DNA from: Paludibacteraceae bacterium
GTDB lineage: Bacteria > Bacteroidota > Bacteroidia > Bacteroidales > Paludibacteraceae
NCBI GenBank assembly: GCA_017509715.1
Contig: JAFWOU010000016.1
Span: 1-62,498, forward strand
Direction of reading: 5' to 3'
DNA: 62,498 bases
Part shown: piece after piece, positions 1 to 62,498 of the stretch
Layout of the letters: the number at the start of each line of letters is the position of its first letter
Numbering within the stretch: position 1 is the first letter of the stretch
The notes under the pieces: generated by a model
Seen by the model: only the letters and a program-made list of their open reading frames with translations
Databases searched by the model: none
What the model was told of the DNA's origin: nothing
Position numbers and translations under genes: made by a program

Positions 1-1
1 C

Positions 2-3000
2 ACCTACCTGTTCCGCGATACAGTGACCATCTGTTCCGACCAGACGCCTTATACATGGTTCGATCGTCAGGACATCTACGAGACAGGCGAGTACACCAAG
101 CACTTCCAGACGCATGACGGTTACGATAGCACCTACGTACGGTATATCCGCGTGCTTCCTGTTATCCACGACACCATACGCCATGCAATGTGCGAGGGAT
201 CGAGTTATGACTTCCACGGCAACACCTACTACGAGCCTGGCGTATACCATGACACGCTATCCACAACCAACGGATGCGATAGCATCGTCACGCTCATACT
301 GACCGTCAATCAGCCGTACTACAACGTCATCCGCGAGACCATTCTGGAGGGGCATACCTACGAGTTCTATGGCCAGACCTATAATACTACGGGCACATAC
401 ACGCATTACGCACGTACGCCCGAGGGATGCGATAGTACCACCGTGCTGCAACTCAGCGTACATCCGCTCGTAGATACGCTCATCACCGTCTGCCGCAACG
501 ACCTGCCAGTCATCTGGCAAAACCGTTGGAACGGCTCGGTAGAGCACTTCTACTCCGAGGGTCTGTATCGCAACGATACCACCATCAGCGGTGAGAAACG
601 CTTCTATGGCATTCAGGTCCGCATCCTGGAGCAGGTATTCGATACTGTCCGTCATGCGATGTGCGAGGGATCGAGCTATGACTTCCGTGGCCGCACTCTC
701 TATGAGCAGGGTATCTACCGCGATACCCTCACCGCAGCCAACGGATGCGACAGTATCCTGACGCTCATCCTGACCGTCAACGAGCCGTACTATCACATCA
801 TTCGCGAAACGGTGCTGGAGGGTCAGTACTACGTCTTCTTCGGTGACACCATCCGCCAGACGATGACCGTATCGCATAGCGGCCGTACGCCGGATGGTTG
901 CGATAGCACCACCGTACTCGAGTTGACCGTTCACCAGTTGGTAGACACCGTGGTGACCGTCTGCTCGTCCGAACTGCCGTATGTATGGACCAATCGCTGG
1001 AACGGACTCCAGGAGAAATACTACGGCGCCGGTACCTACCGCAACGACACCACCATCAACGGTGAGCACTTCTACTACGGTATCCAGCTATTCGTGACCC
1101 AGCCGAGCAGTTCGACGGTTTACCGCGAGATATGCGAGGGCAACAACTACAACTTCAACGGTCGTATGCTCACCGCCGGAGGCGAGTATCGTGATACGCT
1201 CCGGAACGCCGTAGGTTGCGACAGTATTATCATTCTCCACCTCAACGTGCTGAAGAAATACTACCACACCGTAGAGCGTTCGATCTTCGAGGGGGACACC
1301 GTTCACTTCGAGGGTCAGACATACTCCACCGCAGGCATCTATCCGGTGCGTTACACCTCATCGTACGGATGCGACAGTATCGTGGAGTTGCACCTGTCAG
1401 TCAACCGCGTCTACGAAGACTCGATATCCATCTGCGCCAACGCTGTGCCTTACATCTGGCGCGGCAAGACCATCTACGAGTCGGGCGTATACCGTGACAC
1501 CGTCACCAACACCGATGGTCGCCAGACCGTTCTCGGCCTCATGGTCAACGTGCTGCCTATCACGCATGCACCCGAACCTATCGTAGCTACCATCTGCGAG
1601 GGTGACTTCTATCGCTTCAACGGCCGGATACTGACCACGCAAGGCACCTACTACGATACGCTCACAGCCCAGAACGGTTGCGACAGTATCGTCATGCTCT
1701 CGCTGCAAGTCATGCCGGTTAAGTACCAGACCATCACCAAGCGCATCTTCGAGGGCGACTCCATCCAGTTCGACGGGCAGTGGCTCAAGACCTCCGGCGT
1801 ATACGAGCGCCGCACCAAGAATGAGTACGGCTGTACCGATACAGAACAACTGATCCTCACCGTGCTCAAGGAGTTCCGCCTGGATACCACGGCATATGTC
1901 TGCGACAACGAGTTGCCGTTCATCTGGCGCGGCTATGAGTACAACGAGTCGGGCGACTACACCCTGCCTATTGCATGGACCGACTCGTCGCGCGTAGTGA
2001 AGACGCTCCACCTGACCGTCAACCCCGCATTCTACGGCATACGCAACATATCGATCTGCCAAGGCGATACGTTCAAGTTCAAGGGTAATGCGTATACCGA
2101 GAACGGCGAGTTCCTGGATATCATACCGTCCGGTCATGGATGCGACTCGATCATCAAGTACATCGTCAGCGTCCATCCGACGTTTGATCATATCTTCGAG
2201 AAGCATATATCCGACAAGCAGCCGTACGACTTCCACGGTCGTATCCTCACCCAGACCGGTACCTACGAATGGACTAGCAAGACCGTTTCGGGTTGTGATA
2301 GTGTCGAGCACCTGCTCCTCACCGTCCACCCGTCCTACTTCATCTCCGATACCGTCCATGTATGTCAGTCCGACACATCGATGTATCCTTATCGTTGGCG
2401 AGGACGCGAGATCATCAAGTCGGGTACCTACCGCGATACGACACTCACCTCCTACGGCTTTGACAGCGTCTGCGAGTTGGTACTCCGGATCCATCCGTCG
2501 TACTACCTCTACGAGCAGTACGAACTGGCCGAGGGGCAAACGATGCGACTCCACGGCAAGGATATCACCAAGCCGGGTGTATACGAGGATACGCTGACTT
2601 CGATCTTCGGATGCGACAGTATCTACCATATTGTGGTCAACCTCAAGCGCGTCAAGGAGATCACGCTGACCGACTCGATCTGTCAGGGCGACTTCTACGA
2701 CTTCTTCGGAAAGCAGTTGACGCAAAGCGGTAAGTACGTCCACGTATCCGACGACAAGACCACCGTCACCACCCTGACGCTCAAGGTGCTGCCGATATCA
2801 ATGTCGGAGAAGCGAGTAGTCATTGCCAACAACAAGAACGGCACCAACTACTATATCTACAACAGCAAGCTCTACAACAACTTGCCGCCGGGTGCTTCCG
2901 AGTTCACCGAGATATATCGCAACCGCTACAACTGCGATAGTATCTTCCGACTCATCATCGTGGTCACCGACCGCGTATCCGAGTGGGATCAGATACCGCT

Positions 3001-4426
3001 CTGCCCGGGTCATGAGATCCGAATCGATGCCGACACTATCCGTGAGGCCGGTCTCTATACCTACGTTCGTCGTAACAAGGACAACGGCGAACTGGATAGT
3101 CTCTACCGCGTAGAGGTATTCGACGCACCCGACTATGACTTCCCGACGATCCAGCGTACCATCTGTGATGGCGACACTTGCTTCGTCGGCGGCAAGGCCT
3201 TCACGCGTGGCGGTCACCACGACGTCACACTCCAGACCATCCACGGATGCGACAGTATCTACCATCTGGATCTGACCGTCAACCCGTCCTACCACTTCAT
3301 CACCGACACTACGATCATCGACTATGAGTCCGTCATATGGCGTGGAAAGACCTACAACGAGAGTGGCGTCTACGACCGTTCGTGGCCTACTATCCACGAT
3401 TGCGATAGTACCTACACGCTGCAACTCACCGTCATACCTACCCAGCGTGATACGCTTATCAAGACGATCTGTGCCGACGACTCCTACTTCTGGCGAGGCA
3501 AGACCTATAGCGTAGATGGCTTCTACTCCGATACCGTTCGTTCTATAGAGACCAACTTCTCGGCCATCTACTCGCTCCGCCTCATCACGGCCTACCCGAC
3601 CACGATCACGACGGCCCGGACCAGCGAGGTATGCGCCGACGACGATGCCTTCGACATCGAGTTCGAGTACGATGGCGCTAAGCCGGAGTACTACAACGTC
3701 TACTTCGATGCGCTCGCTAAGCGAGAAGGTTTCCGAGATGTCATCAATGCCAAGTTCGGTTCGGACATGATAGCCCATATTGCTCTGCCCACCTATACCA
3801 CGGTAGCTTACGAGAGCGATACCATCAGCTACTCTACTTATGTGCGTCCTGACTACTACACCATGCGCCTCGTCCTGGACAACGGCATATGTGGTATCAG
3901 TCAGTCCACCGACCTCACTCTGCTCGTCAAGTACCCGAGTTGGATCATCCAGCAGAACTGGGACGACGTGGTTGCACCGCTGCGTCCGGAGCTGAACGGC
4001 GGATACAACTTCGTACAATACGAGTGGTATGTCAACAACGAACTGGCTCCGATGCACGGACTCGGCTACCTGCACAACGACAACCTGCAGGAGGGTGACG
4101 AAGTAGTGCTCCGCGCTACCCGCGAGGGCGACAACTACAGTATACCTACCTGTCCGATCGTCATCCGCAAGTCCGTACCTACGACGCCCTACCCGACGCT
4201 CGATGTCTATCCTACCCAGGCGCCGCGCTATGCACCGGTGGTAACGCTCCGCGCCGAGCAAGACGGAGCATACAGCATCTATTCGTCCACGGGTACGCTC
4301 GTCCAGACAGGTACGTTCCGTCCGGGCGAACAGCAGCTCACGCTGCCTGCCGTCAACGGTCTATGGTTCATCCGTACCCAGACTGAGTCCGGATACGAAG
4401 ATACGCATAAGATAATGATCTACTAA
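2..4426 (+). CDS. Giant secreted repeat protein with T9SS-type C-terminal domain (5' partial)
   Basis: The reading frame is open at the left edge, so the true start lies outside the window; about 1,474 residues are visible. At least fifteen degenerate units of roughly 65-90 residues each carry an IC-x-G-(D/S)-x-Y-x-F-x-G stretch, a G-x-Y-x-D-T-L stretch and a closing GCDSI-x-x-L-x-LTV block. The last ~80 residues (YPTLDVYPTQAP, then a beta-rich G-x-Y-x-I-Y-x-x-x-G-x-L pattern, ending HKIMIY) resemble a type IX secretion C-terminal sorting domain, so the protein is probably exported and surface attached. No catalytic motif is visible; an adhesin-like or structural role is inference. It is convergent with menA, with only 16 bp between the stop codons. 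Confidence 0.85.
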   Translation, partial: TYLFRDTVTICSDQTPYTWFDRQDIYETGEYTKHFQTHDGYDSTYVRYIRVLPVIHDTIRHAMCEGSSYDFHGNTYYEPGVYHDTLSTTNGCDSIVTLILTVNQPYYNVIRETILEGHTYEFYGQTYNTTGTYTHYARTPEGCDSTTVLQLSVHPLVDTLITVCRNDLPVIWQNRWNGSVEHFYSEGLYRNDTTISGEKRFYGIQVRILEQVFDTVRHAMCEGSSYDFRGRTLYEQGIYRDTLTAANGCDSILTLILTVNEPYYHIIRETVLEGQYYVFFGDTIRQTMTVSHSGRTPDGCDSTTVLELTVHQLVDTVVTVCSSELPYVWTNRWNGLQEKYYGAGTYRNDTTINGEHFYYGIQLFVTQPSSSTVYREICEGNNYNFNGRMLTAGGEYRDTLRNAVGCDSIIILHLNVLKKYYHTVERSIFEGDTVHFEGQTYSTAGIYPVRYTSSYGCDSIVELHLSVNRVYEDSISICANAVPYIWRGKTIYESGVYRDTVTNTDGRQTVLGLMVNVLPITHAPEPIVATICEGDFYRFNGRILTTQGTYYDTLTAQNGCDSIVMLSLQVMPVKYQTITKRIFEGDSIQFDGQWLKTSGVYERRTKNEYGCTDTEQLILTVLKEFRLDTTAYVCDNELPFIWRGYEYNESGDYTLPIAWTDSSRVVKTLHLTVNPAFYGIRNISICQGDTFKFKGNAYTENGEFLDIIPSGHGCDSIIKYIVSVHPTFDHIFEKHISDKQPYDFHGRILTQTGTYEWTSKTVSGCDSVEHLLLTVHPSYFISDTVHVCQSDTSMYPYRWRGREIIKSGTYRDTTLTSYGFDSVCELVLRIHPSYYLYEQYELAEGQTMRLHGKDITKPGVYEDTLTSIFGCDSIYHIVVNLKRVKEITLTDSICQGDFYDFFGKQLTQSGKYVHVSDDKTTVTTLTLKVLPISMSEKRVVIANNKNGTNYYIYNSKLYNNLPPGASEFTEIYRNRYNCDSIFRLIIVVTDRVSEWDQIPLCPGHEIRIDADTIREAGLYTYVRRNKDNGELDSLYRVEVFDAPDYDFPTIQRTICDGDTCFVGGKAFTRGGHHDVTLQTIHGCDSIYHLDLTVNPSYHFITDTTIIDYESVIWRGKTYNESGVYDRSWPTIHDCDSTYTLQLTVIPTQRDTLIKTICADDSYFWRGKTYSVDGFYSDTVRSIETNFSAIYSLRLITAYPTTITTARTSEVCADDDAFDIEFEYDGAKPEYYNVYFDALAKREGFRDVINAKFGSDMIAHIALPTYTTVAYESDTISYSTYVRPDYYTMRLVLDNGICGISQSTDLTLLVKYPSWIIQQNWDDVVAPLRPELNGGYNFVQYEWYVNNELAPMHGLGYLHNDNLQEGDEVVLRATREGDNYSIPTCPIVIRKSVPTTPYPTLDVYPTQAPRYAPVVTLRAEQDGAYSIYSSTGTLVQTGTFRPGEQQLTLPAVNGLWFIRTQTESGYEDTHKIMIY

Positions 4427-4442
4427 AAAACGTGTAGAGAAA

Positions 4443-5303
4443 TTATACGAGTGAGATGATGGCCACGCCCAGCGTGGTCATCATTAGTATTGGCATCTGG
4501 CGATCCAGTTTCTCGTCGTGCGTCCAGACATACCAGAGATGCCAAGCCCAGATGGGCGTAACGCACAGCGTCCAGTAATGGCCAAAAGCCGCAAAGATCA
4601 ACAGGCAAACGGCAAGCAGCAAGGTGTGATACAGGCGTCCGCCGGTCTGACCCAGACGGCTCGCCAAGGTACGCTTGCCATGACGGATATCGTTCTGCAT
4701 ATCGCGGATATTATTCAGGTTGAGCACACCCACGCACGGCAGGCCGATAGCGGCGCCCAGCCATGCGGCCTCTGCGCTCAGATGATGCGTCTGCAGGTAG
4801 TAGCCGCCTATCGTGCTCAGCAGGCCGAAGAAGAGGAACACGCCCAGATCGCCCAGGCCCATATAGCCGTAACTGTGCCGACCCAGCGTATAGGTCATCG
4901 CGCCGATGATCGCCAGCAGGCCAAGCAGCAGAAACACGCCGGCCTCTATGCTCCATAGACCGCCGCAAGCCGTCCATACCAGCGCCGTACCCAGCACTAC
5001 AGAGAGGGCGATAAACAGCCCGATCATATGCCGGATAGCCGACATCGTCAGCTGACCGCTCTGCAGCCCGTAGGCCTCGCGACCCGCCTGATCTGCATCG
5101 GTACCCTTCTGCGCATCGCCTAACTCGTTGGACAAGTTGCTCAGTATTTGCAGACTGAGCGTCGTACCGATAGCCAACGCAAATACAGGCCACGACATAT
5201 TTCCTTCCTTGGCAGCCAGACCGCTACCCAATACAATGCCTGACATCGACAGCGGCAGCGTCCGCAGCCGAAGCGACTTCAGATAAACACCTATCTTTGC
5301 CAT
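4443..5303 (-). CDS. menA: 1,4-dihydroxy-2-naphthoate polyprenyltransferase MenA
   Basis: An integral membrane prenyltransferase (286 aa) that attaches the polyprenyl tail to 1,4-dihydroxy-2-naphthoate in menaquinone synthesis. It is a UbiA-family protein with about eight or nine hydrophobic segments. Two Asp-rich motifs that bind the Mg-diphosphate are visible: NELGDAQKGTDADQAGRE near residue 65 and NNIRDMQNDIRHGKRTLA near residue 195. Length and the NNIRD motif fit MenA rather than UbiA. It is the last gene of a minus-strand run after the ttcA-like and DUF486 genes, with 6 bp to its upstream neighbour, so co-transcription is likely. The start ATG at 5303 gives a hydrophilic N-terminus rich in Lys and Arg, as usual. 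Confidence 0.93.
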   Translation of the reverse strand: MAKIGVYLKSLRLRTLPLSMSGIVLGSGLAAKEGNMSWPVFALAIGTTLSLQILSNLSNELGDAQKGTDADQAGREAYGLQSGQLTMSAIRHMIGLFIALSVVLGTALVWTACGGLWSIEAGVFLLLGLLAIIGAMTYTLGRHSYGYMGLGDLGVFLFFGLLSTIGGYYLQTHHLSAEAAWLGAAIGLPCVGVLNLNNIRDMQNDIRHGKRTLASRLGQTGGRLYHTLLLAVCLLIFAAFGHYWTLCVTPIWAWHLWYVWTHDEKLDRQMPILMMTTLGVAIISLV

Positions 5304-5309
5304 ACCTGA

Positions 5310-5681
5310 TTAATTAAATCCGAAAACAAAATAGACCGCTGCTACCAGACAAGCGGCAGCCAGCAGGTGGTTCCATCGCAGCTGCACGTGAAAAGCAACC
5401 ATCGAGAAGACCACGAATACCAGCAAGGTAATCACCTCCTGGATCACCTTCAGCTGCATCAGCGTAAACGGACCGCCGTTACCCGCAAATCCTATCCTGT
5501 TGGCAGGTACCTGCAGACAGTACTCAAAGAAGGCAATGCCCCACGACAGGAGAATGACAAAGATCAGCGGGGTGGCGTTCGTGAAGAACCCCGTCTGTTG
5601 CAGTTTCAGGTGGCCGTACCACGCGAGCGTCATGAAGATATTCGACGCCAGGAGTAATAAAATAGTGTATAAAGCGTTCAT
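5310..5681 (-). CDS. DUF486 / DMT-type small membrane protein
   Basis: This 123-aa protein is almost entirely hydrophobic with four predicted transmembrane helices. It matches the DUF486 family, placed with drug/metabolite transporters: an N-terminal helix ending LAWYGHLK, a central ILLSWGIAFFEYCLQVPANRIG segment and a C-terminal GFN. The EYCLQVPANRIG stretch is the family hallmark. Substrate is unknown. It sits between the ttcA-like gene (8 bp gap) and menA (6 bp gap), so the three are probably one transcript, but nothing visible links their functions. Confidence 0.85.
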   Translation of the reverse strand: MNALYTILLLLASNIFMTLAWYGHLKLQQTGFFTNATPLIFVILLSWGIAFFEYCLQVPANRIGFAGNGGPFTLMQLKVIQEVITLLVFVVFSMVAFHVQLRWNHLLAAACLVAAVYFVFGFN

Positions 5682-5689
5682 AGTTCTGA

Positions 5690-6484
5690 TTATTGCTTCT
5701 CGATCGGTCGGGGCAGATAGTCCCCCTTGATATTCTCCATCGCTGCCCAGAGCGTATCCCGCAGCTCGGGATTAAGTTGCTCCAGTTGCGCCAGGAGGCT
5801 TTTCACTTTTGCTCGGCTCGACACATGCTCCAGCGGACAGAGTTTTGCCTGCTTCTGATAGCCACGCATCCTGGCATATTCGGCCAGGTCGGCTTCGCTC
5901 ACGAGGCAAAGCGGTCGTATCATCTCCAGGGGCATCTTCTCCATTTTCAGACGGGGCGGGATAGTAGCTACCGCGCCCTGGAAGATCAAGTTCATCAGGA
6001 AGGTCTCCTCCAGGTCATCACGATGATGGCCGAGGGCGATCTTGTTGCAGCCCAGTTGCTGCGCCAGATCAAACATCGCCTTGCGGCGGTACCAGGAGCA
6101 TAGGAAGCATGGATTGTCGGCCAGTTTGCGACGTCGTACAGTCTCGGCGCGCTCCTCCGTATCGCGTGACTCGATCGAGGTATCTATGATATGCAGTTCT
6201 ACACCCGCCTCGCGGCAGAATTGCTCCAGATAGCTGGTGTCGGTCTGGTAGTCTCGCTCGCGTACGCGCACATGCACGGCGCTCACGCGAAATTTAGGAA
6301 CGTGCACACGCGCGCGACGGCCCAGCAGTTCCACCAGCGCCAAGCTATCCTTACCACCACTCAGGCCTACCAGCACATGATCGCCATCAGCGAGCAAGCC
6401 ATAGGTAGCGCAAGCTTTGTGAAACCTGCGGGTGATACGCTGTTCCAGGCGGATCAGGGCTATTTGTTCCGGAGTACGTTCCAT
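5690..6484 (-). CDS. ttcA: TtcA-like tRNA 2-thiolation ATPase (PP-loop)
   Basis: An adenine nucleotide alpha-hydrolase of the PP-loop family (264 aa). TtcA thiolates cytidine 32 in tRNA using an Fe-S cluster. The PP-loop SGGKDSLAL is near residue 44, and the Cys pair CFLCSWYRR near residue 126 matches the C-x-x-C of TtcA/TtuA proteins. GHHRDDLEETFLMNLIF and the later RPL-x-x-V-x-E block are also typical. Cysteines needed for an Fe-S cluster are present, including one in the C-terminal KLCPLEHVSSRAKV segment. The gene lies just downstream of a three-tRNA operon and its terminator, in the same direction; no separate promoter box was found in the short gap. Confidence 0.88.
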   Translation of the reverse strand: MERTPEQIALIRLEQRITRRFHKACATYGLLADGDHVLVGLSGGKDSLALVELLGRRARVHVPKFRVSAVHVRVRERDYQTDTSYLEQFCREAGVELHIIDTSIESRDTEERAETVRRRKLADNPCFLCSWYRRKAMFDLAQQLGCNKIALGHHRDDLEETFLMNLIFQGAVATIPPRLKMEKMPLEMIRPLCLVSEADLAEYARMRGYQKQAKLCPLEHVSSRAKVKSLLAQLEQLNPELRDTLWAAMENIKGDYLPRPIEKQ

Positions 6485-6499
6485 ATGTGTCTATATACA

Positions 6500-6521
6500 A
6501 AAAAAGAGCCTTTACGGCTCT
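6500..6521 (-). terminator. Rho-independent terminator of the tRNA operon
   Basis: Read on the minus strand, AGAGCC, a five-base loop and GGCTCT are followed by a run of T, starting immediately after the 3' end of tRNA-Leu(GAG). Confidence 0.8.
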
Positions 6522-6522
6522 G

Positions 6523-6606
6523 TGCGCAGGATGAGACTCGAACTCACACGATCTTGCGACCACTACCCCCTCAAAGTAGCGTGTATACCAATTTCACCAC
6601 CTGCGC
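6523..6606 (-). tRNA. tRNA-Leu (anticodon GAG)
   Basis: An 84-nt cloverleaf. Acceptor stem GCGCAGG/CCTGCGC, anticodon stem CTACT/GGTAG with loop TTGAGGG, a class II variable arm and T-arm GAGTTCGAGTCTC are all visible. No CCA is encoded. It is the last gene of the Gly-Leu-Leu tRNA operon. Confidence 0.95.
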
Positions 6607-6726
6607 TCGCGTTCGGCACTCTCGGACACGGACTGAATCCAAAGATTCATTAAAGTCCTCGAGGCCTCCGCTCTCCCCACAAATTAAAATTTGCGGGAAC
6701 CCCTCTGGATCCCTGCGGGAGTTTTG
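6607..6726 (-). other. Structured spacer between two tRNA-Leu genes
   Basis: The 120-nt spacer is much longer than the 12-nt spacer between the other two tRNAs. On the minus strand it holds several strong helices: CCCGCAAATT/AATTTGTGGG, and a nested GGACT/AGTCC with GAATC-TTTG-GATTC. No open frame is convincing. It may be a processed trailer or a small RNA; its function is unknown. Confidence 0.4.
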
Positions 6727-6808
6727 TGCCCAGAACAGGACTCGAACCTGCACACCTCGCGGCATGCGCACCTGAAACGCACGCGTCTACCAATTCCGCC
6801 ATCTGGGC
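6727..6808 (-). tRNA. tRNA-Leu (anticodon CAG)
   Basis: An 82-nt class II tRNA. Acceptor GCCCAGA/TCTGGGC, anticodon stem TGCGT/GCGCA with loop TTCAGGT, long variable arm and T-arm CAGGTTCGAGTCCTG. The CCA is not encoded. Confidence 0.95.
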
Positions 6809-6820
6809 AAAAAAAAAGGG

Positions 6821-6893
<73 letters not shown>

Positions 6894-6943
6894 AAAAATC
6901 TATTTTCAAGATCACTTGCTTATCGTTTTTCGAAAAGCGAGTG

Positions 6944-6975
6944 CAAAGGTACTGCTTTTTTTTGATATACGCAAA
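6944..6975 (-). promoter_or_regulatory. Promoter of tRNA-Gly/Leu/Leu operon
   Basis: On the minus strand the -7 box TACCTTTG (6951-6944) lies 20 bp after a -33 TTTG (6975-6972). The flanking A-tract is nearly identical to the promoter of tRNA-Leu/rpsU at 44893-44924. Confidence 0.85.
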
Positions 6976-7011
6976 TATTTTTGCAAAAAAAATGCAAAAA
7001 ATAGCATTTTC

Positions 7012-7050
7012 TTCAAAAAAAGTGGGGTATTCCGGTTGGAACACCCCACT
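7012..7050 (-). terminator. Terminator of the exbB-exbD operon
   Basis: A 13-bp hairpin with arms AGTGGGGTGTTCC and GGAATACCCCACT (minus-strand reading) and a four-base loop, followed by seven T. It lies about 24 bp after the last exbD stop. Confidence 0.88.
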
Positions 7051-7073
7051 TTTCGTCTATTTTCGCTCCGGAA

Positions 7074-7544
7074 TTAGAGCGAAGTGCGCTGCGTGGCAGC
7101 GTAGTTGATCTTCAGAGCCGATACCGCACGAAGCTCCTGCTTGATATCATTGATGATACCCATGCGGGTCTCCTTGTCGGCCTTGATCGAGATGGTCATC
7201 TTAGGACGATCCTCCTCGTTCATGTTCGAACTCTCGTTGAGCACGTACTCGCCGATCTCTGTTTTCTCAGCAAAAGCATCGTCCAGCTGAATACGCGACT
7301 CGGTACCATACTGCTTGCGGAAGTCCTTGGTGGGTGTACCTACATAGATGTAGCGCACCAGCGACTTCTTCTCCAGCTTGGTCAGCTCGGTAGCCTGCGG
7401 GGTAGTGAAACTAACCTTGTAGGTCACCTCCTTCATCGACGTTACCGACATGAAGAAGAACAACAGCATGAAGATGATATCGGGGAGCGACGACGTATTC
7501 AACGCCGGCATCTCACGCTTCTCATTTCTACGTATTTTTGCCAT
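7074..7544 (-). CDS. ExbD/TolR-family biopolymer transport protein (second copy)
   Basis: A 156-aa single-span inner-membrane protein with an ExbD/TolR periplasmic domain. The N-terminal cytoplasmic stretch is basic (KIRRNEKREMPALNTSSLPD), followed by a helix around residues 24-40 (IIFMLLFFFMSVTS). The Asp just before the helix (SLPD) matches the proton-path Asp position of ExbD. It works with ExbB and a TonB-type protein to energise outer-membrane transport. It is the fourth and last gene of a run exbB, small membrane protein, exbD, exbD with gaps of 2-66 bp and a strong terminator downstream. Two tandem exbD genes are common in Bacteroidetes. It could equally serve a gliding or TolR-like role. 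Confidence 0.85.
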   Translation of the reverse strand: MAKIRRNEKREMPALNTSSLPDIIFMLLFFFMSVTSMKEVTYKVSFTTPQATELTKLEKKSLVRYIYVGTPTKDFRKQYGTESRIQLDDAFAEKTEIGEYVLNESSNMNEEDRPKMTISIKADKETRMGIINDIKQELRAVSALKINYAATQRTSL

Positions 7545-7546
7545 GA

Positions 7547-8128
7547 TTAGTTTCCTCCGTAGTTTTTAGGTTCAGCCTCCGAGATCTTCTGCGGATAGAG
7601 CTTTTGAATTTGCTTCTGCTGCTCCTCGTCGAGTTCGTTGTAACTCATGTGGAAGTATTTCTTCGCACACTCGTCACGTAGCTCGTTATAAGCAGCTACC
7701 AATTCGTTTTGCACGTCGAGATAAGCCTGATACTGCGTATCCACATCGTTTTGGACGGAAATTACGTGGTCTTTCGTGTATTTTACCTTACCGATAGGCG
7801 CACCAAAATCCTCCTCCACAAGTGCCGGCAAATGCTCTTCGTTGTTAGCATTGAGGATAAACTCTTTTGCTTTGCCCTTCAGGTCTCTGACATTCATCAA
7901 CTCACCTTGAACCATCAGCTGGTTCTCGGAGTTGATCTTTACCACCATCAGGTTGCGCTTGTTGATATCCGTATCCTCCACTTTCTGGTCGGGCGGAATA
8001 GGCGCAGGCAGACGGCGTGCCAGACCCTGGTTAACGTCCATAGAGGTCGTCACCAAGAAGAAGATCAAGAGCAGGAAAGAGATATCCGCCATTGAACTGG
8101 CATTGATCTGTGGGATTTTCTTTGCCAT
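7547..8128 (-). CDS. ExbD/TolR-family biopolymer transport protein (first copy)
   Basis: A 193-aa ExbD family protein, longer than enteric ExbD (about 140 aa). The N-terminus KKIPQINASSMADISFLLLIFFLVTTSMD holds the conserved Asp before the single transmembrane helix. The periplasmic part includes an insertion with Glu/Gln/Tyr-rich helical sequence (residues ~115-185, ending EAEPKNYGGN) that the downstream copy lacks. It is separated from the next exbD by 2 bp, so translational coupling is likely. Role: stator or energy-harvesting partner of ExbB; the TonB partner is probably encoded elsewhere, for example at 42022. Confidence 0.85.
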   Translation of the reverse strand: MAKKIPQINASSMADISFLLLIFFLVTTSMDVNQGLARRLPAPIPPDQKVEDTDINKRNLMVVKINSENQLMVQGELMNVRDLKGKAKEFILNANNEEHLPALVEEDFGAPIGKVKYTKDHVISVQNDVDTQYQAYLDVQNELVAAYNELRDECAKKYFHMSYNELDEEQQKQIQKLYPQKISEAEPKNYGGN

Positions 8129-8142
8129 AACAAATTGGATTT

Positions 8143-8625
8143 TTACTTATTTAGGGTTTTCGTATAGATCCAGCCACCCAGTACGGTCAGCAGCGTGCCG
8201 CCGAGCAGGAAGTAGCACAGATAGATCATCATGTCGCTCAACTGAGCCCATGCGCCCTGGTTGTCCGTTCCCTCGTAACCGATGATATCGATTTTCTCCG
8301 GCGAGCCCATGAACCAGCATACCAGCGCCAGCACTACAAAGCCGCAAATCACAGCGGTAGTGGTGATAGCCTTCTTGCTGTTGGTCTTCCAGAGCTCGAT
8401 ATAGTTCTTGCATACGAAGCAGAGCGTGATCAAGCATACGAGTCCCAGCAGGATATAGTTCCAGAAGAGGAACAGGTCGGTGAAGCGAGGGATAGCCAAC
8501 TCGTCACCGGCTACCAAGTGCTTCTCCTCCAAGTTGCCGCCCACGTAGAACAGCACAGCTATGATGACGCCGATTACGATCAGCGAGATCAAGGAGATCT
8601 TGGCGATTAACTTATAGTTTTGCAT
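8143..8625 (-). CDS. Small four-helix membrane protein of the exb cluster
   Basis: A 160-aa protein with four strongly hydrophobic segments (residues ~7-27, ~47-70, ~84-103 and ~130-150) and short polar loops. I do not recognise a named family. Its place between exbB and exbD, 14 bp from exbD, suggests it belongs to the same complex; similar small membrane proteins occupy this position in other Bacteroidales clusters. No catalytic motif is visible. Part of the 66-bp gap to exbB is a short palindrome (TTAGGACGTGTCCTAA). Confidence 0.75.
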   Translation of the reverse strand: MQNYKLIAKISLISLIVIGVIIAVLFYVGGNLEEKHLVAGDELAIPRFTDLFLFWNYILLGLVCLITLCFVCKNYIELWKTNSKKAITTTAVICGFVVLALVCWFMGSPEKIDIIGYEGTDNQGAWAQLSDMMIYLCYFLLGGTLLTVLGGWIYTKTLNK

Positions 8626-8691
8626 AGTGAATTAATCTTTTTTAGGGGTTAATAAATTTTGTTTTTCCCATTTAGGACGTGTCCTAACAGA

Positions 8692-9537
8692 TTATTTCTT
8701 CTGCTTCTCTGCGTACTCTACTACGATATCCAGCAGGCTGATCGAGCTGTCTTCCATCTCGTTAACCAGACCCTCGATGAGGCTAAGAATGTAGTTGTAG
8801 AACAACTGAAGAACGATAGCGATGATCAAACCGAGCAACGTGGTCAACAGAGCCACCTTGATACCACCGGCAACAACGGTAGCCGAGATATCACCTACTT
8901 GCTGGATCTTATCGAATGCAGCGATCATACCGATGATGGTACCCAAGAATCCCAGAGACGGAGCGATCGAGATGAAGAGCGAGATCCAGCTCAGGTTCTT
9001 CTCGAGCAGACCGAGTTGTACGCCACCGTAGCTCGAAACGGTCTTCTCTACTACTTCGATACCCTCGTCGTAGCGGCTCAGACCCTGATAGAAGATCGAT
9101 GCCACCGGACCACGGGTGTTGCGGCAAACCTCCAGAGCTGCCTCGATGCCACCCTTCTTCAGAGCTGCTTCGATGTCAGCCAACAGTTTCTTTGTGTTCG
9201 TCTTGCTCAGCGACAGATAGATGATACGCTCGATACAGAGTGCCAAACCGAATACCAAGCAGAGAAGAGTTGCTGCCATGAAGCCGGCACCACCTTCAAT
9301 AAATTTGGTTTTCAGCACCTTGTGCAGAGGTTCAGCCTTCTCAGTCTCAGCTGCTTCTTCAGCAACCGGAGCCTCCTCCTCAGCTACCGGAGCTGCCTCA
9401 ACAGCGGCTGTGTCCGTAGCAGGAGCTTCTTGCTTAACTTCTTCTTGAGCAGGAGCTGCGGCATCCTGCGCCATAACTGCAACGTTACCAAAAGTAATCA
9501 TTGCAAGCACCGTAAGGGTGGCAAATACTTTTTTCAT
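8692..9537 (-). CDS. MotA/TolQ/ExbB proton channel family protein
   Basis: A 281-aa ExbB/TolQ type protein forming the proton-conducting channel that powers TonB-like transducers. A signal-like N-terminus (KKVFATLTVLAMITFGNVAVMAQ) is followed by an Ala/Pro/Glu-rich linker (residues ~24-70), then three transmembrane helices: ~85-103, then ISLFISIAPSLGFLGTIIGMI near 185 and KVALLTTLLGLIIAIVLQLFYNYI near 230. The GFLGTIIGM and LTTLLGLIIA stretches are the family signature. The N-terminal Ala/Glu-rich extension is longer than in enteric ExbB but usual in Bacteroidetes. It leads the operon; no clear -7 box was seen upstream, where the tRNA-Ser(GGA) trailer element lies 64 bp away, so readthrough is possible. 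Confidence 0.9.
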   Translation of the reverse strand: MKKVFATLTVLAMITFGNVAVMAQDAAAPAQEEVKQEAPATDTAAVEAAPVAEEEAPVAEEAAETEKAEPLHKVLKTKFIEGGAGFMAATLLCLVFGLALCIERIIYLSLSKTNTKKLLADIEAALKKGGIEAALEVCRNTRGPVASIFYQGLSRYDEGIEVVEKTVSSYGGVQLGLLEKNLSWISLFISIAPSLGFLGTIIGMIAAFDKIQQVGDISATVVAGGIKVALLTTLLGLIIAIVLQLFYNYILSLIEGLVNEMEDSSISLLDIVVEYAEKQKK

Positions 9538-9601
9538 GTGATTAAATGTTTTGTTAATTTGTTTGTATTTGTGAATATTCTATTTTGTGTCTTCTTATCT
9601 T

Positions 9602-9730
9602 GCGACGGGGATTCTTACGTCGCCTTGCTCCTAACAATCCACAGCCTGCCGGAGGCATCCTGTGCAAGTCTTTTGCTTCAGCCGTGTCCGCAAGCGAGCT
9701 TTCTTCCCCGGCTCGTAGCAAAATCCTTTG
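9602..9730 (-). ncRNA. Structured element downstream of tRNA-Ser(GGA), copy A
   Basis: It begins at the base after the tRNA discriminator. Reading 5' to 3' on the minus strand: a 7-bp helix TTTTGCT/AGCAAAA enclosed by tandem GA/GA mismatches; an inner hairpin CGAGC/GCTCG; a conserved hairpin CACAG-GAT-GCC/GGC-AGG-CTGTG; a conserved single strand GATTGTTAGGA; and a terminal hairpin GCGACG/CGTCGC whose loop side contains TAAGAATCCC. Copy B (13347-13470) keeps the conserved parts, while the first and last helices differ by paired changes. The end (GAATCCCCGTC) also repeats the tRNA 3' end. No family is recognised. Confidence 0.6.
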
Positions 9731-9818
9731 CGGAGAGACGGGGATTCGAACCCCGGAAACCCTTTTGGAGTTTACACGCTTTCCAGGCGTGCCTCTTCAA
9801 CCACTCGAGCATCTCTCC
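9731..9818 (-). tRNA. tRNA-Ser (anticodon GGA)
   Basis: An 88-nt class II tRNA. Acceptor GGAGAGA/TCTCTCC, discriminator G, anticodon stem CACGC/GCGTG with loop CTGGAAA, long variable arm and T-arm GGGGTTCGAATCCCC. Confidence 0.96.
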
Positions 9819-9964
9819 TCATCGCAACTCGCTTGCGACAAAATTTGTCGTTTCGACAAAAAGGTCGCCGCGGTTGCTCCTCTTCGGTCTGCGAACACTA
9901 CGTTGGTTCACATCCCGATGTAATGATTTGATATTTATTTAGGCACAAATATCAATATCGGCTA

Positions 9965-9995
9965 CAAAATTACTGCTTTTTTCTCATATATGCAA
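9965..9995 (-). promoter_or_regulatory. Promoter of tRNA-Ser(GGA)
   Basis: Minus-strand -7 box TAATTTTG (9972-9965), 20 bp after TTG (9995-9993). The remaining 9819-9964 region holds no gene that I can see. Confidence 0.7.
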
Positions 9996-10024
9996 GAAAA
10001 TGCGCATTTTTTTGCATTTTTTTG

Positions 10025-10864
10025 TTATTTTATGCCAAAAAGACGCCGTGCATTTCGATTTGTAGCCTCAATTATCGTCTCTTTTGTCACTCCAAGCGTC
10101 TCGGCCAGACGTTCCGCTACATGTATCATCCATCGGCTCTCGTTGCGTTCTCCGCGATGCGGTACGGGCGCCATGTATGGGGCGTCTGTTTCCAAGACAA
10201 TTCGATTGAGCAGCGTTTCGCCGAGATCCCGACATTTCGATATTTCGGTATCTCGAAGCTGTTTTTCTATCGCCGCCAGCTGATCGCTTAACTTACTGTT
10301 CTTGAACGTCAGCACGCCGCCGATACCCAGATGAAAGCCCATCCCCAGCACCTGTTCTGCCGTCTCCTTGCTTCCGCTAAAGCAATGGAACACCCCGCGT
10401 AGCGGGCTGAATGCTGAAGGCTGAAGGCTGACGGCCTTAACGCAGTTAATAATATCTTCCGTCGATTCTCTGTTGTGCAGGATGACCGGCAGGTCCAGTT
10501 CTCGTGCCAACGTTAGTTGACGCCGCAGCACCTCTTGTTGCTCGGCTTTGTAGTTCTTGTCCCAGTAGTAATCCAGTCCAATCTCGCCTATGGCGACCAG
10601 TTCATCGCGATGCGCGCGGATCGCCCGTTCCACGATGTCCAGTTGGGTCTGCCAATCGGCTTTCACGTCTTCAGGATGCAGTCCCAGGGCCGGATAGCAA
10701 TAGTCCGGATGGCGTCGGCATACGTCCAGCACCGTCGGTATCGACGCTGCGTTCACGCCCGGCACGATCATCGCCTCTACCCCACTCTCGCGTTGGCGCT
10801 GTATGACCTCCTCCTGGTCCGGCAGAAAGGCCTCTTCGTCTATATGGCAATGTGTATCAATCAT
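10025..10864 (-). CDS. TatD family metal-dependent hydrolase
   Basis: A 279-aa TIM-barrel metallo-hydrolase of the TatD/YcfH/YabD family (putative DNase or RNase). The N-terminal MIDTHCHID is the H-x-H metal motif; IGEIGLDYYW carries the metal-bridging Glu; PVILHNRES and RGVFHCFSG supply further His ligands; LETDAPY carries the catalytic Asp. Two repeat-derived insertions are visible: a SLQPSAFSPL stretch (from tandem GGCTGAA units on the plus strand) just before GVFHCFSG, and TEISKCRD, from a TCGATATTTCGG-type repeat, before the LETDAPY strand. Both fall at loop positions where family members are shorter. It overlaps queA by 8 bp, so the two are probably coupled. Confidence 0.9.
   Translation of the reverse strand: MIDTHCHIDEEAFLPDQEEVIQRQRESGVEAMIVPGVNAASIPTVLDVCRRHPDYCYPALGLHPEDVKADWQTQLDIVERAIRAHRDELVAIGEIGLDYYWDKNYKAEQQEVLRRQLTLARELDLPVILHNRESTEDIINCVKAVSLQPSAFSPLRGVFHCFSGSKETAEQVLGMGFHLGIGGVLTFKNSKLSDQLAAIEKQLRDTEISKCRDLGETLLNRIVLETDAPYMAPVPHRGERNESRWMIHVAERLAETLGVTKETIIEATNRNARRLFGIK
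10405..10437. repeat. GGCTGAA-type short tandem repeat inside tatD
   Basis: Tandem imperfect GGCTGAA/GGCTGAC heptamers on the plus strand encode a LQPSAFS stretch on the minus-strand gene. Related arrays lie at 11128 and 13058. Confidence 0.8.
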
Positions 10865-12083
10865 GTCGCGTCAATATACTCGAATCGCCGTAGCTGAGAA
10901 ACCTAAAGTCATGCGATAAGGCATAGTCGTAGATCCGTTTCCAGTCGCCACCCACAAAGGCACTAACCAGCAGAAGCAGAGTAGATTTGGGTTGATGGAA
11001 GTTGGTAATCAGCTGATCTACAACGTGGAACGTATAGCCGGGCTTGATCATGATTTGCGTCTCGGCATGGAGGGTCGTCTGGCGGGTGGCCCTCAGATAC
11101 ATCACGATGGCATCCAGCGCCTCTCTGGCCGAAGGCTGAGAGCTGAAAGCTGACGGCTCCTCATACGGTTCAAACTGCTCCACCTTCGGGCTATAACCAA
11201 TCCCGAACGGTGAATCCACTTGCCGCAGTTGGCGCCCGATAAAGTAAAGGCTCTCCAGCGTTCGCATACTGGTCGTTCCCACGGCCACTATCTTACCTAA
11301 GTTATCCCGTATTGCCTCGATGGCTTCGCGCGGCACGGCGATGATCTCGGTATGCATCGTGTGCTCGTTGGCATCTTCGGTTTTCACGGGCAGGAACGTA
11401 CCGGCGCCCACATGCAGGGTCAGTTCGGTGGTTTGTATGCCTCGTTGGTGCAGGTCGTCCAGTACGCGCTCGGTGAAGTGCAGACCGGCCGTAGGTGCAG
11501 CCACCGAGCCCTTGATACGCGAGTACACGGTTTGGTAGGTCGTCTTGTCGCTCTCTTCGGTCTTGCGGTTCAGATAAGGAGGTATCGGCAGTTCGCCCAC
11601 GGCGTCGAGTATCTCTGCAAACGCCACCGTTCTATCGTCCCACTCAAACCTCACGGCATACGTGTTTCCCATGACCTGCTCTTTGTACGCCCGCAGGGTG
11701 ATACCCAATGACGCCACATTCAGGTTCAGACTTCCGAAGCGCCATTTCTTCGCATTTCCCACCATACATTTCCAGGTGCAGCCCTCCGTACCGCTGAGCG
11801 ACTCCTGGTAGTCGTACGGCATGAGCGGCTCCAGACAGAAGACCTCTATCCGGGCGCCTGTGTCCTTCGCAAACTCGAGTCGCGCTTGTATCACGCGCGT
11901 GTTATTATATACAAGGAGTGAACCCGGTGCGATATAGTCGCCCACGTTCTGAAATCGGTCCTCCTGTATCTCCCCGTCGCGATAGACCAGCAACTTACTC
12001 TGGTCGCGCTCCTTCAGCGGATACTTAGCGATGCGCTCGTCCGGCAAATCGTAATTATAATCAGCTATGTAAATGGGCTTCAT
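10857..12083 (-). CDS. queA: S-adenosylmethionine:tRNA ribosyltransferase-isomerase QueA
   Basis: Transfers and isomerises the ribosyl part of SAM onto 7-aminomethyl-7-deazaguanine tRNA to make epoxyqueuosine. At 408 aa it is longer than typical QueA (about 340-350 aa). Signature parts: DYDLP-like N-terminus (YNYDLPDERIAKYPLKERDQSKLL), LLVYNNTRVIQARL, PPYLNR, SVAAPTAGLHFTE, LHVGAGTFLPV, and near the C-terminus QIMIKPGYTFHVVDQLITNFH. Extra length comes partly from a PSAFSSQPSARE insertion encoded by tandem heptamers (11128-11158) in the C-terminal third. It overlaps the RlmL-like gene by 23 bp and tatD by 8 bp, an apparent three-gene operon. Confidence 0.95.
   Translation of the reverse strand: MKPIYIADYNYDLPDERIAKYPLKERDQSKLLVYRDGEIQEDRFQNVGDYIAPGSLLVYNNTRVIQARLEFAKDTGARIEVFCLEPLMPYDYQESLSGTEGCTWKCMVGNAKKWRFGSLNLNVASLGITLRAYKEQVMGNTYAVRFEWDDRTVAFAEILDAVGELPIPPYLNRKTEESDKTTYQTVYSRIKGSVAAPTAGLHFTERVLDDLHQRGIQTTELTLHVGAGTFLPVKTEDANEHTMHTEIIAVPREAIEAIRDNLGKIVAVGTTSMRTLESLYFIGRQLRQVDSPFGIGYSPKVEQFEPYEEPSAFSSQPSAREALDAIVMYLRATRQTTLHAETQIMIKPGYTFHVVDQLITNFHQPKSTLLLLVSAFVGGDWKRIYDYALSHDFRFLSYGDSSILTRHD
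11128..11158. repeat. GGCTGAA-type short tandem repeat inside queA
   Basis: Imperfect GGCTGAG/AGCTGAA/GGCTGACGG heptamers; same family and same orientation relative to the gene as in tatD and the RlmL-like gene. Confidence 0.75.
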
Positions 12084-13323
12084 TGCGTTTCCCTTGAAAA
12101 AGTTCGTATTTATTGAATCGGCAGTCGAGTTCGCCGTTCAGCAATCTGAGTTTTTTGCCCGGCTTCAGTCCGATCTGCTTCATGGCCTCTTCGTTCGACG
12201 AGATGATCCAGGCTGTTGCGCCGGTGAACTGGTGCTTGAGCGCCGTACCTATCTTGCCGTACAGCTCCAGCATATCTTTCTGCTGCGCCAGACGCTCGCC
12301 GTACGGCGGATTGATCATGACTAAGGGGTTAGTGGTTAGGGGATTAGGGGTTAAGGGGCTCAGTTCCTCCATGCGGATCTGGCGGAGCGTCACGTACTTC
12401 CCTACTCCGGCTGACTTCACGTTCTTCTCGGCTTGCCGGATAGCATAGAAGCTCGCGTCCGAACCATATATTTTATGCGCGAACGCGCGCTCACGCGTAT
12501 CATCATTATATATCTCTTCCCATAGATTGGCATCGAAATCCGGCCAACGTTCAAACCCGAACTCTTTGCGGAATATGCCGGGCGGGATGTTGAGCGCCAT
12601 CAGCGCCGCCTCGATGGGTATGGTACCCGATCCGCACATGGGGTCGTAGAGGTCGCATTGTCCTTTCCAGCCCGCCATCATCAGCATGCCGGCGGCCAGC
12701 ACTTCGCTCAGCGGGGCCTCGGTAGTGGCTACGCGATAGCCGCGTTTGTGCAGACTCTCACCACTACTGTCCAGCGATATAGTCACCTGATCCTGAGCCA
12801 CATGCACATTGATGCGCAGGTCCGGATCGGTCACCTGCACGCTCGGGCGTCGTCCCTCGCGTTCTTGCCAATAGTCGGCTATCGCGTCCTTGACGCGGTA
12901 GGTCACGTAGCGGCTGTTGCGAAGCGTGTCGCTGTAGACGGTGGCATCGATGGCAAATCGTGTCTCGGCGGTCATGTACTTGGCCCACTCGATCCGCTTC
13001 ACCATCTCATACACCTGGTCCTCCGGCTTCTGCTGTTTGTCGGAGTGCCCGGAGGCGCCTGACGGATGACGGCTGACGGCTGATTTCTGATGGCTGATGG
13101 CTGACGGCTGAAGGCTAAACACCTTCACCGGCACCAGCACACGGAGAGCGGTACGGAGCCATAGGTTTGCGGTGTAAAGCATAGCTTTATCGCCACGAAA
13201 ACTGACGGCGCGGCGCTGTATCTGCACCTCGTCGGCACCCAGTTCCGTCAGTTCCTGTGCCATCACTTCCTCCAAGCCCTTCAGGGTCTTGGCTATCATC
13301 CGATATGTTTTCTGTTCTTGCAT
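12061..13323 (-). CDS. THUMP-domain class I RNA methyltransferase (RlmL N-terminal/YpsC-like)
   Basis: A 420-aa SAM-dependent N2-guanine rRNA methyltransferase related to the first half of E. coli RlmL. An N-terminal THUMP region (residues ~5-190) is followed by the UPF0020 domain: PLSEVLAAGMLMMAGW, then LYDPMCGSGTIPIEAAL (SAM motif I) and MINPPYGERL (catalytic NPPY). Two insertions derive from tandem repeats: a SLQPSAISHQKSAVS-type segment at 13058-13118 in the THUMP part, and SPLTPNPLTTNPLV at 12321-12361 directly before NPPY, made of GGGGTTA-type units. The second abuts the catalytic strand, which is surprising if the enzyme is active. The gene starts 24 bp upstream of tRNA-Ser element B and probably continues into queA and tatD. 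Confidence 0.88.
   Translation of the reverse strand: MQEQKTYRMIAKTLKGLEEVMAQELTELGADEVQIQRRAVSFRGDKAMLYTANLWLRTALRVLVPVKVFSLQPSAISHQKSAVSRHPSGASGHSDKQQKPEDQVYEMVKRIEWAKYMTAETRFAIDATVYSDTLRNSRYVTYRVKDAIADYWQEREGRRPSVQVTDPDLRINVHVAQDQVTISLDSSGESLHKRGYRVATTEAPLSEVLAAGMLMMAGWKGQCDLYDPMCGSGTIPIEAALMALNIPPGIFRKEFGFERWPDFDANLWEEIYNDDTRERAFAHKIYGSDASFYAIRQAEKNVKSAGVGKYVTLRQIRMEELSPLTPNPLTTNPLVMINPPYGERLAQQKDMLELYGKIGTALKHQFTGATAWIISSNEEAMKQIGLKPGKKLRLLNGELDCRFNKYELFQGKRNEAHLHS
12321..12361. repeat. GGGGTTA-type tandem repeat inside RlmL-like gene
   Basis: GGGGTTAGTGGTTAGGGGATTAGGGGTTAAGGGG-like array on the plus strand, built from imperfect 7-bp units and read in frame as a Pro/Leu/Thr/Asn-rich stretch. 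Confidence 0.75.
13058..13118. repeat. GGCTGAA-type tandem repeat inside RlmL-like gene
   Basis: About eight imperfect heptamers (GGCTGAC, GGCTGAT, TTCTGAT, GGCTGAA). On the gene strand they read as a degenerate LQPSAIS-type heptapeptide. Confidence 0.8.
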
Positions 13324-13346
13324 ACGATATATTCTTAAAAGAAATA

Positions 13347-13470
13347 GAGGGATTCTTACGTCCCTCCGTTCCTAACAATCCACAGCCTGCCCGGCGGGCA
13401 TCCTGTGCAATCCTTTGACCGTGTTTGCTTACTCAAACAAGCTTGGACTCGCAAACTTGTCAAAGTCTTG
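13347..13470 (-). ncRNA. Structured element downstream of tRNA-Ser(TGA), copy B
   Basis: Second copy of the element at 9602-9730, again starting at the base after the tRNA discriminator. First helix CTTTGAC/GTCAAAG, tandem GA/GA mismatches outside it, alternative inner helices ACAAG/CTTGT or GTTTGC/GCAAAC, conserved CACAG-GAT-GCCC/GGGC-AGG-CTGTG hairpin, GATTGTTAGGA, and a last helix GAGGGA/TCCCTC enclosing CGTAAGAA, followed by a T-rich tract. Compared with copy A, three base pairs of helix 1 and most of the last helix change on both strands. Function unknown. Confidence 0.6.
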
Positions 13471-13555
13471 CGGAAAGAGAGGGATTCGAACCCCCGAACC
13501 CTTTCGGGTCAACGGTTTTCAAGACCGCCGCGATCGACCACTCCGCCATCTTTCC
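13471..13555 (-). tRNA. tRNA-Ser (anticodon TGA)
   Basis: An 85-nt class II tRNA. Acceptor GGAAAGA/TCTTTCC, discriminator G, anticodon stem GCGGT/ACCGT with loop CTTGAAA, long variable arm and T-arm GGGGTTCGAATCCC. Confidence 0.95.
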
Positions 13556-13570
13556 TTTCAAAAGCGCCTG

Positions 13571-13601
13571 CAAAGGTACAACAAATATTTGGAATACACA
13601 A
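13571..13601 (-). promoter_or_regulatory. Promoter of tRNA-Ser(TGA)
   Basis: Minus-strand -7 box TACCTTTG (13578-13571), 20 bp after TTG (13601-13599). Confidence 0.75.
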
Positions 13602-13799
13602 GGATTTGAGCAAAAAAATGCAAATTTATTTGAATTTTGGGGTTCAAAGCCTTGTTACTCGCACAAGTGTGCGACTGTAGCTTCGAAGGGTTCCCTCTTA
13701 GGGTAGTTGTGGAAGGTACACCAAATATTTGCGTGTCGGTGTCCTCGAAGATACAACAAATAAGGACCGAGTAGTGACGTTGCAGGATGGTGGTGTCAT

Positions 13800-13940
13800 G
13801 ATTTGCCTAATAACATAGCAATTACGTACTAATAACATATTTATGACATACTTATGACTATGTTATAACCTATTCATCACCTACTAATAACCTACTTATC
13901 ACCTACTAATAACCTACTTATCACCTACTAATATCATATT
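13800..13940. repeat. Intergenic 11-bp tandem repeat array
   Basis: Alternating 11-mers CTACTAATAAC and CTACTTATCAC form 22-bp units, degrading leftward into ATAACATACTTATGACATA-like copies. The gap 13602-13799 to its left shows no gene. Confidence 0.85.
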
Positions 13941-13978
13941 ACACTCTAAACACTTTGTGAGGGGGGTGTGTCTCCTGA

Positions 13979-14050
13979 TGATTTTCGATTTTCGACTTTC
14001 GACTATCGACTTTCGACTATCGACTTTCGACTATCGACTTTCAACTTTAA
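13979..14050. repeat. TTTCGAC heptamer array
   Basis: At least eight imperfect TTTCGAC/TATCGAC/TTTCAAC units. The same family (as GTCGAAA on the gene strand) is found inside coding regions at 39212, 41108, 50160 and 51371. Confidence 0.88.
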
Positions 14051-14069
14051 ATAAATTTTTTATTTTTTA

Positions 14070-14101
14070 TTTGCATATGTCATTTTTTTTTCGTACCTTT
14101 G
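14070..14101 (+). promoter_or_regulatory. Promoter driving the cassette array
   Basis: TTTG (14070-14073), 20 bp, TACCTTTG (14094-14101). It is the only good plus-strand promoter that I find before the cassette array and the large secreted protein. Confidence 0.8.
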
Positions 14102-14154
14102 CAGCGAATTTTGGAAACAGGCAGAAGTACCAACGGTTAAGACACTACTTTTGT

Positions 14155-14226
14155 ATGAAACAAACCACAACATATCAACATTTTACCTCCGGCCTCACGG
14201 CCGTAGACGGGAGTGATACGCTTTAG
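14155..14226 (+). CDS. Possible 23-aa leader peptide
   Basis: A short ORF (KQTTTYQHFTSGLTAVDGSDTL after Met) begins about 47 nt after the expected transcription start and ends one base before a strong hairpin. It contains an internal CCGGCCTCACGGCCG stem. It could be a leader whose translation controls the hairpin, or a chance frame. No family is recognised. Confidence 0.35.
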   Translation: MKQTTTYQHFTSGLTAVDGSDTL

Positions 14227-14227
14227 A

Positions 14228-14256
14228 GAAACAGAACCGCCAGCCGGTTTTGTTTC
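14228..14256 (+). terminator. Terminator or attenuator ahead of the cassette array
   Basis: A 12-bp hairpin with arms GAAACAGAACCG and CGGTTTTGTTTC and loop CCAGC, followed by TTTTCGTTTTT. It lies between the promoter and the first cassette, so it would limit array expression unless bypassed. Confidence 0.75.
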
Positions 14257-14286
14257 TTTTCGTTTTTAGAAACACGGAAAACAAAC

Positions 14287-14315
14287 ACTAATATTAACTA
14301 AAAATCTCAAACATT
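14287..14315 (+). repeat. Cassette leader repeat, copy 1 (short)
   Basis: ATATTAACTAAAAATCTCAA followed by ACATT and the start codon. It lacks the TTTTTAATTAACC half of the full repeat. Confidence 0.75.
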
Positions 14316-14528
14316 ATGAGTGAGGTTGAGAGACAAGAGCACGCCGCTATCGCGCATATGCTGAAAGCCAAGCAGTCCGCTGCATACGTTTCGGCACGCA
14401 GGGCAAACATACCAGTGACGGTGGTACGTGGAGATACGATATACCGAGTAACGAGAGAAGGGAGCGAGGCAATAGGTACTATAGAGCCGAAAGTTAAAAT
14501 AAGTCAGCGAGTTATCGCCTTGAAGTAA
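14316..14528 (+). CDS. Hypothetical small protein, cassette 1
   Basis: A 70-aa basic protein (starts SEVERQEHAAIAHML, ends ISQRVIALK). It holds a predicted N-terminal helix and a beta-rich middle (IPVTVVRGDTIYRVTREG). I do not recognise a family; size and setting suggest an antitoxin-like or orphan cassette protein. It is preceded directly by leader repeat copy 1 and followed after 9 bp by copy 2, like the other cassettes. Confidence 0.7.
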   Translation: MSEVERQEHAAIAHMLKAKQSAAYVSARRANIPVTVVRGDTIYRVTREGSEAIGTIEPKVKISQRVIALK

Positions 14529-14537
14529 ACATAAGCA

Positions 14538-14584
14538 ATATAACTAACAAACCATATTTATTAACCAAAATCTCAAACATTATA
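14538..14584 (+). repeat. Cassette leader repeat, copy 2
   Basis: ACCATATTTATTAACCAAAA with a following TCTCAAACATT, four bases before the start codon of cassette 2. Confidence 0.85.
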
Positions 14585-14815
14585 ATGGCAACATACGCAA
14601 TGACAATAGACGAGCGTTCAGCGCAAGGAAAAGCCCTACTGACATACTTAGGGACGCTGGATATCAAGCTACAACCTTTGACGAGCCGTGTAGCGCCGTG
14701 TCAGTTCTCCAAGGATGAGATGCGAACTATACTGGCAGAATCTACCGCTGAGGCATGCAAGGGTCTTGGTACATCTCACGAGGACTTTAAACGAGAGATG
14801 GCATCATGGCTCTGA
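14585..14815 (+). CDS. Putative antitoxin of a ParE-like module, cassette 2
   Basis: A 76-aa protein (starts ATYAMTIDERSAQGKALL) whose stop overlaps the next gene by 10 bp. The order small protein then ParE-like toxin, with overlap, is the usual type II toxin-antitoxin layout, and the DERSAQGKALLTYL start is common in antitoxins of Bacteroidetes ParE pairs. The C-terminal half (FSKDEMRTILAES, then EDFKREMASW) is predicted helical and could wrap the toxin. Assignment rests on context. Confidence 0.65.
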   Translation: MATYAMTIDERSAQGKALLTYLGTLDIKLQPLTSRVAPCQFSKDEMRTILAESTAEACKGLGTSHEDFKREMASWL

Positions 14816-15147
14816 TAAAGTGGCAAACACATGCCAAACGGCACATGAAGTTGCTGTTTGACTATTATCGCAAACATGCTTCAGATACAGTAGCACTAGG
14901 CCTGCAAGATACAATAATGGGGAATGTAGAGCAGTTGGGAAACTTCCCAACGATGGGGATTAAGGATGATGAGTTCTCCACAGCTGATTTACAGTACTAC
15001 TACTTAGTAATAAAATGGAGCAAACGCACATATAGAGCTTACTATTTGTACAAAAACGACATCTGCTCCATTCAAGCAATTTGGGATTGCAGCATGAATC
15101 CTGCCAAGCGGAGGACTGTTGTCAAGCCGTTGAGAAGAAAGCAATAA
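14806..15147 (+). CDS. RelE/ParE-like toxin, cassette 2
   Basis: A 113-aa protein of the RelE/ParE superfold. Its start, IKWQTHAKRHMKLLFDYYRKHAS, matches the W-x-x-x-A-x-x-D-L-x-x-I-x-x-Y pattern, with conserved features N-V-E-Q-L-x-x-F-P-x-M-G and a beta strand YRAYYLYKNDICSIQAIWD. The ParE family poisons gyrase; other members cut mRNA on ribosomes; the target here is unknown. It is translationally coupled to the preceding small gene (10-bp overlap). The next leader repeat begins at its stop codon. Confidence 0.75.
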   Translation: MALIKWQTHAKRHMKLLFDYYRKHASDTVALGLQDTIMGNVEQLGNFPTMGIKDDEFSTADLQYYYLVIKWSKRTYRAYYLYKNDICSIQAIWDCSMNPAKRRTVVKPLRRKQ

Positions 15148-15191
15148 CAATTTTTAATTAACCATATTTACTAACTAAAAATCTCAAACAT
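15143..15191 (+). repeat. Cassette leader repeat, copy 3
   Basis: Begins at the preceding stop codon (TAACAATTTTTAATTAACC), continues ATATTTACTAACTAAAA and ends TCTCAAACAT immediately before ATG. Confidence 0.88.
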
Positions 15192-15242
15192 ATGCCAGAG
15201 ATTAGTAGATTTTACGGCTATGAATTTGATTTGGATAAATAA
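15192..15242 (+). pseudogene. Truncated DUF4160-like gene start, cassette 3
   Basis: A 16-codon frame starting PEISRFYGYEF, which matches the start of DUF4160 proteins (P-x-I-S-R-F-Y-G) and then stops. The full DUF4160 partner normally precedes a DUF2442 gene, as it does at 16697. This looks like a deletion remnant that still supplies the first start codon after the leader repeat. Confidence 0.6.
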
Positions 15243-15465
15243 TGCCAAGTATTTGGGCGATTACCGTTTGGCTTTGTCTTTTTCTGACGGTGCAGAGAAG
15301 ATTTTTGATGCAAAAGAGTATATAGCCAAGTATCCTGCATTCCGCGTACTAGAAGACAAGTCCGCCTTTAGCCATTTTGCGTTAGACGGCTGGACCGTCT
15401 CATGGCAAAACGGGTCTTTGGATATTGCTCCGGAATACTTATACGAAGCCGGTGTTCCTGCATAA
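15220..15465 (+). CDS. DUF2442 domain protein, cassette 3
   Basis: An 81-aa protein. The pattern L-x-x-x-Y-x-L-x-L-x-F-S-D-G-x-x-K-x-F-D-A-K-x-Y, then F-x-x-x-x-L-D-G-W-T-V-x-W-x-x-G-x-L-D-I-A-P-E-Y-L-Y matches DUF2442. DUF2442 genes are often paired with DUF4160 genes in toxin-antitoxin-like modules; here the DUF4160 partner is reduced to a 16-codon stub overlapping its start. The start codon overlaps that stub, so reinitiation is likely. Confidence 0.8.
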   Translation: MNLIWINNAKYLGDYRLALSFSDGAEKIFDAKEYIAKYPAFRVLEDKSAFSHFALDGWTVSWQNGSLDIAPEYLYEAGVPA

Positions 15466-15478
15466 ACCGATCATCCGC

Positions 15479-15544
15479 ATGGCACAGGTTGAAGGATGGC
15501 CGTCCTCAGCATCGGATAGTAGGAATAGTTTGAAGAACTCATAA
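15479..15544 (+). pseudogene. Chimeric 21-codon remnant
   Basis: It starts ATGGCACAGGTTGAAGGATGG, almost the same as the beginning of the DUF2442 gene at 16989 (MAQVEG), then switches at GATGGCC to the signal-peptide region of the large secreted gene in another frame, then to the antitoxin upstream region. It records recombination between unrelated cassettes. Confidence 0.6.
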
Positions 15545-15633
15545 AAGACACTATAAGTTATGGCACAAAAGCAAACAATCACAAAAGCAGAAATCGCAGA
15601 GCACTTTGTTTCTGTAGATCAATTGCATGACGA
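15495..15633 (+). repeat. 139-bp direct repeat, copy 1
   Basis: Identical to 17342-17480. It spans the distal signal-peptide codons of the large secreted gene, a short linker and the first 24 codons of a small antitoxin-like gene. Confidence 0.95.
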
Positions 15634-15673
15634 GTTGACTAGTCTTGTGCGCGAACATTTTGCTTTTCTATGA
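15560..15673 (+). CDS. Short antitoxin-like protein, diverged or orphan copy
   Basis: A 37-aa protein starting AQKQTITKAEIAEHFVSVDQ. Its first 24 residues are identical to the 44-aa protein at 17407, which precedes a ParE-like toxin. Here the C-terminus differs (after a Asp-to-Glu change, ending VREHFAFL) and no cognate ParE follows; a further 19-codon frame (15670-15729) overlaps both its stop and the HEPN start. It is probably an orphan antitoxin stub left by recombination. Confidence 0.55.
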   Translation: MAQKQTITKAEIAEHFVSVDQLHDELTSLVREHFAFL

Positions 15674-15725
15674 TGCCATACACTCAAAGAGGTACTATTA
15701 ATATTGATAAAATAAAAAGAGCAAT

Positions 15726-16118
15726 ATGACTCGAGAAGAGAATATACAATATTGGTTAGATATCGCGGATAGCGATTTAGAAGTCGCAGAGGATCTGTAC
15801 AAGACCCAACGATGGTTGTATGTCGCTTTCATGTGCCATCAGGTTGTAGAGAAGACGCTAAAAGCTTTTTGGTCAGCCAAACGCGAGGACATTCCGCCTT
15901 ATATTCACAACCACAAGCGCCTTGCCGAAGGATGCGGACTATATGAGCAGATGTCGGAAGACCAAAAGGATTTTATCAATGCTATTTCGACTTATAACAT
16001 CCAGGCACGCTATCCGGAATATAAAAGTCAGTTAGCGCAGATATTGAATCAAAAGGAATGCCGTTACATAATTGACACTACAAAAGAATTACGATCATGG
16101 ATCAAGAGCAAGCTATAA
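15726..16118 (+). CDS. HEPN domain protein (HepT-like), cassette 3
   Basis: A 130-aa HEPN-domain protein: REENIQYWLDIADSDLEVAEDLY, then YVAFMCHQVVEKTLKAFW, IHNHKRLAE and YNIQARYPEYK are the family blocks. HEPN proteins of HEPN/MNT modules are usually the toxin, often RNases. An R-x4-6-H catalytic motif is not obvious, so this copy may belong to the subgroup lacking it. It overlaps the nucleotidyltransferase gene by 22 bp, as is normal for this pair. Confidence 0.85.
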   Translation: MTREENIQYWLDIADSDLEVAEDLYKTQRWLYVAFMCHQVVEKTLKAFWSAKREDIPPYIHNHKRLAEGCGLYEQMSEDQKDFINAISTYNIQARYPEYKSQLAQILNQKECRYIIDTTKELRSWIKSKL

Positions 16119-16396
16119 AATTAGTACAACAGTACAAAGAAATCATCATGCCGCGTTTCAACAACGAAGCGCAGGTGTACATGTTTGGCTCCTATAGCAA
16201 AGGCAATCAGCGTCCGGAGAGTGACATTGACGTAGCGGTGGTGATACCTTCTGCCGGAGATAACTGGTTTAACTATACCAAGAGTTTGTGGCGCGATGTA
16301 GATAAAGTTAGCCTGTTGATAGAGCCGGTATTGATGGAGTCTTCTCATCCTTCGCCTCTGTATGAGGATGTCATGAGAACAGGAATTGCGATATAA
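16097..16396 (+). CDS. MNT-type nucleotidyltransferase (MntA-like), cassette 3
   Basis: A 99-aa minimal nucleotidyltransferase. The motif MFGSYSKGNQRPESDIDVAVV holds the GSY-x-K-G and D-x-D metal-binding residues. In HepT/MntA pairs this enzyme AMPylates and silences the HEPN toxin. It overlaps the HEPN gene by 22 bp. Leader repeat copy 4 starts at its stop codon, so the HEPN/MNT pair forms the 3' end of cassette 3. Confidence 0.88.
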   Translation: MDQEQAIKLVQQYKEIIMPRFNNEAQVYMFGSYSKGNQRPESDIDVAVVIPSAGDNWFNYTKSLWRDVDKVSLLIEPVLMESSHPSPLYEDVMRTGIAI

Positions 16397-16440
16397 CATT
16401 TTTTAATTAACCATATTTATTAACCAAATTCAAAAACATT
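16393..16440 (+). repeat. Cassette leader repeat, copy 4
   Basis: Starts at the stop codon: TAACATTTTTTAATTAACC, then ATATTTATTAACCAAATT and CAAAAACATT directly before ATG. Confidence 0.9.
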
Positions 16441-16665
16441 ATGAGTGCAGCACAAGCGATAGCAAGCAGACGTTTTTTGAGAGCGATGGGGTCGATGGTA
16501 GAAGATGAACAGCGCCTTAATGAAGTGTTGGAGTATATTGAGAGCCTCAAGATACGCCCTCTTTGCGAGCGAATAACGACGGAGGAACTTGAAAAGAACG
16601 GTATGCCGCTACACCAAGCCATGGATCAGTTGCGTGAAAAGGCACGTGCGTACTATCAAGCATGA
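16441..16665 (+). CDS. Putative antitoxin, cassette 4
   Basis: A 74-aa helical protein (AIASRRFLRAMGSMVEDEQRLNEVLEY; later RITTEELEKNGMPLHQAMDQLRE). The arrangement of a helix with an acidic E-D-E-x-x-L pair, then a short Thr/Glu-rich C-terminal arm resembles small Bacteroidetes antitoxins. The following gene is DUF4160 rather than a RelE fold, so it could be the third member of a three-gene module. Family not certain. Confidence 0.6.
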   Translation: MSAAQAIASRRFLRAMGSMVEDEQRLNEVLEYIESLKIRPLCERITTEELEKNGMPLHQAMDQLREKARAYYQA

Positions 16666-16696
16666 AAATATACATTGTCAACACACGATAAAGATT

Positions 16697-16987
16697 ATGC
16701 CAAAAGTACTATTATATGCCACAGCAAAGATTGTATGGACGTTCTTGTTCTTCGGCAGAGACGTTAATGAGAATCGGGCACATGTGCATGTCGGCAAGAA
16801 AGATACAGAGCATTTTGCAAAGTTTTGGTTAGAGCCCCAAGTTGAGTTATCTAAAGAGGGGGATTTGACAGACGCACAACTAAAGCAGCTGGAGCAAATA
16901 ATTGAGGAAAATAAGGAACTGCTACTCAAGCAGTGGCAAACATTCAAGAATGGTGGAAATGTGAAATTCATTAAAATCAACAAGTAA
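16697..16987 (+). CDS. DUF4160 domain protein, cassette 4
   Basis: A 96-aa protein. Start chosen at ATG 16697 (PKVLLYATAKIV), the family's usual N-terminal position; the in-frame codons further upstream overlap the previous gene. NENRAHVHVGK matches the family's histidine motif (H-x-H), and FWLEP-x-VEL is also typical. DUF4160/DUF2442 pairs are proposed toxin-antitoxin-like systems. The DUF2442 partner follows after 1 bp. Confidence 0.82.
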   Translation: MPKVLLYATAKIVWTFLFFGRDVNENRAHVHVGKKDTEHFAKFWLEPQVELSKEGDLTDAQLKQLEQIIEENKELLLKQWQTFKNGGNVKFIKINK

Positions 16988-16988
16988 T

Positions 16989-17255
16989 ATGGCACAAGTA
17001 GAAGGATATTGGGATATTAAACCCGCAATTAGCAAGTTGGCATTCCCTGCAAGAGGAAAGTTCCAAGTAGTGCTTAAGGATGGTCGGCAGATCACGATGC
17101 CGATTTCTGCGTTCCCGTCTATTAAGAAGGTGCCGGTACGCAAACGCAAGAACTGGTATCTCATGGGCGGGGGCTTCACCTGGGACGAATGCCCTGAAGT
17201 GATCCACATCGAACAGATTTTAGGCAACTACGCAAAGTACAACCACGATGCTTAA
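16989..17255 (+). CDS. DUF2442 domain protein, cassette 4
   Basis: An 88-aa protein: FPARGKFQVVLKDGRQITMPISAFPSI is the DUF2442 beta-hairpin block with the D-G-R-x-I-x-x-P-x-x-x-F-P motif, followed by a C-terminal TWDECPEVIHIEQIL. It is coupled to the DUF4160 gene (1-bp gap). Its start (MAQVEG) is duplicated in the chimeric remnant at 15479. Leader repeat copy 5 follows at its stop. Confidence 0.82.
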   Translation: MAQVEGYWDIKPAISKLAFPARGKFQVVLKDGRQITMPISAFPSIKKVPVRKRKNWYLMGGGFTWDECPEVIHIEQILGNYAKYNHDA

Positions 17256-17306
17256 GCAATAACATTTTTTAATTAACAATATTTATTAACCAAAATCAAA
17301 AACATT
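17256..17306 (+). repeat. Cassette leader repeat, copy 5
   Basis: AATAACATTTTTTAATTAAC then ATATTTATTAACCAAAAT and CAAAAACATT directly before ATG. Nearly identical to copy 4. Confidence 0.9.
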
Positions 17307-17366
17307 ATGAAAAGATTAAAACTCTTTTTCGCCTGTTTGCTGATGGCCGTCCTCAGCATCGGATAG
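17307..17366 (+). pseudogene. Truncated signal peptide of the large secreted protein
   Basis: Nineteen codons (KRLKLFFACLLMAVLSIG after Met, then stop) identical to the first nineteen of the gene at 17899. After ATCGG the sequence switches to the antitoxin upstream region, so an antitoxin-toxin unit has been joined into a copy of the secreted gene's 5' end. Confidence 0.85.
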
Positions 17367-17480
17367 TAGGAATAGTTTGAAGAACTCATAAAAGACACTA
17401 TAAGTTATGGCACAAAAGCAAACAATCACAAAAGCAGAAATCGCAGAGCACTTTGTTTCTGTAGATCAATTGCATGACGA
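17342..17480 (+). repeat. 139-bp direct repeat, copy 2
   Basis: Identical to 15495-15633, 1,847 bp away, in the same orientation. Confidence 0.95.
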
Positions 17481-17541
17481 CTTGACAAACATGGTGCATA
17501 ATTATTATGCGCAAACCAATTCTCAACGTGTAGTTGTATGA
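17407..17541 (+). CDS. Small antitoxin-like protein, cassette 5
   Basis: A 44-aa protein (AQKQTITKAEIAEHFVSVDQ at its start). ITKAEIAEHF resembles the beginning of a short helix-turn-helix or ribbon antitoxin. Its stop overlaps the ATG of the following toxin (ATGA), indicating coupling. It is shorter than most antitoxins. It shares its first 24 codons exactly with the orphan at 15560. Confidence 0.6.
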   Translation: MAQKQTITKAEIAEHFVSVDQLHDDLTNMVHNYYAQTNSQRVVV

Positions 17542-17849
17542 AAGTAATCATTGAGGAGCAAGTTCATCAGTCGATTCTGGAGTTCTATGCCGTTTCTATG
17601 CGGTTGCATCCTTCGCTTGACGAAGAGACAGTAATGGCAAAAGTGGAACGGCTTACTGGTGCGATGTTCGATTTGGGCAAGCATCCTGGTATCTATGCCG
17701 AAGCACGACTGAAGCAGAGTTGGATTGCAGCAGGATATAAAGAAACCATTGTAGAAGATTTCCATATTGCCTATCGGGTAGAAACGGACGAGGATGGGGA
17801 GCAATATGTCGCTATTTATGATGCAGTTCATTCGAAGTTGTATTACTGA
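17538..17849 (+). CDS. RelE/ParE-like toxin, cassette 5
   Basis: A 103-aa protein whose fold pattern matches RelE/ParE: VIIEEQVHQSILEFYAVSMR at the N-terminus, helices with KVERLTG-x-M-F-D-L-G-K-H-P-G-I-Y, and C-terminal strands FHIAYRVETDEDGEQYVAIYDAVHSKLY. It overlaps the upstream 44-aa gene by 4 bp. Leader copy 6 follows directly. Target unknown. Confidence 0.72.
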   Translation: MKVIIEEQVHQSILEFYAVSMRLHPSLDEETVMAKVERLTGAMFDLGKHPGIYAEARLKQSWIAAGYKETIVEDFHIAYRVETDEDGEQYVAIYDAVHSKLYY

Positions 17850-17898
17850 TTTTTTATTTTTAATTAACCATATTTATTAACTAAACATCTAAAACATT
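17850..17898 (+). repeat. Cassette leader repeat, copy 6
   Basis: TTTTTAATTAACCATATTTA then TTAACTAAACATCTAAAACATT before the ATG of the large secreted gene; probably the ancestral 5' leader from which the others derive. Confidence 0.88.
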
Positions 17899-20800
17899 AT
17901 GAAAAGATTAAAACTCTTTTTCGCCTGTTTGCTGATGGCCGTCCTCAGCATCGGGCAAGTGTGGGGTGCAGATGAGACATTAAGCTGCTCAGCAGGTACT
18001 GTCTCAAACAACACCATGACTTTCAACTCCGAACATTTCACTTTTGTTCATTCAAAAGGAGATGGTTCTGCTTTTGCAAGTTATTCTCCTTGGCGTGTTT
18101 ATAACAAGAATACGGTGAAGATAACTGCTGGCAGCGGAGTGGTCTCGATTGATAAAATTGAAATTGTTCATAGTGGCACGAACTATGGTACGCTGAGTTC
18201 TACCTCTGGTACTGTTACTATGGCTACGACCTCAGGCGGTACAACTAAAATTGATGAGACAAGTGGTACTGAAATAACTATAACAAATACCGCTTCAAGT
18301 CAGTCACGGTGGAGTTCAATCAAAGTTTATTATACCGCCGGTAGTGCTTCGGCATGTGCAACTCCTACATTCTCGCCGGAAGAAGGTGCGTACGAGGGCA
18401 CACAAAATGTAACTATCTCCTCTACAAACGGTGCAACTATTTATTACACTATAGATGGTTCAGATCCTAAAACATCGGGAACAAAGTTAACTTATACATC
18501 TGCTATTTCTGTTAACGAAGATATGACGATTAAGGCATATGCAGTAAAAAGTGAATTAGATGATAGTGATGTGGCTGAAGCTGCATATACCATTACAGAA
18601 GGTCCAGACGCAACAATCAACCTGCTTGATGAAGGCTGGGGATTCCCGACGACTAAAGTAGTGGAAGAAACTGCCTATACCTATGGAGGTTATACCATCA
18701 AAGTTGCTGGTAACACTGGTAATGGCTTTAGAACATATGGTACATACTTCATGCTAGGACAGACAGGAGCTTACTTGGAACTGCCGGTATTCACATCTCC
18801 TATCGAGAAAATTGTTGTTGCAGGTAATGGAAGTGGTTCAGGCGATGTGGCTTGGAATATCTATCAAGGAGAAACAGCTGTTAGCACACAGGCAACAGGA
18901 TGCAAAAATGATGTATATACTTTCGATATAGCACCGGCTAATCAAAAAGCTAATGTGGCTCATGCAATTAAGGTTACTAATGCTAAGAACCTCCAAATAA
19001 AGACTATTAAGATTTACTTTGGAGAGGCGGCAGCTGTTGATGCTCCGACAATTTCTGGCGAAGCAAACTTTGTTACATCTACTACAGTCACGCTTACTCA
19101 AGCTGATGCAGATCATATTTATTACACCACGAATGGTGTTGATCCGACAACGAGTTCGACAGAGTATACAGCTCCGTTCACAGTAGATGCGGATGGTACA
19201 ACTACCGTAAAGGCTATTGCTGTCAAAGGTAGCGATGTTAGTGCTGTGGCAAGCAAGGATTTCACGAAGGTTACCCCGAAGACAACGGCTGCTGCATTGC
19301 GTGCTTTTGCAACTTCCAGTAACCAAAATGCATTTATCCAACTTGACGGATGGAAGGTTACGCATGTAAATGGTAATAATGCTTATCTCTTAGATCCATC
19401 GAATGAGGGTGTTGTTCTGAATAATGCAAGTCATGGTTATGTAGCAGGAGACGAACTGAATGACGAATTAGTTGAGGCTTCCGTTAAATTAGCAAGCGGA
19501 CGTGTACAACTATCCGGTTTTACTTCTACAGACATTACTGCAACTTCTGGTACAGTTTCTCCTGTTGACGTAACCGATTTCTCTACTGTATTAGCCGCAA
19601 ATCAATCGAGACTGATAACATTGAAGAATGCTACATATGCATCAAGTACAGGAACGTTCTCTGATGGTGAGCACCTAATTTACTTCTATGATCAGTTTAG
19701 TGCAAATCCCACATTGGTAGATGGCGCTACCTATGACGTTACAGGTATTGTGATTTACTATAATAATGGAAATGTAGAGAAAGTACAAATTGCTCCTCGT
19801 ACGTCTGATGACGTTAAGGCGCAAAGTCCGGTGGTTATTCCTACAGCAGCTAACTTGGCTGCTTTAAAGGCTGCGGAAAGAGGCACATACATTCTGACAC
19901 TCACTAATGCAGTTGTTTCTTATGTAAATGGCAAGAATGTCTTTGTCGAGGAAGGATCGACTGGCGTATTGGTACGTTTGGATAGCCATAGTTTCGAAGC
20001 AGGCAATTGCTTGAATGGAGACTATCAAGTTACTACTGAAGATTATCAAGGTAAATTTGAGATTACGGCTATCGAGCCGCAAGCAGGTGCTGCAACTACC
20101 ACAGCTGAGATTCCTTTGACTACTGTTTCGATTGCTACGCTGAATGCAAGCTTTGATTCTTATGAGAGCCGCCGTGTTAAGATTGTAGGCGCTAACGTAA
20201 CAGATGCTATCGGCAGCGATGACCGCAACGGTGCTATTAATGATGGCGCAGCAGTTGATGTTTATGCAGCAGCAGGTAAAAATATTATCACTCTTACGGC
20301 TAATGATAATGTAGATATTATCGGTTATCCTGGTTACTATAACACAGATAAACAATTAAATGTTTGGCAACAATCCGACATTACGGTAAATAGTACTCCG
20401 ACTCCTCCTGCTTCGGACTACTCTATGTCGTTCGACATGACCCGTGCAAGTTATGACGCAGCTGCTGATGCACAAGTTGTATGGAACAGTAGCGTAGTAA
20501 CGATGACTGTTGACAAGGGTACATCTTCTACTAAGGCCAATAACTATATTGGTGGAGGATATAATGGTGACACACATTGTGCCGATAGCCGTTTCTATCC
20601 GGGTTCTATCATTACATTCGCTCCGGCAAGTGGTGTGACGATTACCAAGGTAGAGTGGACTGCAACTTCCAACTCATATGCAAGTAACTTTGTAAGTGCT
20701 ACATGGACTAACGCAGCAGCAACTGCAGATGGAACAAAAGTAACCATCGTTCCTTCCGCTTCTGGCGATTTCTCGGCAGAGGTAGCAGCAAGTAAGCAAA

Positions 20801-21621
20801 CCCGCGCAACAGCTGTTACCGTTTACTACACCGCTGAGTCTGAGAAAGCAAAACTGGTAGGTTCCATTTCTATTGACAACATTAATACGGCTGTAGGAGA
20901 AGACGATATCGTACTGTTAGATATCGCTGCGACTTCCAACCCGAACAAGAATGCTATTTCTTATGCGATTGAAAGTGGTAGCGAATATGTGAGCATTGTC
21001 GGTGAAGGCAAGGCTGCTGCATTCCATGCAATTGCAGAGGGTACAGCAACCATTAGTGCAACTATTCCGAATGACCTTGGTAACTACACCGGCGCAACAA
21101 CGACCTTTGATATTATTGTTGCTGCAGGTCCTGCCACTTTGGAGAGCATTGCTATCTCTGGCGAGGCAACAGCATTGGAATACACAGAAGGTCAAACTTT
21201 CAACCCTGCTGGTTTGAAGGTTATGGGTCACTATTCTGACAACTCAGACGCAGAGATCACAGAAGGTATTACTTGGGCATTTGATCCGTCGCCGCTCACA
21301 GCAGGAACAACTTCCGTATCTGTAACGGCGACTGTAAGCGAGATCACCAGCGATGCAGTTGTAGTTAACGGTTTGACCGTTAGCGCTGCTCCGACTCCGG
21401 TAACTGACAATGTAGTTATTCTTGCAACCTATGGCACAACTCTTTATGCCATGACCAACACACTTGGTACAGACAACAAATCACTTGTTCCTGTAGAAGT
21501 GGAGGAAGATGGTGCTAATATCGTTGTCCCGAATGCAGAGGCTAAGGCTGCCATTCAATGGACAAAGACGACTACTGGAGATAATGTCACCTTCCAAGAT
21601 GCAGATAATAAATATCTGTAA
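17899..21621 (+). CDS. Large secreted multidomain protein, N-terminal part (ends at an in-frame stop)
   Basis: 1,240 residues. A signal peptide (KRLKLFFACLLMAVLSIGQVWGA) is followed by: a beta-rich N-terminal domain; two chitobiase/hexosaminidase C-terminal-like repeats (~residues 155-235 and ~380-455) with the I-Y-Y-T-x-D-G-x-D-P pattern; two OB-fold-like segments (~460-650 and ~655-800); a beta-sandwich domain (~810-990); and Ig-like domains near 1000-1085 and 1095-1175. The frame ends at TAA 21619 but continues without shift into 21622-23214, so this is one gene split by a nonsense codon. GC content and codon use are lower than in the flanking housekeeping genes. It was probably surface exposed; the ligand is unknown. 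Confidence 0.8.
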   Translation: MKRLKLFFACLLMAVLSIGQVWGADETLSCSAGTVSNNTMTFNSEHFTFVHSKGDGSAFASYSPWRVYNKNTVKITAGSGVVSIDKIEIVHSGTNYGTLSSTSGTVTMATTSGGTTKIDETSGTEITITNTASSQSRWSSIKVYYTAGSASACATPTFSPEEGAYEGTQNVTISSTNGATIYYTIDGSDPKTSGTKLTYTSAISVNEDMTIKAYAVKSELDDSDVAEAAYTITEGPDATINLLDEGWGFPTTKVVEETAYTYGGYTIKVAGNTGNGFRTYGTYFMLGQTGAYLELPVFTSPIEKIVVAGNGSGSGDVAWNIYQGETAVSTQATGCKNDVYTFDIAPANQKANVAHAIKVTNAKNLQIKTIKIYFGEAAAVDAPTISGEANFVTSTTVTLTQADADHIYYTTNGVDPTTSSTEYTAPFTVDADGTTTVKAIAVKGSDVSAVASKDFTKVTPKTTAAALRAFATSSNQNAFIQLDGWKVTHVNGNNAYLLDPSNEGVVLNNASHGYVAGDELNDELVEASVKLASGRVQLSGFTSTDITATSGTVSPVDVTDFSTVLAANQSRLITLKNATYASSTGTFSDGEHLIYFYDQFSANPTLVDGATYDVTGIVIYYNNGNVEKVQIAPRTSDDVKAQSPVVIPTAANLAALKAAERGTYILTLTNAVVSYVNGKNVFVEEGSTGVLVRLDSHSFEAGNCLNGDYQVTTEDYQGKFEITAIEPQAGAATTTAEIPLTTVSIATLNASFDSYESRRVKIVGANVTDAIGSDDRNGAINDGAAVDVYAAAGKNIITLTANDNVDIIGYPGYYNTDKQLNVWQQSDITVNSTPTPPASDYSMSFDMTRASYDAAADAQVVWNSSVVTMTVDKGTSSTKANNYIGGGYNGDTHCADSRFYPGSIITFAPASGVTITKVEWTATSNSYASNFVSATWTNAAATADGTKVTIVPSASGDFSAEVAASKQTRATAVTVYYTAESEKAKLVGSISIDNINTAVGEDDIVLLDIAATSNPNKNAISYAIESGSEYVSIVGEGKAAAFHAIAEGTATISATIPNDLGNYTGATTTFDIIVAAGPATLESIAISGEATALEYTEGQTFNPAGLKVMGHYSDNSDAEITEGITWAFDPSPLTAGTTSVSVTATVSEITSDAVVVNGLTVSAAPTPVTDNVVILATYGTTLYAMTNTLGTDNKSLVPVEVEEDGANIVVPNAEAKAAIQWTKTTTGDNVTFQDADNKYL

Positions 21622-21642
21622 GGAGCTTCTGATGGTGGAGAC

Positions 21643-23214
21643 TTGACGCTCAACAACGCAGTATGCAATTGGACTTGGGACGAAACAACGACTTACCACT
21701 GCTATGCTATTGGCGAGCGCAGTTTCATCTATAGAGGCAGCACATATAACGTCTTCAAAAACTACAAGATTTCTAACATCACTGGCAATAGTGCTGAATA
21801 TGCAGCTGTAGAAGTTCGCGTAATTGATCCTGAGAACATCATTGTAACTTCTAAAGTTAGTGCAGAATTAGCATACAATCCTACATCTGACGAAATTACC
21901 AAGGGCGAGGAGAGCAGTTGGTCTGCTCCAGCTCTTGTTAACCCACACACGGTAACGATTACTTCTTATGCTTCCGACAACGAGTCTGTAGCAACTGTTG
22001 AGGGTGGAGTAATTGCTCTCGCAGGAGGTATCGGTACTGCTCACATTACCGCTCACTTCGCTGGTAATGCTTCGTATTTCGAAGGTGATGCAGTTTATAC
22101 CATTACCGTAAATGCTCCAGCTCCGACTCCGACGAGTACCATTTACCGCAAAGTAACAGCTACAGAAGACATTACTGATGGCGAATACCTGATTGTTTAT
22201 GAAGGTGATGCTACGCACGATGCTGCTGTATTTGACGGCTCGCTTAACAATGATAATATCGACATAGCAAAGAAGGTTCTTGCTGTTGAAATCGAAAACG
22301 ACGAAATCGCAGGAAATACGGAATTGGATGCTGCGGTATTTACCATTGATGTAACAGCCGGTTCGCTGCAATCTGCAAGTGGCTTGTATATTGGTAGAAC
22401 CAATTATGATAACGGAATGGATAAGAGCACGACTGAGGCTTATGTGAACACGTTTGCCATCGCAGAAGGCGAAGCAGTGATTACCGGTGTTGGAGGTTGC
22501 ACGCTCCGCTATAACTATGCAAGCGATCAATTACGCTTCCGTTACTACAAGAGCGGTCAGAAGGCTATCCAACTCTACAAGAAAGTAGAAGATACTCCTG
22601 TAGAGCCGGAATGGGAAAACATTCGTACTGAGGAAGTTGCACCAAATGCATACTACACGATGTGTCTGGATAAGGCTGTAACTGCAGTACAGGGCGCTTC
22701 GATCTGGAAAGTAATCAGCAAGGCTCAGAACGACAAAGATGTAATCCTTGAGGAAGTAACTACTACTGTAGCAGGTCGTCCGTATATCTTCTTTGCAACA
22801 GTCGCTAATCCGCAGGTTCAGTTCACCGGCAATCCTGTAAACGGACCGGTTAACGATGCAGAAAACAATGGTCTGGTTGGTTCGTTCTCGCATGCTCTTA
22901 TTGAGAATGTTAACACCAACTACATTATTTACAACAACGAGTTGTACTACGTAAATACGGATAATGTATATGTAGGTGCTCATCGTGCGTACATTGACAT
23001 GACGAAGGTTCCGGCTTATAGTAATGAGCCGCAACAAGGCAGTGGTGCTCCGCGTCGTCGCGTAGTTATGACCGTTCATGGTGAGCAAACAGCTACCGGC
23101 ATGGAGAATGTACAAGGTGACAATGTACAATGTACAAAGGTGCTGATCGATGGTAACATCTATATCCTCCGCGGTGAGAAGATGTACGACGCAACCGGTA
23201 AATTGGTGAAATAA
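21643..23214 (+). CDS. Large secreted protein, C-terminal part after the in-frame stop
   Basis: In the same frame as the preceding 1,240 codons, so this is the rest of that gene (21622-23214) after a single TAA; reinitiation could occur at an internal codon but no signal peptide would be present. It holds an Ig-like segment (~residues 85-160), two beta-rich repeats and a C-terminal tail VLIDGNIYILRGEKMYDATG plus KLVK. The tail resembles those at 59751 and 61920 and probably directs secretion. A GTACAATGTACAAAG-type repeat (23105-23137) encodes NVQCTKV just before the tail. Pseudogene, stop readthrough or assembly error are all possible. Confidence 0.7.
   Translation: MTLNNAVCNWTWDETTTYHCYAIGERSFIYRGSTYNVFKNYKISNITGNSAEYAAVEVRVIDPENIIVTSKVSAELAYNPTSDEITKGEESSWSAPALVNPHTVTITSYASDNESVATVEGGVIALAGGIGTAHITAHFAGNASYFEGDAVYTITVNAPAPTPTSTIYRKVTATEDITDGEYLIVYEGDATHDAAVFDGSLNNDNIDIAKKVLAVEIENDEIAGNTELDAAVFTIDVTAGSLQSASGLYIGRTNYDNGMDKSTTEAYVNTFAIAEGEAVITGVGGCTLRYNYASDQLRFRYYKSGQKAIQLYKKVEDTPVEPEWENIRTEEVAPNAYYTMCLDKAVTAVQGASIWKVISKAQNDKDVILEEVTTTVAGRPYIFFATVANPQVQFTGNPVNGPVNDAENNGLVGSFSHALIENVNTNYIIYNNELYYVNTDNVYVGAHRAYIDMTKVPAYSNEPQQGSGAPRRRVVMTVHGEQTATGMENVQGDNVQCTKVLIDGNIYILRGEKMYDATGKLVK
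23105..23137. repeat. GTACAATGTACAAAG-type repeat inside the secreted protein gene
   Basis: AATGTACAAGGTGACAATGT and following ACAATGTACAAAGG; same family as in aroC and beside the four-helix gene at 28006. Confidence 0.8.
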
Positions 23215-23215
23215 G

Positions 23216-23330
23216 ATAGTCTACTAGTCAACTAGTCTACTGGAAAACTGGAGCGAAAAGGCGCAGATAGTCAACCGGTAGACTAGTCAACTAGAAGAAT
23301 AGAGAACTAGCAAACTAGAAAAATCACAAC
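23216..23330. repeat. ACTAGTC repeat array, left flank of four-helix gene 1
   Basis: Imperfect units TAGTCTACTAGTCAACTAGT and AACTAGAAGAATAGAGAACTAG lie between the secreted gene and the four-helix-bundle gene. Confidence 0.88.
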
Positions 23331-23334
23331 AGAG

Positions 23335-23895
23335 ATGACTACTCTTAATCCAGGCGGGTTTCTAATTCATCCGGGAGGATATCGCAACTTGGTCTGCTAC
23401 AAGAAGAGCGTTATACTATACGATATGACGATCTACTACATAGACAAGTACCTCCAGCCTTCGGACCGGACGTACGGTCAAATGCAGCAAGCAGCGCGTT
23501 CCGGAAAGCAGAATATCGTTGAGGGATTAGAGGATAAGATGACATCTACCGATACGGGGTTACATTTGGTCAATGTGGCCCGCGGAAGTCTGCAAGAGTT
23601 ACGCGAGGACTACGAAGACCAGTTGCGATCCAACCGCCTCCAATTATGGACACGTGAGCACGAACGATTTGGCAAGATGCTGCAGTTCTGCGCAACGCAT
23701 AATGAGGTAGAGGACTACGCACCTTACTACGAGAAATGGGATAAGGAGACATTCTGCAACACAGCGCTGACGCTGATTCATCAGACGGATAAAGGGTTGA
23801 TGACGTTGTTGCAGAAGATGGAAGCGGAGTTCTTGGAAGAAGGCGGAGTGAAAGAGCGAATGTTCGCCGCTCGGAAAGATAGGAGAGGATTTTGA
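23335..23895 (+). CDS. Four-helix-bundle protein (23S rRNA intervening-sequence superfamily, suffix-domain type)
   Basis: A 186-aa helical protein. RTYGQMQQAARSGKQNIVEG is the signature of the S23/IVP superfamily (Q-x-x-R-A/S-x-x-S-x-x-x-N-I-x-E-G), and LVNVARGSLQELREDYEDQL is the second conserved helix. The extra C-terminal part (NTALTLIHQTDKGLMTLLQKMEAEFLEEGGVKERM) matches the four-helix-bundle suffix domain. Members are small nucleic-acid-binding bundles related to the Avd protein of diversity-generating retroelements; most have no known function. Both flanks carry ACTAGTC repeats, suggesting this protein and that repeat form a unit. Confidence 0.85.
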   Translation: MTTLNPGGFLIHPGGYRNLVCYKKSVILYDMTIYYIDKYLQPSDRTYGQMQQAARSGKQNIVEGLEDKMTSTDTGLHLVNVARGSLQELREDYEDQLRSNRLQLWTREHERFGKMLQFCATHNEVEDYAPYYEKWDKETFCNTALTLIHQTDKGLMTLLQKMEAEFLEEGGVKERMFAARKDRRGF

Positions 23896-23935
23896 TAGTC
23901 AACTAGTCTACTAGTCAACTAGAATACTAGAAAAC
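23894..23935. repeat. ACTAGTC repeat array, right flank of four-helix gene 1
   Basis: AGTCAACTAGTCTACTAGTC then AACTAGAATACTAG, starting at the stop codon. Confidence 0.9.
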
Positions 23936-23958
23936 AACGAAGCAAAATAATATCAGAT

Positions 23959-24105
23959 ATGAAAAAGATTTATAATCAACCGACTGTTACTACGGTCAAC
24001 CTCATGGGAGGATCTGTAATGCAGGCTGCAAGTCCCGGTGCACTCGTAAATAGCGGTTCCGGAACAGGAAGCATCGGCACCGGTGACCCGATCACCGGTA
24101 ATTAA
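23959..24105 (+). CDS. Small secreted-like or precursor peptide (48 aa)
   Basis: Starts KKIYNQPTVTTVNLMGGSVM and ends TGDPITGN. Start rich in Lys/Tyr followed by a V-x-L stretch is common among small Bacteroidales orphan proteins; LMGGS resembles a double-glycine leader and the rest is Gly/Ser/Thr-rich. A strong terminator follows about 70 bp downstream, supporting expression. No family recognised. Confidence 0.55.
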   Translation: MKKIYNQPTVTTVNLMGGSVMQAASPGALVNSGSGTGSIGTGDPITGN

Positions 24106-24173
24106 TCACCCTGCACCCTACAGTGACGTACGCGATGGTCGCGAGATAGTCGCGTTCGTCTCTGGCGAAACAT

Positions 24174-24201
24174 CCAAAGGCAGCTTCACGGCTGCCTTTG
24201 G
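24174..24201 (+). terminator. Terminator after the 48-aa peptide gene
   Basis: 11-bp hairpin CCAAAGGCAGC/GCTGCCTTTGG with loop TTCACG, then TGTGGTTTT. The remaining 24202-24453 gap holds no gene that I can see. Confidence 0.8.
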
Positions 24202-24323
24202 TGTGGTTTTAGAAATGCGCAAAATTTTCAAATAATTTGAAATTTTCCGCAAAAGCCTTGTATATTTCAAATATATTGTAACTTCGAGGGCACCGACACG
24301 CAAGCGTCCCACCTCGAATTTAG

Positions 24324-24369
24324 TTCTTAGCCCAGAGGGCACGATTATTTCTTAGCCACAAGGGCACGA
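24324..24369. repeat. 25-bp direct repeat pair
   Basis: TTCTTAGCCCAGAGGGCACGA is repeated as TTCTTAGCCACAAGGGCACGA 25 bp later; possibly another dispersed repeat family. Confidence 0.6.
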
Positions 24370-24453
24370 AATCTTCGCACTGTTGTGCAAACTCCAATCT
24401 TTAGCCGTAAAACACAAATTATGCAAGCATTTTTGATTTTTTACGTCTAAATC

Positions 24454-24484
24454 TTGCAAATTTGAAAAATTTGTTGTAATTTTG
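24454..24484 (+). promoter_or_regulatory. aroC promoter
   Basis: TTG (24454-24456), 20 bp, TAATTTTG (24477-24484). About 55 bp around it is nearly identical to the promoter of the secreted amylase gene (minus strand, 61811-61865). Confidence 0.82.
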
Positions 24485-24507
24485 CAGCGTCAAAGGTAAA
24501 CGAAACA

Positions 24508-25635
24508 ATGAACTCCTTTGGAGACACATGGACATTCACCAGCTTCGGCGAGTCACACGGACTCGCCGTTGGCGGTGTATTGGACGGTGTGCCGGCAGGA
24601 CTGCATATCGACCTTGCGCTGATTCGCTCCGAGTTGGAGAGACGAGCAGGAAAGGTACAAAGTGACGATGTACAATGTACAAAGGGAGTTTCTCCGCGCG
24701 CAATGCGTGAGCCCGACGAAGTCGAGTGGCTATCAGGAGTCATAGAAAAGGGACAAAGTGACAATGTACAATGTACAAAGTATAAGGGACAAAGTGACAA
24801 TGTACAATGTACAAAGTATAAGGGACAAAGTGACAATGTACAATGTACAAAGGACCAAGGGACAAAGTATAAGGGACAAAGTGACAAAGTACAAAGTGAC
24901 AATGTACAATGTACAAAGGAGTTGGTGACCCTCGGTACGCCGATCGCGTTTATTATACGGAATAAGGACGCACGACCGGAGGACTACGAATACTTGCGTC
25001 ACACCTACCGCACCGGACACGCCGACCGCGTCTATGAGCAGAAATACGGCATTCGTGACTGGAGAGGCGGCGGACGGGCCTCCGCTCGCGAGACCGCAGC
25101 ACGCGTCGTAGCCGGTTGTATCGCTAAGCAGGAGTTGGCCGCCAAAGGTATCTCTATCCATGCCTCGCTCGTGCAGGTAGGCGCCGAGACCGACCCTACC
25201 CGCTTCGCCGACACTATCGCCCGCTACCAGCAAGACGGCGACTCGATAGGTGGCATTGTAGCGTGCCGGATCACGGGCCTCCCCGTCGGCACAGGTGAAC
25301 CCATCTTCGACAAACTGCAAGCCCATCTCGCCTATGCCGTCATGAGCATCAATGCCTGCAAGGGCTTTGAGTACGGCACAGGTTTCGGCGGGGTTACAGA
25401 GCCCGGCTCGGCCATCAATCATATCTCAGGCGGTATCTCCGGAGGCATCGCAGACGGAACAGACGTCACGTTTCGCTGCGTCTTCAAACCCACCCCCTCC
25501 ACGCCCAAAGCCCTGATGGAAGTGACAAAGGGACAAGGTACGATGTACAAAGGAAGACACGACGCGTGTGTTGCCACTCGCGCCGTGCCTGTCGTAGAAG
25601 CCATGACGGCTTTAGCACTCGTTAATCTTATTTAA
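24508..25635 (+). CDS. aroC: Chorismate synthase AroC with repeat-encoded insertion
   Basis: Converts EPSP to chorismate using reduced FMN. Family blocks are intact: FGESHGLAVGGVLDGVPAG at the start (catalytic His), RPEDYEYLRHTYRTGHADRVYEQKYG, RDWRGGGRASARETAARVVAG (FMN/phosphate binding), GGISGGIADG, and KGRHDACVATRAVPVVEAM (second catalytic His). The unusual part is a stretch of about 55-60 residues replacing the short loop before TLGTPIAF: it consists of tandem SDNVQCTKYKGQ units encoded by GTACAATGTACAAAG-type repeats (24751-24919). Smaller pieces occur at 24653-24684 and 25521-25553. Frame is kept at all three sites. The enzyme is essential for aromatic synthesis, so it is probably still active. 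Confidence 0.93.
   Translation: MNSFGDTWTFTSFGESHGLAVGGVLDGVPAGLHIDLALIRSELERRAGKVQSDDVQCTKGVSPRAMREPDEVEWLSGVIEKGQSDNVQCTKYKGQSDNVQCTKYKGQSDNVQCTKDQGTKYKGQSDKVQSDNVQCTKELVTLGTPIAFIIRNKDARPEDYEYLRHTYRTGHADRVYEQKYGIRDWRGGGRASARETAARVVAGCIAKQELAAKGISIHASLVQVGAETDPTRFADTIARYQQDGDSIGGIVACRITGLPVGTGEPIFDKLQAHLAYAVMSINACKGFEYGTGFGGVTEPGSAINHISGGISGGIADGTDVTFRCVFKPTPSTPKALMEVTKGQGTMYKGRHDACVATRAVPVVEAMTALALVNLI
24751..24919. repeat. GTACAATGTACAAAG tandem array inside aroC
   Basis: Four or more units of GGACAAAGTGACAATGTACA plus ATGTACAAAGTATAA; the largest in-gene array in the window. Confidence 0.95.
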
Positions 25636-25668
25636 CCACAACCGGCTCGTATTTCGGAACGAGACTCT

Positions 25669-25805
25669 TCTTATCTCGTTGCACTCGAACGATTATTTTA
25701 GTACCACTGCCTTGTGCTTGGGTACTAAAATCTTCTTATCTCGGGATAAACCCTCGAACGATTATTTTAGTACCACTGCCTTGTGCTTGGGTACTAAAAT
25801 CTTCA
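25669..25805. repeat. Tandem duplication of the exuT-like gene 3' end
   Basis: Two ~65-bp copies of TCTTCTTATCTCG... followed by ...CGAACGATTATTTTAGTACC and the rest of the last transporter codons. Each copy contains the inverted repeat TTTTAGTACC/GGTACTAAAA, which may act as terminator. Confidence 0.85.
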
Positions 25806-27198
25806 TCACCGTCCAACCGATCAGGTAAGCTACTGCACAGATACAGAAGATGATCATGTAGCCTGCGGGCTTACCGCTGAAGCCCATAAACTGGAAGGCT
25901 TCGCCCATCTTGTCGGCATGCGTGAACAGCATACCCGAACCCTTGTTGATCAGGAACGAACCTACACCACCGGCCATCGCTCCGATACCCGTGATCGTAG
26001 CTACTGCCGATTTGGGGAACATATCACCCGTGGTGGAGAAGATGTTAGCAGACCAAGATTGGTGTGCTGCACCTACGATACCGATAATGATAGCCACTGC
26101 CCACGGACCATACATACCGCCCAGAGGCTGTGCAAACAATGCAAACAGCGGGAAGAACGCAAAGATCAACATGGCACGCATACGGCCTGCGTACGGCTCC
26201 ATACCATGCTTCTCAACAAAGATCTTAGGCAGGTAGCCGCCAAACAGCGATACCACCGTCACGATAGCATACAGCGTGAAGATCAGCGCGATACCCTGCG
26301 GGTCACTGGCCTTGATACCATACTGATCCTGGAAATAAGCCGGTGCCCAGAAGAGGAAGAACCACCATACACCGTCCGTCATGAACTTACCAAACGCAAA
26401 CGACCAAGTCTGTTTGTGCTTGAAAGCCTCGGCAAACGACATCTGCTTCTCCTCCTTAGCCTCCTCCTTCGGAGCGTCTTTCTCATCCTGGTGGATATAC
26501 TCGAGCTCAGCCTCATTCACGTGCTTCGACTCCGTCGGTTTGTCATACACAAAGATCCAGATACCGGCCCATACAAAGCCCAGCGCACCGATGATGATGA
26601 ATGCCCACTCCCAGCCAAGACTCTTAGCCAGCAGAGGTATAGTAGCCGGAGCAGCCAACGCACCTACCGAAGCACCTGCGTTGAACAATGCCGTTGCAAA
26701 CGCGCGGTCCTTCTTCGGGAAGTACTCGGCCGTCACCTTGATAGCAGCGGGGAAGTTACCGGCCTCACCAAGTCCCAAGATCAGACGGCAAGCCAGGAAC
26801 AGCCATACACTAATCATCGATATCGAAGCCGCAATAGCACCCGTGGCATTCAGCAGCGCAGCCTTGTCGGCTACACCTACGATATGCTCGGTCACCCATC
26901 CGCAGCCGGCGTGCATTACCGCACCTACCGACCAGATCACGATGGCCCACAGGTAGCCCTTCTTCGTACCCATCCAGTCGATAAACTTACCGGCAAAGAG
27001 GCAGAAGATAGCATACGCGATCGAGAACACACCCGTGATCGTTCCGTAGTCGGAGTCGGTCCAGTGGAACTCGGGTTGAATAAACTCCTTGAAGGTCAAC
27101 GACAGCACCTGACGGTCCATGTAGTTAACCGTAGTGGCGAAGAAGAGCATCGCACACATGACCCAACGCCAGTTGGTCATAATTTCTTTTTTACTCAT
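25762..27198 (-). CDS. exuT: MFS hexuronate transporter (ExuT-like)
   Basis: A 478-aa major facilitator protein with about twelve hydrophobic segments; imports glucuronate/galacturonate. Start chosen at ATG 27198 (SKKEIMTNWRWVM); the frame extends 20 codons further upstream, but those codons are repeat-derived sequence. YMDRQVLSLTFKEFIQPEF, GLGEAGNFPAAIKVTAEYFP and the GTKKGYLWA loop match the anion:cation symporter family that contains ExuT. A charged loop (EEAKEEKQ) separates the halves. It is last in the minus-strand cluster uxaC-kdgK-eda-exuT. The gap to eda contains a GTACAATGTACAAAG-type repeat. Confidence 0.88.
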   Translation of the reverse strand: MSKKEIMTNWRWVMCAMLFFATTVNYMDRQVLSLTFKEFIQPEFHWTDSDYGTITGVFSIAYAIFCLFAGKFIDWMGTKKGYLWAIVIWSVGAVMHAGCGWVTEHIVGVADKAALLNATGAIAASISMISVWLFLACRLILGLGEAGNFPAAIKVTAEYFPKKDRAFATALFNAGASVGALAAPATIPLLAKSLGWEWAFIIIGALGFVWAGIWIFVYDKPTESKHVNEAELEYIHQDEKDAPKEEAKEEKQMSFAEAFKHKQTWSFAFGKFMTDGVWWFFLFWAPAYFQDQYGIKASDPQGIALIFTLYAIVTVVSLFGGYLPKIFVEKHGMEPYAGRMRAMLIFAFFPLFALFAQPLGGMYGPWAVAIIIGIVGAAHQSWSANIFSTTGDMFPKSAVATITGIGAMAGGVGSFLINKGSGMLFTHADKMGEAFQFMGFSGKPAGYMIIFCICAVAYLIGWTVMKILVPKHKAVVLK

Positions 27199-27211
27199 AA
27201 AAAACAAATTT

Positions 27212-27243
27212 AAGTACAAAGTGACAAAGTACAATGTACAATT
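27212..27243. repeat. GTACAATGTACAAAG-type repeat between eda and exuT
   Basis: AAGTACAAAGTGACAAAGTA followed by CAATGTACAATT. Confidence 0.85.
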
Positions 27244-27245
27244 TA

Positions 27246-27911
27246 TTACTTGCGGCAAGCCGCGATGATTTCAAAGCACTCGCGGCACTTGTCGGTCACG
27301 TATTTCCAGTCACCGGCTTTTACCTTGTCGGACGGGAAGAGCTTGCTTCCCATACCTACACAGTAAACACCTGCGGCGAACCATTTCTCCAGGTTCTCTT
27401 TCTCCGGAGCTACGCCACCCGTTACCATGATTTTCGACCAAGGCATCGGCGCCATGAGACCCTTCACCAGGTTCGGACCTACTACATCACCCGGGAAGAC
27501 CTTGGTAAAGTCGCAACCTACTTCCTGTGCCAGACCGATCTCGCTCGGTGTGAGGCAACCCGGACAGTAAGTCACGCAACGACGGTTGCAGACAACTGCG
27601 ATATCCTTGTTGAACAACGGACCTACTACAAAGTTAGCGCCCAGCTGCAAGTACAGCGAAGCCGTCGGAGCATCTACTACACTACCGATACCGAGTGCCA
27701 ATTCCGGGCACTCAACAGCTACCCACTTGCTCAGTTCGCCGAACACCTCGTGGGCGAAATCGCCACGGTTGGTGAACTCGAACGCGCGTACGCCGCCTTC
27801 GTAACATGCCTTAATCACGTTCTTGCAAACTTCCACATCTTTGTGGTAGAACACAGGAACCATCGGAGCCTGTGCTATTTTCGCCATAACGGCGAATTTA
27901 TCGAACCTCAT
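27246..27911 (-). CDS. eda: 2-dehydro-3-deoxyphosphogluconate aldolase (KDPG aldolase)
   Basis: Splits KDPG into pyruvate and glyceraldehyde 3-phosphate, the last step of hexuronate breakdown. 221 aa. [32 protein letters not shown] (catalytic Glu) and [20 protein letters not shown] (Schiff-base Lys) are visible, with [25 protein letters not shown] binding phosphate. It is flanked on both sides by GTACAATGTACAAAG repeats, the upstream array overlapping its start codon region. Confidence 0.92.
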
Positions 27912-28000
27912 AAATGTACAATTTTACGATGTACAATGTACAAAGGCCTAAGGATGTACAATTTTACGATGTACAATGTACAATGGCCATTGGATGTACA
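27911..28000. repeat. GTACAATGTACAAAG array, downstream flank of four-helix gene 2
   Basis: ATGTACAATTTTACGATGTA and CAATGTACAAAGGCCTAAGG, repeated about twice, between eda and the four-helix gene. Confidence 0.9.
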
Positions 28001-28005
28001 TCTGG

Positions 28006-28368
28006 TTATTCTTTGTTAATTGATTTTTTTGTTGATACTATTGCAGCGACAGTGATACTCAGTAACTCGGAACATTCCTGGATAATATCTCGCATTCTAT
28101 CTTCCGGTAGAATTTGGCAATCCACAATTAGCTCCAACCAATGTAACGTCTCGTCTAACTCTTCTTCAACCATCTTGAGTTTATTGATAAAGTCCTTTTC
28201 TGACTTTGCAATACAAGCTGCTCTGTAATTGGCAGATGGAGATGTGCCCGATCTTATTACCTGGCGTGCTATGGCAGCGGACGAAATGGTATTAGGCATG
28301 GCATCCACCATCCGTACCACACGGATGGCGAAAGCTTTATGCCGTTGTTTCAGTTCGTCTTTGTCCAT
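28006..28368 (-). CDS. Four-helix-bundle protein (23S rRNA intervening-sequence family)
   Basis: A 120-aa protein of the S23/IVP family. KAFAIRVVRMVDAMPNTISS starts helix 1; ARQVIRSGTSPSANYRAAC is the signature; SEKDFINKLKMVEEELDETLHWLELI is the third helix. Family members were found as ORFs in 23S rRNA insertions, and the fold is shared with DGR Avd proteins. It interrupts the hexuronate operon between kdgK and eda. Both flanks hold GTACAATGTACAAAG-type repeats, starting directly at the start codon on the upstream side. It lacks the suffix domain of the other two copies. Confidence 0.9.
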   Translation of the reverse strand: MDKDELKQRHKAFAIRVVRMVDAMPNTISSAAIARQVIRSGTSPSANYRAACIAKSEKDFINKLKMVEEELDETLHWLELIVDCQILPEDRMRDIIQECSELLSITVAAIVSTKKSINKE

Positions 28369-28408
28369 TTCCTTTGTACATTGTACATTGTCACTTTGTC
28401 ACTTCAAT
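28368..28408. repeat. GTACAATGTACAAAG array, upstream flank of four-helix gene 2
   Basis: Minus-strand AAGTGACAAAGTGACAATGT then ACAATGTACAAAGG, filling the whole gap between kdgK stop and this gene. Confidence 0.92.
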
Positions 28409-29434
28409 TTATCTCTGAACACGTCCATTTGCGTTGCCGCCGGCAAGCGAGAGGACTTCATCCTCGCTGACGAGGTTATAGTCGCCGTTGATGGTGTGCT
28501 TCAGTGCCGAAGCAGCAACTGCAAACTCAAGAGCTGATGCCTGGTCACCCGGATACTTGAGCATACCATGGATCAGACCGCCGGAGAACGAGTCACCACC
28601 ACCTACGCGGTCGATGATCGGGTTGATCTCGTAGCGTTTGGATTGATAGAACTCCTTGCCGTTGTAGATCATCGCCTTCCAGCCGTTGAACGTAGCGCTG
28701 TAGCTCTCGCGAAGCGTCGAAACAACATACTTGAAACCGAACTCTTTCATCATCTGCTCGAAGATACCCTTGTAGCCTTCGGCATTGGTCTCGCCGCCTT
28801 CTACATCTGCATCGGGCTTGAAACCGAGGCAAAGCTCTGCGTCTTCCTCGTTTCCGATACAAACATCTACGTACTTCATCAACGGACGCATGATGGAGAT
28901 AGCCTTCTCGCTGGTCCAGAGTTTCTTGCGGAAGTTCAGGTCAACCGATACGGTTACACCGTGACGCTTAGCAGCCTCGCAAGCGAGTTTGGTGATCTCT
29001 GCAGCCTTGTCCGAGATAGCCGGCGTAATACCGCTCCAGTGGAACCAAGCTGCACCTTCCATGATCTTGTCGAAGTCAAAATCCTTCGGATCAGCCTCTG
29101 CGATAGCCGAGTGAGCACGGTCGTAGATGACCTTCGACGGACGCATCGAAGCACCTGTCTCGCAGTAGTACAGACCTACGCGGTCACCGCCACGAACGAT
29201 ATAATCGTCCTTCACGCCATAACGGCGCAGCGAGTTAACGGCAATCTGACCGATCTCATGTTTCGGCAGTTTCGTTACCAAATACGCCTCGTGTCCATAG
29301 TTAGCGCACGAGATAGCTACGTTAGCCTCACCACCACCGGGGATGATACGGAAATGATCAGACTGAATGAAACGATCTTGTCCTTCCGGACTCAGGCGAA
29401 GCATAATCTCGCCCAACGTAATAATTTTAGCCAT
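28409..29434 (-). CDS. kdgK: 2-keto-3-deoxygluconate kinase (PfkB family)
   Basis: Phosphorylates KDG to KDPG in hexuronate catabolism. 341 aa. PfkB signatures: GGGEANVAISCANYGHEAYLV near residue 33 and the ATP/catalytic block IDRVGGGDSFSGGLIHGML near residue 270 with the catalytic Asp. MLRLSPEGQDRFIQ near the start is typical of KdgK. Assignment to KDG rather than another sugar rests on its position between uxaC and eda. The 38-bp gap to the next gene is entirely repeat sequence. Confidence 0.9.
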   Translation of the reverse strand: MAKIITLGEIMLRLSPEGQDRFIQSDHFRIIPGGGEANVAISCANYGHEAYLVTKLPKHEIGQIAVNSLRRYGVKDDYIVRGGDRVGLYYCETGASMRPSKVIYDRAHSAIAEADPKDFDFDKIMEGAAWFHWSGITPAISDKAAEITKLACEAAKRHGVTVSVDLNFRKKLWTSEKAISIMRPLMKYVDVCIGNEEDAELCLGFKPDADVEGGETNAEGYKGIFEQMMKEFGFKYVVSTLRESYSATFNGWKAMIYNGKEFYQSKRYEINPIIDRVGGGDSFSGGLIHGMLKYPGDQASALEFAVAASALKHTINGDYNLVSEDEVLSLAGGNANGRVQR

Positions 29435-29491
29435 AGATCTAAAAATTAAATGATTTATATTGTTGTTAGTTATTGTTTTGCTTTTTTATTC

Positions 29492-29588
29492 TCTTTCGAT
29501 ATTTCGATATTTCGGTATTTCGGTATTTCGATATGTCGGCCCTCCTTCCGATATTTCGATTTATCGATATCTCGATATCTCGGTCTTT
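29492..29588. repeat. TCGATATT array, downstream flank of four-helix gene 3
   Basis: About ten imperfect 8-bp units (TCGATATT, TCGGTATT, TCGATATC); one further copy is inside tatD at 10229-10256. Confidence 0.92.
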
Positions 29589-30328
29589 TATATCTTCCTT
29601 GTCCCGCGACACTCCGGATAACCGCTGCAACTCCAGAACTCTTTCCCGGAATTAACCCCTTTCTTCGCAACCCGTTTGATCATCGGCTTCCCGCATTCGG
29701 GGCATAGAGGCGCGTTCTCCTCGGCACTCTTCTCTGCTCTATGCTGTAGCCTCTCTGCCGTAAGTGCCTCCGTAAAACCTCCTTCTTCCTTAAAATCTCC
29801 TAATAGCATCTCTATCTGCTTCTGAATCATCATAATCAACCTGTTACATAAGATGAGCACACAATTTGCCGCAACTACAGAATCCTCCGTCTCTAACCAC
29901 TCATCGAACTTATGTTTCTGTTTCAATATATGCGCGCTACTCTCGTGCATCACATCATCCGTGTACTCCGGCGGATCAAAAGGAATATTATACACACGCT
30001 TGTATGCCTGCGATTTGTCCGACCATGGTATCTGTTCCGCGTGCATCAACCAATTGGCATAATCGCTCATCAACTCTGCTATGCTCGCGCGCGCCACATC
30101 GGTCAACTTCATCTCCGTCTCTTTGGAGGTCGAATGCCGCGAGTTACCCTCGGCGATATTTGCCACACCCGAACGTGCAGCTTGTGTCATTTGGTCAAAT
30201 TGTCTTCCGCACGGGTCATTCTTCAGGTTCAGGAACTTCTTGCAAAACTCCTGTGTTGCCAACTGAATAACATTCGCTACCACCCAAGTATTCAACCAGA
30301 AATATCCAAATCGCCGTATCTTCAGCAT
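29588..30328 (-). CDS. Four-helix-bundle suffix protein with C-terminal zinc ribbon
   Basis: A 246-aa protein. FDQMTQAARSGVANIAEGN is the superfamily signature; LTDVARASIAELMSDYANWL is the second block; the suffix-domain helix follows (ANCVLILCNRLIMMIQKQIE, then EEGGFTEALT). The last ~45 residues form a topoisomerase-type zinc ribbon, CPECG-x5-R-x12-FWSCSGYPECRG, a DNA-binding module. The fusion supports a role in binding DNA or its cognate repeat. Both flanks hold TCGATATT repeats. It sits between kdgK and a small membrane protein within the hexuronate cluster. Confidence 0.88.
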   Translation of the reverse strand: MLKIRRFGYFWLNTWVVANVIQLATQEFCKKFLNLKNDPCGRQFDQMTQAARSGVANIAEGNSRHSTSKETEMKLTDVARASIAELMSDYANWLMHAEQIPWSDKSQAYKRVYNIPFDPPEYTDDVMHESSAHILKQKHKFDEWLETEDSVVAANCVLILCNRLIMMIQKQIEMLLGDFKEEGGFTEALTAERLQHRAEKSAEENAPLCPECGKPMIKRVAKKGVNSGKEFWSCSGYPECRGTRKI

Positions 30329-30395
30329 AGTATTGTTTTATAATGTTGTTTATTATTTTCTTTCTATTTCTATTTTGTCTTTGCGTTTCTGTCCC

Positions 30396-30575
30396 TTCGA
30401 TATATCGATATTTCGATATGTCGATATGTCGGCTATCTGTTCGATTTATCGATTTCTCGATATTTCGATATATCGGTTTCTTCTCATCCCTCCTGTTTCC
30501 CTTTCGCTATCCCGCTTCCTCTATCAAGTCCCCTTCGATATCCCGATATATCGATATTTCGATCTGTCGGTCTCT
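30396..30575. repeat. TCGATATT array, upstream flank of four-helix gene 3
   Basis: Two blocks (30396-30480 and 30531-30575) of imperfect TCGATATT/TCGATATG/TCGATTTA octamers separated by a T/C-rich stretch. Confidence 0.92.
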
Positions 30576-30627
30576 CTCCCTTCCATCCACCTATCTTCCT
30601 CCTGTCTCCATCGGATGCCGATTGCTT

Positions 30628-31062
30628 TCACTTAGAGATTCTAAAATTTTGTTGATTTTTCTTTTGAACAGTTGCACATAAAATGCCAAGTCCCCAACTA
30701 AGAATAATGAGCAAAACAATCCCCAATATAAAATCAATATTCACACCGCATTTTTTGTGCGTTAAGATTAACAATAAGAATGTTGCTATAAATCCAAAGA
30801 ATTGCACCAATAATGTTATCAATGCTTTTCCTGTTCCATATTTATAAGAAGCGACTGGAGGGAAGATGATGAGTACAATATAATAAACAATCTTATCTTT
30901 CACGCATGGCATATCTTTCCATTCGTTTTGCTTCTTAGGCATGCTCAATAAATTGATTATCAGAGCAACAACAAATAACGGAAGTGCCACTTCCACAAAA
31001 CAAATAAGCATCCAAAAAATATAGGAAATAGATACTCCAAAAACTTCTATAAATTGGCCCAT
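30628..31062 (-). CDS. Small membrane protein, function unknown
   Basis: A 144-aa protein with four hydrophobic segments (~10-40, ~60-80, ~85-105, ~112-130). IIFPPVASYKYGTGKALITLLVQFFGFIATFLLLIL is loosely like YqaE/Pmp3-type domains (P-P-x-A at a membrane turn) but this is weak. It is more AT-rich than the neighbouring uxaC and lies between uxaC and repeat array, so it may be a later insertion into the operon. Confidence 0.65.
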   Translation of the reverse strand: MGQFIEVFGVSISYIFWMLICFVEVALPLFVVALIINLLSMPKKQNEWKDMPCVKDKIVYYIVLIIFPPVASYKYGTGKALITLLVQFFGFIATFLLLILTHKKCGVNIDFILGIVLLIILSWGLGILCATVQKKNQQNFRISK

Positions 31063-31138
31063 ATACTATGATTGATTCAAATTCAAACCACTCCCCGCTC
31101 ACCTTCGTTTTGAGAGGCAAGCGGGGATGCGTAGTCAT

Positions 31139-32554
31139 TTAGAACTTGAAGTAATTCTTCGCGTTGTTGTAGCAGATGTCTTCGACCATCTGCTGCACGC
31201 GGGCTTTCTCGTAACCGGTGTACGGAATCATGCCGTTCTCGATGTCATTACCGAGGACGTTACAGAGCGTACGACGGAAGTACTCGTGGCGCGGATACGA
31301 GAGGAACGAACGGCTGTCGGTCAACATGCCGACCATGCGAGAGAGGAGACCGAGGTTACTCAATGCCATCATCTGCTTCTCCATACCGTCTTTCTGATCG
31401 AGGAACCACCAGCCTGAACCGAACTGAATCTTACCCGGTACACTGCCGTCCTGGAAGTTACCGAGCATGGTAGCGATTACCTCATTCGCACACGGGTTGA
31501 GGTTATAAAGAATGGTCTTAGCCAAATGTCCTTCGCTGTTCATCTCATCGAGGAAATGACTCATCGCTTTGGCGGTCGTGAACTCACCGATGGAGTCAAA
31601 ACCGGTGTCTGCACCGAGCTGGGCAAACATCTTGCTATTGTTGTTACGGATTGCACCGTAGTGGTACTGCTGGGTCCAACCCGAAGCGTAGTCCATCTCT
31701 GCCTGTGCGTGCAGATAAGCGTGCTTATACTGACGAATCTCGTAAGCGCTCAGTGCCTTGCCTGCGAGGGCCTTCTCGAAGATGGCATTGATCTCTGCGT
31801 CGGTGTAGGGCTCGTCGTAGAACTCCTCGATTCCGTGGTCAGAGAGACGGCAACCCATCGACTCGAAGAAGTCATGGCGTTTCTGCAATGCATCCACCAA
31901 ATCGCCAAACTTGGCGATTGCAACACCGCTAACTGCGGAGAGTTTCTCGATATACGCTTTCCAAGTAGCCGCTTCGATATTCATGCCTGCGTCCGGACGC
32001 CAGGTCGGGAGCATGCGCACCTCTGCGGTAGGATCTTCCTTCACCATCTTATGCCACTCCAGCGAGTCAGCCGGATCGTCGGTCGTACAGACGAGCTCTA
32101 CGCCGTAGTGCTTCATGAGTCCACGCGGACAGAACTTAGGATCGTTAGCGATCAGGTCGTTGCACTTGTCATAGATAGCACGTGCGGTCTCGGGATTCAG
32201 ACGCTCCTCTATACCGAAAGCGGTCTTGAGCTCCAGATGGGTCCAGTGGTACAGCGGATTGCGGAAGGTGTACGGAACGGTCTCCGCCCATTTCTCGAAC
32301 TTCTCCCAGTCGGTCGTATCCTTACCGGTGCAGTAACGCTCGTCCACACCGTTGGAACGCATAGCACGCCACTTGTAGTGGTCGCCCATGAGCCAGATCT
32401 GTGCAATCGACTCGAAACGCTTGTTCTCAGCCACCATCTGCGGGATCAGGTGACAGTGATAATCGATGATCGGCATGTGCTCGGCATGCTCGTGATAGAG
32501 CTCCTGCGCAGTAGCTGTTTGCAACAGGAAATCTTTGTCCATGAATGCTTTCAT
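31139..32554 (-). CDS. uxaC: Glucuronate isomerase UxaC
   Basis: Isomerises D-glucuronate to fructuronate and D-galacturonate to tagaturonate. 471 aa, normal length. IIDYHCHLIPQMVAENKRF holds the metal-binding His pair; WLMGDHYKWRAMRSNGVDE, PLYHWTHLELKTAFGI and CTTDDPADSLEWH are family blocks; SYPRHEYFRRTLCNVLGNDIENG is near the end. First gene of the hexuronate cluster. A -7 box lies 47 bp upstream of the start. Confidence 0.96.
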   Translation of the reverse strand: MKAFMDKDFLLQTATAQELYHEHAEHMPIIDYHCHLIPQMVAENKRFESIAQIWLMGDHYKWRAMRSNGVDERYCTGKDTTDWEKFEKWAETVPYTFRNPLYHWTHLELKTAFGIEERLNPETARAIYDKCNDLIANDPKFCPRGLMKHYGVELVCTTDDPADSLEWHKMVKEDPTAEVRMLPTWRPDAGMNIEAATWKAYIEKLSAVSGVAIAKFGDLVDALQKRHDFFESMGCRLSDHGIEEFYDEPYTDAEINAIFEKALAGKALSAYEIRQYKHAYLHAQAEMDYASGWTQQYHYGAIRNNNSKMFAQLGADTGFDSIGEFTTAKAMSHFLDEMNSEGHLAKTILYNLNPCANEVIATMLGNFQDGSVPGKIQFGSGWWFLDQKDGMEKQMMALSNLGLLSRMVGMLTDSRSFLSYPRHEYFRRTLCNVLGNDIENGMIPYTGYEKARVQQMVEDICYNNAKNYFKF

Positions 32555-32600
32555 ATTCTAAAAATTATAGTGTTTATTTGTTTGCATACTTTATCACGTG

Positions 32601-32608
32601 CAAAATTA
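32601..32608 (-). promoter_or_regulatory. uxaC -7 promoter box
   Basis: TAATTTTG on the minus strand; no -33 TTTG at the usual 19-21 bp spacing (one TTTG lies at 12 bp). Confidence 0.55.
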
Positions 32609-32661
32609 CTACATTTTTCGCAAATATAGGTGGAAAAATTGACACAAAAAGTAAACTTTTC

Positions 32662-32692
32662 TTGCACATTCCGTTTTTTTGTTGTACCTTTG
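32662..32692 (+). promoter_or_regulatory. Promoter of polyprenyl synthase gene
   Basis: TTG (32662-32664), 20 bp, TACCTTTG (32685-32692), 21 bp before the ATG at 32714. Confidence 0.82.
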
Positions 32693-32713
32693 CACTCGAT
32701 TTTGCAAAAAACG

Positions 32714-33706
32714 ATGGATTTGTTTCGTCAAATACGTTCCGGCTTGGAGGATGCGCTACGCGCCTACGACCGTAAGTTCGCCGATAGCCTGTCGGCCGAG
32801 CAAGCCCTGCTTCATGACGTACTTCGCTATATTTCGGCGAAGCGCGGCAAGCAGTTACGCCCGATCATGGTCATGGAGGCGGCGCGCCTGTGCAACTGCA
32901 TTACCGACAAGACGATCTCTACCGCCGTTGCCCTGGAGCTGCTGCATACCGCCAGCTTGGTGCACGACGACGTCGTAGACGACTCCCCCACCCGTCGCGG
33001 GCAGGAGGCGGTGCATGTCCATTGGACGAACAAGGTGGCGGTACTCGCCGGAGACTACATGCTAGCCAAGGTGATCGGTCTGGTGGCTGAGGTGAAGAAT
33101 ACCAAGATACTGGGCATCATCTCCGACCTGGGACGTTCGCTCTCTTCGGGCGAGATACTCCAGCTCCATACCAATCAGTCGATGTGGATCGACGAGGCGC
33201 AGTATATGCGTATCATCGAGCAGAAAACCGCCCGACTCTTTGCCGCCTGCTGCGAAGCAGGCGCCGAGTCCGCAGCCGGTACGCAGCGTCAGATCAGCGC
33301 CCTGCGCGAATTCGGACATCAGCTCGGCCTCTGCTTCCAGATCCAGGACGACGTGCTCGACTACTCCGACTCAGAAGACCTGGGCAAGCCTACCATGAAC
33401 GATATCCGTGACGGTAAGGCCACCCTACCGCTCATCATCTCGCTCCAGCGTGCGCCGGAGAGCGAGGCTGCCGAGATACGCCGACTGACCGAAGCCCTGG
33501 TAGCCCACGACAAGTCCATCGATCCCGCCGAAGCCGAACAAGACATCAAGGCCTTTGTCCTTCGGTTTGACGGCATAGGATATGCACATAAAAAAATGAT
33601 GGAACACAAACGTCTGGCCGAAGAGGCCTTGTCTGTATTCCATGACTGCGATGCGCGGCGTGATCTGCTCGCCCTACTCGACTACACGATCAATCGTGTC
33701 CATTAG
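32714..33706 (+). CDS. Polyprenyl (octaprenyl-type) diphosphate synthase
   Basis: Trans-prenyltransferase making the isoprenoid tail for menaquinone. 330 aa. Start set at ATG 32714 (DLFRQIRSGLEDALRAY), because upstream in-frame codons lie in the promoter. First Asp-rich motif LVHDDVVDDSPTRRG near residue 80, second motif QIQDDVLDYSDSEDLGKP near residue 210, and KRGKQLRP-IMV for IPP binding. Chain length cannot be read reliably. Its end overlaps the convergent sufD gene by 33 bp. Confidence 0.9.
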   Translation: MDLFRQIRSGLEDALRAYDRKFADSLSAEQALLHDVLRYISAKRGKQLRPIMVMEAARLCNCITDKTISTAVALELLHTASLVHDDVVDDSPTRRGQEAVHVHWTNKVAVLAGDYMLAKVIGLVAEVKNTKILGIISDLGRSLSSGEILQLHTNQSMWIDEAQYMRIIEQKTARLFAACCEAGAESAAGTQRQISALREFGHQLGLCFQIQDDVLDYSDSEDLGKPTMNDIRDGKATLPLIISLQRAPESEAAEIRRLTEALVAHDKSIDPAEAEQDIKAFVLRFDGIGYAHKKMMEHKRLAEEALSVFHDCDARRDLLALLDYTINRVH

Positions 33707-34327
33707 CCGTTCGCGCTGATCGTCGTCCGGCACTTTCTCCAGTACATCTTTCAGGAACGCGGCCACCAGCATACGGTAGGCCACCTCACGGCTTATACCG
33801 CGTTGCTGCATATAGAAGAGCGCCGACTCATCCAGTTGGCCCGTAGTAGCACCATGCGAGGCCTGCACATCGTCGGCATATATCTCCAGTTGCGGACGGG
33901 TACGCATCTGCGCCTCTCGGCTCAGCAGCAAGTTGCGGTTCACCTGCTCGGTACGCGTCTGCTGCGCATCCTTAGCAATCTGCAGTTCGCCATAGAAAGC
34001 GCCCTCGGCCTGATCGGCCAGCACAAACTTAAAGAGTTGCTTGCTCTCGCCGCCACCTACGCGGTGAAACACGTGCGTCTCGGTCTCTACATGGTCCTTG
34101 CCTCGCAGGTAAGCCAGACCGTACAGTTCGGTCAGGCAACCCTTGCCGAGTTGCTCTACAGTGATAGCATTTCTAGTAGGACTAGTATCACTAGTTCCAC
34201 TAGATGGCAGGTTCACCACCACGATCCGTACCTGCGAACCCTCTTCCTGCTCAATATGCAGGTCCAGGCCCGGTTCGTTCACGTACACGCGCTCGAATAT
34301 GTCACCCTTAGAGACCCTCATAGCCAC
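33674..34327 (-). CDS. sufD: Short SufD-like Fe-S assembly protein
   Basis: SufD is part of the SufBCD scaffold for Fe-S clusters. Only 217 aa versus about 400-450 in most species: the N-terminal helical domain is missing and the conserved beta-helix core remains ([81 protein letters not shown]). The invariant ASHGATTG with its His is intact. [13 protein letters not shown] segment encoded by ACTAGT-type repeats (34166-34206) lies in the N-terminal part. Starts inside sufC (20-bp overlap). No sufB is in the window. Confidence 0.85.
34166..34206. repeat. ACTAGT-type repeat inside sufD
   Basis: CTAGTAGGACTAGTATCACT followed by AGTTCCACTAGAT; same family as the flanks of four-helix gene 1. Confidence 0.85.
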
Positions 34328-35051
34328 GTTCTTCCAGTTCCAGCGCTAATGTTTTGTCACCCGTCTTCACAATGCGTCCGTCGGCCAGCACGTGCACATA
34401 GTCCGGCACGATATAGTCCAGCAGACGTTGATAGTGGGTAATAACGATCGAAGCATTCTCCGGCGTCTTCAGTCGGTTGACGCCATCGGCTACGATACGC
34501 AACGCATCAATATCCAGACCCGAATCGGTCTCGTCCAGTATAGCCAGGCAGGGCTCCAGCATTGCCATCTGGAAGATCTCGTTTTTCTTCTTCTCGCCTC
34601 CCGAGAAACCCTCGTTCACCGAACGGTTCTGCAACTTGTCACCCATCTCCAACATGGCGCGTTTCTGCTTCATCAATCGGAGGAAATCACGTGCCGACAA
34701 GGGTTCTTTACCCTCATACTGACGTTTCTCGTTCACAGCCGTACGCATGAAGTTGGTCATGCTCACGCCGGGTATCTCTACGGGGTATTGAAAACTCAGG
34801 AACACACCCTCGCGGGCACGCTGCTCGGCGGGCATCTCCAGCAGGTTCTTGCCACGGAGCCACACCTCGCCACCGGTCACCTCATACGCCGGATGACCCG
34901 TCAGCACAGCCGAGAGGGTCGACTTGCCGGCCCCGTTCGGTCCCATGATGGCATGCACTTCGCCCTCGTTGATAACGAGGTTGACACCTCGGAGTATTTC
35001 TTTGCCTGCAATAGACGCATGCAGGTCCACGATTCGTAATAACTCTTTCAC
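34308..35051 (-). CDS. sufC: Fe-S cluster assembly ATPase SufC
   Basis: ABC-type ATPase of the SufBCD complex, 247 aa. Walker [12 protein letters not shown] near residue 39; Q-loop [15 protein letters not shown]; signature [17 protein letters not shown]; Walker [18 protein letters not shown]; switch His in [12 protein letters not shown]. The ETDSGLD form and EKKKNE signature are specific for SufC. It overlaps sufD, and lies 40 bp after the M28 peptidase gene. SufB is not adjacent, which is unusual. Confidence 0.95.
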
Positions 35052-35091
35052 CTTAAAATAACTATAAACAATAACCTATAACCTTTCGCCA

Positions 35092-36060
35092 TTACAATTG
35101 GCTCATCACCACTTCGCCCACAGCCTGCAACGTCGCGCGGTCGATCTGCTGGATATCATCCTGCTGGGTATGCCACCAGCGCGGGAAGGTGCCGGTATGT
35201 TCGTCCAGGTGGATAATATCGATGATCGGCAGGTTGAGCGCCTGGCCCACGTAGTAGTGGTCGTCAATGATAGCACCGGCCTGCTCGTTGCGGAATATAT
35301 GCTCATAGCCCAGTTCCGCAGCCGATTTCCACACTTTTTGTACGTAGGGCGAAGCCATCTGCTCCGAGTAGTACTCGCGGAAGAACGTAGCCCCCGGTGC
35401 ACCAATCATATCCAGCAGTATGCCCCACTCGTAGCGTCCGCGCAGCGAGGCGTCGCGTGCCCATAGTTGACTACCCAGGCACCAGGTATCCTGACGGTCG
35501 ATCTCCTTGAGAAAACTGGGTGTACCCATATCTTCGCAATCGAAGAGCACGATATCGACACCTGTCGTTCGTCGTTTGTCGTTAGTCATTAGACTGATCT
35601 GACGGGCCACCTCCAGCAGCACGGCTACGCCGCCTGCGCCATCGTTAGCAGCAGGCACGGGTTGATACCAAGCTGCCTCTTCATCCTCGTCGCACCATGG
35701 ACGTGAATCGAAGTGGGCACATAGCAAGATGCGCTTTGCCAAGCTATCTTCCCCGATACGGGCTACTATATTGCGTACGCGCTGCTTCTCGCCGGCATAG
35801 TCGAGCATCACGCCCTCCTGCACCTCCACCTCGGCGCCAAAGCGCTCCAGCTGGGCGGTGAGCCACTGTACGCATGAGTCATGCGCCTCTGTGCCCGGCA
35901 CGCGTGCACCGAAGTCGAGCTGCTTGACTACATAGCTATACGCCGAGTCGCCGCTGAAGGCCGGACGTGCCATCTCGGTGGTGGTATGAGTCGTCTTGCC
36001 TCCGCAGCCCAGCATAGCCAACGCGGCAAGGGCTAATAGAATATAGTAACGCGCACGCAT
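35092..36060 (-). CDS. M28 family zinc peptidase / glutaminyl cyclase-like lipoprotein
   Basis: A 322-aa exported lipoprotein: signal RARYYILLALAALAMLGC with the lipobox Cys at residue 19. The zinc site is complete: LLCAHFDSRPWCD (His and Asp), PAANDGAGGVAVLLEVARQ (bridging Asp), VLFDCEDMGTP (Glu) and the final HTGTFPRWWHTQQDDIQQID (His). Bacteroidetes homologues are close to glutaminyl-peptide cyclotransferases. A TNDKRRTTG stretch at 35563-35592 is encoded by GTCGTTTGTCGTTAGTC-type short repeats. It lies 15 bp after prs. Confidence 0.88.
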   Translation of the reverse strand: MRARYYILLALAALAMLGCGGKTTHTTTEMARPAFSGDSAYSYVVKQLDFGARVPGTEAHDSCVQWLTAQLERFGAEVEVQEGVMLDYAGEKQRVRNIVARIGEDSLAKRILLCAHFDSRPWCDEDEEAAWYQPVPAANDGAGGVAVLLEVARQISLMTNDKRRTTGVDIVLFDCEDMGTPSFLKEIDRQDTWCLGSQLWARDASLRGRYEWGILLDMIGAPGATFFREYYSEQMASPYVQKVWKSAAELGYEHIFRNEQAGAIIDDHYYVGQALNLPIIDIIHLDEHTGTFPRWWHTQQDDIQQIDRATLQAVGEVVMSQL

Positions 36061-36074
36061 ATATGGGGAATATC

Positions 36075-37031
36075 TTATCGTTCGTTCACTTCGCTGATGC
36101 TCTGATGCTCCTGGATAGCTCGTATCACCGATCCGATCGCCTTGGCCAGCGTCACCTGGTGCACCTTGGCGCAGCGCTGCGTATCAAAGGGAAGCGAGTC
36201 GGTGAAAACCAGTTCGTCCAGTTCGCTCTCGTCGATACGTTGGCATGCCGAACCCGACATCACGCCGTGGGTCACGACGGCCCGTACCGAGATAGCCCCC
36301 GCACGCTTCATCACCTCAGCGGCCTTGCAGAGCGTTCCGGCCGTATCGGCTATATCGTCCACGATGACTACGTTCTTGCCGTATACGTCACCCAGCACGC
36401 GTATCTCCGACACCTTGTTGAAGTCCGGACGGTTCTTGTAGCAGATCACCATCGGCACTTCCTTGTCCAGCATCGTATGCAGCTTCTTGGCAAACGCTGC
36501 AGCTCGCTTCGAACCACCCACATCGGGCGACGCCACGATGAGTTTTTTCAGGTTCAGCCCAGCTACGTAAGGTGCCAGCACGTTGGATCCATACACGTGG
36601 TCCACAGGGATATCAAAGAATCCCTGGATCTGGTCGGCATGCAGATCCACGGTGATGACGCGGTCGGCACCGGCCACCTGTAGCATGTTAGCCACCAGTT
36701 TCGCACCGATCGACACACGCGGCTTGTCCTTGCGGTCCTGGCGCGCCCATCCGAAGTAGGGGATGACGGCGATCACCTTGTAGGCGCTTGCGCGCTTGGC
36801 TGCGTCAATCATGAGCAGCAGTTCCATCAGGTTGTCGCTACTGGGGCGCGTCGACTGCACCAGATAGACCGACATACCGCGCACCGATTCGTCGAACGAT
36901 GCAGAGAACTCGCCGTCCGAGAAATGGTCGATACGGACCTTTCCCATCGGACAACCCAAGTAGTCGCAGATCCCTTGAGCCAGTTTTTCGCCCTGAGATC
37001 CGGCAAACACTTTATACGGATTTGCTTCCAT
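36075..37031 (-). CDS. prs: Ribose-phosphate pyrophosphokinase
   Basis: Makes PRPP from ribose 5-phosphate and ATP. 318 aa, family length. VFAGSQGEKLAQGICDYLG at the start; VYLVQSTRPSSDNLMELLLMIDAAKRASA; YFGWARQDRKDKPRVSIGAKLVANML with the ATP loop; DLHADQIQGFFDIPVDH; and the PRPP loop NVVIVDDIADTAGTLCKAAEVM. Core metabolic gene in a minus-strand run from the exonuclease gene to sufCD; 20 bp after the DUF4290 gene. Confidence 0.97.
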   Translation of the reverse strand: MEANPYKVFAGSQGEKLAQGICDYLGCPMGKVRIDHFSDGEFSASFDESVRGMSVYLVQSTRPSSDNLMELLLMIDAAKRASAYKVIAVIPYFGWARQDRKDKPRVSIGAKLVANMLQVAGADRVITVDLHADQIQGFFDIPVDHVYGSNVLAPYVAGLNLKKLIVASPDVGGSKRAAAFAKKLHTMLDKEVPMVICYKNRPDFNKVSEIRVLGDVYGKNVVIVDDIADTAGTLCKAAEVMKRAGAISVRAVVTHGVMSGSACQRIDESELDELVFTDSLPFDTQRCAKVHQVTLAKAIGSVIRAIQEHQSISEVNER

Positions 37032-37051
37032 TGTATTGTGAACTTTAGCAG

Positions 37052-37387
37052 TTAGCTATTCGCTTGTTTTTTCTTTTTCTTCGAGCGAGCAGGCTGAGCG
37101 GGCGCAGCAGCCTCCGCAGGTTGGGGTTCAGTGCTCTGCGGCATCTCATAATGCAGCACGCCACCCGACAGACGCTCTATATCCTCAGCCACGCGGGCGA
37201 TACCCGAGTCCTGGTCGCGGTTCCATACCGCATTCTTCTGGCGCATACATTGCGCTACGTAACTCACCAGCGCCTCGCGTTGCTGCGCATCCTCCATGCG
37301 ACATGCATACTCAATCATGTCCTGGATGATGCGACCGTAGTTGCGCATCTTGATAGGCGTCGTCTTTCTATTTAATTGCATGGTCAT
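37052..37387 (-). CDS. DUF4290 family protein (short)
   Basis: A 111-aa protein beginning LNRKTTPIKMRNYGRIIQDMIEYACRMED, which matches the DUF4290 N-terminal block (Y-G-R-x-I-Q-x-M). Homologues in other Bacteroidales are about 180-220 aa; here the family's later part is missing and replaced by a Pro/Ala/Gln-rich tail ending in a Lys run (KKKKKQ). Function unknown. It sits between the exonuclease gene and prs with gaps of 6 and 20 bp. Confidence 0.72.
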   Translation of the reverse strand: MTMQLNRKTTPIKMRNYGRIIQDMIEYACRMEDAQQREALVSYVAQCMRQKNAVWNRDQDSGIARVAEDIERLSGGVLHYEMPQSTEPQPAEAAAPAQPARSKKKKKQANS

Positions 37388-37393
37388 AATACC

Positions 37394-38473
37394 TTAGTTT
37401 TTACGAAGCAGATAGATCATCGTGGGATAGTGGTCGCCGTAGCCGTCCTGCCATACGCCCGACTTGTGGGTACGCAGCGGAGTACCTTTGTCCTTACCCT
37501 CTTGTACGGTCAGGAAGGGCTTGTTGAATATCTGGGGCTTCCAGTAGTACCACTTGCCCGAATTGATATTTTCGCTCAGCAGGGGCTCGGAGATAATGAT
37601 CTGGTCAAACAGGTTCCAGCTACCGTTGTAGGCCAACGATCCGGTACCGTTCTCCAGACGTTGCCACATGGTGTTGAACAGTCCCTGACGACCTACATCC
37701 TCACGGTTCTTCTTGGCGTTGAGCACCTCGGCACAACTGTGGTTGTACGGATCGTCGTTCAAGTCACCCATGATGATGATCTTTGCATTCGGCTCACGCT
37801 GGTATATCGAATCGCAGATATGCAGACAGAGCATAGCAGCCGTGTCACGTCCCGGACGGGAAGACAACTCGCCGCCATAACGGCTGGGCCAGTGGTTGAC
37901 GATCATATGCAGTTTGTCCTTCACGATCGTCTTGCGGTCGTCGTCGTACATATAGCCCGAAACGAGCAATTGCAGACGCGTCTTGATCACACCGCCGTCA
38001 GCATAGTGGGCCTTCAGCTCATAGCCGGCCACCTTGGTCGGACGGAACAGCGTGGTATCATACAGGAAACCTACGTCCACACCACGACGGTCCGGACCCT
38101 CGATCAGGATGGGCTTGTAGGCACGGCCGTACTTGCTGTTGGTCTCAGCGCAGAGGTCGTACAGACAACCGATATTCTCCACCTCAGCTACACCTACACA
38201 GGCCGCACCGCGCGGATCCTCGTCCGTACCCAACTGCGAGACAGCATACGCCATGCGCTGGATCTTATGCTCATACTTCATGCTCGTCCAGTGCATACCG
38301 CCATCGGGCAGGTACTCATAGTCGTTCTTACCCTCGTCATGGATCGTATCAAACAGGTTCTCCAGGTTGTAGAAAGCGATGCAACGGATGCGTTGCTGCG
38401 CTTGCTCTTGTGCACTCAGCGTGCCGGTAAGGGTCAGCAGCACCGCTGCCACCCAAATCATGGTGCGTTTCAT
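37394..38473 (-). CDS. Exported endonuclease/exonuclease/phosphatase family protein
   Basis: A 359-aa protein. Start set at ATG 38473, which gives a clean signal peptide (KRTMIWVAAVLLTLTGTLSAQ); ATG 38497 is an alternative, and the longest frame starts upstream of the expected transcription start. Domain residues: IAFYNLENLFDT (metal-binding Asn/Glu), VGVAEVENIGCLYDL (Glu), IIMGDLNDDPYNHS (Asp/Asn), and DHYPTMIYLL (catalytic His). Likely a secreted nuclease or phosphodiesterase. First gene of the run ending in sufCD. Confidence 0.88.
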   Translation of the reverse strand: MKRTMIWVAAVLLTLTGTLSAQEQAQQRIRCIAFYNLENLFDTIHDEGKNDYEYLPDGGMHWTSMKYEHKIQRMAYAVSQLGTDEDPRGAACVGVAEVENIGCLYDLCAETNSKYGRAYKPILIEGPDRRGVDVGFLYDTTLFRPTKVAGYELKAHYADGGVIKTRLQLLVSGYMYDDDRKTIVKDKLHMIVNHWPSRYGGELSSRPGRDTAAMLCLHICDSIYQREPNAKIIIMGDLNDDPYNHSCAEVLNAKKNREDVGRQGLFNTMWQRLENGTGSLAYNGSWNLFDQIIISEPLLSENINSGKWYYWKPQIFNKPFLTVQEGKDKGTPLRTHKSGVWQDGYGDHYPTMIYLLRKN

Positions 38474-38516
38474 AAGATATTTGATTAGTTTATTCATTGT
38501 TTCCCAAAATTCGCCG

Positions 38517-38548
38517 CAAAGGTACGAAAAAAAACGCACATACGCAAA
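38517..38548 (-). promoter_or_regulatory. Promoter of the exonuclease-prs-suf run
   Basis: Minus-strand TTTG (38548-38545), 20 bp, TACCTTTG (38524-38517). Confidence 0.85.
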
Positions 38549-38564
38549 TAATTTTTAGAAATAA

Positions 38565-38596
38565 TTTGCACATTTGCAATTTTTGTTGTAACTTTG
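38565..38596 (+). promoter_or_regulatory. ssb promoter
   Basis: TTTG (38565-38568), 20 bp, TAACTTTG (38589-38596), divergent from the preceding promoter; 60 bp before the ssb start. Confidence 0.82.
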
Positions 38597-38656
38597 CACT
38601 CGCTAACGAAAAAACACAACAAAATTAACATTATTCACTAAACATTATTCTTTATT

Positions 38657-39097
38657 ATGTCAAGCGTTAACAAAGTTATTCTGATTGGAAACGTAGGTTC
38701 TGACCCTGAAGTACGTTATCTGGACCGAGGCGTTTGTATTGCAAATTTCAACCTGGCTACTACCGAACGAGGCTACACCATGCAGAACGGCACCCAGGTG
38801 CCTGACCACACCGATTGGCACGCTATCGTGCTATGGCGCAACTTGGCCGAATGGGCCGAGCGCTATGTGCGCAAGAGCATGAAACTATATGTAGAAGGCA
38901 AGCTCCAGACCCGCACTTGGGAGAAGGACGGCCAGATCCGTCGTAAGACCGAAGTCATTGCCGAGAACGTACAGATCCTGTACCGTCCAGAGCAGTACCG
39001 TAACGGCGTAGAGAGTCTGAAGAAACCCGTAGAGAATGAGGAACTGCCCGAGCAGGCTGCCATCACCGAAGACGAGAACTATAACGACATATTCTAA
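38657..39097 (+). CDS. ssb: Single-stranded DNA-binding protein
   Basis: Binds ssDNA during replication and repair. 146 aa. The OB fold starts SSVNKVILIGNVGSDPEVRYL; later D-W-H-A-I-V-L-W-R-N-L-A and KLYVEGKLQTRTWEKDGQ are conserved. The tail is short and acidic, ending EDENYNDIF, the usual hydrophobic-acidic tip for partner binding. The next gene begins at the base after its stop codon. Confidence 0.95.
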   Translation: MSSVNKVILIGNVGSDPEVRYLDRGVCIANFNLATTERGYTMQNGTQVPDHTDWHAIVLWRNLAEWAERYVRKSMKLYVEGKLQTRTWEKDGQIRRKTEVIAENVQILYRPEQYRNGVESLKKPVENEELPEQAAITEDENYNDIF

Positions 39098-40105
39098 ATG
39101 ACCAACAAGGAGCGATACAGCGCGTGGTGCGAGCAGATAGGCAACGTGCCGCTCATGATGCAACCATGGTGGATGGATGCCGTATGCGCCGGCAAGGAGT
39201 GGGACGTGCTATTAGTCGAAAGTCAAAAGTCGAAAGACGAAAGCCGGAGTGCCTCTGGAGTCGAAAATGCAGATAGCCAGGCCGAGCCCAAGATCCTGGG
39301 CGCGATGCCATACCTGATTCGCAAGCGGCTGGGACAGAAGTACATTCTGATGCCCCAGCAGACGCAGGTAGGCGGTATATGGGTCGACCCATCCATCACC
39401 GACAACCGATGGGAGATATCCCGAGTATGCCAGTCCATCGAGGCGCAACTCAAGCAGATGCACCTCAGCTACTACTACCAGCAGTACCCTATCGGTAGCC
39501 TGCCTGCGGAAGCTATGCGCGGGCTGGGATTTCGTCTGCGCGAACGCATCACCTACCGCATCGACTTCCTCAACGACATTGACCAGATCATCGGTTCGTT
39601 CAGCAAGAACAAGCGACGCCAACTGCAGAAAGCCGCTTCGCTCACGGCCGATACCCAACTGACGGCTGAAGACTTCTATCGCTTCCATACACACTGTCTC
39701 GCTGCGCAACACAAGCACATCAGTTATACACGCGAGTTTTTGCTGGTACTTGAGCGCAAAGCGCGCCGTCTGGGACAATGCGAGATACTATCGATCCGCA
39801 ACCTGGAAGGTGAGGTATATGCCGCCGCCTTCCTGGTATGGGATCGCACCACGATGTACTACCTCATCCCATGCTACGATCCAGCTTACAAGGACTCCGG
39901 CGCCTCGTCGCTGCTGGCACTTGAGGCGATTAAGTTGGCGCACCGCAAGCACCTCTCGTTCGACTTCGAGGGCTCGATGGATAGCGGCGTAGCCAAGCAC
40001 TATAGCCAGTTTGGCACCACCCCCACGCGCTACTATGGCGTAGAGAAATGTTATCACCCGCTCTTCCGCCTTGCCCTGTGGTGGCAGAAGATTAGAGAGA
40101 GGTGA
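39098..40105 (+). CDS. FemAB/GNAT-like acyltransferase
   Basis: A 335-aa protein of the GNAT fold seen in FemAB-like and polysaccharide-related acetyltransferases: FSKNKRRQLQKAASL, FYRFHTHCLAAQHKHI, and the C-terminal motif ASSLLALEAIKLAHRKHLSFDFEGSMDSGVAKHYSQFG, where the F-D-F-E-G-S-M block is typical. Substrate unknown. A VESQKSKDES stretch (39212-39247) is encoded by GTCGAAA-type repeats in the N-terminal third. It starts directly after ssb and precedes two glycosyltransferases, suggesting an envelope role. Confidence 0.8.
   Translation: MTNKERYSAWCEQIGNVPLMMQPWWMDAVCAGKEWDVLLVESQKSKDESRSASGVENADSQAEPKILGAMPYLIRKRLGQKYILMPQQTQVGGIWVDPSITDNRWEISRVCQSIEAQLKQMHLSYYYQQYPIGSLPAEAMRGLGFRLRERITYRIDFLNDIDQIIGSFSKNKRRQLQKAASLTADTQLTAEDFYRFHTHCLAAQHKHISYTREFLLVLERKARRLGQCEILSIRNLEGEVYAAAFLVWDRTTMYYLIPCYDPAYKDSGASSLLALEAIKLAHRKHLSFDFEGSMDSGVAKHYSQFGTTPTRYYGVEKCYHPLFRLALWWQKIRER
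39212..39247. repeat. GTCGAAA repeat inside the acyltransferase gene
   Basis: GTCGAAAGTCAAAAGTCGAA then AGACGAAAG: imperfect 7-bp units in frame. Confidence 0.85.
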
Positions 40106-40158
40106 GAGGTTACGGGTTACGGGTTACAGGTTACAGGTTACAGGTTACAGGTTACGGG
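40104..40158. repeat. GGTTACA tandem array before glycosyltransferase
   Basis: About seven units of GGTTACG/GGTTACA between the acyltransferase stop and the GTG start of the next gene. Confidence 0.92.
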
Positions 40159-40164
40159 ATATAG

Positions 40165-41214
40165 GTGAAAGTTCTATTTTTGACACCTTGGTATCCGTCC
40201 CCCAAGGACGCGATGAGCGGACTCTTTGTGCAGAAGCACGTAGAGGCTGTTCGTGCGCAGGGTGTGGATGTGCGGGTCATTCATTCCCAGACCCACATGG
40301 ACACCTTCCGCCAATACCGGGCGCTGCAGAAAGAAGGTTGGAAACCGGATATCGTGCAACTCAACGTCATTCAGAAGCAGGGCCTCTTGGCGCTTGCCCT
40401 CTGGCAGCACGAGCACATCCCATATATCATCCTGGAGCACTGGAGCGGCTACCTGCCTGAGAACGGCGCCTTCCTTCGCATGCCGGCCTGGAAGCAACGT
40501 CTCTACCGGCGTATCGCCCGTGAAGCACGTATGATCCTCACGGTGAGCGAACGCCTGGGCCAAGCCATGCGCGAATGCGGCATCCGCAATGCCCAATGGG
40601 GACAGATCCACAACGTAGTGGATGACTTCTTCTTTGAGAATCAGAAGATTCAGAGTATTCCGAATAATCAGATTAATCAGAAGGCGCTCCTTCATGTCTC
40701 CTGCTTCGACGAGCAGGCCAAGAACCTCAAGGGCTTGCTACGGGCCGCCAAGATGCTCTCCGAGCGACGCCAAGATTGGCAACTCGTGCTCGTTGGTACG
40801 GGCGTTGATTATCAGGATGTACGCACCTACGCTGACGCGCTCGACATCCCGGAAAGCTTGCTGCGATGGACCGGTGAACTGACGCCGCGCCAGGTGGCCG
40901 AAGAGATGCGCAGGGCTGACGCGCTGGTACTCTCCAGCCGCTACGAGACATACGGCGTCGTGTTGGCCGAAGCGGTTGCGGCAGGTCTACCAATTCTCTC
41001 TACACCCGTCGGCATCGCCGAAGAGGTGGCCGACCTCATCGTACCCCAAGAGATAGCCCAGCACAAAGCCGGCACCTTTGCAGAGTTCATAGAGACCATA
41101 TTGTTTAGAGTCGAAAGTCGAAAGGCGAAAGTCGAAAGCGATCGATTTACGTCGGAGGCTGTGGGAAAGGCACTAAAAGAAGCATATGATTGCTGTTTGC
41201 ATTGCGACATATAA
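40165..41214 (+). CDS. Family 4 glycosyltransferase
   Basis: A 349-aa GT-B glycosyltransferase of the GT4 type. GTG start at 40165 (KVLFLTPWYPSPKDAMSGLFV) fits the family N-terminus; the bases upstream are GGTTACA repeats. C-terminal donor-binding part: VSCFDEQAKNLKGLLRAAKML, then E-x7-E motif in SSRYETYGVVLAEAVAAGLPIL. Two repeat-derived segments: NQKIQSIPNNQINQ (40638-40682) between the two Rossmann domains, and VESRKAKVES (41108-41140) near the C-terminus. Probably works on surface polysaccharide with the next gene, which it overlaps by 29 bp. Confidence 0.9.
   Translation: MKVLFLTPWYPSPKDAMSGLFVQKHVEAVRAQGVDVRVIHSQTHMDTFRQYRALQKEGWKPDIVQLNVIQKQGLLALALWQHEHIPYIILEHWSGYLPENGAFLRMPAWKQRLYRRIAREARMILTVSERLGQAMRECGIRNAQWGQIHNVVDDFFFENQKIQSIPNNQINQKALLHVSCFDEQAKNLKGLLRAAKMLSERRQDWQLVLVGTGVDYQDVRTYADALDIPESLLRWTGELTPRQVAEEMRRADALVLSSRYETYGVVLAEAVAAGLPILSTPVGIAEEVADLIVPQEIAQHKAGTFAEFIETILFRVESRKAKVESDRFTSEAVGKALKEAYDCCLHCDI
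40638..40682. repeat. AATCAGA-type repeat inside GT4 gene
   Basis: AATCAGAAGATTCAGAGTAT then TCCGAATAATCAGATTAATCAG; the same family fills the korA-korB gap (50465-50509). Confidence 0.8.
41108..41140. repeat. GTCGAAA repeat inside GT4 gene
   Basis: Imperfect heptamers GTCGAAA/GGCGAAA near the 3' end, read as VESRKAKVES. Confidence 0.85.
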
Positions 41215-41959
41215 TCAGGAGGCTTTTATCGCACAAGCGGTAGAGAGCGTTCGCGCGCAGGTATGCGATCTGCCCATCCGCATCTATATAGGTGATGATG
41301 CCTCCGCTGATGGCACGCAGGCTATATGCGAACGTCTGGCGGCGCAAGATGAGCGCATCGTCTATATCCGCCGCGAGCAGAATACGGGTCTGGTACGTAA
41401 TACCATTGACCTCTACCGGCGTATCCTCGCTGACAGATGCGACTACATCGCCATGCTTGATGGTGACGACTACTGGACCGACCCGCATAAACTGCAAACT
41501 CAGTTGGACTACATGCGCATGTATCCGCAGATAGGATTTGTGCACACGGCCGTGGAGGGGCAGAGCGACGACTCCATCCCTACGGGAGACCTAAGCGACC
41601 GATACGACCTGGCAGGAGCTCGGCAGACCAACTGCACGGTGCTCTTCCGCACCGATCTGCTCCGCACGGACGAACTCGACGAGATCGATCGGCAAGGTTT
41701 TCCGGTGCTGGACTATCCGCTCTACGGACTCTTTGCGCAGCGCACAGAGTTTGCGTACCTCGGCACGCCCACAGCCGTCTGGCGCGACCATGTTTCCGTG
41801 TCGCAGCCATCCTCTCGACGCGCTCGGTGGCACTACCGAAGAGAACGACTCCGAATGTGGCATTGGCTGGATAAAAAGTGCCCCGGACACTTCCATTTTC
41901 GGTACGATAAAGCAATTTTATGGTATATTTGGCATTTTTTTTACATTTTATTTGCATAA
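41186..41959 (+). CDS. Family 2 glycosyltransferase
   Basis: A 257-aa GT-A fold enzyme. VCIATYNQEAFIAQAVESVR, IYIGDDASADGTQAICER and MLDGDDYWTDPHKLQTQLDYM (D-x-D metal motif) are the GT2 signature. The C-terminus is Trp/Phe-rich (IWHFFYILFA) and may touch the membrane. It overlaps the preceding GT4 gene by 29 bp. Confidence 0.9.
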   Translation: MIAVCIATYNQEAFIAQAVESVRAQVCDLPIRIYIGDDASADGTQAICERLAAQDERIVYIRREQNTGLVRNTIDLYRRILADRCDYIAMLDGDDYWTDPHKLQTQLDYMRMYPQIGFVHTAVEGQSDDSIPTGDLSDRYDLAGARQTNCTVLFRTDLLRTDELDEIDRQGFPVLDYPLYGLFAQRTEFAYLGTPTAVWRDHVSVSQPSSRRARWHYRRERLRMWHWLDKKCPGHFHFRYDKAILWYIWHFFYILFA

Positions 41960-41982
41960 ATAAAAAAAAAGTCGTACCTTTG
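41951..41982 (+). promoter_or_regulatory. tonB promoter
   Basis: TTTG (41951-41954), 20 bp, TACCTTTG (41975-41982); it overlaps the last codons of the GT2 gene. Confidence 0.85.
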
Positions 41983-42021
41983 TAGCCGATTTCAATCAAC
42001 AGAACCTAAAAAACACAAGAT

Positions 42022-42738
42022 ATGCAGATCAAGAAATCAGAAAAAGCGAGCCTTGAAGGCGACAAACTCATCTATGCTTTGATGGGTTTTGTATTCGTGC
42101 TCAGTTTGTGCTACGTAGCTCTTGAGTGGACCAACCAGGTCACTAAGTACGAGCAGGCTGACCAGGACTTCCTGGTTGAGGAGGAAATCGAAATCCAGCA
42201 AACCACGCAAGAAATGACGCCTCCGCCCCCTCCACCTCCAGCACCCGAAGTAGTGCAGGAAGTTGAGGTACTGAACGTTGTGGAAGACGATGTTCAGACA
42301 GAGTCGGTTGACTTCTCGTCCGAGGATAACAACACCACGGTGGAGATCGTCGAGGTACAGCAGGAGGTTAAGGAAGAAGTGAAGGTTGAGGAAGACAAGC
42401 GTGACGAGGTGGAAGAGAACGTGGTCTTCAAGGTGGTTGAGACAATGCCGTCCTTCCCCGGTGGCGACGCTGCGCTCATGAAGTTCATCTCCGACAACGT
42501 ACGCTATCCGGCTATTGCTCAGGAGAACGGTATCCAAGGTCGTGCTATCTGCCAGTTTACGGTAGAGAAAGACGGTTCGATCACCGATATCCAGATCGTA
42601 CGTTCCGCAGGCGACGAGACGCTGGACAAAGAGGCTAAGCGCGTCATCAAATCGATGCCTAAGTGGAGCCCCGGTAAGCAGCGTGGTAAGGCTGTGCGTG
42701 TAAGTTACACCATTCCTATCAACTTCCGTCTGCAATAA
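42022..42738 (+). CDS. TonB family energy transducer
   Basis: A 238-aa TonB-type protein linking the inner-membrane ExbB/ExbD motor to outer-membrane receptors. One N-terminal transmembrane helix (LIYALMGFVFVLSLCYVALEW), a Pro-rich PPPPPPPAPEVV segment, an acidic Glu/Val-rich linker, then the C-terminal TonB domain: MPSFPGGDAALMKFISDNVRYP, GRAICQFTVEKDGSITDIQIVR and a final SYTIPINFRLQ. It has its own promoter and is apart from the exb cluster at 7-9.5 kb. recG follows after 34 bp. Confidence 0.92.
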   Translation: MQIKKSEKASLEGDKLIYALMGFVFVLSLCYVALEWTNQVTKYEQADQDFLVEEEIEIQQTTQEMTPPPPPPPAPEVVQEVEVLNVVEDDVQTESVDFSSEDNNTTVEIVEVQQEVKEEVKVEEDKRDEVEENVVFKVVETMPSFPGGDAALMKFISDNVRYPAIAQENGIQGRAICQFTVEKDGSITDIQIVRSAGDETLDKEAKRVIKSMPKWSPGKQRGKAVRVSYTIPINFRLQ

Positions 42739-42772
42739 GTCGAGTGTCTCGACACCCGAAAAGCCATGCGGC

Positions 42773-44857
42773 ATGGAATTGGCTTATAAAGATATAACGT
42801 ATTGTAAGAATGTCGGCGCCAAACGGGCCGACATTCTTCGTCAGGAGCTCGGTGTGCGCACCGCGCTCGACCTGCTGCGTCAGTATCCCTATAAGTACAT
42901 CGACCGAAGCCGCTTCTACCGCATCAGCGAGCTGGAGGACGAGGACACCTACGTCCAGATCGTGGGCGAGATCACCGAGTGGCATACCATCGGCGTAGGT
43001 CGTACCCAGCGCCTCTCGGCCCAGTTTACTGACGGCGAGAGCACGGTCGAACTGGTATGGTTTCAGGGCGTGCAGTACGTCAAACTGGAACGGGGCGTCA
43101 AGTACCTGCTCTTTGGCAAGCCCTCCGTCTTCAACCACACCTACAACTTCGTTCACCCAGACCTGACGCCTTGGCGCAAGGTGACGCCCGAGATGACGAG
43201 TGGCCTGGAGCCGCACTACAACACCACGGAGCGCATGAAGAAGGTGGGCCTTAACTCCAAGGCCATGCGCCAGATCATCGCCGGTCTGCTGCCCGACCTC
43301 AAGCAGGGCGTGCAGGACACCATCGGCGCCGACGTACTCGAGCGCTACCGATTGATGACGCTCACCGACGCGCTGCTGAACGTTCACTTCCCTAAGGATA
43401 GCACGCAGATGCAACGGGCGCGCGCACGACTGAAATTTGAGGAACTCTTCTATATCCAGCTTCAACTGCTGCGCCAGATGAAGCGCCGTGAGGACCAGCA
43501 GGGTTTCGCCATGCCTATCGTGGGCAGCACCTTCCACGGCCTCTACCGCAGCTTGCCCTTCCCGCTCACAGGAGCACAGCAACGCGTCATACGCGAGATA
43601 CACGGCGACCTCAAGTCGGGTCGCCAGATGAATCGTCTGCTCCAGGGCGACGTAGGAAGCGGGAAAACACTCGTGGCGCTGCTATGTTGTCTGCTGGCCG
43701 TGGATAACGGCTACCAAGCCTGCATCATGGCGCCCACTGAGATCCTGGCAAACCAGCACTACGAGACATTGAAGCAATTTCTCGGACAGTTGCCGGTACG
43801 TATTGCTCTCTTGACGGGTTCGACCACTGCCAAGCAACGTCAACCCATCCACGACGGACTCCTGAACGGCACGATCAATATCCTCATCGGTACGCATGCC
43901 TTGCTGGAAGACACTGTCCAGTGGCAGAACCTGGGGCTCGTGGTCATCGACGAGCAGCACCGCTTCGGCGTGGCACAACGGGCCAAACTATGGACTAAAA
44001 ACCAAATACCTCCCCATATTCTCGTCATGACGGCTACGCCTATCCCGCGTACGCTTGCTATGACCGTATATGGCGATCTACGGGTATCCGTCATCGACGA
44101 ACTGCCTCCGGGACGCAAACCCGTGCAGACCTTCCATTACACCCTGCTTCGCCGCGTATCGGTCAACCAGTTTATCCGTCAGCAGATCGATGCGGGCCGA
44201 CAGGTATACGTGGTCTATCCGCTCATCCAGGAGAATGAGAAACTGGACCTGCAGGATCTGCAGAACGGTTTCAACACGCTCTGCGAGACCTTCCCGGAAT
44301 ATAATATATCTATGGTACACGGGCGTATGCGCGCACGCGATAAGGACGAACAGATGCAACGCTTCCAGCGGGGCGAGACCCAGATACTGGTGGCTACTAC
44401 CGTCATCGAGGTGGGCGTCAACGTACCCAACGCAAGCGTCATGATCATAGAGAATGCCGAGCGCTTCGGTCTGAGCCAACTCCACCAGCTTCGTGGCCGC
44501 GTAGGCCGCGGTGCGGACCAGAGCTACTGTATTCTCATCACGCGCGTAGAACTGAGCAAGGAGACCCGCCAACGCATGGACATCATGGTGGCTACCAACG
44601 ACGGTTTCCGTATCGCGGAGGCTGACCTGCAGTTACGCGGGCCGGGCGACCTGGAGGGCACCGCACAATCGGGTCTGCCCTTTGATCTGCATATCGCCAA
44701 CTTGAGCACCGACGGACAACTGCTGGAACTCGCACGCCGTGCCGCGATGGATATCATCGATCTGGATCCGCAGCTCGAGGACGAGCGAAACCGCATCTAT
44801 CGCCGCCGACTGGATATTCTGCGCATAGAGACGCATAATTGGGGAGAGATCAGCTGA
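42773..44857 (+). CDS. recG: ATP-dependent DNA helicase RecG
   Basis: Branch-migration helicase for stalled forks and recombination intermediates. 694 aa, normal length. N-terminal wedge/OB region (LELAYKDITYCKNVGAKRADIL, then residues ~60-160), followed by the helicase core: PFPLTGAQQRVIREIHGDL, Walker A LLQGDVGSGKTLVALLC, motif II VVIDEQHRFGVAQR (DEQH), motif III MTATPIPRTLAM, motif VI QLRGRVGRG. The C-terminal block GPGDLEGTAQSGLP is specific for RecG. Confidence 0.97.
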   Translation: MELAYKDITYCKNVGAKRADILRQELGVRTALDLLRQYPYKYIDRSRFYRISELEDEDTYVQIVGEITEWHTIGVGRTQRLSAQFTDGESTVELVWFQGVQYVKLERGVKYLLFGKPSVFNHTYNFVHPDLTPWRKVTPEMTSGLEPHYNTTERMKKVGLNSKAMRQIIAGLLPDLKQGVQDTIGADVLERYRLMTLTDALLNVHFPKDSTQMQRARARLKFEELFYIQLQLLRQMKRREDQQGFAMPIVGSTFHGLYRSLPFPLTGAQQRVIREIHGDLKSGRQMNRLLQGDVGSGKTLVALLCCLLAVDNGYQACIMAPTEILANQHYETLKQFLGQLPVRIALLTGSTTAKQRQPIHDGLLNGTINILIGTHALLEDTVQWQNLGLVVIDEQHRFGVAQRAKLWTKNQIPPHILVMTATPIPRTLAMTVYGDLRVSVIDELPPGRKPVQTFHYTLLRRVSVNQFIRQQIDAGRQVYVVYPLIQENEKLDLQDLQNGFNTLCETFPEYNISMVHGRMRARDKDEQMQRFQRGETQILVATTVIEVGVNVPNASVMIIENAERFGLSQLHQLRGRVGRGADQSYCILITRVELSKETRQRMDIMVATNDGFRIAEADLQLRGPGDLEGTAQSGLPFDLHIANLSTDGQLLELARRAAMDIIDLDPQLEDERNRIYRRRLDILRIETHNWGEIS

Positions 44858-44892
44858 AAAATCCCATTTTTTCACAAAAAATCGCAAAAATA

Positions 44893-44924
44893 TTTGCGTA
44901 TATCAAAAAAAAGCAGTACTTTTG
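44893..44924 (+). promoter_or_regulatory. Promoter of tRNA-Leu(CAA)-rpsU
   Basis: TTTG (44893-44896), 20 bp, TACTTTTG (44917-44924). Confidence 0.85.
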
Positions 44925-44971
44925 CACCCGCTTTTCGTCTGAAAGGACGATGGGGGCGCGCAAGCGCGCCC

Positions 44972-45051
44972 GCCCAGGTGGCGGAATTGGTAGACGCGTT
45001 GGTCTCAAACACCAATGGGAAACCGTGCCGGTTCGATCCCGGCCCTGGGTA
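44972..45051 (+). tRNA. tRNA-Leu (anticodon CAA)
   Basis: An 80-nt class II tRNA. Acceptor GCCCAGG/CCTGGGT, anticodon stem TTGGT/ACCAA with loop CTCAAAC, T-arm GCCGGTTCGATCCCGGC. Followed by rpsU on the same transcript. Confidence 0.95.
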
Positions 45052-45073
45052 CTACGAAAGGAGGTGTAACAGA

Positions 45074-45268
45074 ATGATTATCGTACAAGTAAAAGAAGGT
45101 GAGAATATCGAGCGCGCGATTAAGAAATTCAAACGCAAATTCGATAAGACGGGTGTCGTTAAGGAACTCCGTCGTCGTCAGCAATTCGACAAGCCCAGCG
45201 AGTTGAAGCGCATCAAGATGGCTCATGCCAAGTACGTTCAGTCGCTGCACGCTCACGATGATATGTAA
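45074..45268 (+). CDS. rpsU: 30S ribosomal protein bS21
   Basis: A 64-aa protein of the small ribosomal subunit that helps mRNA base pairing at initiation. MIIVQVKEGENIERAIKKFK then FDKTGVVKELRRRQQFDKPS and KRIKMAHAKYVQ match bS21. Start at ATG 45074, 13 bp after a GGAGG sequence (AAAGGAGGTG at 45057-45066), a Shine-Dalgarno-like site that is unusual in this window. It is co-transcribed with tRNA-Leu, an arrangement known in other Bacteroidetes. Confidence 0.95.
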   Translation: MIIVQVKEGENIERAIKKFKRKFDKTGVVKELRRRQQFDKPSELKRIKMAHAKYVQSLHAHDDM

Positions 45269-45292
45269 TCCATATCACCTCAAACAACAAAA

Positions 45293-45320
45293 AGAGAGTC
45301 GACCACAAGGTCGACTCTCT
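45293..45320. terminator. Bidirectional terminator between rpsU and nhaD
   Basis: 12-bp hairpin AGAGAGTCGACC/GGTCGACTCTCT with loop ACAA, A-run on the left and T-rich tract on the right, serving both convergent genes. Confidence 0.9.
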
Positions 45321-45336
45321 TCTTTCTATTTTAGGA

Positions 45337-46683
45337 TCAGATGAATATCAGCTGCACGATGATATATACCGGCAGGAGGATGACCAAACTGAACTTAATC
45401 ATATAGCCGAAGAAGGAAGGCATCTTAATACCGCTTTCTTCCGCGATTGCTTTGACCATGAAGTTAGGTCCGTTACCGATATAGGTCAGCGAACCGAACA
45501 TTACCGCAGCAATGGAGATTGCTTTGAGCAGGAGCTCAGGAATACCGGCTACATAGCTCATTCCCTCGAACATGCCAGTTACAACACCGGCATCAGCAGC
45601 TGCCAAACTCTCCGGCAGACCAGTAGCTACACCATGGAAAGCAACGGCTGTCGGCGTGTTATCCAAGAAGGCGGACAGGGCACCGGTAGCATAGTAGAAC
45701 TGCCAAGGATGCGTGAAGCCGAGGTCTGCTGCGTGCGCTTTGAGATAAGCCAGGGCAGGGGTCATTGTGGTGAAGATACCCAAGAAAAGAACGGCTACCT
45801 CCACAATCGGAGTCCAACTGAATTTATTATCGTTATAACGCACTTCTTTCTTTGTTGTGTAGAGCGAAAGTCCTGTGAGTGACAGCAATACGATCTCGCG
45901 CAGGTACTTGAGCCACAAGGGAGCGTCTTGTTCGCCCATCGCTTTGATGGTTCCTTCATTGACGAAAGCCACTGCAAGCACAACTCCCAAGAGATAGATG
46001 AAGTTAATCGTACCTTTCATAACCAACGGGGTAGCCTCACGTGCATCGGCAGAAAGGGAAGTCCAGTGCTCTTTCTTGTAGTAATAGGTATCCATTGCGT
46101 AATAAATAGCAAGCAGGATAATTCCTGTTACGGCCCATTCAGGTGCCAAGTGCAGAAACCAGGAGAAATGCGCTCCGCGGAGGAAGAGCATGAACAAAGG
46201 AGGATCGCCGAGCGGCGTTAACAATCCACCGCAGTTAGCCACCAAGGCAATGAAAAACAAGATAGTGTGTACCTTGTGGTCACGCTGTTTGTTGGTCTCG
46301 ATCAGCGGACGGATAAGCAACATGGCAGCGCCGGTAGTACCCATGAACGAGGCTAAAATCCAACCTAAACCAAGGAAAGCGGTGTTGACCCACGGTTTGG
46401 CTTTCAGGTCACCAGAGAAATGAATGCCGCCAGTGATGACAAACAACGCTAACAGCAAGATAATAAAGGGTACGTAGTCGAAAAAGATCTGATGCTCCAA
46501 CTCGTGCATCATTCCTCCCATGATGAGGCACACCGCCACGGGCACACCTAAAAAGAGGGAAACAATGAGTTTGTTAGCATTCTTTTCCCACCAATGCTCC
46601 GCCACCAGCGGACCGATGGCGATCATCAATAACATGATGCCGAACGGAATCAGCGACCATGCAGAATGTACAAATTGTTCCAT
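45337..46683 (-). CDS. nhaD: Na+/H+ antiporter NhaD
   Basis: A 448-aa sodium:proton antiporter of the NhaD/ion transporter superfamily with about eleven hydrophobic segments. IAIGPLVAEHWWEKNANKLI near the start, SFMGTTGAAMLLIRPLIETN, ANCGGLLTPLGDPPLFMLFLRG and SAFLDNTPTAVAFHGVATG are the conserved membrane motifs with Asp residues for cation binding. It lies 40 bp after lepA and probably shares its transcript; ends at a bidirectional terminator. Confidence 0.93.
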   Translation of the reverse strand: MEQFVHSAWSLIPFGIMLLMIAIGPLVAEHWWEKNANKLIVSLFLGVPVAVCLIMGGMMHELEHQIFFDYVPFIILLLALFVITGGIHFSGDLKAKPWVNTAFLGLGWILASFMGTTGAAMLLIRPLIETNKQRDHKVHTILFFIALVANCGGLLTPLGDPPLFMLFLRGAHFSWFLHLAPEWAVTGIILLAIYYAMDTYYYKKEHWTSLSADAREATPLVMKGTINFIYLLGVVLAVAFVNEGTIKAMGEQDAPLWLKYLREIVLLSLTGLSLYTTKKEVRYNDNKFSWTPIVEVAVLFLGIFTTMTPALAYLKAHAADLGFTHPWQFYYATGALSAFLDNTPTAVAFHGVATGLPESLAAADAGVVTGMFEGMSYVAGIPELLLKAISIAAVMFGSLTYIGNGPNFMVKAIAEESGIKMPSFFGYMIKFSLVILLPVYIIVQLIFI

Positions 46684-46723
46684 AGCATTTGAATTAATGA
46701 AAATGAATATTATATTTCTTTGC

Positions 46724-48499
46724 TTAATCTAACTTGAGGACGGCAAGGAAGGCCTTTTGCGGCACCTCTACATTTCCTATCTGTTTCATGCGCTTCTTGC
46801 CGCGCTTTTGCTTCTCCAGAAGCTTGCGCTTGCGGCTCACGTCGCCACCATAACACTTGGCGAGCACGTCCTTACGTACCTGCTTGACCGTCTCACGGGC
46901 TATGATCTTGGCGCCGATCGCCGCCTGAATAGCGATATCGAACTGTTGACGCGGGAGGAGTTCTTTCAACTTCTCACACATCCGGCGTCCGAAGTCCACC
47001 GCATTATCCCTATGTGTCAAGGTAGAGAGCGCGTCTACCTGCTCGCCGTTGAGCAAGATATCCAACTTCACGAGGTTGGACGGCCGGAAACCATTCATAT
47101 GCCAATCGAAGGACGCATAGCCCTTACTGATGGATTTGAGCTTGTCGTAGAAGTCGATCACGATCTCGCCAAGTGGCATGTCGAAGAGGATCTCCATGCG
47201 GTCGCCGGAGATATATTCCTGCTTCACCAGTTCACCACGCTTGCCGAGGCAGAGCGTCATGATCGGGCCGATATAGGCCGAGGTGGTGATGACCGAAGCA
47301 CGGATATACGGTTCCTCGATGCGGTCGATCTCCGTGAGGTCGGGCATGCCGGCGGGATTATGCACCTCCTTCATGCCGCCATCCTTGGTATAGACATTGT
47401 ACGACACGTTAGGCACCGTCGTGATGACATCCATGTCGAACTCACGATCCAGTCGCTCCTGCACGATCTCCATATGTAGCAATCCCAAGAATCCGCAGCG
47501 GAAGCCGAAGCCCAGGGCCATCGACGATTCGGGTTGGAAGGTTAGGCTCGCATCGTTCAACTGGAGTTTCTCGAGCGAGGCACGCAGGTCCTCATAGTCC
47601 TCCGCCTCAATAGGATAGACGCCCGCAAAGACCATCGACTTAGCTTCCTCGAAGCCATCGATCGCCCGATCGCACGGACGCGCTACGTGGGTGATCGTAT
47701 CGCCCACCTTGACCTCCGTACTGTTCTTGATACCCGAGATGATATATCCCACATTGCCGGCCGAGATGGTCTGGCGAGGCTGCATGTCGAGCTTCAGCAC
47801 GCCTATCTCGTCGGCGTTGTACTCCTTGCCGGTATTGACGAAGCGTACGCGGTCGCCGCTATGCATCGTGCCGTTGACGACCTTGAAGTAAGCGATGATG
47901 CCTCGGAACGAATTGAAGACCGAGTCAAACACCAGACACTGAAGTGGCGCGTCGGGGTCGCCCACGGGGGCGGGCACGCGTTCAATAATAGCATCCAGTA
48001 TAGCCTCTACGCCTTCGCCCGTCTTAGCCGAGCAGCGAAGTATCTCCTCACGCTTGCAACCGAGCAGGTCTATGATCTCGTCCTCTACGCGTTCGGGCAT
48101 GGCGTTGTCCATGTCGCACTTGTTGAGCACGGGGATGATCTCCAGGTCGTGCTCGATAGCCATATAGAGGTTGCTGATAGTCTGGGCCTGCACGCCCTGT
48201 GTGGCATCGACGACGAGCACCGCACCCTCGCAGGCCGCGATAGAACGGCTGACCTCGTAGGAGAAGTCCACGTGACCCGGAGTGTCGATCAGGTTGAGCG
48301 TATAGCCACGGTGACGCATCTGGATAGCGTGGCTCTTGATGGTGATGCCACGTTCCTTCTCCAGCTCCATGTCGTCGAGCACCTGATTCTCCATCTGGCG
48401 CACGTCGACCGTACCCGTCAACTCCAGCATACGATCCGCGAGCGTACTCTTACCATGATCAATATGCGCGATGATGCAAAAATTGCGTATTTTATCCAT
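46724..48499 (-). CDS. lepA: Elongation factor 4 (LepA)
   Basis: Ribosome-associated GTPase that back-translocates or aids initiation. 591 aa. G1 [17 protein letters not shown]2/G3 region [11 protein letters not shown] and [18 protein letters not shown]4 NKCDMDNA, and the LepA-specific C-terminal block with [20 protein letters not shown] and KAFLAVLKL. The PGHVDF motif has the catalytic His. Start ATG 48499 lies 32 bp after its -7 box, in a divergent promoter shared with korA. Confidence 0.97.
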
Positions 48500-48530
48500 T
48501 CGCCTTCTATGCCTAATTTAAAATCGGGTA

Positions 48531-48561
48531 CAAAGATACACTTTTTTTTGCACATATCAAA
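48531..48561 (-). promoter_or_regulatory. lepA promoter (interleaved with korA promoter)
   Basis: Minus-strand TTTG (48561-48558), 19 bp, TATCTTTG (48538-48531). Confidence 0.78.
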
Positions 48562-48578
48562 AAAAAATTGTAATTTTG
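48547..48578 (+). promoter_or_regulatory. korA promoter (interleaved with lepA promoter)
   Basis: TTTG (48547-48550), 20 bp, TAATTTTG (48571-48578). Its -33 lies between the two boxes of the lepA promoter. Confidence 0.82.
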
Positions 48579-48605
48579 CAGCAAATTTATAAAATATACT
48601 ATATC

Positions 48606-50474
48606 GTGAAGAATATTGTTGTTAGATTTTGTGGCGACTCCGGCGACGGAATGCAGTTGACGGGTTCGCTTTTTTCCTCTCTGAGTGCCATTCTTGGCCA
48701 TGAGATTTCTACCCTGCCCGACTTTCCCGCCGAGATACGTGCCCCGCAAGGTACGCTGGGAGGCGTGAGTGGATTCCAGGTGGAGCTGGGACAGGACGTA
48801 TTCACCCCGGGCGACAAGGCCGACGTGATCGTAGCGATGAATGCTGCGGCGCTGAAAGTCTGCACGTTGGGAAGTCATTTCAACCATCCGCAAGCGCACT
48901 ACGACGATCAGTTCTCGCTGTACCATCGTCATGCTATCGTGATCGTAGATACCGATTCGCTGACCGACAAGGATCTGGAGAAAGCGCAGTACCATACCCA
49001 GAATCCCTTTGAGGAACTGGGCATCCCGGAGAGCGTACAAATCGTGCCGGTGGCGCTGACGACGCTGACCAAGGAGGCATTAAAGGACTCGGGTATGGAC
49101 AACAAGTCGATGCTCAAGAGCCGCAATATGTTTGCGCTCGGACTCATCTGCTGGCTCTTTGACGAACCGATGGACAAGGCCATCCACCTGCTGGAGGATA
49201 AGTTTAAGAAGAAACCTGCCCTGGTAGCACCGAACACGAAGGTGCTGGTGGATGGCTATAACTACGGGCAGAACTTGGCTCTCAGTATCCATCAGATTCA
49301 CTTGGATTCCAACGACCAACTACCAAAGACCAATGGCCGTTATACGTCTATTGCCGGCAACAAGGCCACCGCATGGGGACTGATCGCCGCAGCCGAGAAG
49401 GCGGGCAAGCATCTCTTCCTGGGTAGCTACCCCATCACGCCTGCCACGGATATCTTGCACGAACTGGCTGCACGCAAAGATATGAACGTCATGGCCATTC
49501 AGGCCGAGGACGAGATAGCCGGCATATGTACGGCCATCGGTGCCGCCTTTGCGGGCGACCTGGCTTGCACCACCACGTCGGGTCCGGGTCTGAGCCTGAA
49601 ATCCGAAGCTATCGGTCTGGCCGTGATGGCCGAACTGCCGCTCGTAGTTGTGGACGTTCAGCGTGGCGGTCCGAGTACGGGTCTGCCTACCAAGACCGAG
49701 CAGACCGACCTGATGCAAGCTCTCTACGGCCGTAACGGCGAATGCCCGGCGGTAGTACTGGCGGCTTCCACCTCGGCCAACTGCTTCGACTTTGCCTATG
49801 AGGCATGCCGCCTGGCGATGGAGAACATGACGCCCGTGATCCTGCTCACCGATACCTACCTGGCTAACGGTACCGCCCTCTGGCGTATCCCCAAGATGGC
49901 CGAACTGCCGGAGATCCATCCGCAGAGCGTGCCGGAAGAGCTGAAGGGACATTTCAATCCCGCCCTGCGCGACGAGCGCGGCGTACGCTACTGGGCCTTC
50001 CCCGGCATGGAGGGCTATGAGCACCGCAACATCGGACTGGAGCGCGATGCCGAACGCGGCACGATATCTACCAACCCGGAAAACCACGAGGTGATGGTAC
50101 GCGCCCGTCAGCATAAGATTGAGCAGATAGCGAACAGCATTCCCGAACTGAAGGTCGTTAAGTCGAAAGTCGAAAGCGGAAAGTCGAAAGACGTGCTGCT
50201 TGTGGGATGGGGATCGACGGAAGGTCACCTGAAGGCCGCAGCACAGGAGCTGGGATGCGACCAGGCACAGTTCAACTATATCTGTCCGCTGCCGAAGAAC
50301 ACCCACGAGGTGCTGAGCGGCTACAAGCGCGTCATCGTATGCGAACTCAACACGGGTCAGTTTGCCGCCTACCTGCGCTCGCAGATGCCCGACATAGAGA
50401 TAGAGCAGTACAACGAGATACAGGGACAGCCTTTTGCTGTGGAGAGAATTGTAAATTTTGTTAAATCTGAGTAA
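48606..50474 (+). CDS. korA: 2-oxoacid:ferredoxin oxidoreductase, alpha subunit
   Basis: Alpha/gamma-fused subunit of the CoA- and TPP-dependent enzyme that interconverts 2-oxoglutarate (or a related 2-oxoacid) and acyl-CoA with ferredoxin. Start is GTG 48606, giving VKNIVVRFCGDSGDGMQLTG; codons further upstream lie in the promoter. 622 aa. The gamma domain runs to ~residue 200, then LFLGSYPITPATDILHELA and GISCTAIG-like AGICTAIGAAFAG, TTTSGPGLSLKSEAIGLAVMAELPLVV. Repeat-derived segments: VESGKSKD (50160-50191) before the C-terminal domain and SNDQLPKTNG (49308-49336). Confidence 0.93.
   Translation: MKNIVVRFCGDSGDGMQLTGSLFSSLSAILGHEISTLPDFPAEIRAPQGTLGGVSGFQVELGQDVFTPGDKADVIVAMNAAALKVCTLGSHFNHPQAHYDDQFSLYHRHAIVIVDTDSLTDKDLEKAQYHTQNPFEELGIPESVQIVPVALTTLTKEALKDSGMDNKSMLKSRNMFALGLICWLFDEPMDKAIHLLEDKFKKKPALVAPNTKVLVDGYNYGQNLALSIHQIHLDSNDQLPKTNGRYTSIAGNKATAWGLIAAAEKAGKHLFLGSYPITPATDILHELAARKDMNVMAIQAEDEIAGICTAIGAAFAGDLACTTTSGPGLSLKSEAIGLAVMAELPLVVVDVQRGGPSTGLPTKTEQTDLMQALYGRNGECPAVVLAASTSANCFDFAYEACRLAMENMTPVILLTDTYLANGTALWRIPKMAELPEIHPQSVPEELKGHFNPALRDERGVRYWAFPGMEGYEHRNIGLERDAERGTISTNPENHEVMVRARQHKIEQIANSIPELKVVKSKVESGKSKDVLLVGWGSTEGHLKAAAQELGCDQAQFNYICPLPKNTHEVLSGYKRVIVCELNTGQFAAYLRSQMPDIEIEQYNEIQGQPFAVERIVNFVKSE
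50160..50191. repeat. GTCGAAA repeat inside korA
   Basis: AAGTCGAAAGTCGAAAGCGG then AAAGTCGAAAG, in frame at a domain boundary. Confidence 0.85.
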
Positions 50475-50509
50475 TCAGAGTAATCTGAGTAGTCTGAATA
50501 ATCTGAGAT
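50465..50509. repeat. AATCTGAGT repeat between korA and korB
   Basis: ATCTGAGTAATCAGAGTAAT and CTGAGTAGTCTGAATAATCTGAG fill the gap, overlapping the last codons of korA. Confidence 0.9.
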
Positions 50510-50512
50510 ATT

Positions 50513-51562
50513 ATGGAAGCAAGTCAATTCAAATCAGATCAATACGTACGTTTCTGTCCGGGATGCGGTGACCATGCCATCTGCATGGCCCTGCAGAAAG
50601 CGATGGCCCAGATCGGGATACCTACCCATCAAGTGGCTGTGGTATCGGGTATCGGTTGTAGTAGCCGTATGCCGCACTACCTGAACACCTACGGATTCAA
50701 CACCATACACGGTCGTGGCGGTGCAATCGCTACGGGCGTCAAGACCAGCCATCCGGAGCTGACCGTCTGGCAGATGTCGGGCGACGGCGATTGCCTGGCT
50801 ATCGGCGGAAACCATTTTATTCACGAGATACGCCGCAACGTGGACCTGAACGTCTGCATGTTCAACAACCGCATCTACGGCCTGACGAAAGGTCAGTACT
50901 CGCCCACAAGTGCCAAGGGCTTTGTGAGCAAGTCGAGTCCGTTCGGTACGGTGGAGCGTCCGTTCGTACCGGCACAACTGGTGCTGGGCGCGAGAGGTAC
51001 ATTCTTTGCCCGCACGCTGGACGTAGATATGCCGACCACGGTGGATTGTCTCGTGGCTGCACAGCAGCATAAGGGATGCTCTATTGTAGAGTGTCTGGTG
51101 AACTGCGTGATCTTCAACAACGGTACTCACGCCTGGATTGCTGACCGCGAAGAGCGCGCTGAGCATAGCATCGTGCTCAAGCATGGCGAGAAGATGATTT
51201 TCGGTAAGAATCGGGACAAGGGCCTCACCGTAGAGATCGATCCGCAGACCTTCGTGCCGAAGATGATCGTAGTGCCGGCCGATGACCCGCGCGTCCTCGT
51301 GCACGATGCCACCCAACTCGATCCGACGCTCCACCGCCTGCTGGCGCTGATGGGACAAGATCGATATCTCGAAGTCGAAAGTCAAAAGTCGAAAGTCGAA
51401 AGCGAAAATGACGACCTGCCGGTAGCGCTGGGCGTGATACGCAACGTGGAGGCAGAGACCTACGACCATGCCGTGAGTCGCCAGATAGCCGAGGTGCGCG
51501 ACCGAGCTAAGGCCCACTGCTTTGACGAACTGACAGAAACGCTGGAGAGTTGGACCCTATGA
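50513..51562 (+). CDS. korB: 2-oxoacid:ferredoxin oxidoreductase, beta subunit
   Basis: TPP-binding subunit, 349 aa. YVRFCPGCGDHAICMALQKAM at the start; GIGCSSRMPHYLNTYGFNTIHGRGG; TPP motif MSGDGDCLAIGGNHFIHEIRRN and FNNRIYGLTKGQYSPTSAKG. A VESQKSKVESEN stretch (51371-51406) derived from GTCGAAA repeats lies near the C-terminus, mirroring the one in korA. It follows korA after a 38-bp repeat-filled gap; its stop overlaps the DedA start (ATGA). Confidence 0.95.
   Translation: MEASQFKSDQYVRFCPGCGDHAICMALQKAMAQIGIPTHQVAVVSGIGCSSRMPHYLNTYGFNTIHGRGGAIATGVKTSHPELTVWQMSGDGDCLAIGGNHFIHEIRRNVDLNVCMFNNRIYGLTKGQYSPTSAKGFVSKSSPFGTVERPFVPAQLVLGARGTFFARTLDVDMPTTVDCLVAAQQHKGCSIVECLVNCVIFNNGTHAWIADREERAEHSIVLKHGEKMIFGKNRDKGLTVEIDPQTFVPKMIVVPADDPRVLVHDATQLDPTLHRLLALMGQDRYLEVESQKSKVESENDDLPVALGVIRNVEAETYDHAVSRQIAEVRDRAKAHCFDELTETLESWTL
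51371..51406. repeat. GTCGAAA repeat inside korB
   Basis: AAGTCGAAAGTCAAAAGTCG then AAAGTCGAAAGCGAAAA, in frame. Confidence 0.85.
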
Positions 51563-52206
51563 GCCTAATAGACAGCATAACAGCCTGGTACGCAGCGCAT
51601 ATGAACTATGCGTCGATCACGGCGCTGATGACCATCGAGTCGTCATTCATACCCTTTCCGAGTGAGGTCGTCATACCCCCAGCCGCCTACGTAGCCGATC
51701 AGAGCGCGGCGCTATGCACCACGGGTAATTATCCCGTAGACGTGGCGCTGATCGTTCTCTTCGGCACGTTGGGCGCGATGCTCGGAGCGATAATCAACTA
51801 CCTGCTCTCCATCTGGCTCGGACGGGCTATTATATACCGGTTTGTAGATAGCAAACTGGGGCATATGTGTCTACTGAGCCGCGAGAAGATGGAGAAAGCC
51901 GAGGCATATTTCAACGAGCACGGCAAGGTGAGCACTTTCGTAGGCCGACTGATACCTGGTATCCGTCAGCTGATTTCCATCCCGGCTGGCCTGAGCAAAA
52001 TGCACTTCGGGCAATTCTTGCTCTATACCTTCCTGGGTGCATTTATCTGGAACACCGTTCTGGCCCTGCTGGGCATTCTGGCCCACGGCAACATGGCCCT
52101 CATAAACGAATACAGCCACGAACTAAGCGTGGCTATACTCGGACTACTCGGCGTAGCGGTAGTCTATTTTATCGTAAAGCGTCTTATTGCTTCAACCAAG
52201 CGATAA
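51559..52206 (+). CDS. DedA/VTT-family membrane protein
   Basis: A 215-aa SNARE-associated/DedA protein with about five hydrophobic segments. Start at ATG 51559, overlapping the korB stop; the TTG three codons upstream is less likely. TIESSFIPFPSEVVIPPAAYVA and FVGRLIPGIRQLISIPAGLSKM with the P-x-x-R-x-x-x-x-x-P-A-G block are the DedA signature. Members are proposed undecaprenyl phosphate or phospholipid flippases. Its 3' end overlaps the convergent Wzz-like gene by 23 bp. Confidence 0.88.
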   Translation: MSLIDSITAWYAAHMNYASITALMTIESSFIPFPSEVVIPPAAYVADQSAALCTTGNYPVDVALIVLFGTLGAMLGAIINYLLSIWLGRAIIYRFVDSKLGHMCLLSREKMEKAEAYFNEHGKVSTFVGRLIPGIRQLISIPAGLSKMHFGQFLLYTFLGAFIWNTVLALLGILAHGNMALINEYSHELSVAILGLLGVAVVYFIVKRLIASTKR

Positions 52207-53128
52207 GGCGCTTGCGCTCTTCTACCAGGGCTGCCAAGACGCAACCTGCAACCCATCCGAACAACGCAAACATAGGCAGCGTACGGCGACGACCGTTGGT
52301 CGGCACAGGCTGTACGGCAAAGTGATTCTCCAGCACAACAGGTGCTGTAGCTAATGCGGCACGCTGGTCCATACGCTCGGTCAGGAGTTGCTGCTTATAG
52401 ATAGGCTCCAGGAAGATATACACTCGGCGGTCGCCCGACAGGATCATACCATTGCTGATAGCCGTGAGCGAAGCGCCCGGCGTAGAATGGAAGTAGTACT
52501 GCGAGGTGAGGCTGTCGAGTTTCTCCAGTTGCTCATGATTGAAGCGCACCCGGCGATCCAGGTCGGGCTTGTAAGCCGCATAAGCGGTCTGCATAGCCTG
52601 GTCGGCATTGAGATAGGTCAGCATCTTATGCTCCAGGTCAGAGAGCAGATGGAGGTCACGGCTCTTCATCCGGAACTGGACACACAGCCGGTCTTGCATC
52701 TGCACATTGACGGTATCCGTAGGTACGGATTTCTCCTTGAGATCAATATAGTCGGCCACCGAATCGGCATAGACATCAATGACGCGGAAGGTACGGAAAT
52801 CGCGTGCCACAAAGTCGGTCACATAACTTGCCACCTCGGCATCGCCGAAGTTCAGGCCCGAACGAAAGGGAGCAAAGCGTTGCTCAAACTGCTCGATCGA
52901 CGGACCGTTGAGCAGGGCTACGGCGCGCACCTTGTAGATCAAGTTGTCCTGACGGCTATAATAGCATGCCGCAGCTATGGCCAGGGCCAGCACAGGCAAC
53001 ACAATCCACCACTTACGGTAGGTCAGTCGACAGAGGGCAGCCAGCCATCCACATACGGCACGGCATCCGCTGAGGATAGCACTCCAGCAGGCACGGCACA
53101 GGTCCCAAAAATTCATTTCTTTTTCCAT
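52184..53128 (-). CDS. Wzz-like chain-length determinant family membrane protein
   Basis: A 314-aa protein with a basic/aromatic N-terminus, a transmembrane helix at ~residues 40-57 (WWIVLPVLALAIAAACYY), a periplasmic helical region (~60-280) and a second helix near the C-terminus (LPMFALFGWVAGCVLAALVEERKRL). Two helices at the ends with a long periplasmic part matches the Wzz/polysaccharide co-polymerase layout, and R-R-x-L-P-M-x-A-L is like their second-helix start. It lies 15 bp after ftsZ on the same strand. Confidence 0.72.
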   Translation of the reverse strand: MEKEMNFWDLCRACWSAILSGCRAVCGWLAALCRLTYRKWWIVLPVLALAIAAACYYSRQDNLIYKVRAVALLNGPSIEQFEQRFAPFRSGLNFGDAEVASYVTDFVARDFRTFRVIDVYADSVADYIDLKEKSVPTDTVNVQMQDRLCVQFRMKSRDLHLLSDLEHKMLTYLNADQAMQTAYAAYKPDLDRRVRFNHEQLEKLDSLTSQYYFHSTPGASLTAISNGMILSGDRRVYIFLEPIYKQQLLTERMDQRAALATAPVVLENHFAVQPVPTNGRRRTLPMFALFGWVAGCVLAALVEERKRLIAWLKQ

Positions 53129-53143
53129 ATTCGATTACATGAT

Positions 53144-54487
53144 TTATCTGCGGCGTGTCCAAGCCGGCGCAGAGGGATTGTTATACGAGGGCGTCATCGA
53201 CGGATCGGTGATGCGTACGGGTTCGTCCATCGGATTCGGCGCCGGCTGCGGAGCAGGCTGCGCGGGACGAGCGGCGGGTTGCTGCGAGGGACGTACCGGT
53301 TGCGGCTGTGCGGGCACGGGAGCTGCCTCAGACGAGATGATGATGTCACCGTCGAAGGTAGGACCTTGTGCAGCCTGGGATGCAACCTGAGAGATAGTAT
53401 TCAGGTCCACCACGGGTGCAGGTTGCGGCGCAGGTGCGGGTTCGGGCTGGTCGGGATAGTTCTGCTTGATAGCATTGTCGATCGTAGTATGACCGGCTTT
53501 CTTAACGCCGTCCAGCACGGGAATGTCGCTCACCTCGTAGCCGGTAGCAATGATGGTCACGCGTACATCTTCGCCCAGGGTCTCGTCAATCGACGCACCC
53601 CACTGTACCTCTACGTCGGAGCCTACCTCGCGTACGAACTCGTTGATCTGCTCAATCTCGCTCATGAGGATAGCATGGTCGCGCGAGCAGTAGAACTGCA
53701 GCAGCACACGCTTAGCGCCGTGAACGTCGTTGGCGTTAGCCAGCGGCGAGTTGAGGGCGTTGTCGATAGCCTGCGTGATACGACGTTCACCACCGGCCTG
53801 ACCTACGTTCATGATGGCCACGTTGCCGTTCTTGAGCGTATTGCGCACGTCCGCAAAGTCGGTATTAATATAGCCGGGCACAGTGATGATCTCGGCAATA
53901 GCCTTAGCAGCATTGCATACCACGTCGTCCGACTTGGTAAAGGCGTTGAACATATCCAGGTCGGGATAAATCTGCACCAGCTTCTCATTGTTGATAATAA
54001 GCAGGGCATCCACATGTTCGGCCAACGCAGCTACACCGGTCATGGCCTTGAGAATCTTCTTCTCGCCCTCAAAGCGGAAGGGAATCGTGACGATACCTAC
54101 GGTCAGTATTCCGAGCTTCTGCGCCTCCTCGGCGATGATAGCCGAAGCACCGGTACCCGTACCACCACCCATGGTAGCGGTGATGAAGAGCATCTGAGTG
54201 CCGTCGTCTAATGCCTCGTGGATACGCTCGCGGCTCTCGTCAGCATACTTACGCGCAGCCTCAGGATCACCGCCGGCGCCGAGTCCGGGACCCAGTTGCA
54301 ACTTAGCTGCCACGCCGGATTTGGTCAGTACCTGCTTGTCGGTGTTGCACACGAGAAAGCTGACATCATGAATGCCTTGACGCTGCATGTAGTTGACCGC
54401 GTTACATCCGCCGCCACCTACACCGATGACCTTGATAAGTGTCTCCTCTTTGATCTGCAGAGGAAGAGGCAATAAATCTTTTTCCAT
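53144..54487 (-). CDS. ftsZ: Cell division GTPase FtsZ
   Basis: Tubulin-like protein forming the Z ring. 447 aa. IKVIGVGGGGCNAVNYMQRQG at the start; tubulin signature MGGGTGTGASAIIAEEAQKLG; T7-loop region NTDFADVRN. After residue ~335 a long Pro/Gln/Ala-rich linker (QPEPAPAPQPAPVVDL, then PAARPAQPAPQPAP) leads to a short basic C-terminus. The linker length is usual for Bacteroidetes. Third of murC-ftsQ-ftsA-ftsZ with gaps of 14-36 bp. Confidence 0.97.
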   Translation of the reverse strand: MEKDLLPLPLQIKEETLIKVIGVGGGGCNAVNYMQRQGIHDVSFLVCNTDKQVLTKSGVAAKLQLGPGLGAGGDPEAARKYADESRERIHEALDDGTQMLFITATMGGGTGTGASAIIAEEAQKLGILTVGIVTIPFRFEGEKKILKAMTGVAALAEHVDALLIINNEKLVQIYPDLDMFNAFTKSDDVVCNAAKAIAEIITVPGYINTDFADVRNTLKNGNVAIMNVGQAGGERRITQAIDNALNSPLANANDVHGAKRVLLQFYCSRDHAILMSEIEQINEFVREVGSDVEVQWGASIDETLGEDVRVTIIATGYEVSDIPVLDGVKKAGHTTIDNAIKQNYPDQPEPAPAPQPAPVVDLNTISQVASQAAQGPTFDGDIIISSEAAPVPAQPQPVRPSQQPAARPAQPAPQPAPNPMDEPVRITDPSMTPSYNNPSAPAWTRRR

Positions 54488-54522
54488 GTTGTGATTATAG
54501 TGTATTAGTATGATTTACAATA

Positions 54523-55800
54523 TTACATTTCCTGGTCGGTAAAGAAATCGATCGTATACGTACGCCATTTCTCTACCAGTCCGGACTTCTTGACAGGTTC
54601 GCCGCGGTGAAGCGCGCGATAGTCACTACCGAGCAGGATGAGTCCCACGAGCGACGAGTAGCCGGGCTCGAAGTACTTGGGCTCGGTGGTGGTGTCGAGC
54701 AAGGTGTTGTGGGCGCCGTAGAGCACCTTAACCTTAGTGCGTTGCTGAACAAAAGCGCTGAGTCCGTTGAGCATGCTCGCGCCACCCGTAATATAGAGCG
54801 TCTCCACGCGATCTTCGTACTTGGCGAATTCCTGGAGCAGGGGCGAGAGGATCTCTTCGAGTTTCTGCTCGATAATGCCCGCCAGGCTGGCGGAAGTGAA
54901 GACCACTTCCCCGTTGACGGGATCCTGGATCGACATGCGGAGGTTGCGCTCCACCATCGAGGGTGAAGCAAAACCGTAACGGCATTTGAGTTGCTCGGCC
55001 GTAGGTTCGGACACGCCCTGCTGGGCAATAGCCCGCGTGATATGCATACCGCCTTGCGGCAGGACGATATTAAACAGATAGGTCGTCCGCTTGAAGACGG
55101 TGAGCGTCGTGGTCTGTGCGCCAAAGTCAATCACGGCGCAACCACGCTGCAGCACCTCGTCACCATCCACGCACGCGAATGCCGAGAGAAGGGCTTCCGG
55201 ACGGATGAAGGAGCACTCGATAGAACGACCGGCTTGGTCGAAACTCTTCTGGAGCTGGGTGTCCAGTTCGCGCTTACCATAGAAGGCAATGAAATGGGCC
55301 TCCACCATGATGACCGCCTGGTCATCCTTGGGCGCCTGCTCTTGCTCCACGCCGTCCAGCACGTAGTAGGCCGGCACCAATCCGAGCACCACGATCTCGG
55401 GATAACGCAGTTCGATCTTCTGCTTGCACTCCAGTTCCATCTCCTCGAGCAGCTGTTTGGGCACGGGACGTTTATGGATCTGGTCGCGCTTCGACGACAC
55501 ATGCACGATACGCATTGAGCGACCGCCGACGGACACAAAGGCGGTAGGCAAGTTGTTGACACCAATACGGTTTGCCAGGAGGCGGAGCACCTCGCTGATC
55601 ATATAGCCGGCGTTGCTCGACTGCATGACTACGCCGCGCTCAACGGCTGCGGGAAACTTGTTGCTCTCCTCTACGCCGAGGATATGAAACAAGTCTTTGT
55701 CAACACGCTGTGCGGCCATAGCGCGTACGCTATCGCTTCCCAAATCGATCGCCACAAGAGGTAGTGAGTCGGCTGCTATTTCTTTCTGTTTCTTCGCCAT
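54523..55800 (-). CDS. ftsA: Cell division protein FtsA
   Basis: Actin-like membrane tether of FtsZ. 425 aa. LVAIDLGSDSVRAMAAQRV is the phosphate-1 motif; AVIDFGAQTTTLTVFKRTTYL is phosphate-2; YITGGASMLNGLSAFVQQRT is the adenosine motif; the SHS2/1C region lies at ~90-175. The usual C-terminal amphipathic membrane helix is represented by EKWRTYTIDFFTDQEM and is not strongly amphipathic. Confidence 0.96.
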   Translation of the reverse strand: MAKKQKEIAADSLPLVAIDLGSDSVRAMAAQRVDKDLFHILGVEESNKFPAAVERGVVMQSSNAGYMISEVLRLLANRIGVNNLPTAFVSVGGRSMRIVHVSSKRDQIHKRPVPKQLLEEMELECKQKIELRYPEIVVLGLVPAYYVLDGVEQEQAPKDDQAVIMVEAHFIAFYGKRELDTQLQKSFDQAGRSIECSFIRPEALLSAFACVDGDEVLQRGCAVIDFGAQTTTLTVFKRTTYLFNIVLPQGGMHITRAIAQQGVSEPTAEQLKCRYGFASPSMVERNLRMSIQDPVNGEVVFTSASLAGIIEQKLEEILSPLLQEFAKYEDRVETLYITGGASMLNGLSAFVQQRTKVKVLYGAHNTLLDTTTEPKYFEPGYSSLVGLILLGSDYRALHRGEPVKKSGLVEKWRTYTIDFFTDQEM

Positions 55801-55821
55801 GTTTTGTCGGTTTTTGTCGTA

Positions 55822-56562
55822 TTAGTGTCGTCCGATGACCTGGTCGTCAAATCGCAAGTCCAGTTGTCGGTATGCTTGGTCGCGTACCTGCTGATCGCTA
55901 CGCATCAGGAAGCGCTGCAGGCGGCGGAGCTGCTTGGGATACTCGCTGAGGTCACCCAAGAGCACCTGAGTGGTATCGCCCACAAGGAGTAGCGTGTAGC
56001 GGTGCGGCTCGGGCAGCCATAGATAGTCGACGCGGTCACGCCAGACCGAATCCTGAGCCAGCCACTCCGCAAAGTCGGCCACCTCGCCGCAACTCTGCTC
56101 ATGGCTGAGTATGCCGCGCACCTCCAGCACCGTGTCGCGGATGGTGGACCATGCGGGTATCAGTCCGCGGTCGGTAGCCACAAAGTAGTTCTCAGCCGCC
56201 GTCATGACATGCACGATCGGCGTGCGCTGCGTGAGATGGATATGCATATGGCCCTCGATGGTCATATAGCAATCGGCCGAAGCCAGTATAGGATGCGCCA
56301 CCAGGGTGTCCTCAATGGCCTGCAGATTGATTTCGCTCACGGTCTTGCCGATAGGGTTCAAGCCCGCAGCATGCAGATACTTTTCCACCTGACGAGCGGT
56401 AATATAGCGATGGACGGTGCTGTCCTCAAAGTAACACTCTATCTGGCTGCAACGCCGCTCATGGGCTTCGCGGTCACGAGGCATGACGCTCATCACCCCC
56501 ACATAGACCACCACCAGCATGACGGCCAGAATCAGCAATATGGACTTCCACCCTACTCGCAT
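55822..56562 (-). CDS. ftsQ: Cell division protein FtsQ
   Basis: Bitopic divisome protein, 246 aa. One N-terminal helix (ILLILAVMLVVVYVGVMSV), then a POTRA-like domain (YFEDSTVHRYITARQVEKYLHAAGLNPIGKTVSEINLQAIEDTLVAHPILASADCYMT in pattern form: R-x-V-E-x-Y-L and the later A-x-C-Y-M), then the FtsQ beta domain with LAQDSVWRDRVDYLWLPEPHRYTLL. Position between murC and ftsA supports the call. Confidence 0.92.
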   Translation of the reverse strand: MRVGWKSILLILAVMLVVVYVGVMSVMPRDREAHERRCSQIECYFEDSTVHRYITARQVEKYLHAAGLNPIGKTVSEINLQAIEDTLVAHPILASADCYMTIEGHMHIHLTQRTPIVHVMTAAENYFVATDRGLIPAWSTIRDTVLEVRGILSHEQSCGEVADFAEWLAQDSVWRDRVDYLWLPEPHRYTLLLVGDTTQVLLGDLSEYPKQLRRLQRFLMRSDQQVRDQAYRQLDLRFDDQVIGRH

Positions 56563-56575
56563 TTCTATCAGCTGT

Positions 56576-57964
56576 TTATGCTTTCAGCAACGCTTTTTTC
56601 AATGCCGGCACCAGACGATCTATATCGCCTGCACCGAGCGTCATCACGACCACGGGACGATCTATCTCGTGGATACGATCCGCCACAGTCTGCACCAGTT
56701 CCGCCTTCTCCACCAGTTGCTTGCGGCGCGAAGTGAGCCGGCTAAGCAGCGCATCGCTCGTCACGCCCGGTATGGGCAGTTCGCGCGCCGGATAGATAGG
56801 CAGCAGGATCACCTCGTCGGCACGGGAAAGCACCCCGGCAAACTCCTCTAAGAAATCGCGCGTACGCGTATAGAGGTGCGGCTGGAAGATGACGATGCTG
56901 TAGCGATCGGGGAAGAGCCGACGTATCGACTCCACCGAAGCGCGCAGCTCCTGCGGATGATGAGCGTAGTCGTCGATATAGGCCACGTGGGGCGTATGCA
57001 CATGCACGTTGAAGCGGCGATACACGCCCGAGAAGGACGAGAGACCGCTGCGCAACTCATGCGCCGAAACACCATTCAACCATGCCACGGCCATAGCGGC
57101 CACGCTATTCTCTATATTGACCCAAACGGGTACACCCAGCCGCAAGTCGGACAAGGTCTCCGTCGGGGTATGAAAATCGAAGTAGATCTTCGCATCTTTC
57201 ACCCGGATATTATCGGCATAGAAATCAGCCTCGCTATCACCTATCGCGTAGGTATAACACTTCACACCTCGACGCAGGCGCAACTCGAACGGCAGGTCCT
57301 TCTTGACCACCAGCGCACCCGTGATAAGCGAGGTATAGTGGCTGAAGGCCTCGCGATACGCTTCGGGCGTACCGTAGATATCCAGATGGTCGGGATCCAC
57401 CGAAGTGATGACCGACATATAGGGCTTGAGGTGATGAAACGAGCGGTCGTACTCATCGGCCTCGATCACCACGTAACTGCTATCGTGGAGCAGCAGATTA
57501 GTCTGATAGTTGTTGCTCACGCCGCCCAGGAAAGCGTTGGTACCTATCTCCGACTGATAAAGCAGATGGGCCAGAATGGTAGAGGTCGTGGTCTTACCGT
57601 GCGTACCGGCCACGCAGAGCGCCTTCATGCTACGGGTGACGAGGCCGAGCACCTCGCTTCGCTTGCGGATATCGTAGCCCTGCTCACGCAGATAGGTATA
57701 TACCCGGCTATCCTCCGGCACTGCCGGCGTACGGACCACCAGGGTCTGCTTGGGCGACAGATCGTAGGCGGCAAGACGTTCCGGCTCGTCCTCAAAGAAG
57801 ATGCTGAGTCCCTCCTCGCGGAGCTGGTCGGTGAGCGGCGAGGGCGTACGGTCGTAGCCGCATACGCGGTAGCCGCGCGCATGAAAATAACGCGCCAAGG
57901 CGCTCATACCAATACCTCCTATTCCGAGGAAAAACAGCGATTGTATGTCTGATTGTTGCAACAT
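56576..57964 (-). CDS. murC: UDP-N-acetylmuramate--L-alanine ligase MurC
   Basis: Adds L-alanine to UDP-MurNAc in peptidoglycan synthesis. 462 aa. FFLGIGGIGMSALARYFHARG (Rossmann), VAGTHGKTTTSTILAHLL (P-loop), YDRSFHHLKPYMSVITSVDPDHLD, IDDYAHHPQELRAS and FQPHLYTRTRDFL are Mur ligase motifs. ATG 57964 was chosen; a GTG two codons upstream is also possible. First gene of the division cluster. Confidence 0.96.
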   Translation of the reverse strand: MLQQSDIQSLFFLGIGGIGMSALARYFHARGYRVCGYDRTPSPLTDQLREEGLSIFFEDEPERLAAYDLSPKQTLVVRTPAVPEDSRVYTYLREQGYDIRKRSEVLGLVTRSMKALCVAGTHGKTTTSTILAHLLYQSEIGTNAFLGGVSNNYQTNLLLHDSSYVVIEADEYDRSFHHLKPYMSVITSVDPDHLDIYGTPEAYREAFSHYTSLITGALVVKKDLPFELRLRRGVKCYTYAIGDSEADFYADNIRVKDAKIYFDFHTPTETLSDLRLGVPVWVNIENSVAAMAVAWLNGVSAHELRSGLSSFSGVYRRFNVHVHTPHVAYIDDYAHHPQELRASVESIRRLFPDRYSIVIFQPHLYTRTRDFLEEFAGVLSRADEVILLPIYPARELPIPGVTSDALLSRLTSRRKQLVEKAELVQTVADRIHEIDRPVVVMTLGAGDIDRLVPALKKALLKA

Positions 57965-57993
57965 AAGCACAATACTCCATTATAAAAAACGTG

Positions 57994-58025
57994 CAAAGAT
58001 ACAAAAAAATTTGCATATATCCAAA
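57994..58025 (-). promoter_or_regulatory. murC promoter (interleaved with glyQS promoter)
   Basis: Minus-strand TTTG (58025-58022), 20 bp, TATCTTTG (58001-57994). Confidence 0.8.
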
Positions 58026-58041
58026 AAAAAGTGTAATTTTG
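58010..58041 (+). promoter_or_regulatory. glyQS promoter (interleaved with murC promoter)
   Basis: TTTG (58010-58013), 20 bp, TAATTTTG (58034-58041). Confidence 0.82.
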
Positions 58042-58095
58042 TACCCGATTTTTGAAAAATGGCAAATCATAAATGACAAAATAGCTTATCGCTTT

Positions 58096-59667
58096 ATGGC
58101 AACGCAAGAAGAAACCTTTAAAAAAATTGTAGCTCACTGCAAGGAATACGGCTTTGTATTCCCCAGCAGCGAGATATACGATGGTCTGGGTGCCGTGTAT
58201 GACTACGGTCAGAACGGCGTAGAACTGAAGAACAATATCAAACGTTACTGGTGGGACTCGATGACCCTGTTGCATGAGAACATTGTGGGCATCGACGCCG
58301 CTATCTTTATGCACCCCACTACGTGGAAAGCCTCGGGGCACGTAGATGCCTTCAATGATCCGCTGATCGACAACCGCGACTCGAAGAAGCGCTACCGTGC
58401 CGACGTGCTGATCGAAGATCAGCTGGCTAAGTACGACGAGAAGATCGAGAAGGAGTGCGCCAAGGCCCGCAAGCGCTTCGGCGACTCGTTTGACGAAGAG
58501 CTCTTCAAGCAGACCAACGAGCGCGTACATGGCTACGTAGAGAAGCGCGACGCACTGCACGTGCGCTTCGCTAAGGCCATGAACGACAACAACTTGGACG
58601 AACTCAAGCAGATCATCCTGGACGAGGAGATCGTATGCCCTATCAGCGGCACGCGTAACTGGACCGACGTACGTCAGTTCAACCTCATGTTCTCCACCGA
58701 GATGGGCAGTACGGCCGACGGTGCCATGAAGATCTATCTGCGTCCGGAGACGGCACAGGGTATCTTCGTCAATTTCCTGAACGTACAGAAGACCGGCCGC
58801 ATGAAGATCCCGTTTGGTATCGCCCAGATTGGTAAGGCCTTCCGCAACGAGATCGTAGCCCGTCAGTTTGTATTCCGTATGCGCGAATTCGAGCAGATGG
58901 AGATGCAGTTCTTCGTACGTCCGGGTGAGGAGCTGAAGTGGTTTGAGCACTGGAAGCAGTTCCGCTTGCGTTGGCACAAAGCGCTGGGTCTCGGCGACGA
59001 GAAATACCGCTTCCACGACCATGACAAACTCGCCCACTATGCCAATGCCGCTACGGATATCGAGTTCCAAATGCCGTTCGGCTTCAAGGAGGTAGAGGGT
59101 ATCCACAGCCGTACCAATTTCGACCTCTCGCAGCACGCCAAGTATAGCGGCAAGAAGATCGAGTACTTCGATCCCGAGCTCAACCAGAGCTACACACCGT
59201 ACGTCATCGAGACCTCGATCGGCGTAGACCGTATGTTCCTGAGCGTGATGTGTTCGTCGTTCGAGGAAGAAGCCCTGGAGGGTGGCGATACGCGCGTAGT
59301 GCTCCACCTGCCGCCCGTACTGGCACCGGTGAAGGCCTGCATCATGCCGCTCGTCAAGAAGGACGGTCTGCCCGAGAAGGCACGCGAGATCATGAACATG
59401 CTCAAGTTCGACTTCAAGGTGGCTTACGACGAGAAGGACTCGATCGGAAAGCGCTATCGTCGTCAGGATGCTGTAGGTACCCCGTTCTGCATCACCGTGG
59501 ACCACGATACGCTCCAGGACGGCTGTGTGACCGTTCGCTACCGCGACACGATGGCGCAAGACCGTATCAAGATCGAGGACCTGCACGAACTGATTCGCAA
59601 GGCTACCGACCCGAAGGAACTCTATCGCAAAATCGTAGGAGATTCCCTGGAGGATACTGAGGAATAA
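58096..59667 (+). CDS. glyQS: Glycyl-tRNA synthetase (single-chain, class II)
   Basis: Charges tRNA-Gly; the dimeric eukaryote/archaeal-like form. 523 aa. Start ATG 58096 (ATQEETFKKIVAHCKEYGFVF); upstream codons overlap the promoter. Class II motifs: motif 1 region GAVYDYGQNGVELKNNIKRYWW; motif 2 GIAQIGKAFRNEIVARQFVFRMREFEQMEMQFF; motif 3 VIETSIGVDRMFL. The anticodon-binding domain is C-terminal (APVKACIMPLVKKDGLPEKA). It lacks alpha/beta subunits, as is normal in Bacteroidetes. Confidence 0.97.
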   Translation: MATQEETFKKIVAHCKEYGFVFPSSEIYDGLGAVYDYGQNGVELKNNIKRYWWDSMTLLHENIVGIDAAIFMHPTTWKASGHVDAFNDPLIDNRDSKKRYRADVLIEDQLAKYDEKIEKECAKARKRFGDSFDEELFKQTNERVHGYVEKRDALHVRFAKAMNDNNLDELKQIILDEEIVCPISGTRNWTDVRQFNLMFSTEMGSTADGAMKIYLRPETAQGIFVNFLNVQKTGRMKIPFGIAQIGKAFRNEIVARQFVFRMREFEQMEMQFFVRPGEELKWFEHWKQFRLRWHKALGLGDEKYRFHDHDKLAHYANAATDIEFQMPFGFKEVEGIHSRTNFDLSQHAKYSGKKIEYFDPELNQSYTPYVIETSIGVDRMFLSVMCSSFEEEALEGGDTRVVLHLPPVLAPVKACIMPLVKKDGLPEKAREIMNMLKFDFKVAYDEKDSIGKRYRRQDAVGTPFCITVDHDTLQDGCVTVRYRDTMAQDRIKIEDLHELIRKATDPKELYRKIVGDSLEDTEE

Positions 59668-59704
59668 CTAGTACTACTAGTTCACCTAGTTCTACTAGTC
59701 TCCT
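59667..59704. repeat. ACTAGT repeat after glyQS
   Basis: ACTAGTACTACTAGTTCACC then TAGTTCTACTAGTC. Same family as the flanks of four-helix gene 1. Confidence 0.88.
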
Positions 59705-59711
59705 ATCAAAG

Positions 59712-59750
59712 AAAACGGCCCGTGAGGAATCACGAGCCGTTTACTTTTTT
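59712..59750 (+). terminator. glyQS terminator
   Basis: Hairpin AAACGGCCCGTGA/TCACGAGCCGTTT with loop GGAA, then ACTTTTTTTT. Confidence 0.9.
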
Positions 59751-61772
59751 TTATCGTACTACCCTACCGTTCATATCATACAATCGATCGCCGCGCTGGA
59801 TGTAGAGCTGGCCGTCCAGCATCACTTTGGTACTTGGTACTTGGTCACCTGGTACTTGCTCTACGGCCTCGTGGCTACGCTTCTGGATATCTGCGAAGGT
59901 AGGCGCCTGTACGGGCGTGCCCGTGAAGACCTTTAGTTCTCCGGGCGCGAGCGTGTACGTACCTTGCGCAACGGTACCACCGTTCAGATAGTCGTACCAT
60001 GTGCCGCCGGGCAGGGTAACGGCCTGATTGCCCGTGACGTCAAAGTTAGCAGCGGCAAACACATCGCTACCCCACTGCACCTTGCGTAGCTTCGTGCCCG
60101 TACCGATCGTCACGCTGGTGGGATTGCCCTCAAAGACCTGAGGCATCAGTTGCGTACGCAGCGTGATGACCTGGGCGCACTTGGTGAAAGCGGCTACGCG
60201 ATCGGCGTTGGTGAAATAGCCACGTATCTCGGGACGGGGTTTCTTACTGCAGCGGTAGCTGGAGTTCTCGGCATTCGGATGATCCAGGTCGCTGTTGATC
60301 GAGAAATCATAACCTATCTCTTCCCACATCCAGAGCATATGCGAACCGTTGAGCAGGACGTTGAAGGCTACGTTCTCGACTACGCGGCCGAGGCGTGCAG
60401 AGGTGTTGGTCGTCAGGTCGCCTGCGCCCCATTTCTTGGCTTTGTACTGCATGCGTTCCTCGTCGTGCGACTCGCAGTAGGACACATAGCCGTCCTTGTT
60501 GGCATCGCCGAAACCGTCTCCGTCCTTGAGCCATCCCATCGCTGTCTGGCAGTACGCATTGGTGGTATTGCTCCAGCACTGCATGCCGTAGCTAATCAGT
60601 TGCGGACGCTCCGTACCCATATTGCCGCCCCAATGCTCCAGGATCATGTAGGCATCGGGCGCTACAGCCTTGACACCGTTGTCGTAGTAGTACTTGAGGT
60701 TGGCTACCGCGGTGTTGGGCTGGTCGGAGCAAAGACCGTGGCTGAGGTCCAGACGGAAACCGTCTACCTTATACTCCGTGAGCCAGTATTTCAACGCACG
60801 CGTGAACATCTCCTTTGCCGGTGCGAAACCATGATTCCAGTCCTCGTAGACGTTGTCGGAGTGCGGAGCTTCCACGTTGAACCATGGGTTCTTCGACAGG
60901 TCGGTACCGTAGGGATAGAGTTTGTTCATCGGGTTGAGGCCGGTAGCATGGTTCATAACCATGTCCAGGATAACGGCCATGCCGCGCTTGTGGCACTCGT
61001 CGATGAAGGTCTTGTACATCTCCTCGGTGCCGTAGGCCTTGTCGGGCGCAAAATAGTGGTTGGGCGAATAGCCCCAGTTGTAGTTACCGTCAAACTCACA
61101 TATCGGCATCAGCTCTATGGCATTCACGCCCAAGTTCTGGATGTAATCCAGACGCTTCATGAGTCCCTTGAGCGAACGGCCCTCTGTATAGTCGTAGATC
61201 CAGAGCTCATAGATGATCAAGTTGTTCTTGTTCGGGCGCTGGAAATTGAGCGTCGCGTCGCTCCATTGGAACGCGGGTTTGCCCGGCTGGATAACCGTCA
61301 CGTAGCCGTCGGCACCCGATGGATAGTCCAGCAGGTCGGGATCCACTTTCTTGGGTTCGTACTGATCATCCGGGTGCAGCAGTTTCTCCGAGTAGAGGTC
61401 GGATATCTGCTTCTTGACGCCATCCGCACGCTCTACGGCGTACTGGAAACGGTATTCCTGACCGGGGGTGAGACCGGTGAGCGTGATCCAGAAATAGTTG
61501 CCGTCTTTGTAGAGCTGGTAGTCGCCGCTCAGTTGCCAATTGGTCATATCGCCCAAGAGGAACACGCGCTTGGCCGACTCGGTCTTGCTGGCCGCATACG
61601 TACAGAGGGTAACAGACGTACCGTCCGCTCCGTAGTATATACCGTTGCTCACGCCGGCAGGACGCGGTTTCTCGGTGGGTGTCAGACCTGCTACGTTATT
61701 CCAGTTAGCAGCTTGCATGCTCAGGCACATCGCCGCAATGCAGGCCATAAAGAGTGTCAATCGCTTCATCAT
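59751..61772 (-). CDS. Secreted GH13 alpha-amylase family protein with sorting tail
   Basis: A 673-aa exported glycoside hydrolase. Signal peptide MKRLTLFMACIAAMCLSMQA; N-terminal CBM48/E-set-like domain (~45-150, FLLGDMTNWQLSGDYQLY); GH13 barrel with region I ILDMVMNHA, nucleophile Asp in DGFRLDLSHG, acid/base Glu in YMILEHWGG, and transition-state Asp in CESHDEERM. C-terminal beta domain, then the tail VMLDGQLYIQRGDRLYDMNG like that of the large secreted protein. A VPGDQVPSTK stretch (59826-59862) comes from GGTACTTGGT repeats just before the tail. Likely degrades starch-like glucans outside the cell. Confidence 0.88.
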   Translation of the reverse strand: MMKRLTLFMACIAAMCLSMQAANWNNVAGLTPTEKPRPAGVSNGIYYGADGTSVTLCTYAASKTESAKRVFLLGDMTNWQLSGDYQLYKDGNYFWITLTGLTPGQEYRFQYAVERADGVKKQISDLYSEKLLHPDDQYEPKKVDPDLLDYPSGADGYVTVIQPGKPAFQWSDATLNFQRPNKNNLIIYELWIYDYTEGRSLKGLMKRLDYIQNLGVNAIELMPICEFDGNYNWGYSPNHYFAPDKAYGTEEMYKTFIDECHKRGMAVILDMVMNHATGLNPMNKLYPYGTDLSKNPWFNVEAPHSDNVYEDWNHGFAPAKEMFTRALKYWLTEYKVDGFRLDLSHGLCSDQPNTAVANLKYYYDNGVKAVAPDAYMILEHWGGNMGTERPQLISYGMQCWSNTTNAYCQTAMGWLKDGDGFGDANKDGYVSYCESHDEERMQYKAKKWGAGDLTTNTSARLGRVVENVAFNVLLNGSHMLWMWEEIGYDFSINSDLDHPNAENSSYRCSKKPRPEIRGYFTNADRVAAFTKCAQVITLRTQLMPQVFEGNPTSVTIGTGTKLRKVQWGSDVFAAANFDVTGNQAVTLPGGTWYDYLNGGTVAQGTYTLAPGELKVFTGTPVQAPTFADIQKRSHEAVEQVPGDQVPSTKVMLDGQLYIQRGDRLYDMNGRVVR
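59826..59862. repeat. TTGGTAC repeat inside the amylase gene
   Basis: TTTGGTACTTGGTACTTGGT then CACCTGGTACTTG; encodes the stretch before the sorting tail. Confidence 0.85.
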
Positions 61773-61810
61773 GTTATCGAGTTAAGTAGTTAACAATTCC
61801 GTTTCGGCTG

Positions 61811-61841
61811 CAAAATTACTACAAATTATTCAAATTTGCAA
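61811..61841 (-). promoter_or_regulatory. Promoter of the amylase gene
   Basis: Minus-strand TTG (61841-61839), 20 bp, TAATTTTG (61818-61811). Nearly the same as the aroC promoter for about 55 bp. Confidence 0.8.
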
Positions 61842-61862
61842 GATTTAGGCGTAAAAAATCAA

Positions 61863-61898
61863 GAAAAAAGCGAGCAGTTTCTGCAACTGCCCGCCTTT
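61863..61898 (-). terminator. Terminator of the right-edge secreted gene
   Basis: Minus-strand GCGGGCAGTT/AACTGCTCGC hairpin followed by TTTTTTC. Confidence 0.82.
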
Positions 61899-61919
61899 TT
61901 CAATACTTCTTTACGAAGC

Positions 61920-62498
61920 TTACTTGATCATCTGACCCATCGGCGTGTAGATATGCTCGCCACGGATGATCATGATCTGACCCTCGCGGAGCATCTTCAC
62001 TGCCTGCTGAGCAGCGTCTACATTGTCAACACCTACATGGTCGACCGGAACGATGTAGAAGTAGCCACCAAATGCATTCCAATCATCGAAGTAGTTCGGA
62101 CGGAAGTACATCGTGGTAGGACCGGCATGGTTATAATCTACCGTGTAGTTGTCACCCTTCGGGTACCAGAAGATGATCTGATCGTTCTCTACATAAGCGA
62201 CCTTAACTTGGTCGTTCTCAGCGAAGTTAACTACCAGTTGATACTCAGCCTCGTTATTCGGATTTGCAGCGAATTTCTTCTCAGCCGAGAGATCTTCTAC
62301 GCTCCAAGCGTCAACGCCGCTGAAGTTGCCTACCAGGTAGTAACCGTTCTCCAGTACGTAAACCGGCTCTACATACTCGCCCCAGTAACCCGGGCAGTAG
62401 TCACGACCATCTTCCCATCCGGAAATGGTATAAATCATGGTCTGCTTGTCAATCAAGAGCTTGTCGGAATGGTTCCAAATCATGCTCATATCCATCGA
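61920..62498 (-). CDS. C-terminal part of a secreted protein (5' partial)
   Basis: The frame is open at the right edge, so the start is outside the window; about 192 residues are seen. Domain ENGYYLVGNFSGVDAWSVED is like the beta-sandwich add-on domains of Bacteroidales starch-acting and surface proteins. The tail AVKMLREGQIMIIRGEHIY plus TPMGQMIK matches the K-x-L/M-x-x-G-x-x-x-I-x-R-G-x-x-x-Y-x-x-x-G tails at 59751 and 21643. Its neighbour is the GH13 gene in the same orientation, so a glucan-related role is possible. Confidence 0.75.
   Translation of the reverse strand, partial: SMDMSMIWNHSDKLLIDKQTMIYTISGWEDGRDYCPGYWGEYVEPVYVLENGYYLVGNFSGVDAWSVEDLSAEKKFAANPNNEAEYQLVVNFAENDQVKVAYVENDQIIFWYPKGDNYTVDYNHAGPTTMYFRPNYFDDWNAFGGYFYIVPVDHVGVDNVDAAQQAVKMLREGQIMIIRGEHIYTPMGQMIK

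Follow-up and report, generated by a model that had tools for sequence, protein, structure and literature searches.

The window analysed here, a stretch of 62,498 nucleotides from a Paludibacteraceae bacterium taken at its full length, contains three genes coding for putative four-helix proteins, each of them located between arrays of short tandem repeats. The question raised by this locus is whether gene and repeats form a unit and, if so, what the protein does with the repeats. A gene placed between its own arrays of 7-10-nt units recurs as a unit at unrelated genomic sites, and on balance we regard it as somewhat more probable than not that the predicted nucleic-acid-binding bundle protein reads the repeat and helps its copies to spread, in a REP/RAYT-like way and without a catalytic domain recognised by profiles.

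Genes and arrays in the window

A sequence-only reading of this DNA had described three genes, each bracketed by repeats, and both the genes and the arrays were found (Table 1).

Table 1. Positions of the family genes and repeat arrays in the window
Feature	Coordinates	Strand	Basis
Four-helix protein, TIGR04258 suffix domain, 186 aa	23335..23895	+	ORF and profile search
Four-helix protein, PF05635/TIGR02436, 120 aa	28006..28368	-	ORF and profile search
Four-helix suffix protein, C-terminal Top1 zinc ribbon, 246 aa	29588..30328	-	ORF and profile search
ACTAGTC-type arrays 5' of the 23335 gene	23217..23322	+	TRF 23217-23249 and 23289-23322, 8/16-nt unit
ACTAGTC-type array 3' of the 23335 gene	23896..23935	+	TRF 23896-23930, 8/16-nt unit
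GTACAAT array 5' of the 28006 gene, 7-nt unit	28369..28408	-	By eye
Array 3' of the 28006 gene, inverted relative to its upstream array	27913..28000	-	TRF, 7/40 nt
TCGATATT arrays 5' of the 29588 gene	30396..30575	-	TRF 30396-30475 (8 nt); about 30534-30568 by eye
TCGATATT array 3' of the 29588 gene	29494..29582	-	TRF, 8 nt
In-frame GTACAAT copy within ORF 21643-23214	23105..23139	+	
In-frame GTACAAT array, aroC loop 1	24653..24684	+	
In-frame GTACAAT array, aroC loop 2	24748..24918	+	
In-frame GTACAAT array, aroC loop 3	25521..25552	+	
GTACAAT array, 5' end of MFS transporter gene	27212..27241	.	
AGGTTAC array, dispersed	40100..40166	.	

The assignment of the three proteins to the S23/IVP four-helix superfamily has been borne out by the profile search, each of them passing at least one of the models PF05635, TIGR02436 and TIGR04258. 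The 28006 protein passed both PF05635 and TIGR02436. The 23335 protein passed TIGR04258, with TIGR02436 just below the cut-off (23.4 vs 24) and PF05635 also below it. The 29588 protein passed TIGR04258, TIGR02436 and, in agreement with the topoisomerase-type zinc ribbon reported earlier, PF01396 (Top1 zinc ribbon), with PF05635 below the cut-off. Two of the proteins were modelled with AlphaFold2: the 28006 model (pLDDT 95.8) consists of four helices and shows the four-helix bundle fold, and the 23335 model (pLDDT 89.3) is largely helical with additional helices. The top Foldseek match of the 28006 model was 2rld, the structure of the relative BT_0352 from Bacteroides thetaiotaomicron VPI-5482 (E 4e-6 to 2e-5, TM 0.82-0.85), followed by 2gsc and bAvd 4dwl (E 0.003-0.07; TM of about 0.75 for 4dwl); 8ub7 was matched as well, and a DGR ribonucleoprotein and bAvd were found at E of about 0.02. 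As judged from the ORF context, all three genes lie between protein-coding ORFs and not in a 23S rRNA gene.

The scattered repeat copies of the earlier description fared unequally. Those at 24653, 24751, 25521 and 23105 are present, but the first three lie in frame inside the chorismate synthase gene (aroC) and the last inside another ORF; the segment at aroC loop 2 comprises 183 nt in the window vs 9 nt in the relatives G004 and G006. At 34166 and 59667, the supposed ACTAGTC copies are not clean ones but CTAG arrays whose period is 9 nt. As a separate observation made by eye, the AGGTTAC unit (Table 1) also brackets a family gene elsewhere in the genome of the window (G000:C28:97721).

Bracketing across the family

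Bracketing by own repeats has been confirmed and extends beyond the genes of the window. From 132 ORF hits in 121 loci, 101 distinct Bacteroidales genes with at least 100 bp per side were obtained (loci L004, L023 and L034 yielded no family ORF), and flanks were scored as sharing when at least three 8-mers were common to both. As the earlier reading had anticipated, flank repeats were enriched around these genes: sharing was found in 63 of the 101 family genes vs 163 of 1160 control genes (64 of 278 when both spacers of the control were at least 80 bp), and in a mean of 8.2% (maximum 15.8%, 200 shuffles) when flanks were shuffled among family genes. Chance is therefore excluded, and regional base composition is likewise ruled out by the shuffled pairings and control genes. 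For some genes the start codon was assigned by a rule, in a few cases evidently in error (for example L009, L013 and L017), and this lowers the family score.

A second sample, mostly from other taxa, consisted of the best 80 of at least 591 named loci, one of which was dropped for a flank that was too short; at least one of them, L338, duplicates a gene already among the 101 (L079). In this selection, sharing occurred in 56 of 79 loci, compared with 47 of 204 neighbouring genes, or 22 of 105 once neighbours within 200 bp were set aside. Matches were present in 29 plasmid records, of which 14 loci were analysed; 10 of them shared flank repeats, a count made without control genes. On Nostoc and Calothrix plasmids, the units that bracket family genes are of the types AGGGAGT, AGGGAAC and AGGGTGT. 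An assembly artefact is unlikely, since the bracketing is also present on complete plasmids. Phage records gave no match with the one query protein used.

The repeat unit follows the protein

In a set of 180 genes, 177 code for at least 100 aa, and 172 of these have enough repeated 7-mers. Unit length was compared among classes defined by motif or protein length. The unit measured 7 nt in 126 of the 153 flanks scored for two short classes and in none of the 40 from the suffix (at least 150 aa) and SIMDNIAEG classes, with 4 of 9 in a leftover class of 9 genes. Unit length thus tracks the subfamily, 7 nt in the short type vs 8-10 nt in the suffix type. The polarity of the short-type arrays is also fixed: for proteins below 150 aa, upstream arrays are richer in G than in C in 67 cases and the reverse in 17 (n=89), and downstream arrays are richer in C in 65 and in G in 12 (n=80). 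The two flanks are inverted in 70 short-type genes and direct in 28, with too few shared 8-mers in 55 and one tie (n=154). In the suffix type (n=23), 3 are inverted and 15 direct, so that terminal inverted repeats are not a feature of this type.

Unit and protein also covary at unrelated genomic sites. The Mantel correlation for non-syntenic genes was 0.119, with a null SD of 0.013 and a maximum of 0.045 in 1000 permutations. Units were shared in 24 of 41 non-syntenic pairs (38 genes) with protein identity of at least 70%, and in just 7-9% of pairs with 50-70% identity. DNA similarity stops near the gene in 41 of these 41 pairs, a result that is partly built in, because the pairs were selected for non-homologous neighbours. 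In one case, the window's genome (G000) and G030 contain a single 743-bp cassette, 96.5% identical, in unrelated surroundings; each end of the block carries a copy, in direct orientation, of a sequence that is frequent in this genus, and a clean target-site duplication was not seen there.

At an orthologous site the unit may change. One gene is flanked by GTACAAT arrays in G000 and by GTACCAAG in G018, the proteins being 74% identical, and each genome's version of the unit is also found in its aroC inserts. The array type in one orthologous spacer differs between close relatives.

That protein and repeat are paired gene by gene, as proposed in the earlier reading, is therefore well supported by own vs shuffled flanks, by unit vs protein at non-syntenic sites and by unit length vs subfamily, together with the own-genome dispersal and the relation of array density to gene number described below. 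The same reading had suggested that the protein may spread or maintain its repeat; here the pairing stands, and we infer the binding and mobilisation of the repeat by the protein.

Dispersal of the repeats in genomes

In the genome of the window, GTACAATGTACAAAG occurs 47 times with up to one mismatch, vs 0 for the mirrored control, and it is also present in G012, G023 and G036, three genomes without a detected family gene. Of these GTACAAT places, 30 could be assigned to a locus. Taking simply the longest ORF, a crude criterion, 20 of the 30 lie inside an ORF, including 6 in aroC and at least one spurious placement (L044).

These data bear on a regulatory explanation, in which the arrays would be binding sites in mRNA untranslated regions, the protein would autoregulate its own transcript and, via dispersed arrays, control others, and multiplication would proceed by slippage or recombination under regulatory selection. 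The position of arrays next to start and stop codons and the fixed strand polarity of the short type agree with it, and translational regulation was put forward for the TAACTGA heptamers by MacGregor (2015, PMC4679880). However, location within ORFs of two thirds of the assigned GTACAAT places, aroC included, the switch of array type at an orthologous spacer and the reappearance of gene plus arrays at unrelated sites go against it, and we consider this explanation rather unlikely.

Dispersal was weak, or independent of the cognate gene, in two of the three families of the window (ACTAGTC and TCGATATT). Almost no dispersal of ACTAGTC was found in G000; exact CTAGTCNACTAG has 7 occurrences there, of which 4 are at its own gene, hardly above the mirrored control (5). 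TCGATATT is equally dispersed in genomes without a detected cognate. Counts of TCGATATTTCGATA were 8 in G001, 5 in G002, 5 in G021 and 4 in G010, genomes without a detected TIGR04258 gene, and 7 in the window's genome, including 3 at the gene. For this one family of the three, arrays are thus as common in genomes without a detected cognate gene as in the window's genome, an outcome that the earlier reading had named as refuting its proposal.

Across genomes, the own-genome rank of the gene units averaged 1.86 vs 3.49 expected, among the 35 of 41 genes of seven sampled gene-bearing genomes that had at least two repeated 10-mers; the own genome ranked first in just 13 of the 35, with L002, L008, L005 and L031 among the low ranks. 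Units of own genes matched 52 of 363 arrays vs 15.7 for shuffled units, and the other 311 (86%) are matched by no detected gene of their own genome; G007 (0 of 44) and G032 (1 of 35) fell below the shuffled mean. The seven gene-bearing genomes contained 356 arrays in 1.4 Mb, and four genomes without the gene 16 in 0.29 Mb. Array density rose with gene number (Spearman 0.89, n=11 genomes, from non-random stretches and uncorrected for kinship and MAG completeness); two of the four gene-less genomes (30 kb each) reached 13.3 arrays per 100 kb vs 13.5 in the gene-bearing G002.

Polymerase slippage alone could have made the arrays, the genes being passengers that settled there by homologous recombination. 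Slippage has been proposed for heptamers in general (PMC4692102), and random arrays likewise have relatives in their genome (mean 1.8 vs 1.3 for gene units), but slippage predicts neither the unit length by protein class, nor units that track the protein at non-syntenic sites, nor polarity, nor the density rise with gene number, and it is regarded as improbable.

In other taxa, for cyanobacterial plasmids compared with one another, a gene's own unit ranked highest in 2 of 5 cases. A 13-mer test with GCTGTTGGCTGTT in 25 of the 79 named genomes, drawn from the best 80 of at least 591 loci, gave copies in 8, namely 4 of 8 genomes with that unit vs 4 of 17 without it; most copies were at the gene or otherwise not clearly dispersed, and their number is too small to decide (9 in G063, with a mirrored control of 5; 4 each in G061 and G062, of which 3 and probably 4 are at the gene; 3 in G068; and 1 in each of four others).

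Comparison with known systems

In REP/RAYT systems, a lone gene lies between copies of its own repeat, frequently in inverted orientation, with gene-less dispersed copies and inverted pairs with a short spacer; the REP unit is a 20-40-nt imperfect palindrome and the RAYT is an HUH/Y1 transposase. The family genes are also flanked by own repeats, with dispersed gene-less copies and short-spacer inverted pairs, but most scored flanks contain 7-10-nt tandem units, and insertions occur in frame in coding sequences. The three window proteins gave no match to HUH/Y1 models of Pfam and NCBIfam, and the models are mostly helical, so they are not members of that system. Consequently, of the REP/RAYT-like system suggested by the sequence-only reading, a fair likeness in logic is retained and membership is not.

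A further alternative, to which very little probability is given, is that a known enzyme acts and the four-helix protein is an accessory, either to a reverse transcriptase, as in DGRs, or to a RAYT in trans. The predicted fold of the 28006 protein resembles DGR Avd (4dwl and 8ub7), and the matches to bAvd and the DGR ribonucleoprotein are favourable to this idea, but the NF033474 score of the 28006 protein is 17 vs a cut-off of 80. RVT_1 had no profile match in G000, G007, G014, G032, G034 and G035; reverse transcriptase as a general requirement has been rejected, because several of the genomes without an RVT_1 match are gene-rich. As for RAYTs, G000 has a 252-aa ORF over the Y1_Tnp cut-off (E 2.8e-8), and a likely Y1 ORF of G018 scores no better than E 0.013 against the Pfam model, which means that a divergent RAYT may escape this search. 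With this model, which misses some, no Y1_Tnp match was found in G002, G014, G015, G033 and G034, in spite of their 4-7 family genes each.

The 23S rRNA intervening sequences (IVS) contain an S23p ORF enclosed by terminal inverted repeats, with a 28-bp stem in PMC4990558; this ORF was described in 1993, and the function of PF05635 is still called unknown in PMC4990558. The protein family is the same and short-type genes also lie between inverted repeats, but the genes described here occupy operon spacers and coding genes, are bounded by tandem arrays and have a unit specific to each gene. Heptamer repeats without an assigned role, in 7-nt tandem units, dispersed and mostly intergenic, include the cyanobacterial STRRs, TAACTGA of Beggiatoaceae and GGGAATC/GGGGATT of Xanthomonas and Nostoc; the units around the 10 plasmid genes are heptamers of similar style. 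Short tandem repeats have been reported from cyanobacteria, Beggiatoaceae, Xanthomonas and Bacteroidetes with no agreement on how they arise, and the passages covered link no four-helix protein to the heptamers. Literature searches likewise gave no paper that connects S23/IVP four-helix proteins with repeats, in one broad search among the matches listed.

Proposed function of the unit

A wider, tentative extension of the preferred reading is that these units are selfish cassettes of a widespread class. Their four-helix protein, forming a ring and lacking catalytic residues, would read a 7-10-nt register on single-stranded nucleic acid and make host polymerases copy units elsewhere; cyanobacterial STRRs, the heptamer excess of bacteria and the 23S rRNA IVS would be products or relics of this process. 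The preferred reading itself would give the large PF05635 family a testable job, and short tandem repeats, puzzling for decades, a candidate driver. If a fixed 7-nt register is read, the family would offer a ready-made collection of proteins whose likely target sequences are known, because most genes carry their own unit alongside.

By analogy with 2rld, 2gsc and Avd, the protein may form a pentameric ring, which would bind its array as single-stranded RNA or DNA, with a 7-nt register in the short type and an 8-10-nt register in the suffix type. Host replication or repair could then add or copy units through annealing or template switching. Inverted G-rich and C-rich arrays would allow the ends of a transcript or single strand to pair around the gene, like those of the 23S rRNA IVS. 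Gene-less inverted pairs and solo arrays are also present at a site that the gene occupies in relatives, and the members of a pair, as estimated by eye, stand about 15 nt apart in G002 and 24 nt apart in G010.

Family genes and their flanking arrays

The sequence-only reading had described three genes of the S23/IVP four-helix family, each framed by arrays of its own tandem repeat, and both their positions and this description were borne out on the window sequence. Profile searches assigned the protein of the gene at 28006 to TIGR02436/PF05635 and revealed the TIGR04258 suffix domain in the proteins of the genes at 23335 and 29588, the latter with an additional Top1-type zinc ribbon. The genome of the window (G000; 2.38 Mb, 42 contigs, 100% complete) contains eight PF05635 matches with E ≤0.001, three of them above the cut-off. 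Database names of a few of the proteins' relatives indicate Paludibacteraceae (Bacteroidales). In this genome and its relatives, most family genes are flanked on either side by a short, degenerate tandem array whose unit varies between genes. Further window arrays belong to other families, with units CTGACGG, one 11-nt unit, TTTCGAC, AGTCGAA (four times) and TTGGTAC; a matching flank was sought by eye among the G000 family genes and none was seen. A 25-nt repeat (TTAGTTCTTAGCCACAAGGGCACGA, two copies) is located 5' of aroC.

Coordinates of the features found in the window and in fetched loci (L numbers)
Feature	Location	Strand
Family gene, suffix type	window 23335-23895	+
Family gene, short type	window 28006-28368	-
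Family gene, suffix type	window 29588-30328	-
Further short tandem array	window 13059-13116	
Further short tandem array	window 13827-13933	
Further short tandem array	window 13983-14048	
Further short tandem array	window 39214-39243	
Further short tandem array	window 41109-41138	
Further short tandem array	window 50160-50190	
Further short tandem array	window 50464-50507	
Further short tandem array	window 51372-51407	
Further short tandem array	window 59827-59858	
25-nt repeat	window 24320-24369	
Near-identical 743-bp cassette	L172:1973-2713 and L021:996-1738	
415-aa ORF of G018	L215:2758-4005	-

Flanks were considered shared when the 150-bp upstream and downstream flanks had at least three 8-mers in common. 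Sharing was found in 63 of 101 distinct Bacteroidales family genes, of which 90 come from the genus of G000 and 11 from different families. Control ORFs, drawn from eight genus genomes in stretches of 20 kb and not genome-matched to the family genes, gave 163 of 1160, or 64 of 278 when both spacers were at least 80 bp. Shuffling downstream flanks among family genes gave 8.2% sharing on average, with a maximum of 15.8% in 200 rounds. A wider scan covered one genome per species; among the best 80 of the matches listed, 79 loci had flanks that could be used. By record title these were mostly Bacteroidota, plus Planctomycetota, Pseudomonadota, Acidobacteria, KSB1 and Ignavibacteriae, many of them MAGs. 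Flanks were shared in 56 of these loci. The genes neighbouring them gave 47 of 204 (Fisher p 2.4e-13) and, at a distance above 200 bp, 22 of 105; shuffling gave 8.4 of 79. Among 14 loci taken from 29 plasmid records with a family match, 10 share flanks (9 of 13 cyanobacterial loci and the single Azospirillum locus); their arrays consist of heptamers in inverted orientation, AGGGAGT and AGGGAAC among them. Three cyanobacterial-plasmid family genes with heptamer-type arrays (L450, L451 and L456) sit among cas genes, between cas6 and cas4 or between cas10/cmr2 and cmr3, consistent with the occurrence of the S23/IVP family within cas loci reported in passages of PMC3936711.

Repeat unit and protein class

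Repeat unit length tracks protein class, with classes assigned by motif and the suffix class by a length of at least 150 aa. Units of 7 nt occurred in 91 of the 116 PSNIAEG-class flanks scored and in 35 of the 37 from the SGTSxGAN class. Every suffix-class flank (33) had a unit of 8, 9 or 10 nt and every SIMDNIAEG flank (seven) one of 8 or 10 nt; the nine unclassified genes had 7 nt in four of nine flanks. The Fisher p of 1e-23 for this association is indicative only, because flanks are not independent. Arrays of short proteins (154 genes) were inverted in 70 cases, direct in 28 and undecided in 55, being G-rich on the coding strand upstream (67 versus 17, n=89) and C-rich downstream (65 versus 12, n=80). 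Suffix-type arrays were direct in 15 cases versus three inverted, and a G/C polarity looked for in them was not found.

Gene and arrays at unrelated sites

Gene pairs were taken as non-syntenic when they lacked homologous neighbours over 1.5-2.5 kb; among them, unit overlap grows with protein identity (Mantel r 0.119; null maximum 0.045). Overlap exceeded 0.1 in 24 of 41 pairs (38 genes) with at least 70% identity, in 7-9% of pairs at 50-70% and in 1.7% below 40%. In none of the 41 close pairs does DNA similarity extend more than 100 bp beyond the gene, a result that the selection of pairs partly predetermines. G000 and G030 have in common a 96.5% identical 743-bp block, consisting of the gene and about 100 bp on either side, in unrelated surroundings. 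Gene and arrays can thus appear together at new sites.

At both ends the 743-bp cassette terminates in a GAAAGTGC...-type sequence, copies of which are widespread in the genus.

The spacer between the sugar kinase and aldolase genes differs among related genomes. It holds a family gene with GTACAAT arrays in G000, a gene 74% identical to it with GTACCAAG arrays in G018, and a copy frame-broken near its start with ATTTACC-type arrays in G008. Gene-less inverted ATTTACC-type pairs are found in G002 (spacer about 15 nt) and G010 (about 24 nt), a solo array in G009, other array types in G003, G015, G001 and G022, another ORF in G004 and a plain short spacer in G011.

Arrays are also found in frame within three loops of aroC, as GTACAAT segments of 33, 183 and 42 nt in G000 and GTACCAAG-type segments of 42, 96 and 54 nt in G018. 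The loops of G004 and G006 have 9-12 nt, and further genomes carry other insertions. As judged by eye, insert boundaries often lie at a few matching bases (AAAGG). GTACAAT occurs at 47 places in G000, 30 of them with a locus; 20 of these 30 fall within an ORF by a crude rule that placed at least one wrongly.

Dispersal within genomes

Dispersal was sampled in 200 kb of each of eight genomes, in stretches with no family gene detected. Gene units tend to be commonest in their own genome (mean rank 1.86; 3.49 by expectation, with a minimum of 2.23 over 2000 permutations), which ranked strictly first for 13 of 35 genes. Units of a genome's own genes matched 52 of 363 arrays versus 15.7 with units from other genomes, with values under the shuffled means in G007 (0 of 44) and G032 (1 of 35); random arrays have no fewer relatives in the genome than gene units do. 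Seven gene-bearing genomes have 25 arrays per 100 kb (356 in 1.4 Mb), and four genomes without a detected family gene have 5.5 (16 in 0.29 Mb). Density correlates with gene number (Spearman 0.89, p 2.6e-4), with three of the four gene-less genomes represented by 30 kb each; two of these have 13.3 arrays per 100 kb, similar to the gene-bearing G002 (13.5).

Regarding the window families, 18 of the 37 genomes of the genus contain GTACAATGTACAAAG, versus none of 24 others; its count is highest in G000 (18), and it also occurs in three genomes without a family gene (G012, G023 and G036). CTAGTCNACTAG occurs in 15 of the 61 genomes and is abundant in G035 (41 versus 1 for the mirrored control), where the syntenic orthologue L020, at 95% identity, shares its repeat unit with the CTAGTCNACTAG gene of G000; in G000 itself the repeat is not abundant (7 versus control 5). 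TCGATATTTCGATA occurs in 10 of 37 genomes searched and does not track the gene.

Possible mechanism

Avd, a DGR protein, has been solved as a pentamer. The protein of the gene at 28006 is predicted to form a four-helix bundle resembling 2rld, 2gsc and Avd, whose families have pentameric structures; the 2rld entry contains five chains, and the Xanthomonas S23p is a ring according to passages of PMC4990558, which also cite the proposal by Ralph and McClelland of the IVS ORF as a mobility component. Sections of PMC10910872 and PMC11270868 mention family members among CRISPR-linked genes and within rRNA gene insertions of CPR bacteria. Heptamer repeats are described without an agreed mechanism in sections of PMC4679880 and PMC4692102, which do not mention the family proteins; family terms gave no matches in the main text of the former. 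A literature search that covered few subscription papers and excluded preprints gave no paper connecting family proteins with repeats.

Pfam and NCBIfam profiles revealed no catalytic domain in the three window proteins, and no reverse transcriptase was matched in G000, G007, G014, G032, G034 and G035. The four-helix protein is inferred to bind a single strand specifically and in a fixed register, with the chemistry supplied by host replication or repair; aroC inserts meeting at a few matching bases would fit annealing. Y1 transposase profiles gave no match in G002, G014, G015, G033 and G034. Since the Y1_Tnp model reaches just E 0.013, under the cut-off, on a likely Y1 ORF of G018, divergent RAYTs may be present despite the absence of matches.

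This 415-aa ORF lies beside the kinase gene, has an MPDHLHLLLF motif and GC-rich repeats, and occupies the spacer that holds the zinc-ribbon gene in the window genome; it is possibly a divergent RAYT element in a similar type of place.
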